From the NCBI RefSeq assembly GCF_026914265.1, contig NC_069124.1, positions 32,015,383 through 32,079,382 on the forward strand: a stretch of DNA of 64,000 bases. Direction: 5' to 3'. Under the pieces are notes generated by a model that was given only the letters and a program-made list of their open reading frames with translations, ran no database searches and was not told the DNA's origin. The stretch is from Mya arenaria. Its lineage: Eukaryota; Mollusca; Bivalvia; Myida; Myidae. Of the stretch, positions 1 to 64,000 are shown in pieces (the stretch's first letter is position 1; each line of letters starts with the position of its first letter). The translations under genes and the position numbers were made by a program.

Positions 1-452
1 ACACATTTGATTCAGGTTTGACAAAAATGGATAAGGAAATATGCTCATGTGAATGGATTTCAAGATTTGATTTGAAACATGTATGCATTAACTGATCAAT
101 TTATTGATATAATTTTTTGTTTGTGAAACATCTGCTTTGTATTTTGTGGTTTTATTATTTGTAACATTTCTAAGAATAAAAGTCAAAGATCACTTATTAA
201 GTTTGGCTCTGAAATGAGTTTTTTTTTTATTTGCCATGTGTAATTGATCTACCACGTACTTCAAATCATTAGTATTGAATTGCTTAAAGGATTTTTCAGT
301 ATGAACCATTTTCATATCAGTTTCATAATTGAACTAAGTGGAAATAAGAATAGGCAAGAGTGCCATAGATCAAACTGAAATGCCCGACAAATGTTAACTT
401 TAAGATACATTAGATTAAAAAAACTAGCCCCATGCTAAATATGTCCCAATGT
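1..452. other. AT-rich non-coding stretch at left edge
   Basis: No ORF with recognisable protein similarity is seen. A possible AATAAA signal lies near position 175 in a context that could be the 3' UTR of a plus-strand gene left of the window, but no coding end is visible. Confidence 0.3.
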
Positions 453-958
453 TTAAAGGGACTGTACACCAGATTGGCACCAATAAAGTTTTTTTCTGTA
501 ACAAATCTCAGGACAAATTATTTAATAAAATGTTTTACTCTTCTGATATGATAATGGTAAAGAAATACCAAAATGTAAAAGAAAATTGAGCTATGGATTG
601 AACTAGTGTCACCAAAATAGCTGTCCAGTGTTGTATCCACTTTGCTACGAAGGCTTATCCGAAACCATATGAATGCTTAAGCTAATATACCTTACTTGGT
701 TATATCCCATGATATCATCAACTAGCAAATCACGCATAAGAATGAATTCTACTAGGTATACATACCCAGTAAAAAAAAATTAATGGAGAAATATGGAAAA
801 AATAATGCGAAAATAAATTAATTGTATACTACGGTATGTGGTACTTCAGTTAGTTAGTTTCAATGCATTGTACACATTGATACCAAGTTTATGTCAGTTT
901 TTGACAAGTTTCTTTTTTTTTTTTCGATATTTCATCACACGGTGTATAGCCCCTTTAA
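453..958. mobile_element. MITE with TTAAAGGG-type terminal inverted repeats
   Basis: The left end reads TTAAAGGGACTGTACACC. The right end, read in reverse complement, gives TTAAAGGGGCTATACACC, an imperfect inverted pair about 500 bp apart. TTAA lies at both ends, which would suit a piggyBac-like TTAA target, but this is inference. The interior is AT-rich without coding capacity, so this is a non-autonomous element. Confidence 0.6.
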
Positions 959-1558
959 GTTTTGCACCCTGCAAACATAAGAAAGTAACACTCATTTGTT
1001 GTTTTTAATTAGCAAGTCAGAAAAGGAGAACAACTCGACAGTCTTGAGTTATGGGCCGTGCAGTAGCTACATGCAAACCAATATTCAATTGAACATCTTC
1101 AATTGTTTTAGAGTAAAACTCAGCTACTTCTTTAAACAATGGCAATATAAACGCTATCACTATCCTGCACACAAAATGCAATAATAACACACTTGAAAGG
1201 TTAAACATATGTCCATTTATTAAGCTCAGAAATACATCCCTGAAAACTAGATAAATGGAAAGGAAAAGTAGAAAAGGTCAAACATAAAACAAGGAAATAA
1301 TTAAAGTAGATTTACAGCATCGCATAATCACAATATGTTGACAAAAGTACACATACTTTCAAAATACTGCCCAAAATTTAGATTTACAACTTTTTTATTC
1401 ATGGTTTCAAATTATAGTAACAATACAGTCATTTTGGAGTTTCATTTTGAATATAGTTATGAAAATAACTGAAAGCAAACAAGATATTCACATAAATTGC
1501 CATTATTGATCATTCAAATGTACATGTATAAACAACACATAACTAGACGATGTACAAA

Positions 1559-4116
1559 TCAATTGAACAGACTCATTCCCCTTTTAACACGTTGTGCGTA
1601 CAGTTCAGGAATGTATGATTCAAGGCAAAATCTGTCAAGTTGACACAACATTTTCAGCCAAAATGATTCACAAAATGCAATTCTCTGTATAGAAAGACCT
1701 ACACATGTCCAAACTACAAAATCACACCATTTCCTCCCGGTGATTCCCATCTGCCCTTGGACCTGGTAGTAATATTTGTGTGTTTCCTTGAGTAACACCT
1801 TGCCATTCTCTAACTGACAAAAAAAATCATTGTCTTCACAGCATTCCTCAGGCGTTTGCATCCTCCATTTCTTAGAGGCAGGACACTTAATCTCAACCAG
1901 ACCAACACTTTCTGTACAATGTGAACAGAACACAAGCCCATCTGTACTGGCACCAAGGTAGGGTCTGTCGGCACATACAACTAGACCACTGTCTTTAACT
2001 GCTAGTCCTTTGTGGTCAGTTTGCATTGCTTTCGCATACATTCTCTTTGCAGCCTTCTCATGTTTAATTCCATATTCTGTGTACTTGCTTGTGAAATTGG
2101 AATACAACATCTGCCGCAGGAGTCCGTCAGGTTCAGTTGATTCTTTCCTACGACAGATGCTGCCAAAGTTTGAAGCTGTTAGGCGTTCTTTTCTGGCCTC
2201 TTGCCATTTCCCACTTTTTTGGCCCCTTGTTAAGATTTCAGTTAATTGAATTTCTTCAGCGCTTTGCTTCAAAGAGTCAAAATGATCCAAAAACACTGTC
2301 TTACTAGAACTGTCCCTCAAGTTTACACTATCATGGTAGTTGAATGGCACAGAATGTAACACAGGGAGATCTGGTTCATTTTCAGTTGTTTCAATTTCAA
2401 AGTTTTTTAACCAGCCTACATTCAACTTCGAACCAACCAGTTTCTGCCTAAATCTGTCAATGTTAACAGTGCATCCATTGATAGAGTTCAGTTCATGGTT
2501 TTTGTTTACAGAAACTTTACGTACTGACACGTTGTACAGTTTCTTCTTTGAGAACATAAGATCTTCATATTTCCTAGGCGACAGCTTACGTTTCCGTGGT
2601 GCAGACAGCATGCTGAAGTTGTTCCAGGCACAGGGTTTGGATGTTGGAGCAAGGGTTTTTTTACGCGTCAGGTCTTCAAGTCCATACAGCAGGGCACCAA
2701 TATGGTTGCAGCATTCACCTTCACTAGATGAAAATAAAAAAATTCATTTACATGTGTGCCTTTTTACTTGTTATACTTACATGTATATTCCAAAACATTA
2801 AAGTTTGAAAATGGAGGTGAATACACAGTATTTTACACTTAGTATTTCCTGGTAGGCCATGAACATACAAAACACAAACAGTGCCATAAGTAAACACCAA
2901 CACGGTGAAGGGAGTTCATTGAATCAATACATAAGCTCGCCTGTTCTTTCATTCAGAAAAAAATAGCAAAACTCAGCTAACCATGAAAGCCAAAATTATG
3001 ACAGTTATAACATGTGCTTTTTTGTCTCTTGTAACAAGTGTACCAAGTTTGATAAGAAGATATGAAATAGTTTGAAGAATGCCCCAAGTTTAAGTATTTG
3101 ATAATACTGACAAAATAGCCTAGCGTGTGTGGGTTTGACACCTTTCATCAATGCAGATCAGAGACTTTGATTTATCACAAATTAATTCAACTTACCCAGC
3201 TGGACAGTTGCAGAACGCGGAGTGTATGCAGCCAGTCACTTTCGACAGAAGGATCCAGGGTTGGTACTCTGGTGACTTTCTTTTGTCTGCAGTTGGAAAT
3301 GATGGCAGCACGGAAGCTTGAACATAACAGTGGCTGCACTCTTCGCTTATGAGATGGACCTGAAGAATAAATTATAAATAATATTTTAATTTAAATGACA
3401 ATAAATAAACAACATACATCATAGAACATATGAAAATTGTACAAAATACATTATTTTTTTTAAAATTAAGATAAGTATATAGTCAGTGTGGTTCGACACA
3501 TACATGTGCTTGCATCCACCACACCCCCCTTAATTGTGGCTAGCCCCGCCTACATAAAAATGTTGAGTACATTTTTCACACCAAATTATTTTTATGTCCA
3601 AGTCAAAATAGTCCCCTTGAGCTAATTATATAACTAGATGAAGTAAACATGGCAGAAAAAACAGCCTCAGACTTATTATAAACTCACTATTTGACATACC
3701 TCAACTTTCTGTACATGTCCGTCCACATAATAAGTCCTCGCCTTCAATTGACGTTTCGAGTCTCTTTTCAGTACAATGTAGTTGTATATATCCTTTTCCT
3801 CTACAGCAGGAAACAGATCAATAGTGGACTTCCATGCCTTCAGTGTTGATGGCGGTGGAAGACCCTCGCCACATGGGAGGATAAAGCGTTCGGTTGCTCT
3901 TCTCTCTCTTTCTTCCCGATCTCTCTCCTCCAGCACGCGTTTGTCAGTTATAGAAAGTCTATATGCGCCTTTTATCCTCTCAATCAATTCGCATTTAAGA
4001 CCTGATACATTCAATTTCCGGTTCGCAAGGTATCTTTTCAAATCGACGACCTTAAATGGTGTCAACTCATTGTTATTCATACACGCCCCAGTGATCTCAT
4101 TGTCTACGTCGGCCAT
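1559..4116 (-). CDS. SAP - SWIM zinc finger - YqaJ-type nuclease protein
   Basis: Three exons: 4116-3700, 3359-3196 and 2723-1559, giving 581 residues with matching phases (0, then 2) and GT/AG borders. The ATG at 4116 opens MADVDNEITG. Residues about 18-51 fit a SAP DNA-binding helix-extension-helix (LTPFKVVDLKRYLANRKL). The join of exons 2 and 3 rebuilds a SWIM zinc finger: C189-N-C191, then C199-N-H201. The C-terminal part is a YqaJ-like PD-(D/E)XK nuclease: RLTASNFG at 374-381, YGIKHE ending at E416, STDG with D455, VEIK with E471 and K473, and YYQVQGQM near 515. In this fold the acidic residues and lysine bind metal and cut DNA. Such proteins are repeated in many molluscan and cnidarian genomes. 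The function here is not known, and a transposon origin is possible. No lesion is seen. Confidence 0.85.
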
Positions 4117-5339
4117 CTTGCAAAATGTATTCCCCGGAAGTAGGAAATGGAGTAGCCTCCCTTAGAAATCAGGGGAAGTAACCAAGTTATCGGAAAGGAC
4201 AATATTTACACCGCAAAATTATACTGCAGTTCGGCCTGATTGTGATCCACCAGTCCTGTCGCCTGCTGTATATATTACAGTTTGTCCTACTTTGAAAGCA
4301 AAAATATGAAAGATAACTAATACTTATCGACCCAGTTCTTGCTCTTTCTCATGCAACCTTGAGTTATTTTAAGGTTTACCAGGTGTACTGTTTTGTACAT
4401 TTATCTGATAACATCAAAACTAGCCGTTTATATGCAGTATACAGTACTAGTATTCAAATTGTTAACATCATAACTAGATCAATAGTTGGAAACTTTAAAC
4501 TGATGAGAAAAGGTATTAAGAAAATATTTAAGGTTAAACAAGTACAGCAGTTTAGTGTATTCAGTGTATGTAAACCACGTGATAAATTGTGTCATACATG
4601 CTTCGTTGGAGTGCAACATATTGCTTCAATGAAGACTATAAACAAAGATAAATGCACTATTTCTTCGCCGTTTTAAATGAAACATAGCTAAGTTTACGTC
4701 GCTTATGGAACCTCGGCTTCGGTTTTTAACCAGAGTTTGATTGAGAGTTTAGTTTCTTAAAACACGTCGACAAATCATTTAAAAAACGGCCGTCTGACGA
4801 AGCACTGTCAAAACATTATTTTGAAAGCAGGTATGTCGAAGTGTTTGATGAAATTAATGACCTTAACAAACCCCGGTGATAAAACGAAGGCGGGGCTCTT
4901 TAAGCGGCATAGACTGCCCTTTGTTTCATTTTAAAATGGTGTAGTAAAAGAAAAGTTATCTTTGTTTAAAATCTTCATTTAATCAAAATGTTGCTTTCTA
5001 GTGTAGCATATGTGACGTAATTTATCACGTGGTATACACACACTGACATTTATACCAGCCGTTTATAAAACAGTATTCTAAATACTTCTTCCATTTGAAT
5101 TTTCACAATCCCTACCAGACCAATAGTTGAAGGGAAAAGGGCATAAAGATACAAGTTTTAAATTGTATTGGTATTTATTAACAACATAAAACACAAAGCA
5201 CAGACATTAAGAAAATGTGACTTTTTCTGGACTAAACAAAGATTCTTACATTTAGAAAGTTTTTATGTGTATTTCAGGTATTTTAATTAAAAATACCACA
5301 ATGTATGCAAATGCAATTTACAAAACATATTTTTACTTT
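4117..5339. other. Intergenic, no gene seen
   Basis: AT-rich sequence upstream of the SAP-SWIM-YqaJ gene. A weak inverted pair around 4668-4937 (TTTTAAATGAAACA against TGTTTCATTTTAAAA) could be the ends of a degraded short transposon. No supported coding region. Confidence 0.35.
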
Positions 5340-7725
5340 TCAAAAATGTTTTGTTACTATTGCCTAAGCTTCAAAAATGATATTGTTACTATTGCCTGAG
5401 GTTCAATAATGTTACTGTTACTATTGCCTAAGCTTCAAAAATGATATTGTTACTATTGCCTGAGGTTCAATAATGTTACTGTTAATATTGCCTCAGCTTC
5501 AAATAATGTTACTGTTACTATTGCCTCAGCTTCAAAAAATGTTTCTGTTACTATTGCCTCAGCTTCAAAAAATGTTACTGTAACTATTGCCTCAGCTTCA
5601 AAAAATGTTACTGTAACTATTGTATCAGCTTCAAAAAAGCTACTGTCACTATTGTCTCAGCTTCAAAAATGTTGTTGTTATTATTGCTTCAGCTTAAAAA
5701 TATAACTGTTCTCTCGCTTCAGCTTAATTTTTTTTACGGTACTGTAACTATTGCCTCAGCTTCAAAAATGTTACTGTTACTATTGTCTCAGCTTCAAAAA
5801 AGCTACTGTCACTATTGTCTCAGCTTCAAAAATGTTGTTGTTATTATTGCTTCAGCTTAAAAATATAACTGTTCTCTCGCTTCAGCTTAATTTTTTTTAC
5901 GGTACTGTAACTATTGCCTCAGCTTCAAAAATGTTACTGTTACTATTGTCTCAGCTTCAAAAAATGTTTCTGTTACTATTGTCTCAGCTTCAAAAAATGT
6001 TTCTGTTACTATTGTCTCAGCTTCAAAAAAGCTACTGTCACTATTGTCTCAGCTTCAAAAAATGTAACTGTTACTATTGTCTCAGCTTCAAAAAATGTTA
6101 CTGTTACTATTGTCTCAGCTTCAAAAAAGCTACTGTCACTATTGTCTCAGCTTCAAAAATGTTGTTGTTATTATTGCTTCAGCTTAAAAATATAACTGTT
6201 CTCTCGCTTCAGCTTAATTTTTTTTACGGTACTGTAACTATTGCCTCAGCTTCAAAAATGTTACTGTTACTATTGTCTCAGCTTCAAAAAAGCTACTGTC
6301 ACTATTGTCTCAGCTTCAAAAATGTTGTTGTTATTATTGCTTCAGCTTAAAAATATAACTGTTCTCTCGCTTCAGCTTAATTTTTTTTACGGTACTGTAA
6401 CTATTGCCTCAGCTTCAAAAATGTTACTGTTACTATTGTCTCAGCTTCAAAAAATGTTTCTGTTACTATTGTCTCAGCTTCAAAAAATGTTTCTGTTACT
6501 ATTGCCTCAGCTTCAAAAAAGCTACTGTCACTATTGTCTCAGCTTCAAAAAATGTTTCTGTTACTATTGTCTCAGCTTCAAAAAAGCTACTGTCACTATT
6601 GTCTCAGCTTCAAAAAATGTTTCTGTTACTATTGCATCAGCTTCAAAAAATGTTTCTGTTACTATTGTCTCAGCTTCAAAAAATGTTTCTGTTACTATTG
6701 TCTCAGCTTCAAAAAAGCTACTGTCACTATTGTCTCAGCTTCAAAAAATGTTTCTGTTACTATTGCATCAGCTTCAAAAAATGTTGTTGTTACTATTGTC
6801 TCAGCTTCAAAAAAGCTACTGTCACTATTGTCTCAGCTTCAAAAAATGTTTCTGTTACTATTGCCTCAGCTTCAAAAAATGTTTCTGTTACTATTGCATC
6901 AGCTTCAAAAAAGCTACTGTCACTATTGTCTCAGCTTCAAAAAATGTTTCTGTTACTATTGCATCAGCTTCAAAAAATGTTGTTGTTACTATTGTCTCAG
7001 CTTCAAAAAAGCTACTGTCACTATTGTCTCAGCTTCAAAAAATGTTTCTGTTACTATTGTCTCAGCTTCAAAAAATGTTTCTGTTACTATTGCATCAGCT
7101 TCAAAAAATGTTACTGTAACTATTGTCTCAGCTTCAAAAAAGCTACTGTAACTATTGCCTCAGCTTCAAAAAAGCTACTGTCACTATTGTCTCAGCTTCA
7201 AAAAATGTTTCTGTTACTATTGCATCAGCTTCAAAAAAGCTACTGTAACTATTGCCTCAGCTTCAAAAAAGCTACTGTCACTATTGTCTCAGCTTCAAAA
7301 AATGTTACTGTAACTATTGCATCAGCTTCAAAAAAGCTACTGTCACTATTGTCTCAGCTTCAAAAAATGTTTCTGTTACTATTGCATCAGCTTTTGTGTT
7401 GGAACGAGCGAAATTCCATGGAAACCAGTCGTATAAGACAGCTCCAAAAATGATGTTGTTACTATTGCCTCAGCTTCAAAATGTTACTGTTAATATTGCC
7501 TCAGCTTCAAAATGTTACTGTTAATATTGCCTCAGCTTCAAAATGTTATTGTTAATATTGCCTCAGCTTCAAAAATGTTACTGTTAATATTGCCTCAGCT
7601 TCAAAAATGTTGTTGTTACTATTGCCTCAGCTTCAAAAATATTGTTGTTATTATTGCCTCAGGTTCTGTTATTGAAACTTATTGCTTCAGCTTCAAAGAT
7701 GCTGTTGTAAGGTACGACTTTGAAA
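5340..7725. repeat. Minisatellite of about 32 bp with higher-order units
   Basis: About 70 head-to-tail copies of a 30-33 bp unit of the form TTCAAAAAATGTTACTGTTA followed by CTATTGYCTCAGC. Two main variants alternate, one with ATGTTTCTGTTAC and one with AGCTACTGTCAC. A larger segment carrying TTAAAAATATAACTGTTCTC recurs at about 5668, 5831, 6157 and 6320, that is every 163 bp or twice that. Long ORFs occur in all plus frames only because stop codons are absent from the unit. A short unique insert interrupts the array near 7392-7445. Confidence 0.95.
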
Positions 7726-8227
7726 ACCAAATCAACAATTCTAATATACAGTTTTAATGCTTCGGTATACTGGTAGTTTTAGTTTGGCTAAAATTTTTTA
7801 TTCACTTTACAAAAAATGAAGGAATTTTTATGTGACATCGTTACTGTCTAAAGGCTATTTCCTGAATTGAAGGTAAAGCAAGAGAACCAGTAAGCATACT
7901 TAAAACAAGTGTATTGTTCTATACATAAAACTTTTAAATGTTAACAAGACAAAAAATATGACAGCAAACATAACAACAAAGCATAATGAGAAATTGTGCT
8001 ACAACGTTTTCTACAAGACAAGAATATTTATGAACATTTACATTGTAACACAAATAAACAGCATATCAAACTATTTGAAATTATGTCTTGCACTAGTGTT
8101 AGTTTACACCAGTTTATTTTATGCTCAAACTTGACGAAAGCCATTAGCTTATAGAATAAGTCTGGTGTCCTAAGTTTTCTGAGTAGAAACCAGTACTGTC
8201 GTCCATTTTGAGAGGTAATGAGAAAGT
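7726..8227. other. Non-coding stretch between two tandem arrays
   Basis: AT-rich sequence with no recognisable gene or repeat structure. Confidence 0.4.
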
Positions 8228-8712
8228 ACCCCTGGTGAGGCCCGAACCTACAACCTCTTGGGTTGGAAGCGGATCCATAAACCACTTGACCACTCTCACC
8301 TTGGTGAGGCTCGAACCTACAACCTCTTGGGTTGGAAGCTGATCCATAAACCACTTGACCACTCTCACCTTGGTGAGGCTCGAACCTACAACCTCTTGGG
8401 TGAGAAACGGACACATAAACCCATTGACCACTCCCACCCTGGTGAGGCTCGAACCTATAACCTCTTGAGTGAGAAGCAGACACATAAACCACTTGACCAC
8501 TCCCACCCTGGTGAGGCTCGAACCTATAACCTCTTGAGTGAGAAGCAGACACATAAACCACTTAACCACTCACACCCTGTTGAGGCTCGAACCTACAACC
8601 TCTTGGGTGAGAAGCAGACACATAAACCAATTGGCAACTCTCACCCTGGTAGGGCTCGAACCAACAAACTCTGGTGAGAAGTGGACACATAAACCACTTG
8701 ACCATTCTCACT
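8228..8712 (-). repeat. Seven tandem 69-bp tRNA-like units
   Basis: Seven direct copies with starts about 69 bp apart (near 8230, 8299, 8368, 8437, 8506, 8575 and 8644). On the minus strand each has an A-box-like TGGTCAAGTGG and a B-box GGTTCGAGCC about 35 bp apart, which is the internal pol III promoter layout of a tRNA. The sequence before the A box does not pair with the sequence after the T arm as an acceptor stem should, so these are not functional tRNA genes. They resemble heads of a tRNA-derived SINE amplified in tandem. The last unit is the most divergent. Confidence 0.8.
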
Positions 8713-8967
8713 CTTAAGACAATGGCGTTTATACAACTAAACAGGATTCCTAAAAAGCACAATTAACATTACTCTTCTGAACAATTGAATTAATCTGACA
8801 TGAAAAGTTTCAACACAACCATCATAGGTCTCTAGTACATACTAGTTTTTATAACTGAAAATTCATACTCATCTTTATTTCCTAAAAATATGCTAATGCT
8901 TTAATACTAATTATGCAAGGACATAATAACACTTCTTTCTGGATAAAGGAAAGACAAACTTATACAC

Positions 8968-9302
8968 TTAAAGGCGCACAATATAGGTCGATGCAAAAAG
9001 TATTTTTTCAATTTTTATGCATTTTCATGTTTGACTCATTTAACTAAATGATTAAACCTGAAAAAGGCATAGGATTTAGTACAGATTAAAAAATACAAAC
9101 CTTTATAAATGTTGTTTTTTCAATTAACAGCTACGTATCCACAAACTCTCCATATACTGCTAATATTTTTTATCTGTACCCATTAAAAAAGTCATATGCC
9201 TTTTTTGTTTTGTTCACTAAAGTCAAATAAATAAAACATGATAATGCATTAAAATTTAAAAAAAAGAAAATTTCTGCTTCAGCCTATATTGTGCACCTTT
9301 AA
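8968..9302. mobile_element. MITE with TTAAAGG(C/T)GCACAATATAGG ends
   Basis: The left end TTAAAGGCGCACAATATAGG and the right end CCTATATTGTGCACCTTTAA are inverted copies with one mismatch or gap, 335 bp apart, both at TTAA. The AT-rich interior has no coding capacity. Confidence 0.75.
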
Positions 9303-9718
9303 AATTGAATAATACAAGTATTTTTTATCATTTTTATTATCATTTTTTATCGTCATTTTATAATAATTTTATAATAATTTTATCATTCAACAATTTTGGC
9401 ATCTTCATTAAAACAATCTTTACATATTACCGGTGGTATAATAAATGTTTTAAAAATCAGAATAAAACAACTGATCGCTAAAACTATTAGTTACTCTTTT
9501 AAAAAACAATATATTGCACAATTAAGAAATAAAAGAAAGTGTATTCTCCTGCACTATTTAAAACAAAACAATTTCTAGTTCTATCTAGCCTTCTAAAACA
9601 AAATATTTTTTTATGTTATTGCACCGAATAAATTTGAACCAGACTTGAATATGTTCTTTGCCACCACGCATTAATTATTCCTTGATCATTAAGTCAGCAT
9701 AGTTCATGCACAGCTGTC
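9303..9718. other. AT-rich intergenic stretch
   Basis: Simple T/A-rich sequence with short ATTTTTATCAT repeats near 9310-9390. No supported gene. Confidence 0.4.
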
Positions 9719-10097
9719 CATGGTGGCATATTGCTGCCATAAGATAACCTGATATCGTTCGCTCGCTTCGTGTTAACCACTTAATTTCCACATCATTTTC
9801 TTACCAGTTGTATAAATCTATAAATAGATGACTGACAACACATATCATATCTAGTTAACCTGTTATTATGATACTTACTAAGTGGAATTTGCAAAACATA
9901 ACTTGATAAACTGAAAGTGTTGTACAGCATGGACAGGTAACAGGTGGCAGTTCTGGGCACTTTCAAGTCCGTTTTTAATTTTGTGATATTTATCTAACCG
10001 AAAACGTTTCACGAATATTAACTAGATAGCAAGAAATTCATTAAGAAAATTCAGTGGGTAACACGAAACAATGCGCGGCAGGAATATGCCACCATAA
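9719..10097. mobile_element. MITE with long inverted ends (TGGTGGCATATT...)
   Basis: The left end TGGTGGCATATTGCTGCC is matched in inverse by GGCAGGAATATGCCACCA at about 10078-10095. Similarity continues inward for roughly 80 bp: a TTCGTGTTAACCACTTAATTT-like stretch is found near both ends in opposite orientation. No coding capacity. Confidence 0.7.
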
Positions 10098-10377
10098 CTA
10101 TCAGTTCACTGACCTGCAAAAAAAAGTCTGGGCCAAGGCTTTCTTAAAAGTTTATAAGATATTTTTCTATACCTATTAGGGCTCGGCAGACTTTTGTGAG
10201 TACTTTATGAAATACTATCTTCTTTTAATCATTATTTCTCTCTTGGTCATACTATTTCCTCTTTGTAATGAGTAATAATGATTAAAATATTATTATTTGT
10301 CTTTAACTAACTTGGCATTTTTACGCCTATAGATGCAATTTTGACAAAAGAATAAAACAAGCACTATCATACACTAT

Positions 10378-10643
10378 CAGCAATGCAATTGATCTATCAG
10401 CTGAAGGACTGAACCCATTTCAGCAAGGGGTCTGTGAGCCCAGGCTCCCTCCTGAGCTGCAGTAGTACATTGTAAAACTGAATGTTTAGAATCTCTTCAT
10501 AGGGCTCTCCTGGCTTCATATTTGATGCAAACAGGATCCTCAACACTTACATCAAATCAGTAACAACCATCTTGTTAAAAAAATATCTTAATTTTTATTT
10601 TTGGTTCCTTAAATGCGTAAATCTGCAGAAATGTTACATCCCA
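10378..10643. mobile_element. hAT-like MITE, copy 1 of a four-copy family
   Basis: Degenerate copy of the family at 15310, 16686 and 24763. It shares the internal words CAGCTGAAGGAC, GGCTCTCCTGGCTTCA and TTGATGCAAAC, and ends in a degraded CATCCCAG. The termini are related to CAGGGATGTGATTG. Confidence 0.6.
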
Positions 10644-11043
10644 GACTATTATGAATAAACATATATAATATTAATTATAATTGTTGAGTGGAAATTGGTT
10701 ATTTGTTCAACTTTTTAAAGCACAATACAATTACTGTATAGTATGAATAAAACAAGAATACATTGAAATTTAGTCAATGCATTTCAATACGCTTGTGCTG
10801 CTCAAAACAACTTATTGATAATATCACACATCCCTAATATAATCACAGAAGCAAGTACAATACAATCAAACACAAAAATATCAAAATACATACATGCCTT
10901 ACAAAAAAACAAAATGACAAACAAGTACACATGTATTTATATTGTGTATTTTTTTTTATCAGAAATGCTTTTAAATATCATTATAAAGGAACTATTTGTC
11001 AGAATTTCTACAACTAACTATCATTAATGAAATATGGCTTAAG

Positions 11044-11594
11044 CAGGGTTTTAGCTAGAGTAATGGGAGGGTACTACACACTGATCTTTTTTGGTAGCAC
11101 CCTTCAGCCCTCAAGGAGATCAGCATGTGTACCCTCTGCCTTCATAGAATCAAATGCTTACGATAATCAAAAATTTCTTTTGTTTTAATTAAAACTTAAA
11201 ATATAACAATAAAGTCATTCACACTATGTCTTGAAATATTTGTTACTTCAATTAAGCACGATTCCTACTATTGTTTGATGACATTCAATATGTTCAAATT
11301 CTTCACTGCCAGACACAGTGTGCCCTTTTCTGACATTTTTGCAGCTCTCTGCCCTTTTGAATATTTATGCGAAAAGCTACATAAACAAACAAGTTGCAAA
11401 AAGTTTAAACATAAACCTGGTCTAATGGCACTGGGCAAACGCCAATGACATATAACATAAAAACAAAAATTCACAAACAAGAAACATGGAAGAACAGCAC
11501 AAAACTCCACAGACAGCACAGTGCATACATACTATGTATAAAAAACTAGGTATGTTTATCAAGGTACCTGGCTGAAAACCTGGCTAAAACACTG
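11044..11594. mobile_element. hAT-like non-autonomous transposon (CAGGGTTTTAGC ends)
   Basis: The left terminus CAGGGTTTTAGCTAG and the right terminus, read inversely as CAGTGTTTTAGCCAGG, form imperfect inverted repeats. CTTAAG directly flanks both ends and may be part of the target-site duplication. CAG...CTG ends are typical of hAT elements. No transposase ORF is present. Confidence 0.7.
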
Positions 11595-12321
11595 CTTAAG
11601 TTACAATTTTAGTGAACATGTCACTGCAAGTAGTAAAAATTACATTGGTATACTGGTATCTGATTTAACTATGTATCATGCAAAGATAAAAGAAATGAAT
11701 AAAACTACAATCACATTCTTAATCAGAACACTCGACAAAGTCATAAAATGTTACTATCAGAGCACTTTACTTTGTATACAAACATGTACAAACTGAACAT
11801 CCTTAAAGCCCTCAGAGTTCTCGTACAATCTTCAATTTACAAAAAAACAATGATATGCTACAATATACTTGAAATTTAATTTGAAATTTAAGACATTTGC
11901 TTATGAAGATCAAATAAATTATGGGTTTTGTCATATAAACTCTGACAGGAAAATAAATGTAAAAATGAGTCATCAAAAGTTTAACAGTACAAAATGCTTG
12001 TACTATGATAATACACTGTACAAATTCTCAGTACATTTTCTCTGTACCAGTTCAGAGAATCTGTGAACTTTAAGAAATGATCTTTGAAAATGTGTTTTAA
12101 TCAATGCCGAAGCATTTTAAATTGCAACCACATGAGATGTGAATAAACAATAAGTTGTGGACAATAATTATGAGACTAACAAGGGCATCTTTAAATGGCA
12201 AAGCGTGTCCATTTCCTCAGTATACTAAGGAGCATACCTTGACAGATTAAATATAACACGATGGCCCTTTCAACATTGTGTACTGTCAATGGTAAAACAT
12301 GCGCACAATTTTGTGTAAATG
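11595..12321. other. Intergenic, no gene seen
   Basis: AT-rich sequence between two hAT-like elements without a recognisable coding region. Confidence 0.4.
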
Positions 12322-13577
12322 CAGGGGTCGACACTAACCATTTTTCCAAGGGATCCCAAAGGGACACTAACATTTGAAATCAGGTGTCCCTTCCTGAAAT
12401 TAGGAGTCCCTTCCACTTTTTACATTATTTTCATTGTTGAGCCTGTTTTAATATTATATTCAACATCCTTTTACTTTTCAATTTGTAATGCAAGTATACA
12501 CCACCATATTATACATGTTTTCAGCAGCATGTAATGACAGGTTAGTAGCACTGAATGGCAGTGAGGTATATTTTGGTCTCTAAGTTGGTAGATTGGGTTC
12601 AAAAGCGGGAGAATGTCTAAGTCCCTTTTGTTTTCAAAAACAGAGATGGATACAATGTAAACAAAAACTTGATGTTTAAGATTTTTGGAAAATACGCGTA
12701 AAATACATCATGGTTCAGAGTCTTGTCAAATGTCGGTGCTTTTCATTAAGAAACTGTAGGAATATTACATCTGGCTTGTGAAAACTCCAATCAATATTTA
12801 GTAGAGCTGTTGATAAATCAATCAGACTGCCCAACAGTCGTAGTGCATACTGGACGAGCAGACGACCAAAAATTGTGTATACATGTTAATTTTCGCGCCA
12901 AAAAGTCATAAAATTTTATAAATTGATTGAATTAATAAATAAAACCCTGCAAATTTTATTTCTATTTTTTTTTTTTTTTATCAAAGCATAAAATATATGT
13001 CTTTAAAATTAACAAAGAATATTGATAAGTTGAATGCCAATTAACAAAGAATGCTGAATATAGGATGCTGTTCTTTTGTGTCGTAAATGTTACTGTAAAT
13101 ACTCAAAGGTCGTATCATATTACATAAAAGCTATCACCAGAGTTGGCATCTTTTTGGGCGGTTCTGACACATAAGCAAAACAATTCCACATAAGTATTTT
13201 ACCGATAATAAATCTCTGTCAGCTCTGACATTGTTTAAAATGTAAACAACAAAATGGAAGCGTTTACCTGCATGCGCCTTGTGAAATGACTGTTTATTTA
13301 TAGATTCATGACGTAACTATAGTCAAATAGTCAGCTATACTTTCGCTTTGATGAGTCCGATAATTAATAAAATTGTTTTGACATGTGCTGTCAAGAAATT
13401 TAGGGGAGCCCAAATTTAGGTAATAAATTAATTAAATGCTACTTATTTATTGATATTTAGCGTTTATCAGTCAAAAATTTAAGTGTCCCGACGGAATACC
13501 GGACTTTGAAGTTCAGGTGTCCCTCCTGAAAAATTGGTGTCCTCGGGATCCCGGGACCCCGTTAGTGTCGAACACTG
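12322..13577. mobile_element. hAT-like non-autonomous transposon with 7-bp target duplication
   Basis: The left end CAGGGGTCGACACTAAC pairs with the right end read inversely as CAGTGTTCGACACTAAC. GTAAATG occurs immediately outside both ends (12315-12321 and 13578-13584), as expected for a hAT insertion (usual duplication 8 bp). Further inside, both ends carry GGGATCCC and AGGGACACC-like words in opposite orientation. There is no transposase ORF, so this is a deletion derivative of about 1.26 kb. Confidence 0.85.
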
Positions 13578-13621
13578 GTAAATGTCTTGAATTCTATTTG
13601 AATTATTATCAAGACTTCGCC

Positions 13622-13870
13622 AATTGCTTTGTTTTTTCCTGCCAATTGCTTTGTTTGTTCCTGCCAATTGCTTTGTATGACTATGCCAATTGCTTTAGCA
13701 TAACTCTGCCAATTGCTTTGTATGACTATGCCAATTGCTTTTGCATAACTCTGCCAATTGCTTTGTATGACTATGCCAATTGCTTTAGCATAACTCTGCC
13801 AATTGCTTTGTATGACTATGCCAATTGCTTTAGCATATAACTCTGCCAATTGCTTTGTATGACTCTGCCA
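13622..13870. repeat. 23/46-bp tandem repeat (TGCCAATTGCTTT core)
   Basis: About ten copies of TGCCAATTGCTTT at 22-23 bp spacing. From 13660 on they alternate GTATGACTA and AGCATAACTC tails, so the true period is 45-46 bp. ORFs on both strands here are by-products of the repeat. Confidence 0.9.
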
Positions 13871-14575
13871 CAATGATGACACTAGTGTTATGATAATACC
13901 TTATTAACTTTATCCTTAAAACAAAATAACAATCTCAAAAACAAACTTAATCTTAATAAGACAGTCACAATCAACAATGCTTTTTCATGAAATCAATTAA
14001 TAGAATACTATACATTGAACATTTAAAACTCATTAACAAATGCAAATATTAATAAACAAACATGTACATGCATGAGAATATCACGTACAGTAGCACTAAC
14101 TATTTCATGTCTGTTGTTTCAAGCCATATCATTGTTTGTTGCCATATCATTCAAACACTTTGTTATGTTTGCAACAATAACACAAAAAATATATATATAT
14201 GTATAGCTGCATAAAGTTACTTACCAGGCATTTTTTTTTCTTATTTTTACCTCATTGAATGAAACAATGTCATATTGCATTAAGACCAAGCAATACTGAA
14301 ACAGTAAAATATATTGAGCAACTTTTGTTTTATGTAAGTAGCTGACTTTGCGTAGCATAAGTATAAATATCCTTTTCAAGGAAAAGTTTGCGTAGTTTAT
14401 CTCTCCTTTGAAATGTGTTAAATAGCAGCAAGGTTTTTGCTCTGCCTCGGAGCAGGGAAAATCTGGGGGACTTTTTTTTGTTGGACAAATTCAAGTCTTC
14501 AATTAACCACAGGTTCTGTAAAAACACAACTTGTGTAAAGCATGGTGTTTTCTTTGCCCCGGGTGTCAACTCTCA
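13871..14575. other. Non-coding stretch with short AT microsatellite
   Basis: Contains a short (AT)n run near 14190. No gene seen. The right end grades into the copied ANKLE1 terminal-exon units. Confidence 0.4.
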
Positions 14576-15042
14576 ACCTGTAGGGTTATATATGTCCACA
14601 GGTGATATCTGCATCTCACCCTCCGCAAGAAAATATGTAGAACCTTCATAAAGCAGATTCCCTCAAGATTCTCAAAACGAATCAAAAATATTGTATATGT
14701 CATGCAAAACTTATCGAGGTAATGGGTTTCAAGTTATAGGTTTAACTTCAAGGCTTAAGTATGTCCACTGGTGATATCTGCCTCTCCCCCTGTGCAAGAA
14801 GATTTGTAGACCCTTCTCAAGGAGGTACACCCCAGATTCTCAGAATGCGTCAAAATATTGCAAAATTTCATGCCAAACTTATTCCGTAAAGGGTTTCATG
14901 TTATAGGTTTATAATATCCACGCGTGATTATCTGCCTCTCTGCCTCCGCCAGGAAAATATGTAGACCCTTCGTAAGGAGGTACACACCACATTTTCAAAA
15001 TGAGACAAAGTTCCATCCAAAACTTCCGCAGCCTTGAGGAAT
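14576..15042 (-). repeat. Three degenerate tandem copies of the ANKLE1 terminal exon end
   Basis: Words from the 3' end of the ANKLE1 last exon (plus-strand TATGTCCACTGGTGATATCT followed by GCCTCTCCCCCTCTGC) recur near 14591, 14760 and 14914, upstream of the genuine copy at 15061. The spacing is about 169, 154 and 147 bp. Each unit also carries the same stretch of 3'-flanking sequence (TTCAAGTTATAGGTTTA). The copies contain small indels against the coding copy and would not encode the same tail. Confidence 0.8.
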
Positions 15043-18000
15043 TCAAGTTATTGGTTTAAGTATGTCCACTGGTGATATCTGCCTCTCCCCCTCTGCCAGG
15101 AAGATCTGCAGAGCCTTTTTGAGGAGATACACTCCCAGGGTCCGCCGCATTTTCATACTGTAGGTGGCAGACACTCCGTAGTAGTCGCCACGTTTCTTGT
15201 TTGTCAGGTGGTCAAGACCTGAAAGTAATGTACTGATATTGTACAATCATATTACTAGAATACAAATGTTAAGGTAGGCTAAAAAAGTATGATGACTTAA
15301 ATCTAAAAGTAGGGATGTGATTGACTTGTCAGCTGAAACCATTTTGGCAATAGGTTTGCTGTGAGCTTAAGGACCCCAATGGGGGTAAAGAGGGTGAAGC
15401 ATCCTGCAGCAGAAGCAAAACTAGCTTTTCAGGCTTAAAATTTGATTCAAACTGGAGTTTCAATACTAACAACCAATAAAGGAACAACCAAAATCAACCA
15501 TTAAATGGTTTTTAAATCAGTTCCTGGAGCCATTAGATCTGCAGAAATCCACAGAAATCTGTGAACCAATCACATCCCTGAAAAGTTTTCAAAATTTAAT
15601 ATTGAAAAGCATGTATAGTATCATAAACTAGAGTTCTGATTTTTTGCTGTAAGTATCTCTTTTTTTTATCAAATAAACTGTACAAATACAACTGAGACAG
15701 CTTGGAGAAAGAGTATGTTAAGTGTAACATAAATTTCAATAATCAAATATTATATTGCTCAAATAATGCTTAAAACAAAAACTTACAACTCTGTTTTTTT
15801 ATCAGTATTTTGAGAAATGACCTTTACCCTTGGAATTGGGAATTTTGAATTGTATTTTACAAATTTTGGGATTTTTTTTCGAAGATAACTATGAAAGATG
15901 AATAGACTTATATGATATATTCAACCATATATTAATGGTCAAGAACATTTCAAGAAAACTACATTTCATTTTAGATTTTCTGATTTCAAGATATAAGTAA
16001 ATATATATTTTTAAGAATTGGAAACATACCCTAATATCGGCCTTAGAAATGGCCTTGAAAAAAACAACCTGCACCTGTACCAAAGCTTTCAATCCTGGCT
16101 TTAGGACTAATCCTTAACTCTATTATCCCAAATAATTAAACATCTACTAAAAGATGTATGATTAAGAAAGTCACCTATAGCATCAACCATGGCAGCCTCC
16201 CGTGTGTAAGCCTCCACGGGTATAACACTCTGGTAGCAGTGAAGAGACACAACCCCCTGACCACTGCCCCAAATGTCCAGGATCCGAGTCACCTTTTCAT
16301 TGACCTGCAAATACACAGAACATAACTGAGTCAAGTAAGTACCAGTAAAAACTAGAAGCAATGTCATAAGACAGCCCCTTGACAACACAAACACCCAGAT
16401 GTCTATAATATGAGACACCTTCAAGGCTTGCCAGTGGCCTGCAAAGTACAAAAGTAAATTGGTCAAATCATGGAAGTATGCTCTTAAAGCAGTATATTTA
16501 TATTACATATATATATATATTTATATTACATGTAATTGTATAACAATAAACATCAACCACACCCCAAAAGGTCATGAACTTGGGACACCTGACTGACAGT
16601 CATTGAATTTAGAATTTAGGGTGAACAAGCCAGAATCCCTATAAAAGTGCTTGCCAACTTAAATACATGTGCAAGCTGACACTGACACGGACAAAAGTGA
16701 TTGGTCCTAAAAGCTGAAGAGCATAAACTATTTCGGCAAAAGGTTGGGGAGTGCACTGAATGTGGATAAAAGGGGGTGAAGCACTCTGCTGCAGTAGCAG
16801 AACTAGCTTTTTAAACTCCCTTTTTGAGGGCTCTCCTGACTTCAAATATCGAAATCTGTGAATCTGCCGACAAATCATATCACTGAAAATTGAAGCAAAC
16901 AAAAAGCTTAAAATCATGTCAGCCACACCCTGTTTACCTTGTTAGTTTGTTTCTTCTGTTGTTTGATGGCCTCATAAAGGTGGGAGTACGGACGAGCTCG
17001 CTTGCCTTTTCCAATGTATACAGTCGCTGATATGAATGTCCTAAATACGTCAAGTTCATCTGGAATGAGAGAAGCAGGTATTTTTATAGAACTGTGGGAT
17101 ATCGTTAATAGGTGTTTAGAACTGAGCAGAAGAAATAACTGTTGTTTTTTTTTTCAGATAAAATAAACTTAAATAGAGCTATCTTTAATAAAGTTTAATC
17201 TTCAGCACAATTATAACTTCTTTGCACAAACAAATTAATCAAAAAGCTAGACTAAATTTAATTATCCTTCAAACTAGGCCTGGGATATCCCAGTCCCTAA
17301 TATATCCTAAGCCAGAACCAGCCACGAAATAATTTAATGAGCATGTGAATAGACAAATTAAATACGCTATAAAATTACAAGATAATGTTTTCAACATATT
17401 AGGGAATTTATGAATCCCTTATTTTAAGATTAATAAAGGTGGAATTTTTCAAATGGGAATGAGATTTGTTATGGGTTAAATCATTACATACACACTTTTC
17501 AGCTGACACTATTTTTAAAACTTTTCAAGCACTACGGTACACATATCTACTCAGTGTCTATATTATCTTCCAGCTTTATATTTTTCTACAAAGGAAGGGC
17601 CTTCCTTTACTTACATCTGGTTGTGCTAGAACTCAATAATTCATTTAGGACTCATAGCAGAAGTCATACATTATATTGCAAAAAAAAGGTTTAAACAGGG
17701 CTTCCATTAAAGGAAGTTTGGAAGTATATTACTCCCTAGAAATGGGTCAAAACTCCCAAAAATGATTCCCTGGAAGTACAAAAAACATCCAATATTTTTA
17801 CGAAAACATCCAATGTTGAAAGCTTGGAAGTTCAAAATATCAATTCCTTGTGTCAATATTAATTTTATGTGGGTCACAATTTCATTCAGTCTTGAAGTAA
17901 AATTAATCATTATAATCTAAATCTGTGAATTTTGGAAGTTATGGTTGAAAATATTTTATTTTTAACATACTAGTTGAAAAAATAGTAGAAACATTTATTT

Positions 18001-21000
18001 TATTTGGGGGACTTAACTTCCAAATTTCAGTGAAAAACTTACAATATTGATGGTTAGGAACTTCATACTTCCAGTTTCAAATTCTTAATGGAAGCCCCCA
18101 GGTAAGACAAGGCAAGACAAGACCAAGGCTTCTAAAAACCAACAATTTGCCTTTTTTTGCCGTTTTTGACCACACAATTTCAGTAACAGAAAATGGCACA
18201 TAAGTTGACAAAACTGTTCTCAAGTAGTCTTTTCCCATTCATTTAACTCGAATGAATCAAAACAGACATGATAAATTACACCCTACCCATATTACAGGCC
18301 CTGTTAGGCAGATTTTGTGTTATCCGAGGATCCAACAGCAGATAATTGAATGATGACTTAAGCGTGCCCTCCCGCCATCGTCGCGCAGGGTCTGGGTTTT
18401 GGAATGCAGTAAATGTTCGCTCTTCAAGATCCCGAAGGCCCGTCATATCTTGTAACCCAGATAGGGCTTGTCGTAGTTCGGCTGAGTATTCTGTTCAGCA
18501 AAGAATAAAAGAAGGTGTTGGTATTCAACATATTGATGTCCTACCTGAAGCAAACTTTTTGCAAAATTGACTAGAACAGTCACAACAAGGCGTCCAGGGT
18601 TTGATTCCCAACTGAGAGCATGCAAGGTTTTTAGTTTGCCCCACACTCGTGTAATATCATGCCAAAGCAATTAATAAAGCATTGTTATTACTTGTTTCCT
18701 AATGGTTTTAAAATAAATAATTGTAAACTAAACTTAACCAGAACTTCGCAAGTTGTAAATCAAACAAACAATTAGCCGTTAAATGGATATTTTGTAAATA
18801 AAAAAATAGTGCATGGATACCTAATCTGATGAATTAACTAAAATCCTTCTCAAAAATGATCTAGACTGTTAGTCTTGCAGAGGAAACCTTGTGCAGGAGA
18901 CCTGGCCCATTACTCATATATCACGTCAATATTTCTTAAATTTTTCATAGTCAAATCAAAAATGTTTTTGAAATAAAAGTATGTATATTCAATAAAATCA
19001 ATGTCAATAAAGTATTTCTGATATTCTTATATTATTATATCATATGACCAGTGAGAAACTTAATCTAGGAAAACGACTTAAGCTAGGAAATGACCTGAGA
19101 TGTTTTATGAATACCAGCCCATTTACAGTGACAAAGTATTGTCAATGACTTAAAGATGCACTTTTACTCCCAAATAAGATTTACCACAATTAATACAATT
19201 GTTTTAATATACCAAATCGGATAAATAAATGTTGAAATCAATGGGTCTTACGAAGGATAAGGAGCTTAATTTGAAAGAAATGTGCAGAAAACACGGTATT
19301 TCTGCCTAATGAGACGATAGTAGATCAGAGTTAATATTTTATCACTCACCAATCATTTAATATTTTTGCGTTTTCATCTTATAACAACATGGTTACCATA
19401 TAATTATCAGTAATTAATATTTTCCATTAATGCATTATCTAGGAAGAAGTTAAAGGTTTATCACTCAAAATTCATGTTTGTTAAACATGTGTATATGTAT
19501 TGATTTTGAATAAGATTGTCACTTTAAGGTTTTTTATTTTCACTGTCAATATAAGTATATCTTATCCCTCTTTTTATAATGGATCAGTCTAACACAACTT
19601 CAAAGCCATAGATATTGTTTAGAATTATTTTCCATATGTGATTGATTATTCTTCATACCTGGTTTTCTTTTTGTCAGAACTTTTTTGTCTGGGTCCTTCT
19701 CTATCTGACTGAGTCTCCGTAGATATTGCTGTCTTGTTGTTATGGTAACAGGGCCAGGGTCATCTCCATGGCTACACAGTCTTGACCTGAATATTGAATA
19801 CCCTTAGTTAATTTTCATATTAAGTGGTAAGCGTAAGAGTTAAACAAAGTGAGATACAGCCTGAATTTATGTTTACGATCCAGGTAATCTGACCACATGA
19901 AGTAAAAAATAAATATTTCCTGACCTTGCATAATATCTTTCTAGGAAAATAAAAAAATACATGTAAAGTATAAACAATGATTTGTTTTTTTAAGGATTGT
20001 CAAACTCCATATATAAATGTTTTAATACATTACAGTTATGTTTAAATTTTTCATCTTTGTATATGAGATTTATTCATAACAAACCACCAGCTTGTTTTTT
20101 TATTACCGTTATTTATTTGTTTACCTGACAGCCTCATTATCAAGAGACAGCAGTTCCTGTGAGATGGGTTGCTCATCTGACTCCTGCGAGGCAGCACAAC
20201 TGTCATCAGAGAGTATAATCATTGCGTTATCTCTCCAACTATATACCTCAGTGGCCTGAGAATCAAACGAACCCCTCGCAGAGGTCGGAACGTGACCAGG
20301 AAGTCTTGCATCGCTTCCCACAGTCATTCCACTTGCTACACTATCAAGGGACTTCCGACTTCCCTGACTTCCGCAGAGGGACGGTAGATGGCGCTCTATC
20401 AGCGTTATGCCGTTTTCCTTGTCTGTGTAAATATAGTCTACAGTTGAAGCGTTGCTATTTACACTACCACAGGCAGTAGACGCAGATTCGCGTCCATAAA
20501 AAGCTATATCCAAAACATTATTCTTGTCTTTCACTTGCTGTTTTGCATGCTTGCAAGCTCGAACTTGAGACCACAACTCATCCATATTTGGACTCAGCTT
20601 TTGGTTGTTTCCTACCGCCTTTTTGGACCTCCTATCATTATCATTCATGTCCACTTCTGTTAAAAATTCTCTATCATTTAAATTGGCAGTTGGTGAGTAA
20701 TCATCCAAAAATCCCAAATCTTTAATTGACAGGGTATCTGAACTTTTTGCTGTTTCAGTGCTCAATGAACTTATATCACTGGGATGAAATCTGCTTTGAA
20801 CGACATCTTCGGATGGTCTCAGTCTTGAAATCTTACCATTCTCGCCACCAACAGTATCTTCACTCAACGAGCTAATATCGCTGGCATGGAATTCTTTCTT
20901 ACTGATCTGCATATTCCTAGAATCTATATTCCTATCAAAAAAGCTTTCATCATTAGTGAGTATGGAATCGCTAAAATCGTCCAATTCTGTCACATGAGTC

Positions 21001-24000
21001 AATGTACTTTGTCCAAACATTCCATCTCCGGACTGAAGGTCAATACTTAGCCGGTTCATCTTAGAATATAAATCATTAACAGAGTCTTTGCTAGTCTGTA
21101 TCTCTGATCTTCTGCCATTTGTATTAATAAGTGTAGAATTTTTCATCTTTGGTACTGCTTTGTTTTCCTGAGTTTTTGGTATTCTCTCCGGCTTATGATT
21201 GTCATTCAGAAATCTACTTGAATATGAGCTTTTCTTTGGTGACAAATGATGATTATTTTTGGTTGATGATCCCTGAGAATGATCTGGCAAACAATCTTGA
21301 GATACACTTCTGCCTGCACTGATGTAATAGGATTGTCCTTGATTTTGAGCACTTTCTCCATGATTTTGAGCACTTTCTTGCTTTTGTTTCCATTCATATT
21401 TATCTACATTCCATTCGTCTTCCTCAAATACTCTCCTTAGTTTACCACTTTGAGAACTCTGTCTTGCACAGTTTCTATCAGATTTATTCTTGTCCCTCTC
21501 AGAGACTTTTTCAGCAAACCTGTAAGCTGGTGTTTTCTCACCCTGTTTTCTACTGAGACCAGCCTCACTATTAGAGATTGTAGATTCATGGTTGAACACA
21601 GACGTCATCAGGTCAGGAAGGTCCCCACAATCACCTGAAATAAGTGTTATAAATGATTAATTTGGTTTTCTAAGAAAAATGTTCTGCACAATGAGTAATA
21701 CCCAGTTAACCTATTTTCGGGTTAACCTATTTTCGGAAGAGATTTCATGCCTTTTTAAATTAAGTTCCTGCAAAAATTGAGATTTTTAGAGTCATGTTAT
21801 AATTAGCAATATTGGGAATAAGAATCATGAACAAAATCATCATTTTGGGCAACATTTCTCTTTGAAATTAGTGTATTTAACCTTAAATGTTACCCAAACA
21901 TGCTGATCAATGCATTTAATATTGTAAATGTACAAAAGTTCGGAATGAATTCCATCTGCACTAAAACTCTGCGCCTTCTATAAGGAGCATGGTGCTTGTC
22001 AAGAAACAAGGCTTTTTGTGATAACAATTTCATCTCATTTGGGATTTTTTTCTTGAAATTTGGAAGAACTATATATATTTGGCATTGGAAATAGGACAGA
22101 CATTCTGAAAAATGACATGGGCAGAAAAGGGCCTGAAAGTATATATTAACTAGGATCAAAGTCACTAAGTACATTATGGCAAAAACTCTGTAATTTTAAG
22201 TATCACATGCAAAAGCAAAAAGACAGTGCATGTCTTAAAGTACTGTTCCGGGTAAATTGGGTCAAACAATTTAAACTAAGACATTTTTCTCTTGTTTATA
22301 CCAGAGCACATAAGCTGATCAAGTTCCTGAGCCAATTTGTAGCAAGTGTCACATAAACTCCCCTCATGGCTCCGGTGTGTTGCTACAGCGCTACAGTATT
22401 CACATTTATCCCCATCTGAAACATACATGTAGCACAAATTAATGTTTATACACTATCCTAGGTCTAATGAAAACAATGAGTTTTTAGAAGGTATCAAATT
22501 CTCTCCCATCCAGGGTGCAGTTCGAATCCTAGGCTCAACATTATCTACAATTGTCCCTACTTAAAACAATGTGAGAACATGTGCATGTTAATGTCTTGGG
22601 CATAATGGTGCACTCAAGCTGGCCTAGTTTGAGAGCAAGTTTCACGAGTATATGGCAGGTGTCACACACAGTTTTAAAAAGTAAACAGGATTAAAGCAGA
22701 TAAAAACAATACAGCTATCATGCTCAGGTCAAAATATCATTAACAGTGAGTTGTTTTAGCACTCCATGTCCCAGGTCTGACAGACATCTTTTGAATTAAT
22801 AATTGTATCAAAAATATTTACATGAAGTGATGTACATTATTAAGAAACTGTCTATATTTCATTCACAGCTAATTAAACAAATCAAAGTCTTGAACTAGAA
22901 ATGTTAAGGGTCTAAGATTTATGGCTTATGTTATTCATGACAGCTTTACTTAATATCTGTCTTACACACTCATACATGCTTTTGCATTTTTTTACTTCAT
23001 TAAAGGCCTATAAGTTGGGGCATGAATGTCATTAATTATAAAACACGTCTGAAAAGTTTGAAAATCATTTACAAGCATTGAAGTTTTTTTAATACTATTA
23101 TTTTTAAATCTGTAGATTATGATTACAGAGGGCATGATAACGAACCGTCTCAAGTCTGAGTTCAGACTGCAAATCTTTATTTCATTTTGTTCTTTCTTTC
23201 TAGGTGAGTTTGATAATGAAATTTGCAAAATTTAATAACTAGCTCAAATTGTACAATTATCCACATTTACTTATGTAAAATGAATGGAATCAAAATAATA
23301 CTTATAAATTTAATAAAAGTGCTTTTCTGAGTCTAAATCCAGACGTGCGACTTTTCATAAACATGGCACCAGAACCTCTGAATATACCGACCAAAACTGA
23401 GGGTGTGGCTTAAATCAATTAACTATGACTCCTACCTGTGAGCAGGTCCTGTGAATCAGGAACTTGTAGCAGCTCTCTGCGACAATACTTCTTCGACCTG
23501 TCTGCACCATCTGACCGCCTCTCTTGAACACTTCTGTCTGAAAGTTGAGAGAACAACATTTTTTTTCCTTTAGTGAGCTTGTCATGTTCTTAAAACTAGA
23601 TTTAGTAAGGATGACAATTGGTTGTGAAAGAACATCTTACAACCTTGACCCCTAGATAATGAGTAAATAGTATATCGGTCAGGTTTGGCTCTATTGAGAA
23701 AAATTATAGAAATTGAGCAGGACGCACAGCTGGACAAACAAACTTACGTTCTAATGGTGCAATTTTAATATGCCCACCCTTCAGGGGCATAAAAATACAT
23801 GGAAGTAGAAACTAACAATAGCCGGCTACTGCCTTTTGCCGGACATTACTCTTCAACCAATAAAACAAAATTAATAATATAAACTTCTACTGAGCCAGTA
23901 AAACTCTTGTTAAGTCCTCTTTGATGTCAAATACATATACAAACCAGTGTTTCTTGGTGTAGTGTTTTGACTGTCATAAGTAGGATTCTTGATGACTGTA

Positions 24001-27000
24001 TTTGGACAATGGCTGGAGTAGTCATCGTAGCTCTCATCATCACTCTCGTCAAACGACTTGTTCAGGGAAATGTCTTCAGTCTTCTGTAATACTGTCTCTA
24101 CGTCCTGAAATCACCAGACAGTATATGGTTTTCAAACATAAAGACAACAAATTCTGTAAATATCTATTATTTAACATTTATAATCCCAGAAGGAATTACC
24201 TTTGCGCAAGAGTAACACTTCTTAGTACCCAGTATCAACCTGTTAAGGGTTCCTAGCTCTCCGTCCAGGTATCAAAACTGACAATCAGTAGAGGGCTTGT
24301 CTACTGATGCAGGTTATGAAGCTATCAGGGTTTACACAGAGTACAGCAATCAGGGCTTACACAGAGTCCAGCGATCAGGGTTTACACAGAGAAGAACTAA
24401 CGGGTTTTCAGGCTCATTTAAATCAGGTACTTATTATATTGATCAAGATTTAAGAGCTTGCATACTGCTTGTCCCTACCTCACCATCGCATGTAACAAAG
24501 CTGTCACAGTCTGTGGAGGGCTCATTGTCCGAAGCACTCAGATGAAGTTTGAGAGAACTGTCCGTGCTTGAGGGTTCCTCAGTCATCTCTGGGATTGACT
24601 TCCTCTCTATGTACGGGTGGTCTGTGATGTAAATATCTTTTTTCAGTAGTGTATATATTGTACACTGAAATCATATGGTTCATACTTTTTATGTGATATT
24701 CCTATGTCCAGCATTATAAAATACATGCCATAACAATGCCATGATGTGATCATTGAAATAATCAGGGATGTGATTGACCTGGGAGCTGAAGGGCCGACAC
24801 TTTCAGAGAGGGGTTTGGATGCAGCTCTAGCACCAACTGGCTTTTTAGAAGGCGTTTGGGAGCTTTCCTGGCTTCAAATTTGGAGCAAACTGGAGTGGCA
24901 ATACTTCCTTAGCAAATAAAATTAACTATTAAAGTCAACTACAAAAAAAGTTTTCTTATTTTGTATTTGAACAAAAAATAGGCCTTTAAACTAATGTCTA
25001 AAATTTCTTGGACAAATCTATCACTGAATATTCCGATGTTGATGTATATGTTAACAAAACTTACCAATTTAACCTCATTTTTTATCAGATATTTCTATTT
25101 TTCAAATGCAGGACGTCTGTTTATATGCTAATGAAATTCACGGCTTAAACCAAATGTTTAATTCATACTTTTCAAGCCTAACAAAAAAACCTTATAAAAG
25201 CCGCCGACACTAGTAACAAAAAATCAAAAGTGAAAATTTATTTAATTTAATTTTCATATTTACCACAAATTATATAACTCTTGAGTCTCTAAATACCAAA
25301 ACATACAATTACAAATCATTCACAGAAAACCAACCAGGTGAAGTTACATCCATGAGGTGTGTGCCCTGCCCCACACCGAAGTACTGGTCCACTTGCCTCT
25401 GCAAGTGACGCTTATACACGCTTGAGTTTCTTCGATGTGTGAAGTCCCGCAGGTAGTCTTGGAGTTCTTGCGTGTCATACAGGGATGGGCTGGATTCCTC
25501 TTCAGAGTTATCAGACTTAGCACTTTCTACACTCAGCCCTGGATTATAAATACAGTGAAAACTTATAACATGTTGTCTGAAAGTATTTGGGACCTTAAAA
25601 TTACATTTGCGATAACAAAACTTCAATACATCAACCAAATTGTCCATGTGACACATCTCGAAGTATTATTTTACCTATCAGTAGTGTTAGCATCAATTGC
25701 TGAGTGTTGAACAGACATCTCGAAAACCATCAGTTTTAAAGGCCTGTCAGGTAAATTTGACTCTGTCCAACTAAATTTTTAATTGGGTCAGTCTGTTTCA
25801 CATTCACATTTCACATCCAGATGTAAAACATAATGATGATTTAATCTTTATAAATTATCAAACACCGCTTAAAAGTAAGAAAAAAATATTTTGTTAAATA
25901 AAAAATCGCGTCAATCAATATTATTGTTAATAAACATTTGCTCATGAACACTATGTCATGTTCAGTAGTGAAGATCAGTGCTCCAGCTGGGCCTAAATAG
26001 CAGGGTGGGGCACCCCGCTGCCCTTTTCCAGCACCCTGCTGCCCTTTACTACACCCTGCTGTGCCCTTTTGTTTGACAGAGTCAATTTTCAGAAATAAGT
26101 ATGAAAATAATAAATATAAATAGTTTTGACACTAAATTAAAGAAAACAGCTAAGGTATTCATAACTAACTATTAGGATTGAAAGTAATTACAACAAATAC
26201 ACAATAAGAATTCAACATTGGCCCTTGCAAGTGCCTGATCAAGGCTCAATGAAAGTGCCCTTTTTAACCTCGCACCCTGCCCTTTTCAAATCCTGGCTGG
26301 AGCACTGAAGATGTCGCAAGCCAAACATCATCCAGCATTTGTCTCCCATAGCAATACATTACCATATAATGTAAATTCAATGTGTATAGATCATGCGATG
26401 TTTTGAAACGCTACAATGATAAACTTGTGTCATGAACATTGGAATGTTTCAAAGTATAGTTTCAAATGTTCCAAACAAAAATCTTATCCTTTGAAGCATA
26501 TTATTCAATAACGAAATCGGTACCTGTACAATCTGAAAAATACACAAATATCGGAGGCTGTCAGTCCGAATGACCAACACTTTTTCTGAACTTTCGCGAT
26601 GTGTATACTTGCATATTTTTATTGATTTCTTTGTGCTTAACAGCATTACATATTATTTTTTCAGCCTTATTATCGGTCAATTGTTACCAAACAAAACTTC
26701 CAGATTACCGGTAAATCTCCTGTTTGACCAACAAAATGATTTTTATAATTTTAAGAATTCATTCATTCATTCTGGTGTCAAATTTGAGTTAAAATTGTTT
26801 TATAAAAAAACAACCCAAAAACATGTCATTGTGTAACTTGTAAAGGAATATGCTTGTCCACTGTCTATCTACTAATGCTTGATTGAGTATTGGGACATGA
26901 TAGTGAGCTTATCAGTTTCTAATCCATCTACTAGTATATGAATTATATTTCAATAGTTACATTTACTTGAAAATGTAAGTTATCGGTAACTAAAGACTAA

Positions 27001-30000
27001 TATAACAAAGATGTATCTACTAACGTTTAATGGAGTATTTGGGCGTGATAGTTGGCTCATCTGTGTCAATGATCTGTTTGACATAGTACTCGATGGTTTG
27101 GGCCGTCTCCTCATGCCCATAACTGTAGGCCAGCTCAGACGCACTCAAACCTTCCTGGAAATTGTCCCAAAAATATCCTGAATGTATTCAGATACAAAGA
27201 CATTTAATAACATATAATTAACAATTAATAATTAGATATAATTCCTCTTCTTTATTAAACACTGAAAAATTAATTACACTTGGTCAATTGCACTGTGGCC
27301 TTCTTTATTGCATACAGTCAAATAATAATCAATTTGATACATGGGCATCAAATTCCAAAACACAATCCCATGAAAGGGGTCCATTAACTCTTCCTAAATA
27401 CCAAGTTTAGTCAAGATATGTCAACCCTAACTAAATTTATTTATTTTCAATCATATTTCAATTCTTGGTAACACTTACAGTGACCTTAACCTTCACCCTA
27501 GGGCCCCCAAACACAATCCCATGAAAGATATTCTTAATTCCTTCCTACATACAAAGTTTGGTCAAGATATGTCAATCCTAACTAAAGTTATTCAGTTTCA
27601 TAGGTGAGTTTGTCAAAGGTTAAGAAGACTACCTACCCTACCTGTTTTTGAAAAAATGCAACCCTAACCGACTCAATTTTGTTGGCCCTAGAGAAAACCC
27701 TGAATGACTGTTTTATGCATCACTTGACACATACTCAGACATTTACAACTGAAAGAATGCAGAGCAGGATAGAAGTGAGAAAAACAAACCTGATCCTTGA
27801 GGAATGGATCGCCACCATTAGCAAGTAGCATACTGACACATTCTGTGAACCCCCACATGGCAGCTACATGTAGCGGAGTTGTGCCATCCTCTAGACTGTA
27901 TTTGAAAAAAAAAGGGAATAAAAATCAACTTTTGGAAAATACTAATCATTCCAAAATGGCTGTTATAATAGCAAATTCGTACATTTTGCTGAAAAAGAGC
28001 TAGTCTTGTCAAGATTTTCAGTTTGCTGAAAAAGAGATTTTGTTTATTTTTCAAGAAATATATTTCGAAGTTTGGTTTGGATTTTAACTTCAAACTGTAT
28101 GTATTCAAAAGTAGTCATTCCATGTAAAAAAAAAATTGTGTCAGTGTTTGTACGCATTCTGTTGAAAACCATTCATATTGATTAAGTGTGTAAAATAACC
28201 CTTTATCTTTCCTTATAAATATTGTTATTATTCATTTTAATGAAATTGAGTATCTTGAAATTTGCACAACACTATTGTTCATAAAGTGATAATTTGCTTA
28301 TGGTCTGCATGATTGCATAATTTGTGTGCAATGTGTATTGTATATATGAGATAGATACATGTACAATGATATTTTATTGTATGAAATCACAATGTTTTTA
28401 TATTCTCTCTTGTTTTCAGTTACAAAATACAACCGTTTTTGTGTATAAGGCTTTTGAATTAAGAAAAAAGAAATACACAGAGCAAATGTTTCGTTATACT
28501 TGTTCATTTTTTACCTGCCGTATTTCATTGACTATATGTGTATGAATTGTTTAAAACAAAATAATTTGTGTTCTGTTCTGTTTTTGGCTAAGGATGGGAT
28601 ATACATGTACATATATATGACAGTATCATAACACAATTAAAGAATCTGTATTAGCTATGAGTGTTCAAAAGCTTCTGTTAATGTTTATATTCTTTGTAAT
28701 CCAATGCAAACAATGATATGTTTATTTTATAGATACACAAAACTTTGTTAGTTATTATGATTATTTTATAGTCTCACAAAAAGAATTTTATTCTCAACTT
28801 AGTTTATAAAACTATTTTGAAATATAATGGCATTAATTATTCAACTTGAATTTTCAAGAATATACAAAATCAGATGAAATGCTCTGAACAGTAAAGACAA
28901 GATTAAATGCAAGTACAGCCTGATTTTGTTGCTAAAAATCTGTTCTCAGAAACATGTGTTGGGAATTTGATACGGAGCAGTATTTATGACTTTGCGGCTT
29001 TCCTTAGATCATTATCAGTGAGGTGTTAATAAACACTGACCCCTGGATAGCCTTTATCAAATTGAGCAGTTTTTGGGGCAAATACTTGGGACTGATTTGG
29101 CCTTTTTATTCATTGATGGAAACTGTTTTTATCAAATTGGGAAAATTTTAAATTTCGCAAATTGCAAACAGCCTTTAGAAAGCGGTAAAAGGCAACACAA
29201 AAATCACTGGCAGTATGGTAATTTTATATCCCTTTTTTAAAAGTATAAACATCATAAAGTCTTTATGATAAAACCAATTTTACACAAATATTTTGTTTTC
29301 AATCAATCCAAATAATTAGACATTAACAGTTCAAAATTAGACTGAAAAAGCCTCAATTCTTACACTTGCATTTGGCATCAGCATTTTGAACAAGCCCTGC
29401 TATATATGAATACAAAATTTAAGCAGGCCCAATAAGCAGTTTACAAGTACTTCTAGATCTCCAAAGATTTTAAACATAAATAATATTATATGAGAACAAA
29501 AATTAAAAAGATATACCTGACATTAGGGTCTCCTCCATACTGTAAGAGCAAGCTCAATGTTTTTAGCCCCAGTCCTGCAGCCAGGTGCATTGGCGATGCT
29601 CCAACAAACTGGCTGATCTTGTTTGGGTCTGCTCCTCCATCCAGCAGGTACTCAGCATCCCTGTATAGAATTAAACACCTTATTTTAACAACCCGGTACA
29701 GTTTTAGCTTACAAGTTATTGAAGGCACCTGGTCACTCGCTCAAATTCTGAATAATTAATGAATATAAAGAAGGGCTTGTACAAAAATTTGATGCCAAGC
29801 AATAGTATAAGAACTACAATTTAACACCGGGCAAAAGAATTGATAGTAATAATGCATCGATGTTGAATGATAATGACAATTGTTCAATATATTCCCGACA
29901 GTGATCTAAACTGGATTTAATTTATTATAAGGGTCGTTATTTTCACATAAATAATATATTTTGGGTCACAATTACTGTTGTACATGTACACAACCTGTCA

Positions 30001-33000
30001 GATTTGTCCCAGATTTACAGATATCGGGATACTTGGTAAACAATTGACACATATATATAAGTGTTTAATAGTAGGCAATAATATTTACATAGAAAAAATT
30101 TATAATGGAGATAATTTCAAAGTTGAGGCCGCCACGATTCTTTGTGTAAGGACCGTATGCTACTTTTTGCTGGGATGGTTGACCTCATGAGTCAGCCATA
30201 GTAAAAAAATCATCAAAAGACTCGTTGACTGGAATGTAGGTGGACAAGTATACACTTGAAAGTTGTTGTGTAACAGGGTTACGAAACAAATGTCAAAATG
30301 ATTAAAAACTCAAACTTTTTGAAAGTATATATCCTGAAGTGTCGGTCTAGCCACAATAATGCCTGTAAGGGGAACCTTCGTTATGTAACAGTTATGCACC
30401 AGTCAATTGTAACCACGGCCCTCCCAGGTCCGGGGATATACCGGGGATAGCCGGGAAAATGGGCAGTGTTTTTACCTTCCAAGTGGCCCCCCAGTGCCAG
30501 GTAAATATGTTGGTTTTATTTTCGGGCCAAAACTAGCGGGGAATGGTCCTTTCCTATGGTCTTGCACTGGGGCGCAGGGCCATTTGGCGGGAATTTAACC
30601 AGCAGTTCGTCCCCGCTGGCCGTTGATTTTACCCCCGCTTGGCTTGACTGAAAGTCAAAGTCCCCGCTATTGCCCCGACCGTGGTTACAATTGACTGGTG
30701 TACTACTGGGTATGATTTACAGAAGCCCAACATCAAGTGTTGAAAACGACCAAAAACTTATTAACTTGATAAACAGCTCTGTTTCATTAAAATATGACCA
30801 ATATGTGTTATTGGGAGACTTTAATTACAAAGACATTGATTGGAAAAAATGTGAAAGTAAGTACTCAGAGGGAGCATCGGGAACCAAATTTTTAGATTGT
30901 GTACAGGATAATTTTCTACACCAACACGTTTTGTCAGAGACACGGTTTAGACATAACCAAGCACCCAGTTGCTTAGACTTGGTTTTTACAAATGAAGATT
31001 CAGTTATCAACCAAGAGACAATAACTATTAATTCCCCTCTGGGATGTAGTGACCATTCTATGATAAGTTTTGAGCTGGACGCTTCATACGTGAATCATAA
31101 TGAGACGAATGAGAGATTTCAATACTATAAAGGTAATTATGAAAAAATCAGAGAAGATCTTTCTAGTGTAAACTGGGACAATTTGATGGAGGGGAAAAGT
31201 GTAAACGAAATGTGGATTGTGTTCAGAGATACTTTATGTGACAGTGTAGACAAACATGTACCAAAGAAAAAGTCCAGTATCAAGAAATGTAACAGTCCAT
31301 TATGGTTAGACAGAAATACAAAACTTGCAACTATAAAGAAAAACAAAGCTTGGAAGAAATACAAATATTCTAGATCTACGACAAATTATAATAAGTATGC
31401 AGAGGCAAGAAATGAATGTTCTAGAGAAGTTAAAAGTGCCAAGAGAAATTACGAACAGAAAATTGCTTCTGAAGTGAAAACGAATGCAAAGTCGTTTTGG
31501 AGATATGTAAATTCTAAAAGGAAGACAAAGGACAAAATAGGTGATCTTAACAAGAGTGACAATACCACAGCAGTGACAGATGAAGAGAAGTCTGAGGTAC
31601 TAAATGGTTTCTTTAGCAGTGTATTCGTGAGAACAGACCCTATTAGTGACTCAATTGAAAGGGATATAAATGTTCAGAACCTGCTTATTGATTTACATAT
31701 TACTCCTGAACATGTGGATAAAGTGCTTAAAACTCTGAAGCCAGATAAATCTCCTGGACCTGACAATATTCACCCAAAAGTTTTAGGTGAAACAAGTGAT
31801 TTAATCAGTTATCCATTGTACTTACTATTTAGTAAATCCTTGAGAGAAGGAGAAGTCCCAGAAGACTGGAAAAAGGCGATTGTCACACCCATTTTTAAAA
31901 AAGGAAGTAAAAAGGATCCTAGCAATTATAGGCCAGTGAGTTTAACGTGTATTATTTGCAAACTTTGTGAAAAGCTAGTTCGTGATGCATTAATGATCCA
32001 CTTGAATCAAAACAAACTTTTATCCAATGACCAATACGGATTTAGAAGTGGCAGGTCCTGTGCAATTCAACTTCTTGAAATATTAGACGAATGGACTCAA
32101 CTGATAGACGAAGGTAACCCAATTGATGTGATTTACTTGGATTTTAGTAAAGCTTTCGATAAGGTGGCACATGATCGTCTGTCTATGAAACTGAATAATC
32201 TTGGTATCTGTGGTACAGTACATAAATGGATAAAATCATTCTTACAACATCGTGTCCAAAGTGTTCGTATTGGATCATGCGTTTCATCTTGGTCAAACGT
32301 GGTCAGTGGGGTACCTCAGGGAAGCGTGCTGGGACCGGTGCTGTTCTTGTGCTTTATAAATGACTTGCCGCAAGTGGTGGAGGGTATAGTGAAGATTTTT
32401 GCAGACGACACTAAGATTTATTCGGCCATAAGCGATCCTCAACAATGTGAAAAGTTACAGCAGGATCTTGACAATTTATGTAACTGGAGCACTGAAAGTA
32501 AACTTAGCTTTAATGCAGGCAAATGCAAGGTCATGCACATTGGGTCTAATAATGATTGTGCTAGATACACTATGCAGGACATTGATGGAAACTGCGTTAA
32601 AGTCGAGTCAGTTGCTTCAGAAAAGGACTTAGGTGTGATTTTTGATTCGAGGCTAACTTTTGAAGAACACATCACAGAAATTGCTTCCAAAGCACACAGA
32701 GTTACTGGAATGATATGGAGATCCTTTGAGTTCATGAACAAAGATATGTTTCTCAACCTTTATAAGTCAATTATTAGACCAATTGTAGAATATGGCTCTT
32801 GTGTATGGTCTCCATACCTAAAGAAGGACATAAAAAGACTAGAGGATGTTCAGAGACGCGCCACCAAATTAGTTAAAGATGTATCGGACTTGTCATATGA
32901 GCAAAGACTAAAAGCCTTAGGAATTCCAACTCTGGAATATAGACGAGATAGGGCGGATATGATCCAGATTTATAAGTCTGTGTATGGCCACGATGAGTTA

Positions 33001-33733
33001 AAATGGGATCATCTCTTCACTCTTTCGTCTGGAGACCTAAGAGGACATCATCTCAAATTTGTCAAGAAGAAAAGCAAACACAATTCAAGACTTTATTCAT
33101 TCAGTCAGAGATCGATTATGTACTGGAATTCCCTTAGTGAAGAGACTGTTTCTGCCAAGTCCATAAACCAGTTTAAATCAATGCTTAATATTGAACATTG
33201 GAATAGAAAAAAGTTTTTATGTTAACATAACCGCACTCAGTTGAGAAACCACTAAAGAAGACATTTACCAGAGGGGCCACGATAGCGAAAGCTAAATTTA
33301 CGGCCTGAAGATTACAGATTACAGATTACAGATATGGTGCAATACCCAAACAAAAGAACGTCAAAAGACTCTGAAACGGCTGTTTAAACCAACTACAGAC
33401 GTACAGTACTGGATGGCGACACCCATACCTCTGTTACACTTACGGAGGCCTGGTAAATGCACGATGATAAGTTACTATTTTTATTCGCAACAAGCAGTAA
33501 CAGGATACCATCAAAAAGAATACACATAATACGAAATTGAAAGTGGTCAAATTCATTTAAAATGCAGAATAAATATTGAGTTCAAGAATCACATTTTCAA
33601 TACAGATAAGCTACGTATTTATAATAAAAGATTTAGCATGAAATTTTAAATATTCATCCAACCCAAAATTATTCTCTTGTAAACAAACTGCAAGGTCAAT
33701 ATTGTTGTTTTTGTTTATGTTGTTTTTCGCCAT
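15043..33733 (-). CDS. ANKLE1: ANKLE1 orthologue: ankyrin, LEM and GIY-YIG endonuclease protein
   Basis: Fifteen exons keep frame throughout and predict 1144 residues: 33733-33663, 29660-29517, 27895-27790, 27154-27025, 25538-25335, 24621-24479, 24104-23945, 23537-23436, 22415-22302, 21634-20125, 19786-19659, 18490-18296, 17059-16938, 16304-16175 and 15218-15043. Ankyrin repeats fill residues about 10-145 (DGGADPNKI, SPMHLAAGLG, TTPLHVAAMWG). A CxxC...CxxC pair lies near 355-390. LEM is near 885-925 (DPGPVTITTRQQYLRRL). The GIY-YIG nuclease lies near 1015-1120 (VYIGKGKRARPYSHL, ILDIWGSGQGVVSLHC, EAYTREAAMVDAIG), and the end FLAEGERQISPVDI matches vertebrate ANKLE1. In vertebrates and worm (LEM-3) it cleaves DNA bridges at late division. 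This protein is nearly twice the human length because exon 10 (1510 bp, Ser/Asn-rich) is long. The exon 1 and exon 5 donors (GTTGG) are weak. Confidence 0.93.
15310..15580. mobile_element. hAT-like MITE, copy 2 (best preserved ends)
   Basis: Lies in ANKLE1 intron 14. The left end TAGGGATGTGATTGAC and the right end CCAATCACATCCCTG are inverted copies, 271 bp apart, flanked by AAAAG on both sides. The interior contains GGGTGAAGCATCCTGCAGCA. Non-coding. Confidence 0.8.
16686..16885. mobile_element. hAT-like MITE, copy 3 (degraded)
   Basis: Lies in ANKLE1 intron 13. It shares GGGTGAAGCACTCTGCTGCA, AGTAGCAGAACTAGCTTTT and GGGCTCTCCTGACTTCAAAT with copies 2 and 4. The right end is ATCATATCACTG. 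The left end is poorly kept. Confidence 0.6.
17696..18101. mobile_element. MITE with CAGGGCTTCCATTAA ends
   Basis: Lies in ANKLE1 intron 12. The left end CAGGGCTTCCATTAA is matched by TTAATGGAAGCCCCCAG about 400 bp away. The interior repeats TTGGAAGT/ACTTCCAA words. No coding capacity. Confidence 0.7.
19148..19537. mobile_element. Possible MITE with TTAAAG ends
   Basis: Lies in ANKLE1 intron 11. The left end is ACTTAAAGATGCAC and the right end, read inversely, is CCTTAAAGTGACAATCTTAT. The inverted similarity is short, so the call is tentative. Confidence 0.35.
24763..25026. mobile_element. hAT-like MITE, copy 4
   Basis: Lies in ANKLE1 intron 5. It begins CAGGGATGTGATTGACC and ends in a degraded ATCTATCACTG. 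The interior shares GGAGCTTTCCTGGCTTCAAA and TTGGAGCAAACTGGAG with the other three copies. Confidence 0.7.
25976..26307. mobile_element. hAT-like MITE with CAGTGCTCCAGC ends
   Basis: Lies in ANKLE1 intron 4. The left end CAGTGCTCCAGCTGGGCC and the right end read inversely as CAGTGCTCCAGCCAGGATT are imperfect inverted repeats. AAGAT lies directly outside both ends. The interior repeats CACCCTGCTGCCCTTT. Non-coding. Confidence 0.8.
27340..27600. repeat. Two diverged direct copies of a dispersed repeat
   Basis: Lies in ANKLE1 intron 3. ACACAATCCCATGAAAG, AGTTTGGTCAAGATATGTCA and CCTAACTAAA words occur in order twice, about 150 bp apart. This is a degenerate tandem pair of the kind seen in bivalve introns. 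Confidence 0.5.
30397..30700. mobile_element. MITE with 22-bp perfect inverted ends
   Basis: Lies in ANKLE1 intron 1. CACCAGTCAATTGTAACCAC at 30397-30416 continues GG, and CCGTGGTTACAATTGACTGG continues TG at 30679-30700. These are exact inverted copies over 22 bp. The interior is unusually GC-rich for the window, with repeated CCCCGCT and CCGGGGATA words. The LINE coding sequence starts immediately after its right end. Confidence 0.9.
30701..33331 (+). mobile_element. CR1/jockey-like LINE, 5'-truncated, reverse transcriptase frame open
   Basis: One open frame runs to 33225. The first in-frame ATG is at 30712, and codons before about 30701 belong to the neighbouring MITE. The start falls inside the APE-type endonuclease, whose remaining motifs are LLGDFNYKDIDW, CLDLVFTNE and CSDHSMISF. 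The reverse transcriptase is complete: SPGPDNIHPKVL, NYRPVSLTCI, DQYGFRSGRS, VIYLDFSKAFDKVAHDRL, GVPQGSVLGPVLF and the catalytic FADD in KIFADDTKIY. The 3' end carries three GATTACA units near 33309-33331, as expected of CR1/L2-like tails. No stop or frameshift is seen in about 2.5 kb, so the insertion is recent. It lies antisense in ANKLE1 intron 1. N-terminal ORF1 and the first part of the endonuclease are missing. Confidence 0.93.
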
Positions 33734-34319
33734 CTTGAATCTACCGCCATTGCCTTATTTTGCCGAATTCATACATCATCACCAGATAAGGTTATGACCA
33801 ACTATATATTTAAAATATTTTAAAATCGGTGGATCTGCACCATTTATTCTTAATTTTATACGCAATTATTTTAACATTTCTCAGGGGACGACTACCTTTT
33901 TTATATTTTCTTTTGAGGCAATTTGAATTTCATTGGTTCTGAATTGGGCCATTTTTTAAAAGGACGAGAGTGATCCGATCGGTTATGAGGAACACTCGTG
34001 ACAACTTCGAGCAATTTAAAAACCAGTCCGGTCTGACCACTGGATGGCAATCAAGGGAATAGCTCCCGGGAGTTGGGAAGAAGCAACGGACTTCATAGTC
34101 TTCACACACAGGGGGTGCGGTGGATGGGTGCAACACGCTCTCGGAGGTAGGGGATCAGGAGACTCTCCCCCCAAGATGAAGTTAGAGAACTTGCTACAGT
34201 GAGTCAGGGGACTTGTTCAAAGGTAAGGGGATCGAGGTCTTGCTGCGGGTTTTCTGGTGCTGTAGAGGACCAGAGCAGTTGCTCACTATCTCCGTGTATT
34301 TAAAAAATATCTGAAACAA
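33734..34319. other. Region upstream of ANKLE1 start, no gene seen
   Basis: Expected to hold the ANKLE1 promoter and 5' UTR (minus strand). No TATA-like element is convincing. A moderately GC-richer stretch at 33960-34270 shows no coding similarity. Confidence 0.35.
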
Positions 34320-35445
34320 AAAGCGTGTTCCAAGTTTTGTTCCGATCAAGTAAAAAGGAAGTTATTATACGCTGATATATATATTAATAATTTATGACTA
34401 TTATTTACTCTGGGCAGTGAATTACTTTACATTAAAAAAAGAGCTATCGCAGACACGTTATAAATGCTTCCGAATGCGACTAATGTCGCATGAGTGGCTC
34501 TTAGTTTATAACATATTTAAAATTATGTTGATTAAAAGGTTTGATTAAAATTCTATTTATCTTAACATGCGCCTTCTTAAGGAACTCGACACGTCTGTAA
34601 AATGGATTGAGTTTCCATCATTTGGTAAACCACTGACCTCCAGATGCGACCTTGACCATTGAAATGAGAGCACAAATGTCATGGATTTTGAGGTATTTCG
34701 TGAAATTGTAGTTTTATTAAAATCTAATTTCCTTCTGATCCGCAAAGTACATTAGCCATTTAAAAAAGTTGTGCTATAATATCTTTATTTTTTGCAGCAG
34801 TACCAAAGTGCGACCTTGACAACGAGATAAATGTAAGAGCACACATAATATGCGCGACCTCCACTACTGTGATCAGTCATGACTGACACACAAACTATTG
34901 CTATGATGTCTATGTCTTGGACAACATCGATCTTCAAGTGCAACCTTGGACTTTAAAATGGAGGCACACAGTGTATTTGTTAAACGTTGACATCAATGTA
35001 TGGCCTTGACCTTTGAAGAGATGGGAACACGAATCTTATGCACAAACACATTATTATGGCGGTCTACATGTTTGTAAAGTTTAATTGAATTGCCTTTAAA
35101 AAATAAAATAAAAACATTGACCTTCAAGTGTGACATTGACCTTTGAAATAAGAACGCGAATTTTGTTCGCGACATATCTTGCAATAGTGCTGAACAATTT
35201 TATTTTGAAATTTGCTTCAATTCATATAAGTTGTTTTATTGTAAAACATCGGCCTGCAAGTTTAACCCTGGGATAAGAGCACGATTTTTGTGTGCGGCAT
35301 GCCGGCCTGCCCGAAGTGCTCTACTTTTTGCGAAGTTTGAGTGAAATCCAATCATATCTAACAAAGTTGTTGCAGAAACAATAAGTAACGTTAGAACTGC
35401 CGGAGACAGACACATGGACGAACAGTGCAAATGCTATATGCAACA
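34320..35445. repeat. Degenerate tandem repeat with CCTTGACCTTTGAA motif
   Basis: About six diverged units share the pattern (A)CATNGACCTTCAAGTGYGACCT-TGACCTTTGAAATNAGAGCAC, seen near 34634, 34800, 34925, 34990, 35114 and 35248. Each is followed by a TTTGTAAAGTTTNATTGAA-like stretch. This is a widespread bivalve repeat type, and short ORFs here are not genes. Confidence 0.65.
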
Positions 35446-36354
35446 CTTCGTAAGCAAACAACACGTAATCATACTACAATACAACGTTTTGCCTACTCCA
35501 CATCTAGATAATCACAAACTAGTTAACAGAGGTATCGGGTGGAGATTGTTTAAGCGGCACGGGTGAGTTTGAGAGGGATGCACGTGTCTTCTGAAATAAT
35601 TGGGGATTATTGCCGGGTTAACAACATCGGATGCATTTTCTATGTATATTATTTGAGTCCTACATCTGAACTTAACGCATCTTTAGTCGGGGTCGTCTTT
35701 TTAAAGAGGAAAAAAAAAGAAAAATAAAGGAACTAGACACCAGGATGTTTCAAAAATCGGTAAATACAGTATTTCCTCAAAAGAAGCCTAGAATTGCCAA
35801 TACGAGCTACTAGGCGGCCGATAATACATCATTTTACATAATCAAAAGAATAAACGCAACACTCATCCTGCTGTCTCATCAAAGTTTCCTTGTTTAAAAA
35901 TAGCGCATAGTGGTTTCCAAGTTTAAATCAGCTGTCTGTTTATTTAGCGCAATTCAATATATCGACGCTATTTTTACCTTACTAGGATGTATACGTGGTG
36001 GACAATCCCATTAAATTTACACTAGGAAAAATGCGCAAAAAAATGCGAAATATGCATGTGTCGTAAGCGATGTGATACATCAGTAAGTTCTGACATTTTT
36101 TTCTTCTTGCAATTGTATCATCCGGTGTTTAGTACCTTAAAAGAGTTTTAAAAAACCCTGTACGTTGTGAATGCCCTCGTCGTAGTCTGACCATAAAGGG
36201 AAAATCGGAAGTTGCGGTGCAAATATATGAATCGTATAATAAATTCCGACGTACTTACCCTTGATATCCGGAACTCAACCTAAATGGCATGGTTTACGGC
36301 GTGCGAAGGGAGGGGCTGGGTGGTGATGATGGTTAAAGGGTGACCCTCTTAAAC
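35446..36354. other. Intergenic, no gene seen
   Basis: No recognisable coding region. Sequence is AT-rich with short low-complexity runs. Confidence 0.35.
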
Positions 36355-36743
36355 GTCTCTCTAAATGCAAAATCATGTAATTCCTGGTAGCGTCTTAAAG
36401 TATCACCATAGCCTTTATAGATACATCATAAGGATGCCCACTATACATCCCGTAGGTGGCATTAACCGAATTTCATGGATATATAAAGGAGTACCGTTTA
36501 GGTACAACAAATCCTGAAAGAAGTTGAAATTCACAAATCAGACGAGAAAGGGCTTGTTGTGTAGTTGCCTCCTCTCAACTAGAAGGTCGTGAGTTCGAAC
36601 TAAAACAGGAACGCTCTCTTCACCACTCGAAATGAATAATTCTTGTCAAGTTGCAGCTTCTGATTATGAATCTGTAAAGGCTATGGTGATACATGTACCT
36701 TTAGATGCCACTAGGAATTACATGATTTTGCATTTAGAGAGAC
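36355..36743. mobile_element. Fold-back element with about 65-bp arms and a tRNA-like B box in the loop
   Basis: The left arm 36355-36417 (GTCTCTCTAAATGCAAAATC then ATGTAATTCCT) is the inverse of the right arm 36675-36743, with a few mismatches and one short insertion. The loop has AGGTCGTGAGTTCGAAC near 36583-36599, close to a pol III B box. The arms would form a long hairpin in RNA or single-stranded DNA. It could be a MITE carrying a SINE head. Confidence 0.75.
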
Positions 36744-37130
36744 CATGTGAAGATTTGTGTGCCTTTTTTTGAAGCACTCCATATTCTGTTTCTTTGGTCG
36801 AGGCACACAGCTCTTCATTTAATTATAAAACATGTATAGACTCCAACAGAACTCAGCAATGAATCAATCCTAATGCATCCTTCAACAGAACAAATGGTTA
36901 GTCAATACATGTCACGCTGTGGCATAAACTAGACGCATATCGGCGACATGTTGAGCCCGTTGAAAGAGCCTTTGACACAGACATAATGCTCTTCCGTGCA
37001 ACTACAACACTGAATAACATTGTACCTAAGAGTACCCCCAGGTCTGCAGGGTTTGAGTACTCACCTTCATACGAGTACCCTCAGTCCTCACCCCGCAAAC
37101 TAGAGTGCCTACAGGTGGGTTGAGGTTGAA
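36744..37130. other. Intergenic, no gene seen
   Basis: No supported coding region or clear repeat structure. Confidence 0.3.
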
Positions 37131-37615
37131 CAGTACGTTTACCTGCGAAACTACAACTCGGCATGGTGAACCTCTTTTGAAAGTTTTTTGAAAATGCATG
37201 ATAAAGATTCAGCCCAGATAAGTCTTAGTCCGGACCAGTTCTTTCAACAGTACTCACTTTTAAATTTAACCTCTAAAGGTGACTTTGATCTTCGAGGTTC
37301 AAACTGGTTCTTGTGCATGACACGCCCTCTCAACATGATGAACCCTAATGGCAAGTTTTTTTAAAACTCTAATGCGATGTCAAGATACAGCCAGGACAAA
37401 GACAATTTCAACCTTTGACCTCTAACCTTGACCTTTGTGGTATAGTCCTGGGTCTAATGCATGACAAGTCACCTCCTCATGTTGAACCTTCTGACATGGC
37501 ATTTTTAAAAAAATAAATTAAATAATGCATGTTCAAGATACAGCCTGGACATTCTGGATTGACGCTTTTACGCACACACTCACACATAACTGCAATTTTG
37601 AACCTTAAGCATGCA
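37131..37615. repeat. Degenerate repeat units with CCTTTGACCTCTAACCTTGA
   Basis: Two to three diverged units of about 170 bp share CATGRTGAACCYT, AAGATWCAGCCNRGA and GACCTTTGWGGT words. Related in style, but not identical, to the repeat at 34.3-35.4 kb. Confidence 0.5.
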
Positions 37616-39481
37616 GGCTTGACAATATTAATATTCCTGAAAAATATCAAGTTATAACGTATCGTGTCAGAATCAGTTTATTTACATATTGCCTGTATCA
37701 GAAGAAATAAACTCAAAAATAATATTGCAAAGAAAAGGTTAATCAAGCATTAACATGAAAATAATAATATTTACAGGCATTTAGAAATTGACAAACATCA
37801 ACTGGATATACTTAAAAGTCATTAGTTCCATACCGGTAACAAGATTTGTTTTTCTTATATTTTGTACTGCTCTACTTTCTTCAACTTTCTTCAGGAAGTT
37901 ACATCAGCTTTGCTTCTAATTACAATATACTGCATAACATGCTGGCTTATAAATGAAAATAGTATTTTGTAAGAGGCAAATTTTTTAAAAATTCCCTTAA
38001 ATTTTGTTTTCAGTGCGACCCACCCTGGCTCTTGTAAATGAAGTTTTTATTTCAAATTGATTACTTAGTGCTTTAGCTGTAAATATTCCAACTTGTTTAC
38101 ATATAAATGATGTTTCAGGTTTTTTTTCTGAAAAGGGGGAACGGAGGGGTCTGGGGCCTTTGAAAAGGGGGGAAATTGTGGCATTTTAGTAAAACGGGAT
38201 TTTTTTGTGTATAATGTGCTTGTTTAACTTTTAATGTGCAAACATTTTTAGTGTGTTTAACCAGTTATGGGTGTTTTTCTTGTGAGGGAAAACCCCATTT
38301 TTTCAGTTTTGGGGTAACATTCTCAAAGTACAAGTCCTTTTTCAAACATTATGAGGACAAATGGATAAATATCAATAAAGCAGTAATTATGTCCCTCAGA
38401 AACATCATTTTATGAAATGAGATTCTTGTTATTTATATATCTTTTTTAATTAAAAATACTGAAGGGAAATTTATATTTTAGGGGGAAAACAAAGCTTATT
38501 TTCCAAGGGGATTGGGGCCGCTAAATGGCTATGGTTAATGGTCGTTAAATAAGGTAAAAACCTGTGTTTATACCTCTCCATATATATGTAAGTGTGTGTG
38601 TGTGTGTGTGCTTAATCATATTTTGTATGTTTTAGTGTATACAGTATACTAGTGTATAGAATGCAATCCTGAATTGTATGATACAATGTTTTGCTCTCCA
38701 ACAACTGTGAGAAAGAAAGGTACTTTTTTATCAAATTTCAAAACATAAGGTTAAAGCCATCACTTAAGTAAAATGGCACATTAAGATGGCACATTAAGAT
38801 CAGATGATGTTTGCTCCCAATTTGCTGATTTCTGCGTGACGAAAGAAGGAAATTAAATACTGACTATGAATCAAGATTATATCGGATTGGTTATCATTAT
38901 GTTTTGTTATCATACAATGCATCTGATATCAAATAGCTAATAAAACTTAATAGTGTCAAATTTTAATTTGTTTCAACTATCAGTATTAAATTGAATAAAG
39001 GTATGCTGAAGTTATCATCAGGAAGTAAAGACATAGAGTTCAATGATAAATTTCAATTTACCTGGTATACCAAATTTTAAATGTAAATGAACCCAAAGCC
39101 GCTAACATTTCAAACCTCATCATCATAGTTAGTTCTGTTCATACATTTTCTTCAACTTAGATTTAAAAATTGGTTCCTGTGGATGAAATAGTACCTGCAA
39201 ATAAAACAACAGTGGAGGACTTCAAGGCAGATTGTCTCTCTTATTTTTCAAAACATCTAAAGAAAAATATATATTCAGAATCATTCTTTTTCAAAAAAAG
39301 TCTTTGAAATGTGGCATCTTACAGAAAGATCCCAAATGAATTTAAGCTTCATATTAAACAAAAAGAACTGGAAACTTTAAATCACTAGAACAAAGACAAA
39401 TTAAAACAAAGAAGCAGTGTCAATTAGACATGATGAGAAACACAGAAGGATGAGATTGCACATGGTGGTGTAGACTGGTCC
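37616..39481. other. Intergenic stretch with a (TG)n microsatellite
   Basis: Contains (GT)10 at about 38591-38610. The part near 39000-39481 may hold the 3' UTR of the MCL1-like gene on the minus strand. No other coding region is supported. Confidence 0.4.
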
Positions 39482-40442
39482 CTATCTGCCCATGATAGCT
39501 GCCAATGCCCCTAGTCCACCCAGAGTTGCGGTGTACAAAAGGCCCTTCCATACTTTGTCCTCAACATTGCTTTCATCAGAGAAGTAGTCAGCAAAGCCTT
39601 CCTGAAATCAAAGATCAAGTCTTTACACAAATAAAACAATAACAATTCTTTAAAATTTCATCATTAATACAATATACCTTATTCATTTTAACAAGTCTTA
39701 TAGAATATGTTCAATGAGTATGACTTGAAATTAGTATTAGATTTCCAGCAATTTTTTAACAAGTCTATGGAAAGAACACCAGGAAGTCATCATTTCCCCT
39801 GCAGTATGGATTCAGCCAATTTAACATCTATCTTTGTATGATCTTGGGTAAGAAGTTCCTTACCCATCCATGATTATCTAATATCCAACGTCCCAACTTA
39901 TTGCCAACATATTTCCCAACAAATAGAGCTATTTTGTCATCTTGATTTGTGTTTTGTTTTCGGAAATGAGAAGTCAATCTTGCTGCAAAAGCATACACAA
40001 CTATTATTCTTCCCCAGTTTATCTGTCCATCTTCGAAGATTTCATCAGCCACATGAATAAATGTTTGAAACATGTTCCCATCATCAATATTTAACTTGTT
40101 GACCATAGATTTCAAAACGATGTCATGTCTATCCGAAACTTCTTTCACCGTTTTCCTCATTGTTTTACAGAATCTGTTGGGAGATTTTCTCTGGTTTTCT
40201 AGTCCAATGTTTTGAACAATGTCAAAGGCTATCACCTCAGCTTCTTTTCTGACACTTTCAAGCGGGGTCATAGAAGAGCCAGACGTCTGTGAGCTCTGTT
40301 CGATGTTGTTTAGTCCTTGGTTTCCAGGAAGAAGGCCCCATTTTTTGTGGATTTCAGTGAAGAGATTGTTGGAATTTTTGCCTAAAACGCCAGTACCAGA
40401 AATAGTTTTCATACCACCGTATGTTGGGCTAGTGGCGGTCAT
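39482..40442 (-). CDS. MCL1-like: MCL1-like BCL2-family survival protein
   Basis: Two exons, 40442-39864 and 39601-39482, joined in phase 0, predict 232 residues. The upstream in-frame GTG at 40511 is not a credible start. The ATG at 40442 (context ACAATGACC) is used. Motifs: a BH3-like segment at 94-106 (TMRKTVKEVSDRH), BH1 at 140-156 (INWGRIIVVYAFAARL), and BH2 rebuilt across the splice (WILDNHGWEGFADYF). A hydrophobic tail follows (about 211-230, LLYTATLGGLGALAAIM) and would anchor it in the outer mitochondrial or ER membrane. The splice inside BH2 after Trp is where BCL2 genes are usually split. Spacing and residues (RHDIVLKSMVNKLNI) resemble MCL1 more than BAX or BAK, so a survival role is inferred. 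In the BH3-like segment the usual Gly-Asp is Lys-Glu. Confidence 0.87.
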
Positions 40443-41355
40443 TGTTAATTTCACTTGGCTGAATAAAAGGAGAAAAGAAGAGGCGAAAAACCCCAAACAC
40501 TCGGTCGACACTCCTCAATCCGTTTTCGCAAAATGGCGACAATAACAAGCAGTCGTCACATATCTAACATATCTATGACTTCCGGTATCTATATTTAGAA
40601 ACGGTAAGCCCTCTTTGTTGAGGGATGCTCTCAAGATATATTGAAATTACAAAACATGTCATACATGTAACTTAAGTGATTATCTTCTAAAAACAATGTT
40701 CGAATAAAGGTATCATTCAACAAATATAGAAACTCTGTTTTCTGGTCTTATATCGACTAAATGCTGAATAAAATGGATCGCCATTCCATTAATCTTGATT
40801 CAACCCCTACCATATTTATAGAAAAATCAAAAGTACTATTTTTGTAAGGTTGACGTCACAGGAAAATACCAAGTTATTTAGATAACCGTTTGTTTCACAA
40901 TCTTGCCTTGGACTTTCGGGAAGAACAAGTAGGTACTTATTAAGGGGAAAATAATTACACTTTGTTTAATTATTGTAATAACTGATACATGATTACATGT
41001 TTAATCGTTCACAATAATCATTTTCTTGGGTTACTGTGAATCCCATTTGATTTATTGATTTGTGTCTGACTGGCTCACAATATATGTATACACCTACTGT
41101 ATAACTAAGTATACAGTAAAGATGTATATGTCGACAAAATAAAAGTAAAATCGATCAAAAAAGAAGATGTTTGACTTATTTAACATGCTTATGATACCGT
41201 CTTCAATAACGGTTTGTTAATTTATGATAGGCCTCATTTATTCACAATAGAACAGGGTATTGTTATCAGATACATGTACAATGTACACATATATACATGG
41301 ATAAAGAAACAGAACTTTATTATATTGATCCCTGTATTTTTTAGGTAAACACAGG
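40443..41355. promoter_or_regulatory. Shared upstream region of the divergent MCL1-like and BH3 genes
   Basis: About 0.9 kb separates the two start codons. A splice acceptor (TATTTTTTAG at about 41335-41344) shortly before the plus-strand ATG implies a 5' UTR exon inside this interval. No TATA box or known site is claimed. Confidence 0.4.
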
Positions 41356-41832
41356 ATGTCGGGTGCAGAATTTGCAGACCTAGTTCACGAAATGATGTAC
41401 GTGCTTAAGGACGAATTCGATGTTGGAGAAATTGACGATGGTGATGGGGACTATTGTGAAACGCCCGATGATTGCAGACATGAAGGAGATATTGTTGACG
41501 ATGAAGCAAGTCTTATTCGTGAGCAAATAGAACTAGACATAGTTCGCCCGTTAAATGTAAACGATGGTCAAGGCAATGAAGAAAACAACGTTGACATTTC
41601 TCGTGAAAGTAATGATTTTTTCGAGAATTCTTGCGAAAACAATGACCATAATTGTAATACCTTATGCGGACGAATTTTAAGATTAATGGGTGACGAAGAG
41701 AATTGTCGAGTTTTGGGGAGACACTTGAGGAACATTGGCGACGATGTATTTCACCGGCAGACAGCTAAATATATGTTTGATCTGCTTGAAGATTTGATGG
41801 AACACGATAATCTTGAAACAGGGACATTCTAA
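41356..41832 (+). CDS. Candidate BH3-only protein, 158 residues
   Basis: Single coding exon with ATG at 41356, preceded by an acceptor-like TTTTTTAG that suggests a non-coding 5' exon. Residues 1-100 are acidic and disordered-looking (about 30 Asp or Glu). Residues 118-134 (RVLGRHLRNIGDDVFHR) fit the BH3 consensus at every key place: h1 L120, h2 L124, h3 I127, small G128, invariant D129 and h4 V131. It resembles the BAK segment VGRQLAIIGDDINRR and BIM LRRIGDEF. An amphipathic helix follows (KYMFDLLEDLMEH). There is no BH1, BH2 or membrane tail, which argues for a BH3-only initiator rather than BAX or BAK. It sits head to head with an MCL1-like gene. Function is inferred from one short motif. 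An alternative is an unrelated acidic protein with a chance match. Confidence 0.62.
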   Translation: MSGAEFADLVHEMMYVLKDEFDVGEIDDGDGDYCETPDDCRHEGDIVDDEASLIREQIELDIVRPLNVNDGQGNEENNVDISRESNDFFENSCENNDHNCNTLCGRILRLMGDEENCRVLGRHLRNIGDDVFHRQTAKYMFDLLEDLMEHDNLETGTF

Positions 41833-43084
41833 GTGAATTACGGGTCCGTGCATGGCCAAAGAAGAGTTCGCCACATGTGCACTTTGCCCAAGTCGAAGGC
41901 TGTATTGACACGGTGCGTTCTGCCGTACATTTTCACTTAATTGTTGCACATGTTCAGTGATGAAAAATTTGTAGGATTGTATTATATATGTCGTATCTGA
42001 AAGATGATTCTAATGATAATTATGTACAGTTGTGATGCTTTATTTTTTATTTATGTAAATTGTTTTGTGATTAAATGTAATAATTACCAACATTTGTTTT
42101 CTGGACTGGACTGGCGGGGTAGGGGTGGGGGGAGTTCAATCGGCTCAACTTCACCTCAGAAATTCGTCGAAGAGAGAGAACACCAGACTGCAACATTTCA
42201 GAAGAAAAATAGCACTTCTCACATTTTTACCATACATGTATCGATTCTGGAGAAGGGGAGGGGGACATTTCTTAAGCTGTGTCCAGACCCCCCTACGTCA
42301 TCATCAACATTAAACCCCTGTATTCGATCCACGGGCTGCATGTAACCCCAATGCATGTTAATACGGATATCTAGTCATTCCTTAAAATAATGCTCAATTC
42401 CAATGTTTTTTTTCCGTCGTACCACCTGCAGTTTAAGGCATGTATGTTTGTGGAGGTGTGGGCCCGGGGGGTACGGGGGAAGGGTGCATTCTCCATTGAA
42501 AACAAACAAACATCCTATTACCAGTGTCCCCGCTTGAACCCGTTATGGACGAGTGAAACAATCTTCATTAAGGGAAAACAACACAGCTGTCACTTAAATC
42601 AATGACAGTATGTTATTGTTAAGGTAAGTGGTGCTAACTATATATTTAAAGGGCAATCTCTTCGAGAACAAGCTGGTTGATTGTTGTCTCAATTGGTCAT
42701 TGTGAGAGTAATTTATTGCATGTTAATGTCATTGTTGATGGAAAATGCACGTAATAAAAGGTCTGCCGACCTTAGACTAGATTGTTATAGAAGCGGCATA
42801 TTGCAATATTGAGATTGAGGTCATAACTTTGGGCATTCAAGAGAGAGGGGTGTCGAAAAGATTCAGTCCCCGAATGAGTTTATTTTTGTAAATATATCAG
42901 GATCTACATATGCCTATATAACATGCAAACGATACTAAAGATTGATTATATTATACTTTTTTTTCTTCCATATAATGCGCTGGGGGTCTTAAATTACTAT
43001 GGCTTACTTAGATCAACGAGACACTGTACGTGGTGGTAGCAAACCTATATTGTACCAATAATGTTTAAAATTATATACACATTT
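41833..43084. other. Intergenic, no gene seen
   Basis: The first part is the likely 3' UTR of the BH3 candidate. ORFs around 42004-42605 have no recognisable similarity and lie in low-complexity G-rich sequence. Confidence 0.35.
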
Positions 43085-44215
43085 GTGTATCCCTGGTGTT
43101 CAGGTGCATGGCAGACTGCTCAATCAAGAGAGCCCTGAAGGCATCGAGCGTAGGAGCTCTTACCGCTCTAGTTGACAGGAGGTTCGAGTTATTCACAGCT
43201 CTTCGAAAGAACTTGTTGGGCAATGTCTGACATGTGACACACTTCTGGTACGGCTGAGATGACCTCTGGTGCGTGAGTCGACCTTCCTGAGGTACCTAAT
43301 TGTCGTCTTGAAAATCATATGCAGACTATCGTGTTTACAACGATCGCGGCTCAATAGTAAAGAAGGTGAGGTATTTGATCATCTTGGAGACGCAACCTGG
43401 AGTTCTTGACGTGAAGTCATTGTTTAAAACGAAGCGTACGTGCTGCTCTGCGCTGTACCTGCTCAATATGTTTAAAGTGAGCGCCTGTTTGTAAGGGTCC
43501 CAGACAGTTGATGCATTTTCTAGGATTGGTCGCGGACCATGGCTTTGTATGAAGTTGATGATTTTTCTATGATTGGTCGGACCATGGCCGGCTTTGTATG
43601 AAGCTTTCTTAACTGATGTCATGGCATGCATTCCTTGATATTCATACGGTAGAAATCCGAGTGGCCGATTGACCTTGCCTTTTGAATCACCTATGTAATG
43701 CCGGTTCCAGGTGAGGTTCTTTGTCAATGTGACTCATAGATACTTGCTGGCGTCAACTACTTCACTGAGGATGTGTCCCGCATGGAGCCGGTACTGAGTG
43801 TCATATGGACACTTGTGCGTCGAGGTGCTATCCTTAAAACATAGTATTTTAAGGGGTAGGCTCATCTGCCAAGATTCCTTCCAATCCTCTAATGCAGAAA
43901 GATCCTCTTGAAGTCTGCAACTGTTTTGGCCACTGATGATTACTTTGAAGAGCTTATATATTGTCGTCAGCAAATAGCTTCGTGCTGGAGGATTGTACCA
44001 ACTCAGGGAGGTTATTTATGTAGGCTGAAATAGCAATGGGCCAAGAACTCTACCCTGTGGTACGCCGGAGAGAACACTGGCTGTATCTGATTTTTCATTT
44101 TTCACCATCAAGAACGATTTGCTGGGTTCCGGTTTCAGAGGAACGAGTGTATCTATGCAGGAGTTGACATTTTTCTTTACGGTACCCCATAATGGTCTAG
44201 TTTATGTAGAACCTT
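43085..44215 (-). mobile_element. Degraded LINE, reverse transcriptase C-terminal half
   Basis: Minus-strand reading gives broken pieces of a jockey/CR1-like reverse transcriptase: SGVPQGRVLGPLLF near 44060, a KLFADD core near 43985, QEDLSALEDWKESWQMSL near 43900, NRPLGFLPYE near 43660, ENASTVWDPYKQ near 43500 and a C-terminal APTLDAFRALL near 43130. Several frame changes and stops separate them, so this is an old copy. It is a different family from the intact LINE at 30.7 kb. Confidence 0.8.
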
Positions 44216-44407
44216 GTCGAAGGTTATGCCATAAGGGATGAGCGATTAATTTATAAAATACAAGATCTAGTGACTAAAGCATGAGTTTTCAAACAAAAAT
44301 ATGCAGCGCACAAGAATATTATTTATTTATTCGCATTGAGTTTAGTAGTAAATAACCTTTGCCGATGCTGACATAAAGCTTCGACATTTTAGGTGCATGA
44401 CGTTAAT

Positions 44408-44701
44408 ATGGCGGAAAACGTTAAAATAGATGTGGAACAAGAAAACACTGAAAACACCAATAGAAATTCCAACGAGAACGCGCCTGGTGTGACTATTGAA
44501 TCTTTAAGCGTATCTGATCAACCAGTTCGCGAAACAACACAGACAGACCATTTAAACAAACAGCTTTTATCGGCTTTCTTGAACAAAATAAATCAAACAG
44601 GGGTGGGTAACTCTTCTTCGTCGGAGGAGGCAGACGATTGGGAAGACCAGCCAGTGCATTGTAATTTATCAAACCATTTCTCAGAAGTTTCTTTGAATTA
44701 A
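44408..44701 (+). CDS. Small acidic protein of 97 residues, unrecognised
   Basis: The ATG at 44408 (AATATGGCGG, good context) follows a splice-acceptor-like CATTTTAG at 44385-44392. The in-frame GTG further up is not used. The product starts MAENVKIDVEQENTENTN, is rich in Asn, Glu, Ser and Thr, has a central helix-like HLNKQLLSAFLNKINQTG and an acidic SSSSEEADDWEDQP, and ends FSEVSLN. No domain is recognised and no membrane segment is seen. It could be a small host gene or the only coding exon of a longer transcript. Chance ORF status cannot be excluded. Confidence 0.45.
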   Translation: MAENVKIDVEQENTENTNRNSNENAPGVTIESLSVSDQPVRETTQTDHLNKQLLSAFLNKINQTGVGNSSSSEEADDWEDQPVHCNLSNHFSEVSLN

Positions 44702-45873
44702 TCTATGTTACTTATAAATGCCACTAGTTATTTGAACTTGTTTTAACAGTTGAACTGGAATGGAAATCGTCGAACTATCTTAACTTACAAGTCCTTATAT
44801 TTTTAAAAAATCAATATGATGACATTTGCTAAATATTTTAAAGTAATATAAAATTATTTAATCCTGAGGCTATATAAACTCCCACAATATTGTCACATTT
44901 TATGCTTTGTTTTTCATTCTGCCAATTTTGGCACACCAATTATACTAATGCATTGTGAATGTGATAAAAAAAAGAAAATTTCAGAAGTATTTTCGAAGTT
45001 AACATTGATTGACTTACAAAACTTACAAAATTAGCGGATTGTGGAAGTTTCACAAGCTAATTGTAATAATCGATACAATAAGCAGAGCTTCAGATAACTT
45101 GGGAAGGCAACTGGGTTAATACCCACCACTTTTGACAAACAATGAGATAACTGTACTCATAGGAAGCATCAGGAGTTCACATTTAGACATGTTGAAATTA
45201 AATTAGCATTCTTGATTTCTGATACTCAATTGCAATGTCAGTGTGAGGAATCACGTGACTTCTCATAATGGTCACCTCGGGTCATAACTGATGTGATCTG
45301 ACAAGAAAATGACATTAATTTCTAAATAACTTTTTTGATAAAAACTTACGAAAATCTAAGCTGTGTATTGTCAATATTTATTACTGTTTTGATAAGGCTC
45401 CATGCTGCGGGATTAAGGCATGTCAGTACAATTAACACATGTCGGTAATTAGCATCTCCACGGGAAGGCGTTCCGGGCTGGCGGAAACCCTGCTTACTCA
45501 TCCATCCAAAACTTTTCACAACAATCACAATTCCATCGTTTTAAACTTTTTGTTTTATAAGCCAAGATCTTTACGAGCTTTGCAACCAGTTACCTAACAT
45601 AATATTTTGTGTTGCATCCTTTGCTCTGTAACAAAAAATTACATTCTATTGCAGCTACCGGTGTTTCAGTATTTGACAGTTCATTTACATGACATTATTC
45701 TAAATGTTGTCCTAAAATCACTGTTGTTTTCAGTATGTTGTCTTAAAGTGTCTTATATATATATTTACACATATTTAAAGACTGAGCACCAAGTCAATTT
45801 CATGTGCCATTTGACAATATTCTTAAAATCCAAAACTGTCACCTTTGAAAACTCGGTATTACGTATGATACGT

Positions 45874-45925
<52 letters not shown>

Positions 45926-46107
45926 TACAAATTATATCCTTAATTTCCACATTCATTTCAAAATGATGGTTCTACTTTCTTTTTCATAAGTCTTATATAG
46001 CTTTATAAAGCTCTTATAGCGACTAAATTTTTATGAAATTTTATGATTTTTTGTCATGAAGTCAGCATTAAATGCTTATTTTTCTTTTGCAGAACACAGA
46101 TTCCTCA
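44702..46107. other. Intergenic stretch with (TA)n microsatellite
   Basis: A pure (TA)n run of about 49 bp lies at 45876-45924. No coding region is supported. The acceptor TTTTGCAG at 46085-46092 belongs to the first coding exon of the NMRK gene, so an NMRK 5' UTR exon lies somewhere to the left. Confidence 0.5.
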
Positions 46108-49100
46108 ATGTTTACCCAATGTAGAAAAGTGCTTGTGGTTGGGATCAGCGGGTATGCTTACACTTATTAGCCTGTGTGTTTCTCAAAGTAAAATAGTCAA
46201 GTTATTGTAATAGCCTTTGTGCCATGGTCGTTACGTTAGTGCAAAAACTAAATTACTTTCGCTAAAAACTTAGTAAACATATTGTCAAAGACAGTATGTA
46301 CAAAACACACATGTACAGCAAGGCCCATAACTCTGGCTTAACTAAATGTTGAGTTATGCCCCTTTTATACTTAAAAAAACCCCCAAAACGAGCATTGGCA
46401 TTTGCTCTGCAGTATTCTTGTCTTGAAGTACTTCAATTTGTTTCTTTTTTGAGCTAAGCAGGTCCTATGGTGGCAAGAGGATAAGTGTGTCCATTATTTG
46501 AATTATAATAATTGCAAAATATCAATTTTTCTAACATATTCAATGAACTTTGAGACTGTTTTTTCTACAAAATTTTGGGACAAGCCTTGTATTTTAGTAT
46601 TCTTTATGAAAGTAGACTGTATACTTTACAATGACATTGAACACTCTTTTATCATAGGACTACAAACAGCGGCAAGTCCACAGTGGCGAGTAAACTGGTT
46701 CAGCTGATTCCCCGGAGCCACCATGTGTGTCAAGACTATTACTACCTACCCCCAGGGGACCAGAGACTGGCTCCCATATACATAGAGAAACTAAATCACC
46801 ACAACTGGGAAGGTTTGAACATTTATGTTATCATTCTTGGTGGTTGTCAATGCTTTGCATGGACATCTTGTCATTCTGGGTTGTAAATGCATGCAACTGC
46901 TTTTAATTGTGTCCGATATGATACCATCATGCCATGCCAATGCCTGCATTCAAATATTTATTATTTGGAAATCATACAATGTTTAAGAATGCTACATGCA
47001 TTGAACCATGCATGTATACCCAGTGTTCGAAATAAGCACAAGCCCGTAAGCCCTGTACTGGTCAAATGTTTTCTGGGCTTACTTGAAATCTAGATTTTAT
47101 GTATCAGAGCTTGTTGAAAGATTTGGATGTCAAGCACTGGTGCATGTTTATCTTGGAAGTCCAATTTCGATGACTGTATACTTTCCAGTATGGCTATTCT
47201 GTCATGAATGTCTTGCATACCTTTACAGCAAAAGTCGACATGTTTAGAATGCATCATTTTGTAGCATGCATGTATCAGATGGAATAAAAAATTTGGGTTT
47301 CCGTATAAAATCGAATCTGTAAGTAAAAAAACAATTTTTCAATTCATTGGAGCAAATCGTTACACCTCTAATCTAGATATATAACTCTTCAGATTACCGC
47401 TCCCTAGAGATGGACCGGATGGTAAATGATGTGAAGACGCTCGTCTCGACGCTACAGAATACAGAAGAGGGACAGGCTTACGTGTTCATTGAGGGATTCT
47501 CAATATTTGGATGGAGGTATTCACTCGCATCTTAGATTCAGAAGAGATAATTTCACTCGTCTTTCGTAGGAAAGGTCAGGTTGCCGGACACCTACAACAG
47601 TTTTTCTAGACCTATGAAAAAAAATTGGATCTGATTTGTGCATGAATGCTCATTATGTAAAGTAGTTCAGATCCAGTTTAAACATATTGAAATGTCATGA
47701 TTTGTTTGCAATTTTGCAGCTTTGACAGACTTTAAAATGGCCCTACTGTACCTTATCTTTTTTTTGAGACCTTTGCCTTAAACAAAGATACATTATTTTT
47801 AGGCCTAAGATGCATTTCTAATGAAATCGGCTAGGGATTTAGAAATCCATGTACATAAAATGTAAATATAGTTGTTACCTTATAAAATCTATTTCAGACC
47901 GTTATCTAGTCTGTTTGACCTGAAGTATTTCCTCATGGTGGACAAGGAGACATGTTGGAATAGACGCCAGTATGTTTTACCGCTGAATAGTTAAGCTAAG
48001 AAAAATATATTCTTCAAATTGCTTATAAGCAGTTGAAATAATAATTGAAGGAATTTTTATATAATTTTACATATTATATTCGAAGTACAATATTTTGTAA
48101 TTTATTCGAAATTGGCAAAGTCGAAAATCAATGAAGAAACATGATAAATGTGATGCAAATGAGGTAATATATGTTTCTAGCCAGTTCTATTACTGTGGCT
48201 ATAATAGTTTTTCAGTTATGTCGGTAATACTTTCGAAATCAAAAATCATAAAAACAACAACAGTTTTTCCCAAGGATCAGCCAACCATATGAGTTTTTTT
48301 TCGTTTAATTCCAGATACAGGGACTACGACCCACCAGATGTACCTGGCTACTTCGAGCAGTATGTCTGGCCATTGCACGAGAAACACATGGAAGCCATCA
48401 GTGACCAAGAAGATATAGGTTTGTTATGTGTTGAGCTTATTTGTCAATCTCGTGCAAAGAAGATTTAAATGCTTATACAAGTTCCTTTCTGTGTTGGAGT
48501 TGACTTGTTCTAGTTTGCAAAAAAGTTCGGTAATATAGCTGTTAATGTTAGTTTAGACTAGTTTTCGTTGAGAAATATTTGCTAAGACTAAGTAAATAAA
48601 ACATGTAAAATTGATAAAATTAAGTTTTAGTCAAGGCTGTTGATTTAATATGGAACCTTGATTCGATCTTCTTTCGGCTGTTTTTAAAGCAAATAGTTTT
48701 TCCTTAGCATTTCTGTTATGCCATCCTTGTTCAAAACCTTGCTTAAAACCTGTTAACATGAAACTTTGTTCTCTTTTTAAGGCATAAAAAAAATACATTT
48801 GGTTTGAGGTAAACCCGACTCTACCTATTAAATAGGCGCCAGTTAAATAACAAAACAAAAAAAAATGTATATATATATATTTTTTTAAATACCTGTTTTA
48901 ATATATACTTTAAAACCTTTAAAGCTTTATAGAGAAGATTACTTTAACACCTTTTGGCCTTATAATGACAAAGTGCATTTGACAGGCTTGTGCCGTAACT
49001 CTGTAAACATATTTCTTGAGATAAGTCCCTTGACATATGTCTCGTATATTTCCAGTCTATTTAGGAAACACTGACAGCCTTGAGGACAGAGTAAACCGGA

Positions 49101-49153
49101 TACTATCCGACCTGAAGACCTTATCCGGAAAGGACCAGCCCTCAGCACTTTGA
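46108..49153 (+). CDS. NMRK1: Nicotinamide riboside kinase
   Basis: Six coding exons: 46108-46151, 46658-46812, 47393-47516, 47898-47969, 48315-48418 and 49056-49153. All have GT/AG borders and keep phase, predicting 198 residues (human NMRK1 has 199). The enzyme phosphorylates nicotinamide riboside to NMN in NAD+ salvage in the cytosol. The P-loop GISGTTNSGKST is split after the first Gly-coding bases by intron 1. It is followed by CQDYYYLPP (catalytic Asp region), VFIEGFSIF (strand before the lid), NRRQYRDYDPPDVPGYFEQ (lid and substrate site) and VWPLHEKH, with C-terminal YLGNTDSLEDRVNRIL. All family landmarks are present. An AATAAA signal lies at 49424-49429, 270 bp after the stop. NMRK1 and NMRK2 cannot be told apart from this alone. 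Confidence 0.95.
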
Positions 49154-49423
49154 CGCAGTTTGACAACTAGGAATACGGCATTGTAACACTATTTGTGTTC
49201 AAAACTTAAGTGCAATTCCAAGTTATGTGATGCATTTGGACACTTGAATTTGACAGTGTGTTAGATATTTGACTGTGATAAGGGACACAAGTTAGTGGAA
49301 ACAGTTATCACCTTGCATGATCTTGTTACTGTTCCAGTTTACTGTTGCTTGTTGCTAGATGTTATTCTAATTTTTACCTCATCTGTTTTTCAAGAAGTAG
49401 AGCATTGGTTCCTCGATCATCGA

Positions 49424-49429
49424 AATAAA
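49424..49429 (+). terminator. Poly(A) signal of the NMRK gene
   Basis: AATAAA about 270 bp after the stop codon and a few bases before the start of the next tandem-repeat element. Confidence 0.6.
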
Positions 49430-49440
49430 ACTTTTGGAAG

Positions 49441-50806
49441 TACAAGCCCCACAAACGAAGTTTGAGGGGGTATATAGGAGTGAGCTTGTCGGTCGGTCTG
49501 TCGGTTTTCATGGTTTCCGGACGATAACTCATGAAAGGCTAGACAGATTTGAAAAAATTTTGGTACACAGGTGTAACATCAGAAGATACAGGTCAAGTTC
49601 GATATTGGGGCTGGTGGGGCCAAGGTCAAGGTCACTGTTACTAAAAATAGAAAAACGGTTTCCGGACGATAACTCATGAAAGGCTAGACAGATTTGAAAA
49701 AATTTTGGTACACAGGTGTAACATCAGAAGATACAGGTCAAGTTCGATATTGGGGCTGGTGGGGCCAAGGTCAAGGTCACTGTTACTAAAAATAGAAAAA
49801 CGGTTTCCGGACGATAACTCATGAAAGGCTAGACAGATTTGAAAAAATTTTGGTACACAGGTGTAACAACAGAAGATACAGGTCAAGTTCGATATTGGGG
49901 CTGGTGGGGCCAAGGTCAAGGTCACTGTTACTAAAAATAGAAAAATGGTTTCCGGACGATAACTCATGAAAGGCTTGACAGATTTGAAAAATTTTGGGTA
50001 CACAGGTGTAACATCAGAAGATACAGGTCAAGTTCGATATTGGGGCTGGTGGGGCGAAGGTCAAGGACACTGTTACTAAAATAGAAAAACGGTTTCCGGA
50101 CGATAACTCATGAAAAGCTTGACAGATTTGAAAAATTTTTGGTACACAGGTGTAACATCAGAAGATACAGGTCAAGTTCGATATTGGGGCTGGTGGGGCC
50201 AAGGTCAAGGTCACTGATACTTAAAATAGAAAAACGGTTTCTGGACGATAACTCATGAAAGGCTAAAAGGATTTGAACAATTTTTGGTACACAGGTGTAA
50301 CATCAGAAGATACAGATCAAGTTCGATATTGGGGCTGGTGGGGTCAAGGTCACTGTTACTAAAAATAGAAGAATGGTTTCCGGACGATAACTCCTGAAAG
50401 GCTTGACAGATTTGAACATTTTTGGTACAAAGGTGTACATTTCAGAAGATACAGAAATGAGTTTGATATTGGGGCTGGTGGGGTCAAGGTCACTGTTACT
50501 AAAAATAGAAAAATGGTTTCTGCTTCATAACTTTAATTGGGCATGAGATATTGTGATGAAACTTGCTGTATAGGCAGCCTCTGTGAAGACAATGCTTGTG
50601 ATTGAAAATGGGGCCAGTGGAGTAAAGGTTTTTGTGCACTGTTACGAAAATAGAAAAACGGTTTCCGGACAAACAATACATGCATGATAAAAGAAGATGC
50701 AGTGTGCAGTAACCTTGGAGTTATGGCCTCTTTTCAAAGGAATGGTTTGCCATTCCTGTGTCCAGGCGGCATTTGGGGGTATTCGTCACTCCTGTGACAG
50801 CTCTAG
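49441..50806 (+). mobile_element. Helitron-like non-autonomous element with 145-bp internal tandem repeats
   Basis: Starts ACAAGCCCCACAAACGAAG and holds seven to eight direct units of about 145 bp, each opening GGTTTCCGGACGATAACTCA and ending CAAGGTCAAGGTCACTGTTA. The right end has a perfect 5-bp-stem hairpin, GTCACTCCTGTGAC at 50785-50798, followed by CTCTAGT. A hairpin a few bases before CTRR and then T is the Helitron 3' end signature. The left terminus is less certain. ORFs inside are by-products of the repeat. It lies at the NMRK poly(A) site. Confidence 0.65.
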
Positions 50807-52294
50807 TTTGCTACTTCTGTTGACTTAATGTAGATGTCATGATGTGAGAAACTCAAATATGTGGTGAAAAGGGGCAAAGACTGCCCTTTTGATGCCACAT
50901 GTTTCAGTTTCTCACATCCACATACAGTGCGTACATAAAGTCTTTTCTGATTGATGGCGTTGCCGTTGCCAACACCTGATGTTATTGCTACTCCCAGATA
51001 TAAAATAATAGCACATACATGCCATATCCTCCAGTGGGGGGAAAATACCCTGGAATTTGTTCTGTCTCCTTGTTGGGGACAAAAATCATCCTTAAATAAA
51101 AATAAATAATATATAAAAAATAAAATAAATAATTTCAAACCTTTTACATTCTGGTCTTGTTATTTTCACTCGTGACTTTGAGGTGCTTGAAGGATCACAA
51201 AATGTTTGTGTCCAAGAAACAGCAGTATCAGTCATTGCAAATGTATATGGATGTATCCTTTGTTCTTTTGAATGAAATGAAGTCTATATTTTTTCCTGAG
51301 TCCTTGTCTGCTATTAGTTTTATTAAGTTCATCTGGATAACTGACCCTGTATTTCTTAAAAGATATGTCTAACTTTCATTTTCCTGATTAAATTGTACTG
51401 TTGGTTTCTATCTCTGGGACTGTCACTTGAGGATAGCATATTGATATGGCCACCCTTTTCCTTCTTATCCAAGAACTAACCTTTTTTGTTGGCTCATGCT
51501 GCAGAAGTTGTTTTTCACGTCAAGAACAGAAGCATTATAAAGTGTGGATTTATAGTATTTTTTTATCAATTAAGTTGCCATGACCAACACTTGATGTTAT
51601 TGTTACTTCCTGGTATTGGTTTAACCAGTATTTATTTTGATAATACAATATATAATACAAGTTGACAGATAATCACAAAGTAATCATGATAGTCAATATT
51701 TTTACGTATGAAAAACACGCAGTCCTACTAGCAATTAAAGTACACATTAACAGAATAATGAAGTAAGAAGAAATGCTTTTTTTTAAGTTTTTCTTCTACT
51801 AGGTTTTGAATTACAGAATGTTTCTGATCCATGGCTTGAGTGTACTTTGTTTATTATTCTTGTTGTTTTTCCTCATCCAATTTGATCTTCTCTCTCATTA
51901 CATTTTTTTTAACGGTTTATTTCTTTTACCAGTATTTGAACCATGGTAGCTGGTTTCCTTCAGTTGGTCCTTCGATTGTAACTAAGTGTTTTTCTTTTTC
52001 AAGTCTTCTGTGACATGAAATTCGAACAGAACACGGTTTATTGGTATGCCCTAAAACTAAAATGCATGTATAGAAAATAGGTGGCAGTGTCATGGTAAAC
52101 AGCTGAAGTATATTGGGGCTGGACAATCTTTCGAACAGAAGTATGTTTCACATTTTTGTGGTTCTGGCAGGAAAAACTGGAAAAGCATTTAGTCGTCGCT
52201 TTTCCTAATTTGTTAGCAGGTTTAGTCTGAAAGGAGCAGTTAAGGAAAATGTTGAAAAATGGAAAACACCAAATAGGGTTTCCAAATTCAATTA
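50807..52294. other. Intergenic, no gene seen
   Basis: AT-rich sequence. Scattered short ORFs have no recognisable similarity. Confidence 0.35.
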
Positions 52295-53169
52295 CAGTGA
52301 AACTGCGTTCCCTCGAACAAGCGGTCGCTCGAGAACCGGCGTTCCCTCGAGGTCTGAGCTAGGTCCCGAACTTTTTTCCTTCTATTTTCATATAAAATAT
52401 ACCCACGCTGCCTCGAAACCTAATTATGTCGAGCAGTCGAGCAATATCCTCGGTCCCAAGTACACAAATCGTGCACAAAACCTTATGGCTCCCTCGAGGT
52501 CATAATTTCACATTTTTTCCCGAACGCGTGTAAACAAACAATTGCCAGGTGTTAAAATTTTCGCAAGTTGTAAAAATTGCAATGACAGTTAAAAGGCAAT
52601 TTAATAAGGCGTGAAAAACCGTTTATCACTGTTAACGCATGACCGATATTAATTGATATGGGCATTTGGGATGATAATTATGACAAGTTAATGACGAGAA
52701 GTTGATTGTGAGAAATTTAAATGAGTAATAAAAATATGATTAAACACTACCATATCGATCCAACATCGGAATCTCTGAAAAGAATTCCTTCTTGTCACTT
52801 TGCTTTGCAATATGGCAAATGAGAAAGAACTTACAAATTGTCGAACACCTGAGCAATCTAGTGAAGGACCCATGACTGGGGGGATAGCTAGATCGGGTTC
52901 CTTACTTTCAAAATGTCACACCCAAATGAAAGAAAATAATTGTCAAACACCTGAGAAATCTAATGAAGGACCCATTACTTATACCAAGACACCAACACGC
53001 CCACTCACGTCCTTGACAGGAAAGAATCGGTGTCTTAGTAAACAGTCTGTTTGACGACTTAAAATACACTGAAAGATATTTCATTTCAAACTGGAAAATT
53101 GAAAATCGGGTCGCTCGAAACATCGGTTCCCTCGAGATTTTGTTTCGGTCCCTGGCGACAGTTTTACTG
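52295..53169. mobile_element. Tigger/pogo-like non-autonomous transposon
   Basis: CAGTGAAACTG at the left and CAGTTTTACTG at the right are inverted ends directly flanked by TA (52293-52294 and 53170-53171), the target duplication of the Tc1/mariner-pogo group. Both ends also carry TTCCCTCGAG and TCGCTCGA words in opposite order. At 875 bp it lacks a transposase. An 80-residue ORF (52812-53054, plus) contains two similar blocks, NCRTPEQSSEGPMT and NCQTPEKSNEGPIT, and may be a remnant of the parent coding region. Confidence 0.75.
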
Positions 53170-53171
53170 TA

Positions 53172-54700
53172 TAATAGGTTCATAAAATATGGCTGAGCCC
53201 AGTCATTGATGAAATGTACGTTACAAAGTAAAAAAATGCCTTCATATGGCAGGTATTGAAAATGGTCATTGTTGAAAGCTTTTATTAAATCAGAGCCAGT
53301 GGCATGAATAATGTAAGATGAATCAACTGTGGATAGTTTGAAGAACAGGGTGTATAATTTGAAGCACTTGAAAAGCATGGCGTGTAAATAAAGCCAAGCC
53401 GTGAATATTTGTACTTCACATGGTGTGTTACCTAAACCATGGAAAGTGATGCGTACATGTAAACTTAGCCAATTCTCACTTCCTACCAAAACTTTATTTA
53501 CCAATGTTTTTAATCTTTGCTAAAACTTGAAATGACCAGGCTTTCACCAAAATTAGAATTTATCACTAAAGGCTACAACGCATAATGATTGTCTGTTAGG
53601 TGCAACGTGAGATCAAGCTGAAAGGTGATTGGCTGAGGCAATAATTTAAGCGGGAGCTAACTGCTGACATGGTTAAACGCCACTAAACTAATATTTGAAC
53701 AATGCCATAAATAATTTTAGGTTAACTTATAATTTCATTTGTCCTTTTGTCTTTGTTGAAAAGTTTTATGTATAAATACACTCTCACCACTCTTAAATGT
53801 TGAATTGTAATTGAGTCGTTATTATGTTTCATATCTTATTTATATCATGCGAAATAAAATCAACAAAATATTTACAACTGTACTGTTTTATTAATGGAAA
53901 ATCCTTAGACATGTATGGTCTATATTTATTAAGAAGTAATAAGTAGGAAGTTTTGGCCCCAGTGTGACATAAAATCCCGTTGGTCATAAGACAGCTGGGT
54001 TGAGCATCAACAAAGCTCAAAAATGTAAAATATGAAAACTGTTCACAGATGTTGAATCTAACAGTTGTTCAATAGCTGGAACTAGCACAAACCTACATAT
54101 GTATGGGAGCTTGCACTAGACTCAGACCTGGCAAAGGCTCTAACAAAACAACGCTAGCCTTGACACATGGTACAATATCAGGAATGACCTTTGTGACAGC
54201 CATGCAAGACTAAAAACTAACTTGAACAGCACATCATAAATATTTAAAAATTTGGTCGACTGTAACCTCTAAACCATTGTCAAAGATATATGAGTCCGAT
54301 ACCACAAAGAACGCTGGTAGAGGTCACATATTCAGAAGTCCAGCATTTGACACTAAGACTTTAAGAGGAGTCCATCTGACTCCTAATTGCCTAGGTGGTG
54401 ATGTCCAGGATGTAACTTTCTCTTGTATAAACAGATTTTAAAATAACTGAACAGATTTTAAAATAACTTGCCACATGTGTTTGGCATACCAAGACGTCGT
54501 GTCGCATGAAAGACCGGTGTCCCTACCTAAAAGGTCAAGGTCACACTAAGTGTTTGTTTACTATGGAATGCTGCATATAAGGACATAGAGTAACGTAAAA
54601 GACTGGTTATAAGGCACACTTTTTTCCCTCAGATTTCGATGTAAAAAAATGCCTGTGCTTACAAACAGTAACAAGCTTTTGTCATTTTTTTTTCTGATGT
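53172..54700. other. Intergenic, no gene seen
   Basis: No supported coding region. Part of 54420-54560 resembles dispersed bivalve repeats (AAAGGTCAAGGTCACACTAAG). Confidence 0.35.
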
Positions 54701-54710
54701 TGATTTCAGG

Positions 54711-54866
54711 CTGATACTGGCTCTTCAGAAAAAAATGGTGAAATGGTCTGGATTAGACAGTGTAGCAGATGATAGCTTGGGTTTGGCATCTGGATACAGC
54801 TCCAGTTTTGCTACATGTAGCTCAGGTTTGGCATCAGCTAGCAGCTCTGGTTCTGCACTGGAATAA
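54711..54866 (+). other. Possible terminal coding exon
   Basis: After an acceptor-like TTGATTTCAG, one frame reads LILALQKKMVKWSGLDSVAD and continues Ser/Gly/Ala-rich to a stop at 54866. Composition is low-complexity and no upstream exons are identified, so this may be chance. Confidence 0.2.
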
Positions 54867-54964
54867 AATGAAAAAGTGTCAAACATGTATTCATTCTGTC
54901 GGATCCCTGATCATTTACTTCATGAATATTCAGAATGTAGGAATTCGTGGCCAAGTGATTATTA

Positions 54965-55850
54965 ACTAATTGAATTTGTGATCGCCTTTTGTCCGTCGTG
55001 CGTCGTCCGTCAACAATTTACTTAAAAGACATCTCCTCCTTAACCGCTGGGCCAATATTAATAAAACTTCATAGGGATGTCCCTTGGGTGGTCTTCTATC
55101 AAAGTTGTTCAAAGAATTCAATTCCATGCAGAACTCTGGTTGCCATGGCAACCAAAAGGAAAAACCTCTTCTCCCAAACCACAAGGCTTAGGCCGTTGAT
55201 ATTTGGTAGGTAGCATCACCAAATGGTCCTCTACCAAGATTGTTCAAATTATGGCCCTGGGGTCAAAATTGGCCCCGCCCCCGGGGGGTCATGGGTTTTC
55301 TCTATATGTTTATAGTAAAAAAAATAAAAAATCTCCTCTGAACTTACGTTGCTTAGAGCTTAGATATTTGGCATGATTCATCGTCTAGTGGACCTCTACA
55401 AAGATTGTTCAAATTATGGCCTTGGGGTCAAAATTGGCCCCGCCCCGGGGGGTTAGGGTATTCTCTATATGTTTATAGTTAAAACTTCAAAAATCTTCTC
55501 CTCTGAACTTACTTGGACTAGAGCTTAGATATTTGGAATGATTCATCGTCTAGTGGACCTCTACAAAGATTGTTCAAATTATGGCCTTGGGGTCAAAATT
55601 GGCCCCGCCCCCTGGGGGGTCATGGGTTTTCTCTATATGTTTATAGTGAAAACTTCAAAAATCATCTCCTCTGAACTTACGTGGCTTAGAGCTTAGATAT
55701 TTGGCATGATTCATCGTCTAGTGGACCTCTACAAAGTTTGTTCAAATTATGGCCCTGGGGTCAAAATTGGCCACACCCCGGGGCTGATGGGTTTTCTCTA
55801 TATGTGTTATTGTGAAAACTTAAAAAATCTTCTCCGAACCTGAGTTCATT
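54965..55850. repeat. Dispersed element with four tandem 166-bp units
   Basis: Opens with GTCCGTCGTGCGTCGTCCGT, then repeats about every 166 bp: GCTTAGATATTTGG at about 55357, 55523 and 55690, each followed by GGACCTCTACAAAGATTGTT, GGGGTCAAAATTGGCCCCGC and TTTTCTCTATATGTTTATAG. The first, more diverged, unit starts near 55190. Non-coding. Confidence 0.85.
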
Positions 55851-56262
55851 AATAAAAGCAATTAAACTAATTCTTGTTGTTCATTCACCAGACTCATCAT
55901 CTCAAATCACACTTTATTATGTAAATGACTCATATTTTACTATGAAATTTATAAAGTACTTCTATAGCATATTCAGATCTATAGGCTAGCAGCTTAGGTT
56001 AAATGAACTCACTCAATGCAATCAACACTTAATCAATGAATTTCAATATATAAAAAGTGTTGTTTTTTATCAGAATCTAAACTTGCATTACTGACACATT
56101 ACTGATACATTACCATCAGCAATGTTAATGAAGTAAGAAGAATTTTAAGTGCTATTGGGGTGGCTGTTTGTTGTGTCCTGCACCTGTGACCTTCTTTTTT
56201 ACTTTTCAACAACATTAGCAAGCCTTTTGTTTCAATTTTTTCTAAACTGTTAATCAATAAAC
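55851..56262. other. 3' flank of the DDE-OTU gene, no gene seen
   Basis: AT-rich sequence downstream of the minus-strand stop at 56263. No clear terminal inverted repeat was found by eye. Confidence 0.3.
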
Positions 56263-59200
56263 TTACTGCAGTACAGATTGAACAATGTGATCAATCAGGC
56301 TGTCATCTAAAGATATGCTTGCATAGTCATCATCAACATCATCAATGTCAATTAAAAGCTCTGAATCCCCAGTCTGAGGCATAAGTGGCACAAAATGGTT
56401 TGGTATCCAATTATGACCATCAGGATGAAGGTCTTCACGTGTAGAAGTCCACATGATCAGGATTTCAGACTGATAGGTCCTAAACACCTGGGGCATGATT
56501 GTCCTGTGTAACAATAACTTTGGCAACCTGTCTCCAAGATCTGGGTAAACTGACAAAATTTTCACCCCAGCAACTGATGCACTGCAAAACAATTGCCAAA
56601 TTCCCATGTACGAAACATCTTTAACAACTGACATAGCTTCTGCCTCAAAGATTCTACGAGCAACAGATCGTGTTATCTTGTCACCTGGGGTATACTCATC
56701 TAAAAACATTGTGTAGCTCTTCAATAAGCTGCGTGCTTCATTCTGTGGCAACACAATTCCTTTGTTCAGATATTCATTGTCTGTGTAAACGTCACAATTA
56801 GTACACATTTCTACTACAATGCAGACTTGCATTTCAACGTGCGCATCTTCATGGCCAAAGCAAGCAACGCTTAATGATCTTGGCAGGCAATTTCCTTCTG
56901 CATAAACTCTAACTGGAAGTCTTCTGCAGAAATCTTGGGGAAGTTTCTGTTTCGGGAGAATGTTGTATGCGAATCGATCGGCTGCAAGTTGATGATCCAC
57001 TATGTTGATGCTGTCATCTGTTTCAATCTTATATTCTTCATAGTTTGGGTCATTAAGAAGTATTTTGCATTTGTCTTGTAGCTCTTCAAATGTATCAAAG
57101 GACTGCAGCTCGACCAACACTTTCCTGAAATATTCTAATCTGGTCATCTCATTTACCTCAATATTTAATTGTGCCGTGGGACAGAATGCTGCCTTGGACT
57201 TCTTTGAAGAATTTGCAGTTCCCTCACTGGACTTTGGATATCTTCTTTTGATTGTCTTAGAGGGTTTGGCACTTCTCTTGTTTGACTTTGAGGGAGTTTT
57301 CTTGCTCTTCTTTGAGGTTTTTGCAGTTCCCTTAGAAGGTGTTTTCTTGATTACCTGAGGCTTCCAGTCATCTCCTTGATCTATGGACTGACAAGACGAT
57401 TCTGAAGACTGTGAACCAGTACAATACAGGCAAAAGCAACTCAAATTTCGGGTTGCAACCCCCAATGTGCCCTCGGAACATGGCTTCACTGCATGGAGTT
57501 TTCTTGTTTCTGGTATTGGTTTGGCATTGATGCAATCAAATCGCTGCCTTTCAACCTCAGATCCTTCAACATAGAAAAATGTCCGCATCTTGTGGTCAGA
57601 GCATGATGCCTCCTTTGCATCTTTCAGTTTTGACAGTTTAGCTTTGGCGTAGTCGTGGAACTCTTTTGCATCACTAACTATTGCTTGTCTTGCAGGAACC
57701 CCTTGTGAGACAGTCCGCTTCACCACACCAAATTCGCCGTCGCAAGGACCTTTTCCTTGTCGACTTCCAAAAAAGTGCTTTTCACAGGGAAATCCGTAGT
57801 CAGTGGAGCTTGCAGCTACATCTGCAAATGGCGTCTTTGATTTGAACTGGCTGGCTGCTCCATCGGAAAAATGAACTTCATGTTCAATTGTTAACTGGCA
57901 TTTGTTGATTAGGTGGCTGTTGGCTACAGTTACAAAATGATGTACTCCATGGCAGTCGTGCATTTTATCATTAGAAACAAAGATCAGGCTTTCATGTGCC
58001 ATCTCATTGCACTCCTTGCATCTGTAGTATGCTACAATTGAAAACAAGGTAGTCTACTCATGGGACCAATGAGCACTTTGTGCCTCATCTTGGTATGTGC
58101 AGGTGTAGTTTTCTGCGTAGTCCATACACAGAACTACCCAGTTCATCGGAACATGATGCTGAACTGCTCATGCTGCCACATTGCATTGTGAAGATGTAAA
58201 CTGAATACATCAGCTTCATTCATCATTTCTTCATCAAAGATGTTGACGGATTCTGTTTTCAAACGAAGCATCTTTCTTTGCTTCTTTGTTCCCTTTTTTG
58301 TATCAGTGTACGTCTGACTTTCCCATCTGTGCCAGCTGATACTTTTTTCACCTGCCAATGCTCTTTTTTCACCTGCCAATGCTTTTTTAATGGTATTCCC
58401 AAGTCTTTTCACGCCACACTTTCTACAGTTCCGGATGATGCAAGCTTTGCTGTAAACCCACGAACCTTCCGGTTTAGAGCAGAGTGATTTCTCAGACAAT
58501 TTGTACCTGTTCAGAACAGCCAAATCTCCTCTTGACTTCGCTTGAATTGAGTTATTTACAGCTGTGACTTTCAGTTCAATATTAGTACAGTACTCAAAGA
58601 GGCAGTTGTTGAAGTAATTGCTTTTCATGGTTTTAACTGACTTGGGTCTCAGTGCAGCAAACTTGCTGAAACCTACCTGACATTGGGGGTTTTGTTCTTT
58701 GAACTCTTCATAAGTCATATGCAGGCTCTTTTCTAAAACATGCTTTGGTTCCATTGTTTTAGTCTGAACGTGTTTCTTGTCAGGCAGGCAGACAGACACT
58801 CCTGGTGACTTAAAGAAGTTTTCCACTTTTTCTATGGTCTCTTCACTTAGTCCATCTTGTCTTTTTATATCGGGAGCTTCCCAAACCCCTTCAATTTTGG
58901 AGGCCTTTGCTAAAAATTTCCAGCTGACTCCACACTGAGTCCTTTCACTTCTACCATTTGAATTACCCCAAGGTATTAATTTTGTCATTAGCCTTCTCCT
59001 TTGTAGATGTAATCTGGATCTCTTCTTTCTTGTGCTGTGCATCTCTTCACTCAAGTTCTTCATGTTGTCCTCATACTGATCTATTCTCTTCTTTTTTGAT
59101 GGAGTCATGACAACTAGACCTAAATCTTCCATTGCTTTACGTTTCCTTGGTGTTGCTCTTGTGGCAAGTGTTGCGACGACCTTTGCATATTTTGGAGGAG

Positions 59201-60900
59201 TGGACGGGATGGATTGCTTCGCTCTGTACACTGCTTTTCTTTCTGCATCCTGTGATTTGTAGCTGCTTGCCGTTTCTTGAACTTCCTTCATAATGCTAAC
59301 TTTCTGTCGTTTTACGACCTTTAACTTGGCATATGACTCTCTCCTTTTTTCATTTATTCTTCTTTTCTGTGCCGACATACTGGCTCTCTGATTCTGTTTA
59401 CTCAGTCGCCACTGATCTTTCAACTTTTGGCACTGGTGTCTGGTTTTTGCTTTTGGGGTTTTCCTTACATTAGGCATTTCAACACCCTCTTTCAATTTGC
59501 GTGCCTTTTTTTTCCTCCATTTCTGTACACGTAATCTGGTTTTCTCTTTATTGGCTGCTTTTTGATTTCCACCTAGGTTCTTTCTATAATCTCTGTTTTT
59601 TGCATTTTTGAATTGCCTGTATGCTTCATACACTTCAGGCTGTTCTTTCATTCTTTGCCTATACTTTCTCATTCTTTCTTTACTCGACATACTGGTACAT
59701 GACTTTTCCAATTTTTCTTCCGAACCATTGTAACTAGTCGTCTTTCCCTTGCTAGTAGACCGCACTTCAGATCGCAGATTTATTCTCATAAAACTTTGTG
59801 TTTTTTCTGTTTAAAAAGTCAAAAAGACGAGTTTCAAAAACCAACAGTTTCCTAAAAATGCCAATAGATCTACATGAATGCATCATTGCACAAACAAACA
59901 ATCCTTAATTTGTCAAGTTTGTGTTACACATGTTACTTTTGTCGATGTTTGGTGTCCGCTGTAACACAGAATTTACAAACATGGGGTCCATATGTAACAG
60001 TGATTATGAATAATGGAAATTAAGCACTTTGAAACCCTGTAAAGTCTAAACAATTATTTTTAAACTATAACCATTCACATAATATTACAAAATACTTTAA
60101 TCTAGGCAAAAAACAAACAATTACCACCACTGAGATTAATAAGTTTATTAAATACAAGTAAAACGGTCACAATCGATCAGCATTTAGTGTCCAGGGTAAC
60201 AGGAGTTCAAAGTTATCGGTTTCCAAGTGTAACAAGTGTTACGAAAAACATCAATAATGAACTGTTAAACAGTTTTATCTGCAGTTTGAAAGTTTATAAC
60301 GAAGATATTTACACAATAATGTAAATGCACCCACAGTACAGCACGAAAGAAAAGAAAAAACATCTTATAGATGCTTTGTTCAAAACGATCATCATATTTT
60401 ACCCATTTCAGTGTCTCATGTAACAAGGTGACATAATTTGTTGGTGTCCCACGGTAACAAGTGTTCTTAAATAAACGGTTTACCAAGTTTTATTGCATTT
60501 CAATCTTAAAATAAATCATAATGTTGTCGGAAATATTCAACTTGTTTACATTATGAAAACTGATTTAATTTACGCTACTCCTACATGGGATATTTACCAC
60601 TCGTACTAACGATCGTTACAATTCTGAGTGGACTACGAAGATTCGTGTCTAGTGGTAACGATCCTTACCCAACTTCGTGTCCGATTCAGTAAAGTCAGTT
60701 AAAGTTGTCATAAACTGCTGCGTCTAAATACTTGAATAATTCATTATTTTTTAAAAGAGACCTTCTACAACATAATACCATGTGATAAAAAAATCATCTC
60801 CCGTATAATGCAAGTATTCATCGGTTATATACGGTCTCTCGTTACCTGTCACACGCGTTACAGTTTTGGACCTGAAGCTATCATCGTCTTCGTCGGCCAT
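56263..60900 (-). pseudogene. Transposase-like gene: DDE (RNase-H-like) domain plus C-terminal OTU-like domain, interrupted
   Basis: Exon 1 is 60900-60846 (MADEDDDSFRSKTVTRVT), with a GT donor and phase 1. Exon 2 starts at 59806 and continues in frame. The N-terminal 250 residues are strongly basic (KYRQRMKEQPEVYEAYR-type). Then come GVSWKFLAKASKIEG, a Cys pair CRKCG, and a probable DDE domain: MDYAENYTC near 58105 (first Asp), HFSDGAASQFK near 57865 and EKHFFGSRQGKGPCDGEFG near 57760. The C-terminal third has a Lys/Ser/Thr linker, then an OTU-like cysteine protease region (YAEGNCLPRSL, with C as nucleophile; NHFVPL, with H). Similar proteins recur in molluscs and cnidarians, and vertnin is a distant relative. 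One frame change near 58135 and one in-frame TAG (in place of a probable Gln) near 58050 separate the two long open parts. Confidence 0.72.
59952..60690 (+). repeat. Phased array of paired GTGTCC-N3/4-GTAACA motifs
   Basis: Motif starts are at 59952, 59984, 60187, 60219, 60411, 60444, 60645 and 60677. Within each pair the spacing is 32-33 bp. Pairs recur every 235, 224 and 234 bp. Sequence between motifs is barely conserved. The last member is degraded (GTGTCCGATTCAGTAAAG). The array lies in the intron of the DDE-OTU gene and could be transposase or regulator binding sites. Confidence 0.7.
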
Positions 60901-61376
60901 GTTTACATGCAGAAGACAGTCGGTGTAATACGTCATCAATAAATGTGTACTCACCTTGTTTTGCGATAAGGTCTAAACCGCATACCATTCTGCACCGGAT
61001 AAATATAGCCGCTTGAACGATCGTTACAGAAAGGACGCGAAAATATCGGATTTTTCTTTTTGACGCAAAAGAAGTGAATTCCCGCACAGGTTTCAATGAA
61101 GTTATTCATATTGAAAGAGAATAACTATTTATCCGAGTATATGTAAAAAACAATTCTGTGATTGTTGTTTATGCTTCATTAATGTGTTGACAGCTTTTAC
61201 TTCTGACATGACACGCTGGTAACGAGCGATACGTGTATTTTCAAACCATTTTTTTTCAAACCATTTCAAATGATTTGGTTAATTGCATTTAGATTACTCC
61301 CTTCTTCTACATCAAATTATTCGATTTATATCACACATTCAGCCAAAAAAGGTAGAATAATAGTCCACAGATTACC
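60901..61376. other. Upstream flank of the DDE-OTU gene
   Basis: Contains another loosely matching GTAACG motif near 61220 and GATCGTTAC near 61018. No coding region of its own is supported. Confidence 0.3.
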
Positions 61377-61790
61377 GTCTCCGTGGCCTAGTGGTTAAGC
61401 GTCCGCCTACGGAGCGGGAGGTCGTGGGTTCGATCCCTGGCCCATACCAAAAGACGTTAAAAATTGGTACAAGTAGCTCCCTTGCCTGGCGCTTGGCATT
61501 TAAAGGGTAGTGCTTGGAAAAGTGGTGTACTCAGTACTGGTTTAACCCAGGAAAGTTGTACCCCGTGTATCGGTGCTTTACACCAAGCACGTAAAAGAAC
61601 CAAGGGGTCTCTTCGAAAAAGAGCTAGGGTATCGCACCTGGACTTCCTTGTATCCCACCACTGTCTCTTCAGCGTGCTGTCCCTTCAGCAAAAAACAAAG
61701 GACCCCGTTGGAAATAAGTGCTTGCACTTTCACGGGTTATCCTTGACCGCAAGGTCTGAAGAAACACATACATACATACAACACACTTAC
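61377..61790 (+). mobile_element. tRNA-derived SINE
   Basis: The 5' head has an A box (TGGCCTAGTGGTTAAGCG) and a B box (GGTTCGATCCC) in tRNA spacing, at 61388-61438. A tRNA-unrelated body of about 300 bp follows, with GGGTTATCCTTGACCGCAAG near its end and a short ACATACATACATACA tail. The whole length, about 410 bp, appears present. It is transcribed by pol III in principle and moved by a partner LINE not identified here. Confidence 0.9.
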
Positions 61791-62430
61791 CACTGTTTTG
61801 TCCCATTTTAGGTCGCAAAATTCAACAATATCTGTAACACAAATTTCAAATAAAAAAAATAAAAAAATCGGTATTTGTTATAAGTTATGTTTATTTATCT
61901 CTCTGATCTATTTGTAACATACTTATCTAATGTAGGATAGACTAATAGTATTCATTAACTTAAAAAAAACAACAAAGTTGTGGAATACCCAATTTTTCAC
62001 CACAAGTGTGGAATAAGCCATAATAATATCCTATTGATCACGTGCAAATGATGTCACAGGTCATGTTTCAGAAATGTGTCAAAATGGCTGATTAACGATG
62101 TAGTAAACAAGAGTCTGGCTTGAATAAACACATGTCATTTGTCACTTTTGTTTCCGAAAATGGAATGCTAATCCGGCAATAAAAATGTACCCTTACGTCT
62201 GTTTGTCAACGTTAGTATGTTGTTATGAACACACGGATTATAGTAATATTATATGTGATATAAACCTGTTTTACAGCACGTGTTCTCTCGATCTAGAATA
62301 TCACACAAGAAAGATGTTGTAATTTCCAATGCTTTTCAGACCTTGATGTCTCGTCTTGTACACAAAATTTGATTATTTTTTTAATTTTGCGGGGGAGTCT
62401 TTTTGATAGCGATTCTTACTGTTTTATATT
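61791..62430. other. Intergenic, no gene seen
   Basis: AT-rich sequence left of the Ty3/Gypsy element. No supported gene. Confidence 0.35.
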
Positions 62431-62636
62431 TGTAGTAGTGCTAATGTAAAGTCAACACAAGGGTGAAGGCAAGTACAAAAGGCTATGTCTATTTAACAGT
62501 TTAATACACAATCTACAGTTGCATGTTATCCTATCGAGCTATAGTTAATGACTGACGCTGGAGCGTGCCGGGCTCCGCGGGCTCTGGCCAATCACGTGGT
62601 CAGTCTATCTATAGTCCGTTCCATAGATATAGAACA
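62431..62636 (-). repeat. Probable 3' LTR of the Ty3/Gypsy element (borders approximate)
   Basis: On the minus strand a purine-rich GAGGAAGA precedes TGTTCTATATC at 62636, which could be the polypurine tract and LTR start. A TG...CA pair would close near 62431 (CACTACTACA). An alternative start is TGTAGGAG at 62761. The second LTR is outside the window, so the borders cannot be confirmed here. Confidence 0.4.
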
Positions 62637-62813
62637 TCTTCCTCGTTCTGGAATAAAATAAGTTATTGCATTACAAAATGAGATGCTTATACCAATGTGG
62701 ATTAGTTGTATACATTACATGTAAAAACAATAAATCGTGCTAGTTAACCACTGCTCCTACATTGTTCAAAGCACAGGTAAAGGAAAATGTGCTTATCAGC
62801 ATTTGATCGCTGA

Positions 62814-64000
62814 TTAGTGGTTAACCCAGTTCTGATCATAGTTGCGCACATTCCTTCTCACAAATCTGCCAGACCGTGTTACATAAGGGGAGCCTGATTC
62901 ACTGTTTGAATTGCTTGAAGTCGGAATTTGACCTGAGCTGACCGACTGGGGCGCATCTGGGGAAATCGGAGAGCTAGCCGAAATGTTGTAATCTAAAGGC
63001 AGGATGTCTGACACAATTTCATTTGTTTTATGTAGAACTTTGCGATTTCGGCGGTAAATTTTTCCATCTCGTGTTTGTACAGTGAATGACCTCGGTCCAT
63101 TTTGTTGCGCGACTTTTGCAGGAACCCAAATTTTTCCTGTTTGAACTCTAACAGAGTCATTAATGGATATGGGCTTTAATTGCCTTGATGATGAATCGTG
63201 ATGCTGCTTTTGCTTCGATTTTGTATGAATAGCCGTCTGTTTCACCTTGCTAGCATTCACTATTTGGGGCAATAGAGCTTTGTTTGTGATTGGCAAAACT
63301 GATTTGGTTCTGCAACTACAAAGTAGTTGAACAGGGGTGTATCCACAATCTAGTGGCGTATTTCTATATTCTAATAAAGCAAGGTATACATTTTGACCAC
63401 TATCTCTTGCTTTTTTCATAATTTTCTTCGCAATACCTACTCCGCGTTCAGCCAAGCAGTTACCCTGGGGATGAAGAGGTGAAGACGTTTGATGTTTGAA
63501 ATTCCATGATTTTGCAAAATCAGCGAATTCTGAGCTCGAAAATTGAGGCCCATTATCACTATGTAAAACATCGCAAATTCCATTGCGAGCAAAATGTGCC
63601 TGCAGTTTGTGAACAATCGTACTAGATCGTGTATTTGTCAAATGGTCAACTTCAAAAAATCTTGAATAATGATCAATCGTAAGTAGATAGTCTCTGCCGT
63701 CCAAATGAAACAAGTCTGTTGACAAAACTTGGTACGGTCTGTCTGGGAATTCTAGAGAGATCATGGGTTCTTTCGTATTTGAATCTCTGTGAGTCAAACA
63801 TATAGGGCATTGCAACACGTGTTCTGTGATCTGCCTTTGCATGCCAGGCCAAAACAAACAGTCTTTGGCGCGCTGTAAAGTCTTGGTTACACCTAGGTGA
63901 CCTGTGTGAACCTGTTTAACCATTTCTACTTGCAGGGATTTTGGAATGAGGAGTGTTTGACCTCTGAAAAATAGTTCATCTTCGAATGACAATTCGTCCC
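62814..64000 (-). mobile_element. Ty3/Gypsy retrotransposon, integrase end of pol (fossil, runs off the window)
   Basis: The visible part is the C-terminal end of a pol polyprotein on the minus strand. It has the integrase H2C2 zinc-binding region (HTGHLGVTKTLQRAKDCLFW, then CPICLTH), the integrase catalytic core (LSTDLFHLDGRDYLLTIDHY, LHSDNGPQF, HPQGNCLAERGVGIAKK) and a C-terminal tail. The visible part looks whole and so is probably of recent origin. Protease, reverse transcriptase, gag and the 5' LTR would lie to the right of the window. Confidence 0.92.

What the first reader, a model, noticed from the sequence alone, without database searches (positions are those of the whole stretch)
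41356..41832. Candidate BH3-only protein in a mollusc
Residues 118-134 match the BH3 pattern (h1-x3-h2-x2-h3-G-D-x-h4) at every key position, in a 158-residue protein with no BH1, BH2 or membrane tail. BH3-only proteins are well known in vertebrates and nematodes (EGL-1), but as far as I know few are characterised in molluscs. The match is seen in the sequence. The role is inference.
Basis: partly seen in the sequence, partly recalled or inferred. Interest (0 to 1): 0.82.

Follow-up and report, generated by a model that had tools for sequence, protein, structure and literature searches.

The report
Candidate BH3-only cell-death gene
A short gene next to a BCL-2-type cell-survival gene carries a convincing copy of the BH3 peptide that switches such survival proteins off, making it a good but untested candidate death trigger in an invertebrate, perhaps a mollusc.

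Summary
The ORF at 41356-41832 (+) encodes 158 aa, and L120-x3-L124-x2-I127-G128-D129-D130-V131 matches the BH3 pattern at every key position. The bare pattern is weak evidence (0.63 expected per random window). A profile of 12 known BH3s ranks this ORF first of 2,111 six-frame fragments (E 0.0014; next 0.48; best single domain 0.055). None of 20,000 shuffles reached its full score. Codon usage looks coding. No BH1, BH2 or hydrophobic tail was found in the ORF. The one BCL-2-fold gene found in the window starts 913 bp away, head to head; a second exon with a hydrophobic tail makes it 232 aa. Best explanation: a largely disordered acidic BH3-only protein that frees BAX/BAK by occupying the groove of prosurvival proteins, perhaps including its neighbour. 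Binding, expression, conservation and the mollusc assignment could not be tested. Three papers say no BH3-only homologue was found in bivalves or molluscs; a 2022 survey lists candidates in five mollusc species. So this is a new member of a known kind; the tight pairing with a survival gene is its most interesting feature.

The parts
41356..41832 (+). Uninterrupted ORF, 158 aa, very acidic (42 D/E, 12 K/R; pI 4.1): candidate BH3-only protein
   Evidence: codon log-odds 0.202 per codon against 0.071-0.207 for the 7 ORFs the measure was trained on and -0.182 to 0.027 for the other five frames; no Pfam family
41701..41766 (+). BH3 22-mer, residues 116-137; core L120-x3-L124-x2-I127-G128-D129-D130-V131
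   Evidence: the only two PDB sequences matched at E<=10 are PXT1 peptides (E 0.79, 0.9)
41665..41700 (+). Second, weaker BH3-like stretch, residues 104-115 (C104..L108..M111-G112-D113); position h4 is Glu
   Evidence: 5.6-bit HMMER domain; its 22-mer (residues 100-121) scores 6.0 bits, 5th in the window; internal-repeat test not significant: 31 of 300 shuffles reach 6/12
41331..41355 (+). Pyrimidine-rich stretch and AG (41343-41344), 11 bases before the ATG: possible splice acceptor of a 5' exon; in-frame stop just upstream at 41326-41328
   Evidence: sequence; splicing not shown
42070..42075 (+). ATTAAA, possible polyadenylation signal 238 bases after the stop (another at 42309)
   Evidence: no AATAAA in the 868 bases scanned
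39864..40442 (-). Neighbour, exon 1: BCL-2-fold protein, residues 1-193, BH1 NWGR at residues 142-145, BH2 at 186-193
   Evidence: Pfam PF00452 E 2.6e-23
39602..39863 (-). Neighbour, predicted intron of 262 bases directly after the BH2 Trp (GTAAGG ... TTTGATTTCAG)
   Evidence: the 204-aa ORF reads into it
39482..39601 (-). Neighbour, predicted exon 2: 39 residues plus stop, with a hydrophobic C-terminal stretch as in a tail anchor; spliced protein 232 aa
   Evidence: most hydrophobic 19-mer, mean 1.47, starts at residue 213; one MCL-1 chain matches up to residue 228
40443..41355 (.). 913-bp region between the two divergent start codons; YY1-like site (AAAATGGC, motif recalled) at 40530, CpG o/e 0.86 against 0.55 for the window; no p53-type element

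Best explanation
The ORF is a real gene for a mostly disordered BH3-only protein. On stress or developmental induction its BH3 helix (residues ~116-137) folds into the hydrophobic groove of prosurvival BCL-2 proteins: L120, L124, I127 and V131 fill the four pockets and D129 pairs with the conserved BH1 arginine (R145 in the neighbouring protein's NWGR). That would release BAX/BAK-type effectors and trigger cytochrome c release. Shown: the ORF, the motif and its excess over chance, no BH1/BH2 found after it, and the adjacent prosurvival-type gene with a BH1 arginine. Inferred: expression, binding, killing, the neighbour's splicing, and that the neighbour is a partner.
For: Every key BH3 position filled. 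Profile rank 1 of 2,111 fragments, E 0.0014; 0 of 20,000 shuffles at the full score, 3 at the best-domain score. Matrix score 10.05, above the leave-one-out scores of 3 of 12 known BH3s (BAX 7.49, BIK 8.27, BOK 0.97) and below the other 9. Closest is BAK, 7 of 12 core residues. The only PDB sequences matched by the 22-mer are PXT1 BH3-type peptides, though at E 0.79-0.9. Coding-like codon use; 2 ATG ORFs of >=158 aa in 60 random windows. The one gene found with BH1 and BH2 in the window is 913 bp away. Charge-hydropathy puts residues 1-100 as disordered. [quoted passage not shown]
Against: BH3 is a short degenerate motif that can arise by convergence (PMC10107002 passages); strict matches occur in E. 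coli proteins too (2 in 42). Best single domain only E 0.055. HMMER's alignment of the core inserts one residue, V131, after D130. 54 of 20,000 shuffles reach the matrix score. Residues 101-158 fall just on the folded side of the charge-hydropathy line. AlphaFold model uninformative (pLDDT 37.7, one sequence). No Pfam family. [quoted passage not shown] No membrane tail, which the same review says most BCL-2-family members, BH3-only included, have. No orthologue, transcript or binding data.
Confidence: 0.68

Rival explanations
1. A protein of unrelated function whose helix matches BH3 by chance.
For: The strict regex is expected 0.63 times per random window and occurs twice in 42 E. coli proteins. 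Human BH3-like peptides from unrelated, mostly folded proteins can bind prosurvival proteins as peptides (PMC4072508, section 12). No Pfam family. The finding was picked by eye, from how many windows is not known to me.
Against: Profile E 0.0014 within the window and shuffle tests; adjacency to the one BCL-2-fold gene found in the window.
Confidence: 0.2
2. A truncated BAK/BAX-type effector that has lost BH1, BH2 and the tail, or a mis-modelled gene whose later exons encode them.
For: The core is closest to BAK (7 of 12), and a stretch modelled as helix (131-150, low confidence) follows.
Against: The only other BH1-like pattern on the plus strand is in a 24-aa fragment at 38510, upstream, and no BH2-like pattern; the spliced neighbour finds nothing but its own two exons in the window (next phmmer E 4.7, tblastn E 3.5); only two GT sites (41746, in the V131 codon, and 41775) lie between D129 and the stop. 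A whole-frame Pfam scan for diverged exons could not be run.
Confidence: 0.07
3. The ORF is the last exon of a longer protein that begins upstream; the BH3-like stretch is then one part of a larger protein.
For: A pyrimidine-rich stretch plus AG lies 11 bases before the ATG.
Against: The ATG has A at -3 and an in-frame stop lies upstream; only 913 bp separate it from the divergent gene; a 5' UTR exon explains the acceptor equally well.
Confidence: 0.05

Closest known systems
BAK BH3 region
   Same: 7 of 12 core residues identical, including G-R-x-L and I-G-D-D (BAK peptide typed from recall)
   Different: BAK goes on with BH1, BH2 and a membrane anchor (recalled); none found here
PXT1 peptides (PDB 7wjh, 8gsv)
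   Same: Only PDB sequences matched by the 22-mer: L-x3-L-R-x-I-G-D
   Different: E 0.79 and 0.9, not significant; the chains are 26- and 29-residue peptides, so nothing outside the motif could be compared
BIM/BID/PUMA-type BH3-only proteins
   Same: Single clear BH3, no other BH motif, acidic likely disordered remainder; 5 of 12 core residues each with BIM, BID and PUMA
   Different: No hydrophobic tail; full-length protein has no PDB match; outside the BH3 not compared with these proteins directly
Candidate mollusc BH3-only proteins (Octopus, two Crassostrea, Mizuhopecten, Lottia) in PMC8998228 Figure 5
   Same: Same class and, if the mollusc guess is right, same phylum (legend seen)
   Different: Their sequences are in a figure not held here, so orthology is unknown
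EGL-1 (C. elegans) and sayonara (Drosophila)
   Same: Invertebrate BH3-only death inducers; EGL-1 shares 4 of 12 core residues; sayonara passages read
   Different: Sayonara has two coiled-coil domains; PMC10107002 and PMC8998228 both regard BH3-only proteins of distant animals as possibly unrelated by descent

Membership tests
BH3-only proteins | BH3 core: four hydrophobic positions, L-x3-[G/A/S]-D | tested here: met
   minimal definition from PMC10107002 passages
BH3-only proteins | No BH1, BH2 or BCL-2 fold | tested here: met
   0 Pfam families; no BH1/BH2 pattern in the ORF; the 27 residues after V131 are too few for the fold (inference). Unseen 5' exons not excluded
BH3-only proteins | Intrinsic disorder outside the motif | tested here: inconclusive
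   Charge-hydropathy: 1-100 disordered, 101-158 borderline folded; AlphaFold pLDDT 37.7 from one sequence
BH3-only proteins | BH3-dependent binding to prosurvival BCL-2 proteins | not testable with these tools
BH3-only proteins | Induces apoptosis in a BH3-dependent way | not testable with these tools
   Needs experiment
BH3-only proteins | Motif conserved in orthologues | not testable with these tools
   No animal collection; scans of viral and prokaryote contigs found no relative of the ORF
BAX/BAK-type effectors | BH1 and BH2 after BH3, and a C-terminal anchor | tested here: not met
   (most hydrophobic 19-mer averages 0.27)
Prosurvival BCL-2 proteins (neighbour gene) | BCL-2 domain with BH1 NWGR and BH2 | tested here: met
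   PF00452 E 2.6e-23; NWGR 142-145, BH2 186-193
Prosurvival BCL-2 proteins (neighbour gene) | Closer to prosurvival than to BAX/BAK members | tested here: inconclusive
   The 60 shown of 169 PDB sequence matches are BCL-XL, BCL-2, A1, MCL-1, NRZ and other Bcl-2-like names, none called BAK or BAX (109 not shown); the fold search also lists BAK and BAX entries among its 50 shown
Prosurvival BCL-2 proteins (neighbour gene) | Tail anchor on a separate exon | tested here: inconclusive
   Predicted exon 39482-39601 with good splice signals; most hydrophobic 19-mer 1.47, just under the usual 1.6 cut-off (recalled); separate exon stated in PMC7022251
MCL-1 (neighbour gene) | Closer to MCL-1 than to other prosurvival proteins | tested here: inconclusive
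   MCL-1 E 8.8e-14, Trichoplax Bcl-2 6.8e-16, NRZ 3.8e-14, A1 8.9e-14

The most novel reading that the evidence does not exclude
A physically paired life/death switch: a BH3-only gene and its prosurvival target transcribed head to head from one 913-bp region, the BH3-only protein carrying two BH3-like helices in tandem. Shared control would let one promoter region set the ratio of killer to protector.
Probability: 0.12. Interest if true: 0.7.

Novelty: new member of a known kind. Interest (0 to 1): 0.5.

Why it matters
Papers on mussel and oyster apoptosis say that no BH3-only homologue was found in bivalves or molluscs (PMC3634015, PMC5550854, PMC8917759; passages seen), and PMC5550854 suggests that this may mean a less complex network. 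A later survey lists mollusc candidates by sequence and asks for experimental confirmation of such proteins (PMC8998228). A candidate with a strong BH3 next to its possible target makes the question directly testable with one peptide and one receptor.

Tried and rejected
Rejected: the bare BH3 regex as proof (0.63 per random window). Rejected: a significant internal duplication of the two BH3-like stretches (6/12 identity, reached in 31 of 300 shuffles). Rejected: origin of the motif from the neighbour's own BH3 region (1 of 12 core residues shared, against 7 of 12 with BAK). Tested, no support: p53-type response element in the intergenic region, 0 sites with up to 3 mismatches, 0.17 expected. 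Hydrophobic moment of residues 118-135 (0.524) is like BAK's (0.526) but not unusual against shuffles (1,694 of 20,000).

Led nowhere: PDB search with the full protein (0 matches) and with residues 97-158 (one chemosensory protein, E 0.42); AlphaFold of the ORF (pLDDT 37.7); scans of viral contigs with both proteins and of prokaryote contigs with the ORF; Rfam and tRNA scans for taxonomic clues; literature search for BH3-only genes in head-to-head pairs (517 papers hold two of the four terms; all 20 listed have 0 occurrences of BH3-only, the rest not seen). In the first phmmer run the printed list was cut before the neighbour's rows; it was repeated with the spliced neighbour.

Full report
What was checked. 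The window was read around the finding, ATG ORFs of 100 aa or more were listed (19), and the ORF at 41356-41832 was translated. The BH3 positions are L120, L124, I127, G128, D129, D130 and V131.

Is the ORF a gene? Sixty first-order random windows gave 2 ATG ORFs of 158 aa or longer in all. Codon log-odds, trained on seven other long ORFs of the window, are 0.202 per codon in the reading frame and -0.182 to 0.027 in the other five. The seven training ORFs themselves score 0.071-0.207 (not left out in turn). Of seven further ORFs scored, two antisense and two others without known match score -0.162 to -0.025, a repeat ORF -0.012, a 115-aa ORF 0.038 and the SAP-domain ORF 0.119. The training set is small and mixes host and transposon genes. 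The ATG has A at -3, an in-frame stop lies upstream (41326-41328), a possible splice acceptor lies 11 bases before the ATG, and ATTAAA follows 238 bases after the stop. No transcript could be examined.

Is the motif more than chance? The strict pattern is found once in six frames but is expected 0.63 times per random window. Two graded tests used 12 BH3 peptides typed from recall (A1). A PDB search with that profile returned BH3 peptides, two designed foldamers and BCL-2-family chains among the 60 shown of 139. A matrix ranks the 22-mer first of 37,375, with 54 of 20,000 shuffles as high. A HMMER profile ranks the ORF first of 2,111 fragments with E 0.0014, helped by a second weaker domain at residues 104-114; the better domain alone has E 0.055. 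No shuffle of 20,000 reached the full score and 3 reached the domain score. The matrix score is inside the leave-one-out range of real BH3s (0.97-32.1), above 3 of 12 and below 9. The 22-mer's only PDB matches at E up to 10 are two PXT1 peptides. In 42 E. coli proteins no 22-mer reached the score and the best HMMER match was E 0.093, but the strict regex matched twice. These tests allow for the size of this window, not for the number of windows the first stage may have read.

What surrounds it. The one other gene found with BH motifs lies head to head, start codons 913 bp apart. Its 204-aa ORF has a Pfam Bcl-2 domain (E 2.6e-23). That ORF probably runs into an intron: GTAAGG directly after the BH2 tryptophan, TTTGATTTCAG at the end of 262 bases, then an exon giving EGFADYF and a hydrophobic tail (mean 1.47 over 19 residues); the spliced product is 232 aa. 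With the second exon the best PDB matches are Trichoplax Bcl-2 (so named), zebrafish NRZ, BCL-2/BCL-XL, MCL-1 and A1. So it is prosurvival-like, subgroup unresolved. The single-sequence model of the 204-aa ORF is low in confidence (pLDDT 47.2); one fold match has E below 0.001 (Bcl-xL), and the 50 shown include BAK and BAX entries. BH1 is NWGR at 142-145; the arginine is the usual partner of the BH3 aspartate (recalled).

Is it BH3-only? No BH1 or BH2 pattern lies in the ORF, and on the plus strand the only BH1-like one is in a 24-aa fragment upstream at 38510. The spliced neighbour finds only its own exons in the window (next phmmer E 4.7, tblastn E 3.5). Between the BH3 aspartate and the stop there are only two GT sites (41746, 41775). 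The most hydrophobic 19-mer of the ORF averages 0.27, so there is no tail anchor. Residues 1-100 fall on the disordered side of the charge-hydropathy line and 101-158 just on the folded side. [quoted passage not shown]

Mechanism. By analogy with BIM, PUMA and EGL-1 the peptide would fold into the groove of prosurvival proteins and release BAX/BAK effectors. In the Pacific oyster the BH3 domain mediates binding between Bcl-2-type and Bak/Bax-type proteins, and the authors conclude that Bak/Bax induce cytochrome c release (PMC5550854, passages), so the machinery exists in molluscs. That this protein does so is inference. Co-regulation with the neighbour is speculation: the region has raised CpG content and a YY1-like site near the neighbour's start, and no p53-type element.

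Literature. PMC3634015, PMC5550854 and PMC8917759, passages only, say no BH3-only homologue was found in bivalves or molluscs. PMC9389742 (passages) calls squid Bnip3 BH3-only and notes Bid absent. PMC8998228 (passages, sections 8 and 21) says BH3-only proteins are potentially present in Lophotrochozoa, and its Figure 5 legend lists Octopus bimaculoides, Crassostrea virginica, C. gigas, Mizuhopecten yessoensis and Lottia gigantea; the alignment is not held. PMC7022251 (passages) reports BH3-only components in schistosomes. PMC9171138 (one passage) and PMC10107002 (passages) warn that BH3 motifs are degenerate and can arise by convergence. PMC4072508 (abstract and outline, sections 9 and 12, part 1 of 16) shows BH3-like peptides from unrelated proteins can bind. 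Searches; each lists at most 25 papers of an open-access library, so absence from print is not shown.

Limits.

Verdict. It is a new member of a known kind.

Noticed in passing
window 16110-29740 (-): Scattered exons of one probable gene with ankyrin repeats (29489-29740, E 2.2e-5; 27691-27924, E 9.1e-9) and a LEM-3-like GIY-YIG nuclease domain (16110-16502, E 1.2e-16): an ANKLE1/LEM-3-type gene (that the pieces form one gene is inferred).
   Followed up: partly
window 39482-39601 (-): Predicted second exon of the neighbouring BCL-2-type gene, with hydrophobic tail, not in the 204-aa ORF.
   Followed up: yes
window 41665-41700 (+): Second BH3-like stretch 16 residues before the main one.
   Followed up: partly
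window 46641-46883 and 48208-48465 (+): Fragments that recall nicotinamide riboside kinase to the eye (P-loop-like GKST; PPDxPGYF); no Pfam family for either and no PDB match at E<=0.01 for the first.
   Followed up: partly
window 30712-33225 (+), 62814-63923 (-), 1559-2611 (-): Probable mobile-element genes: reverse transcriptase with endonuclease, integrase, YqaJ-type exonuclease.
   Followed up: no
window 5339-7666, 8230-8711, 49510-50520, 55224-55835: Tandem-repeat arrays with units of about 163, 69, 145 and 165 bases.
   Followed up: no
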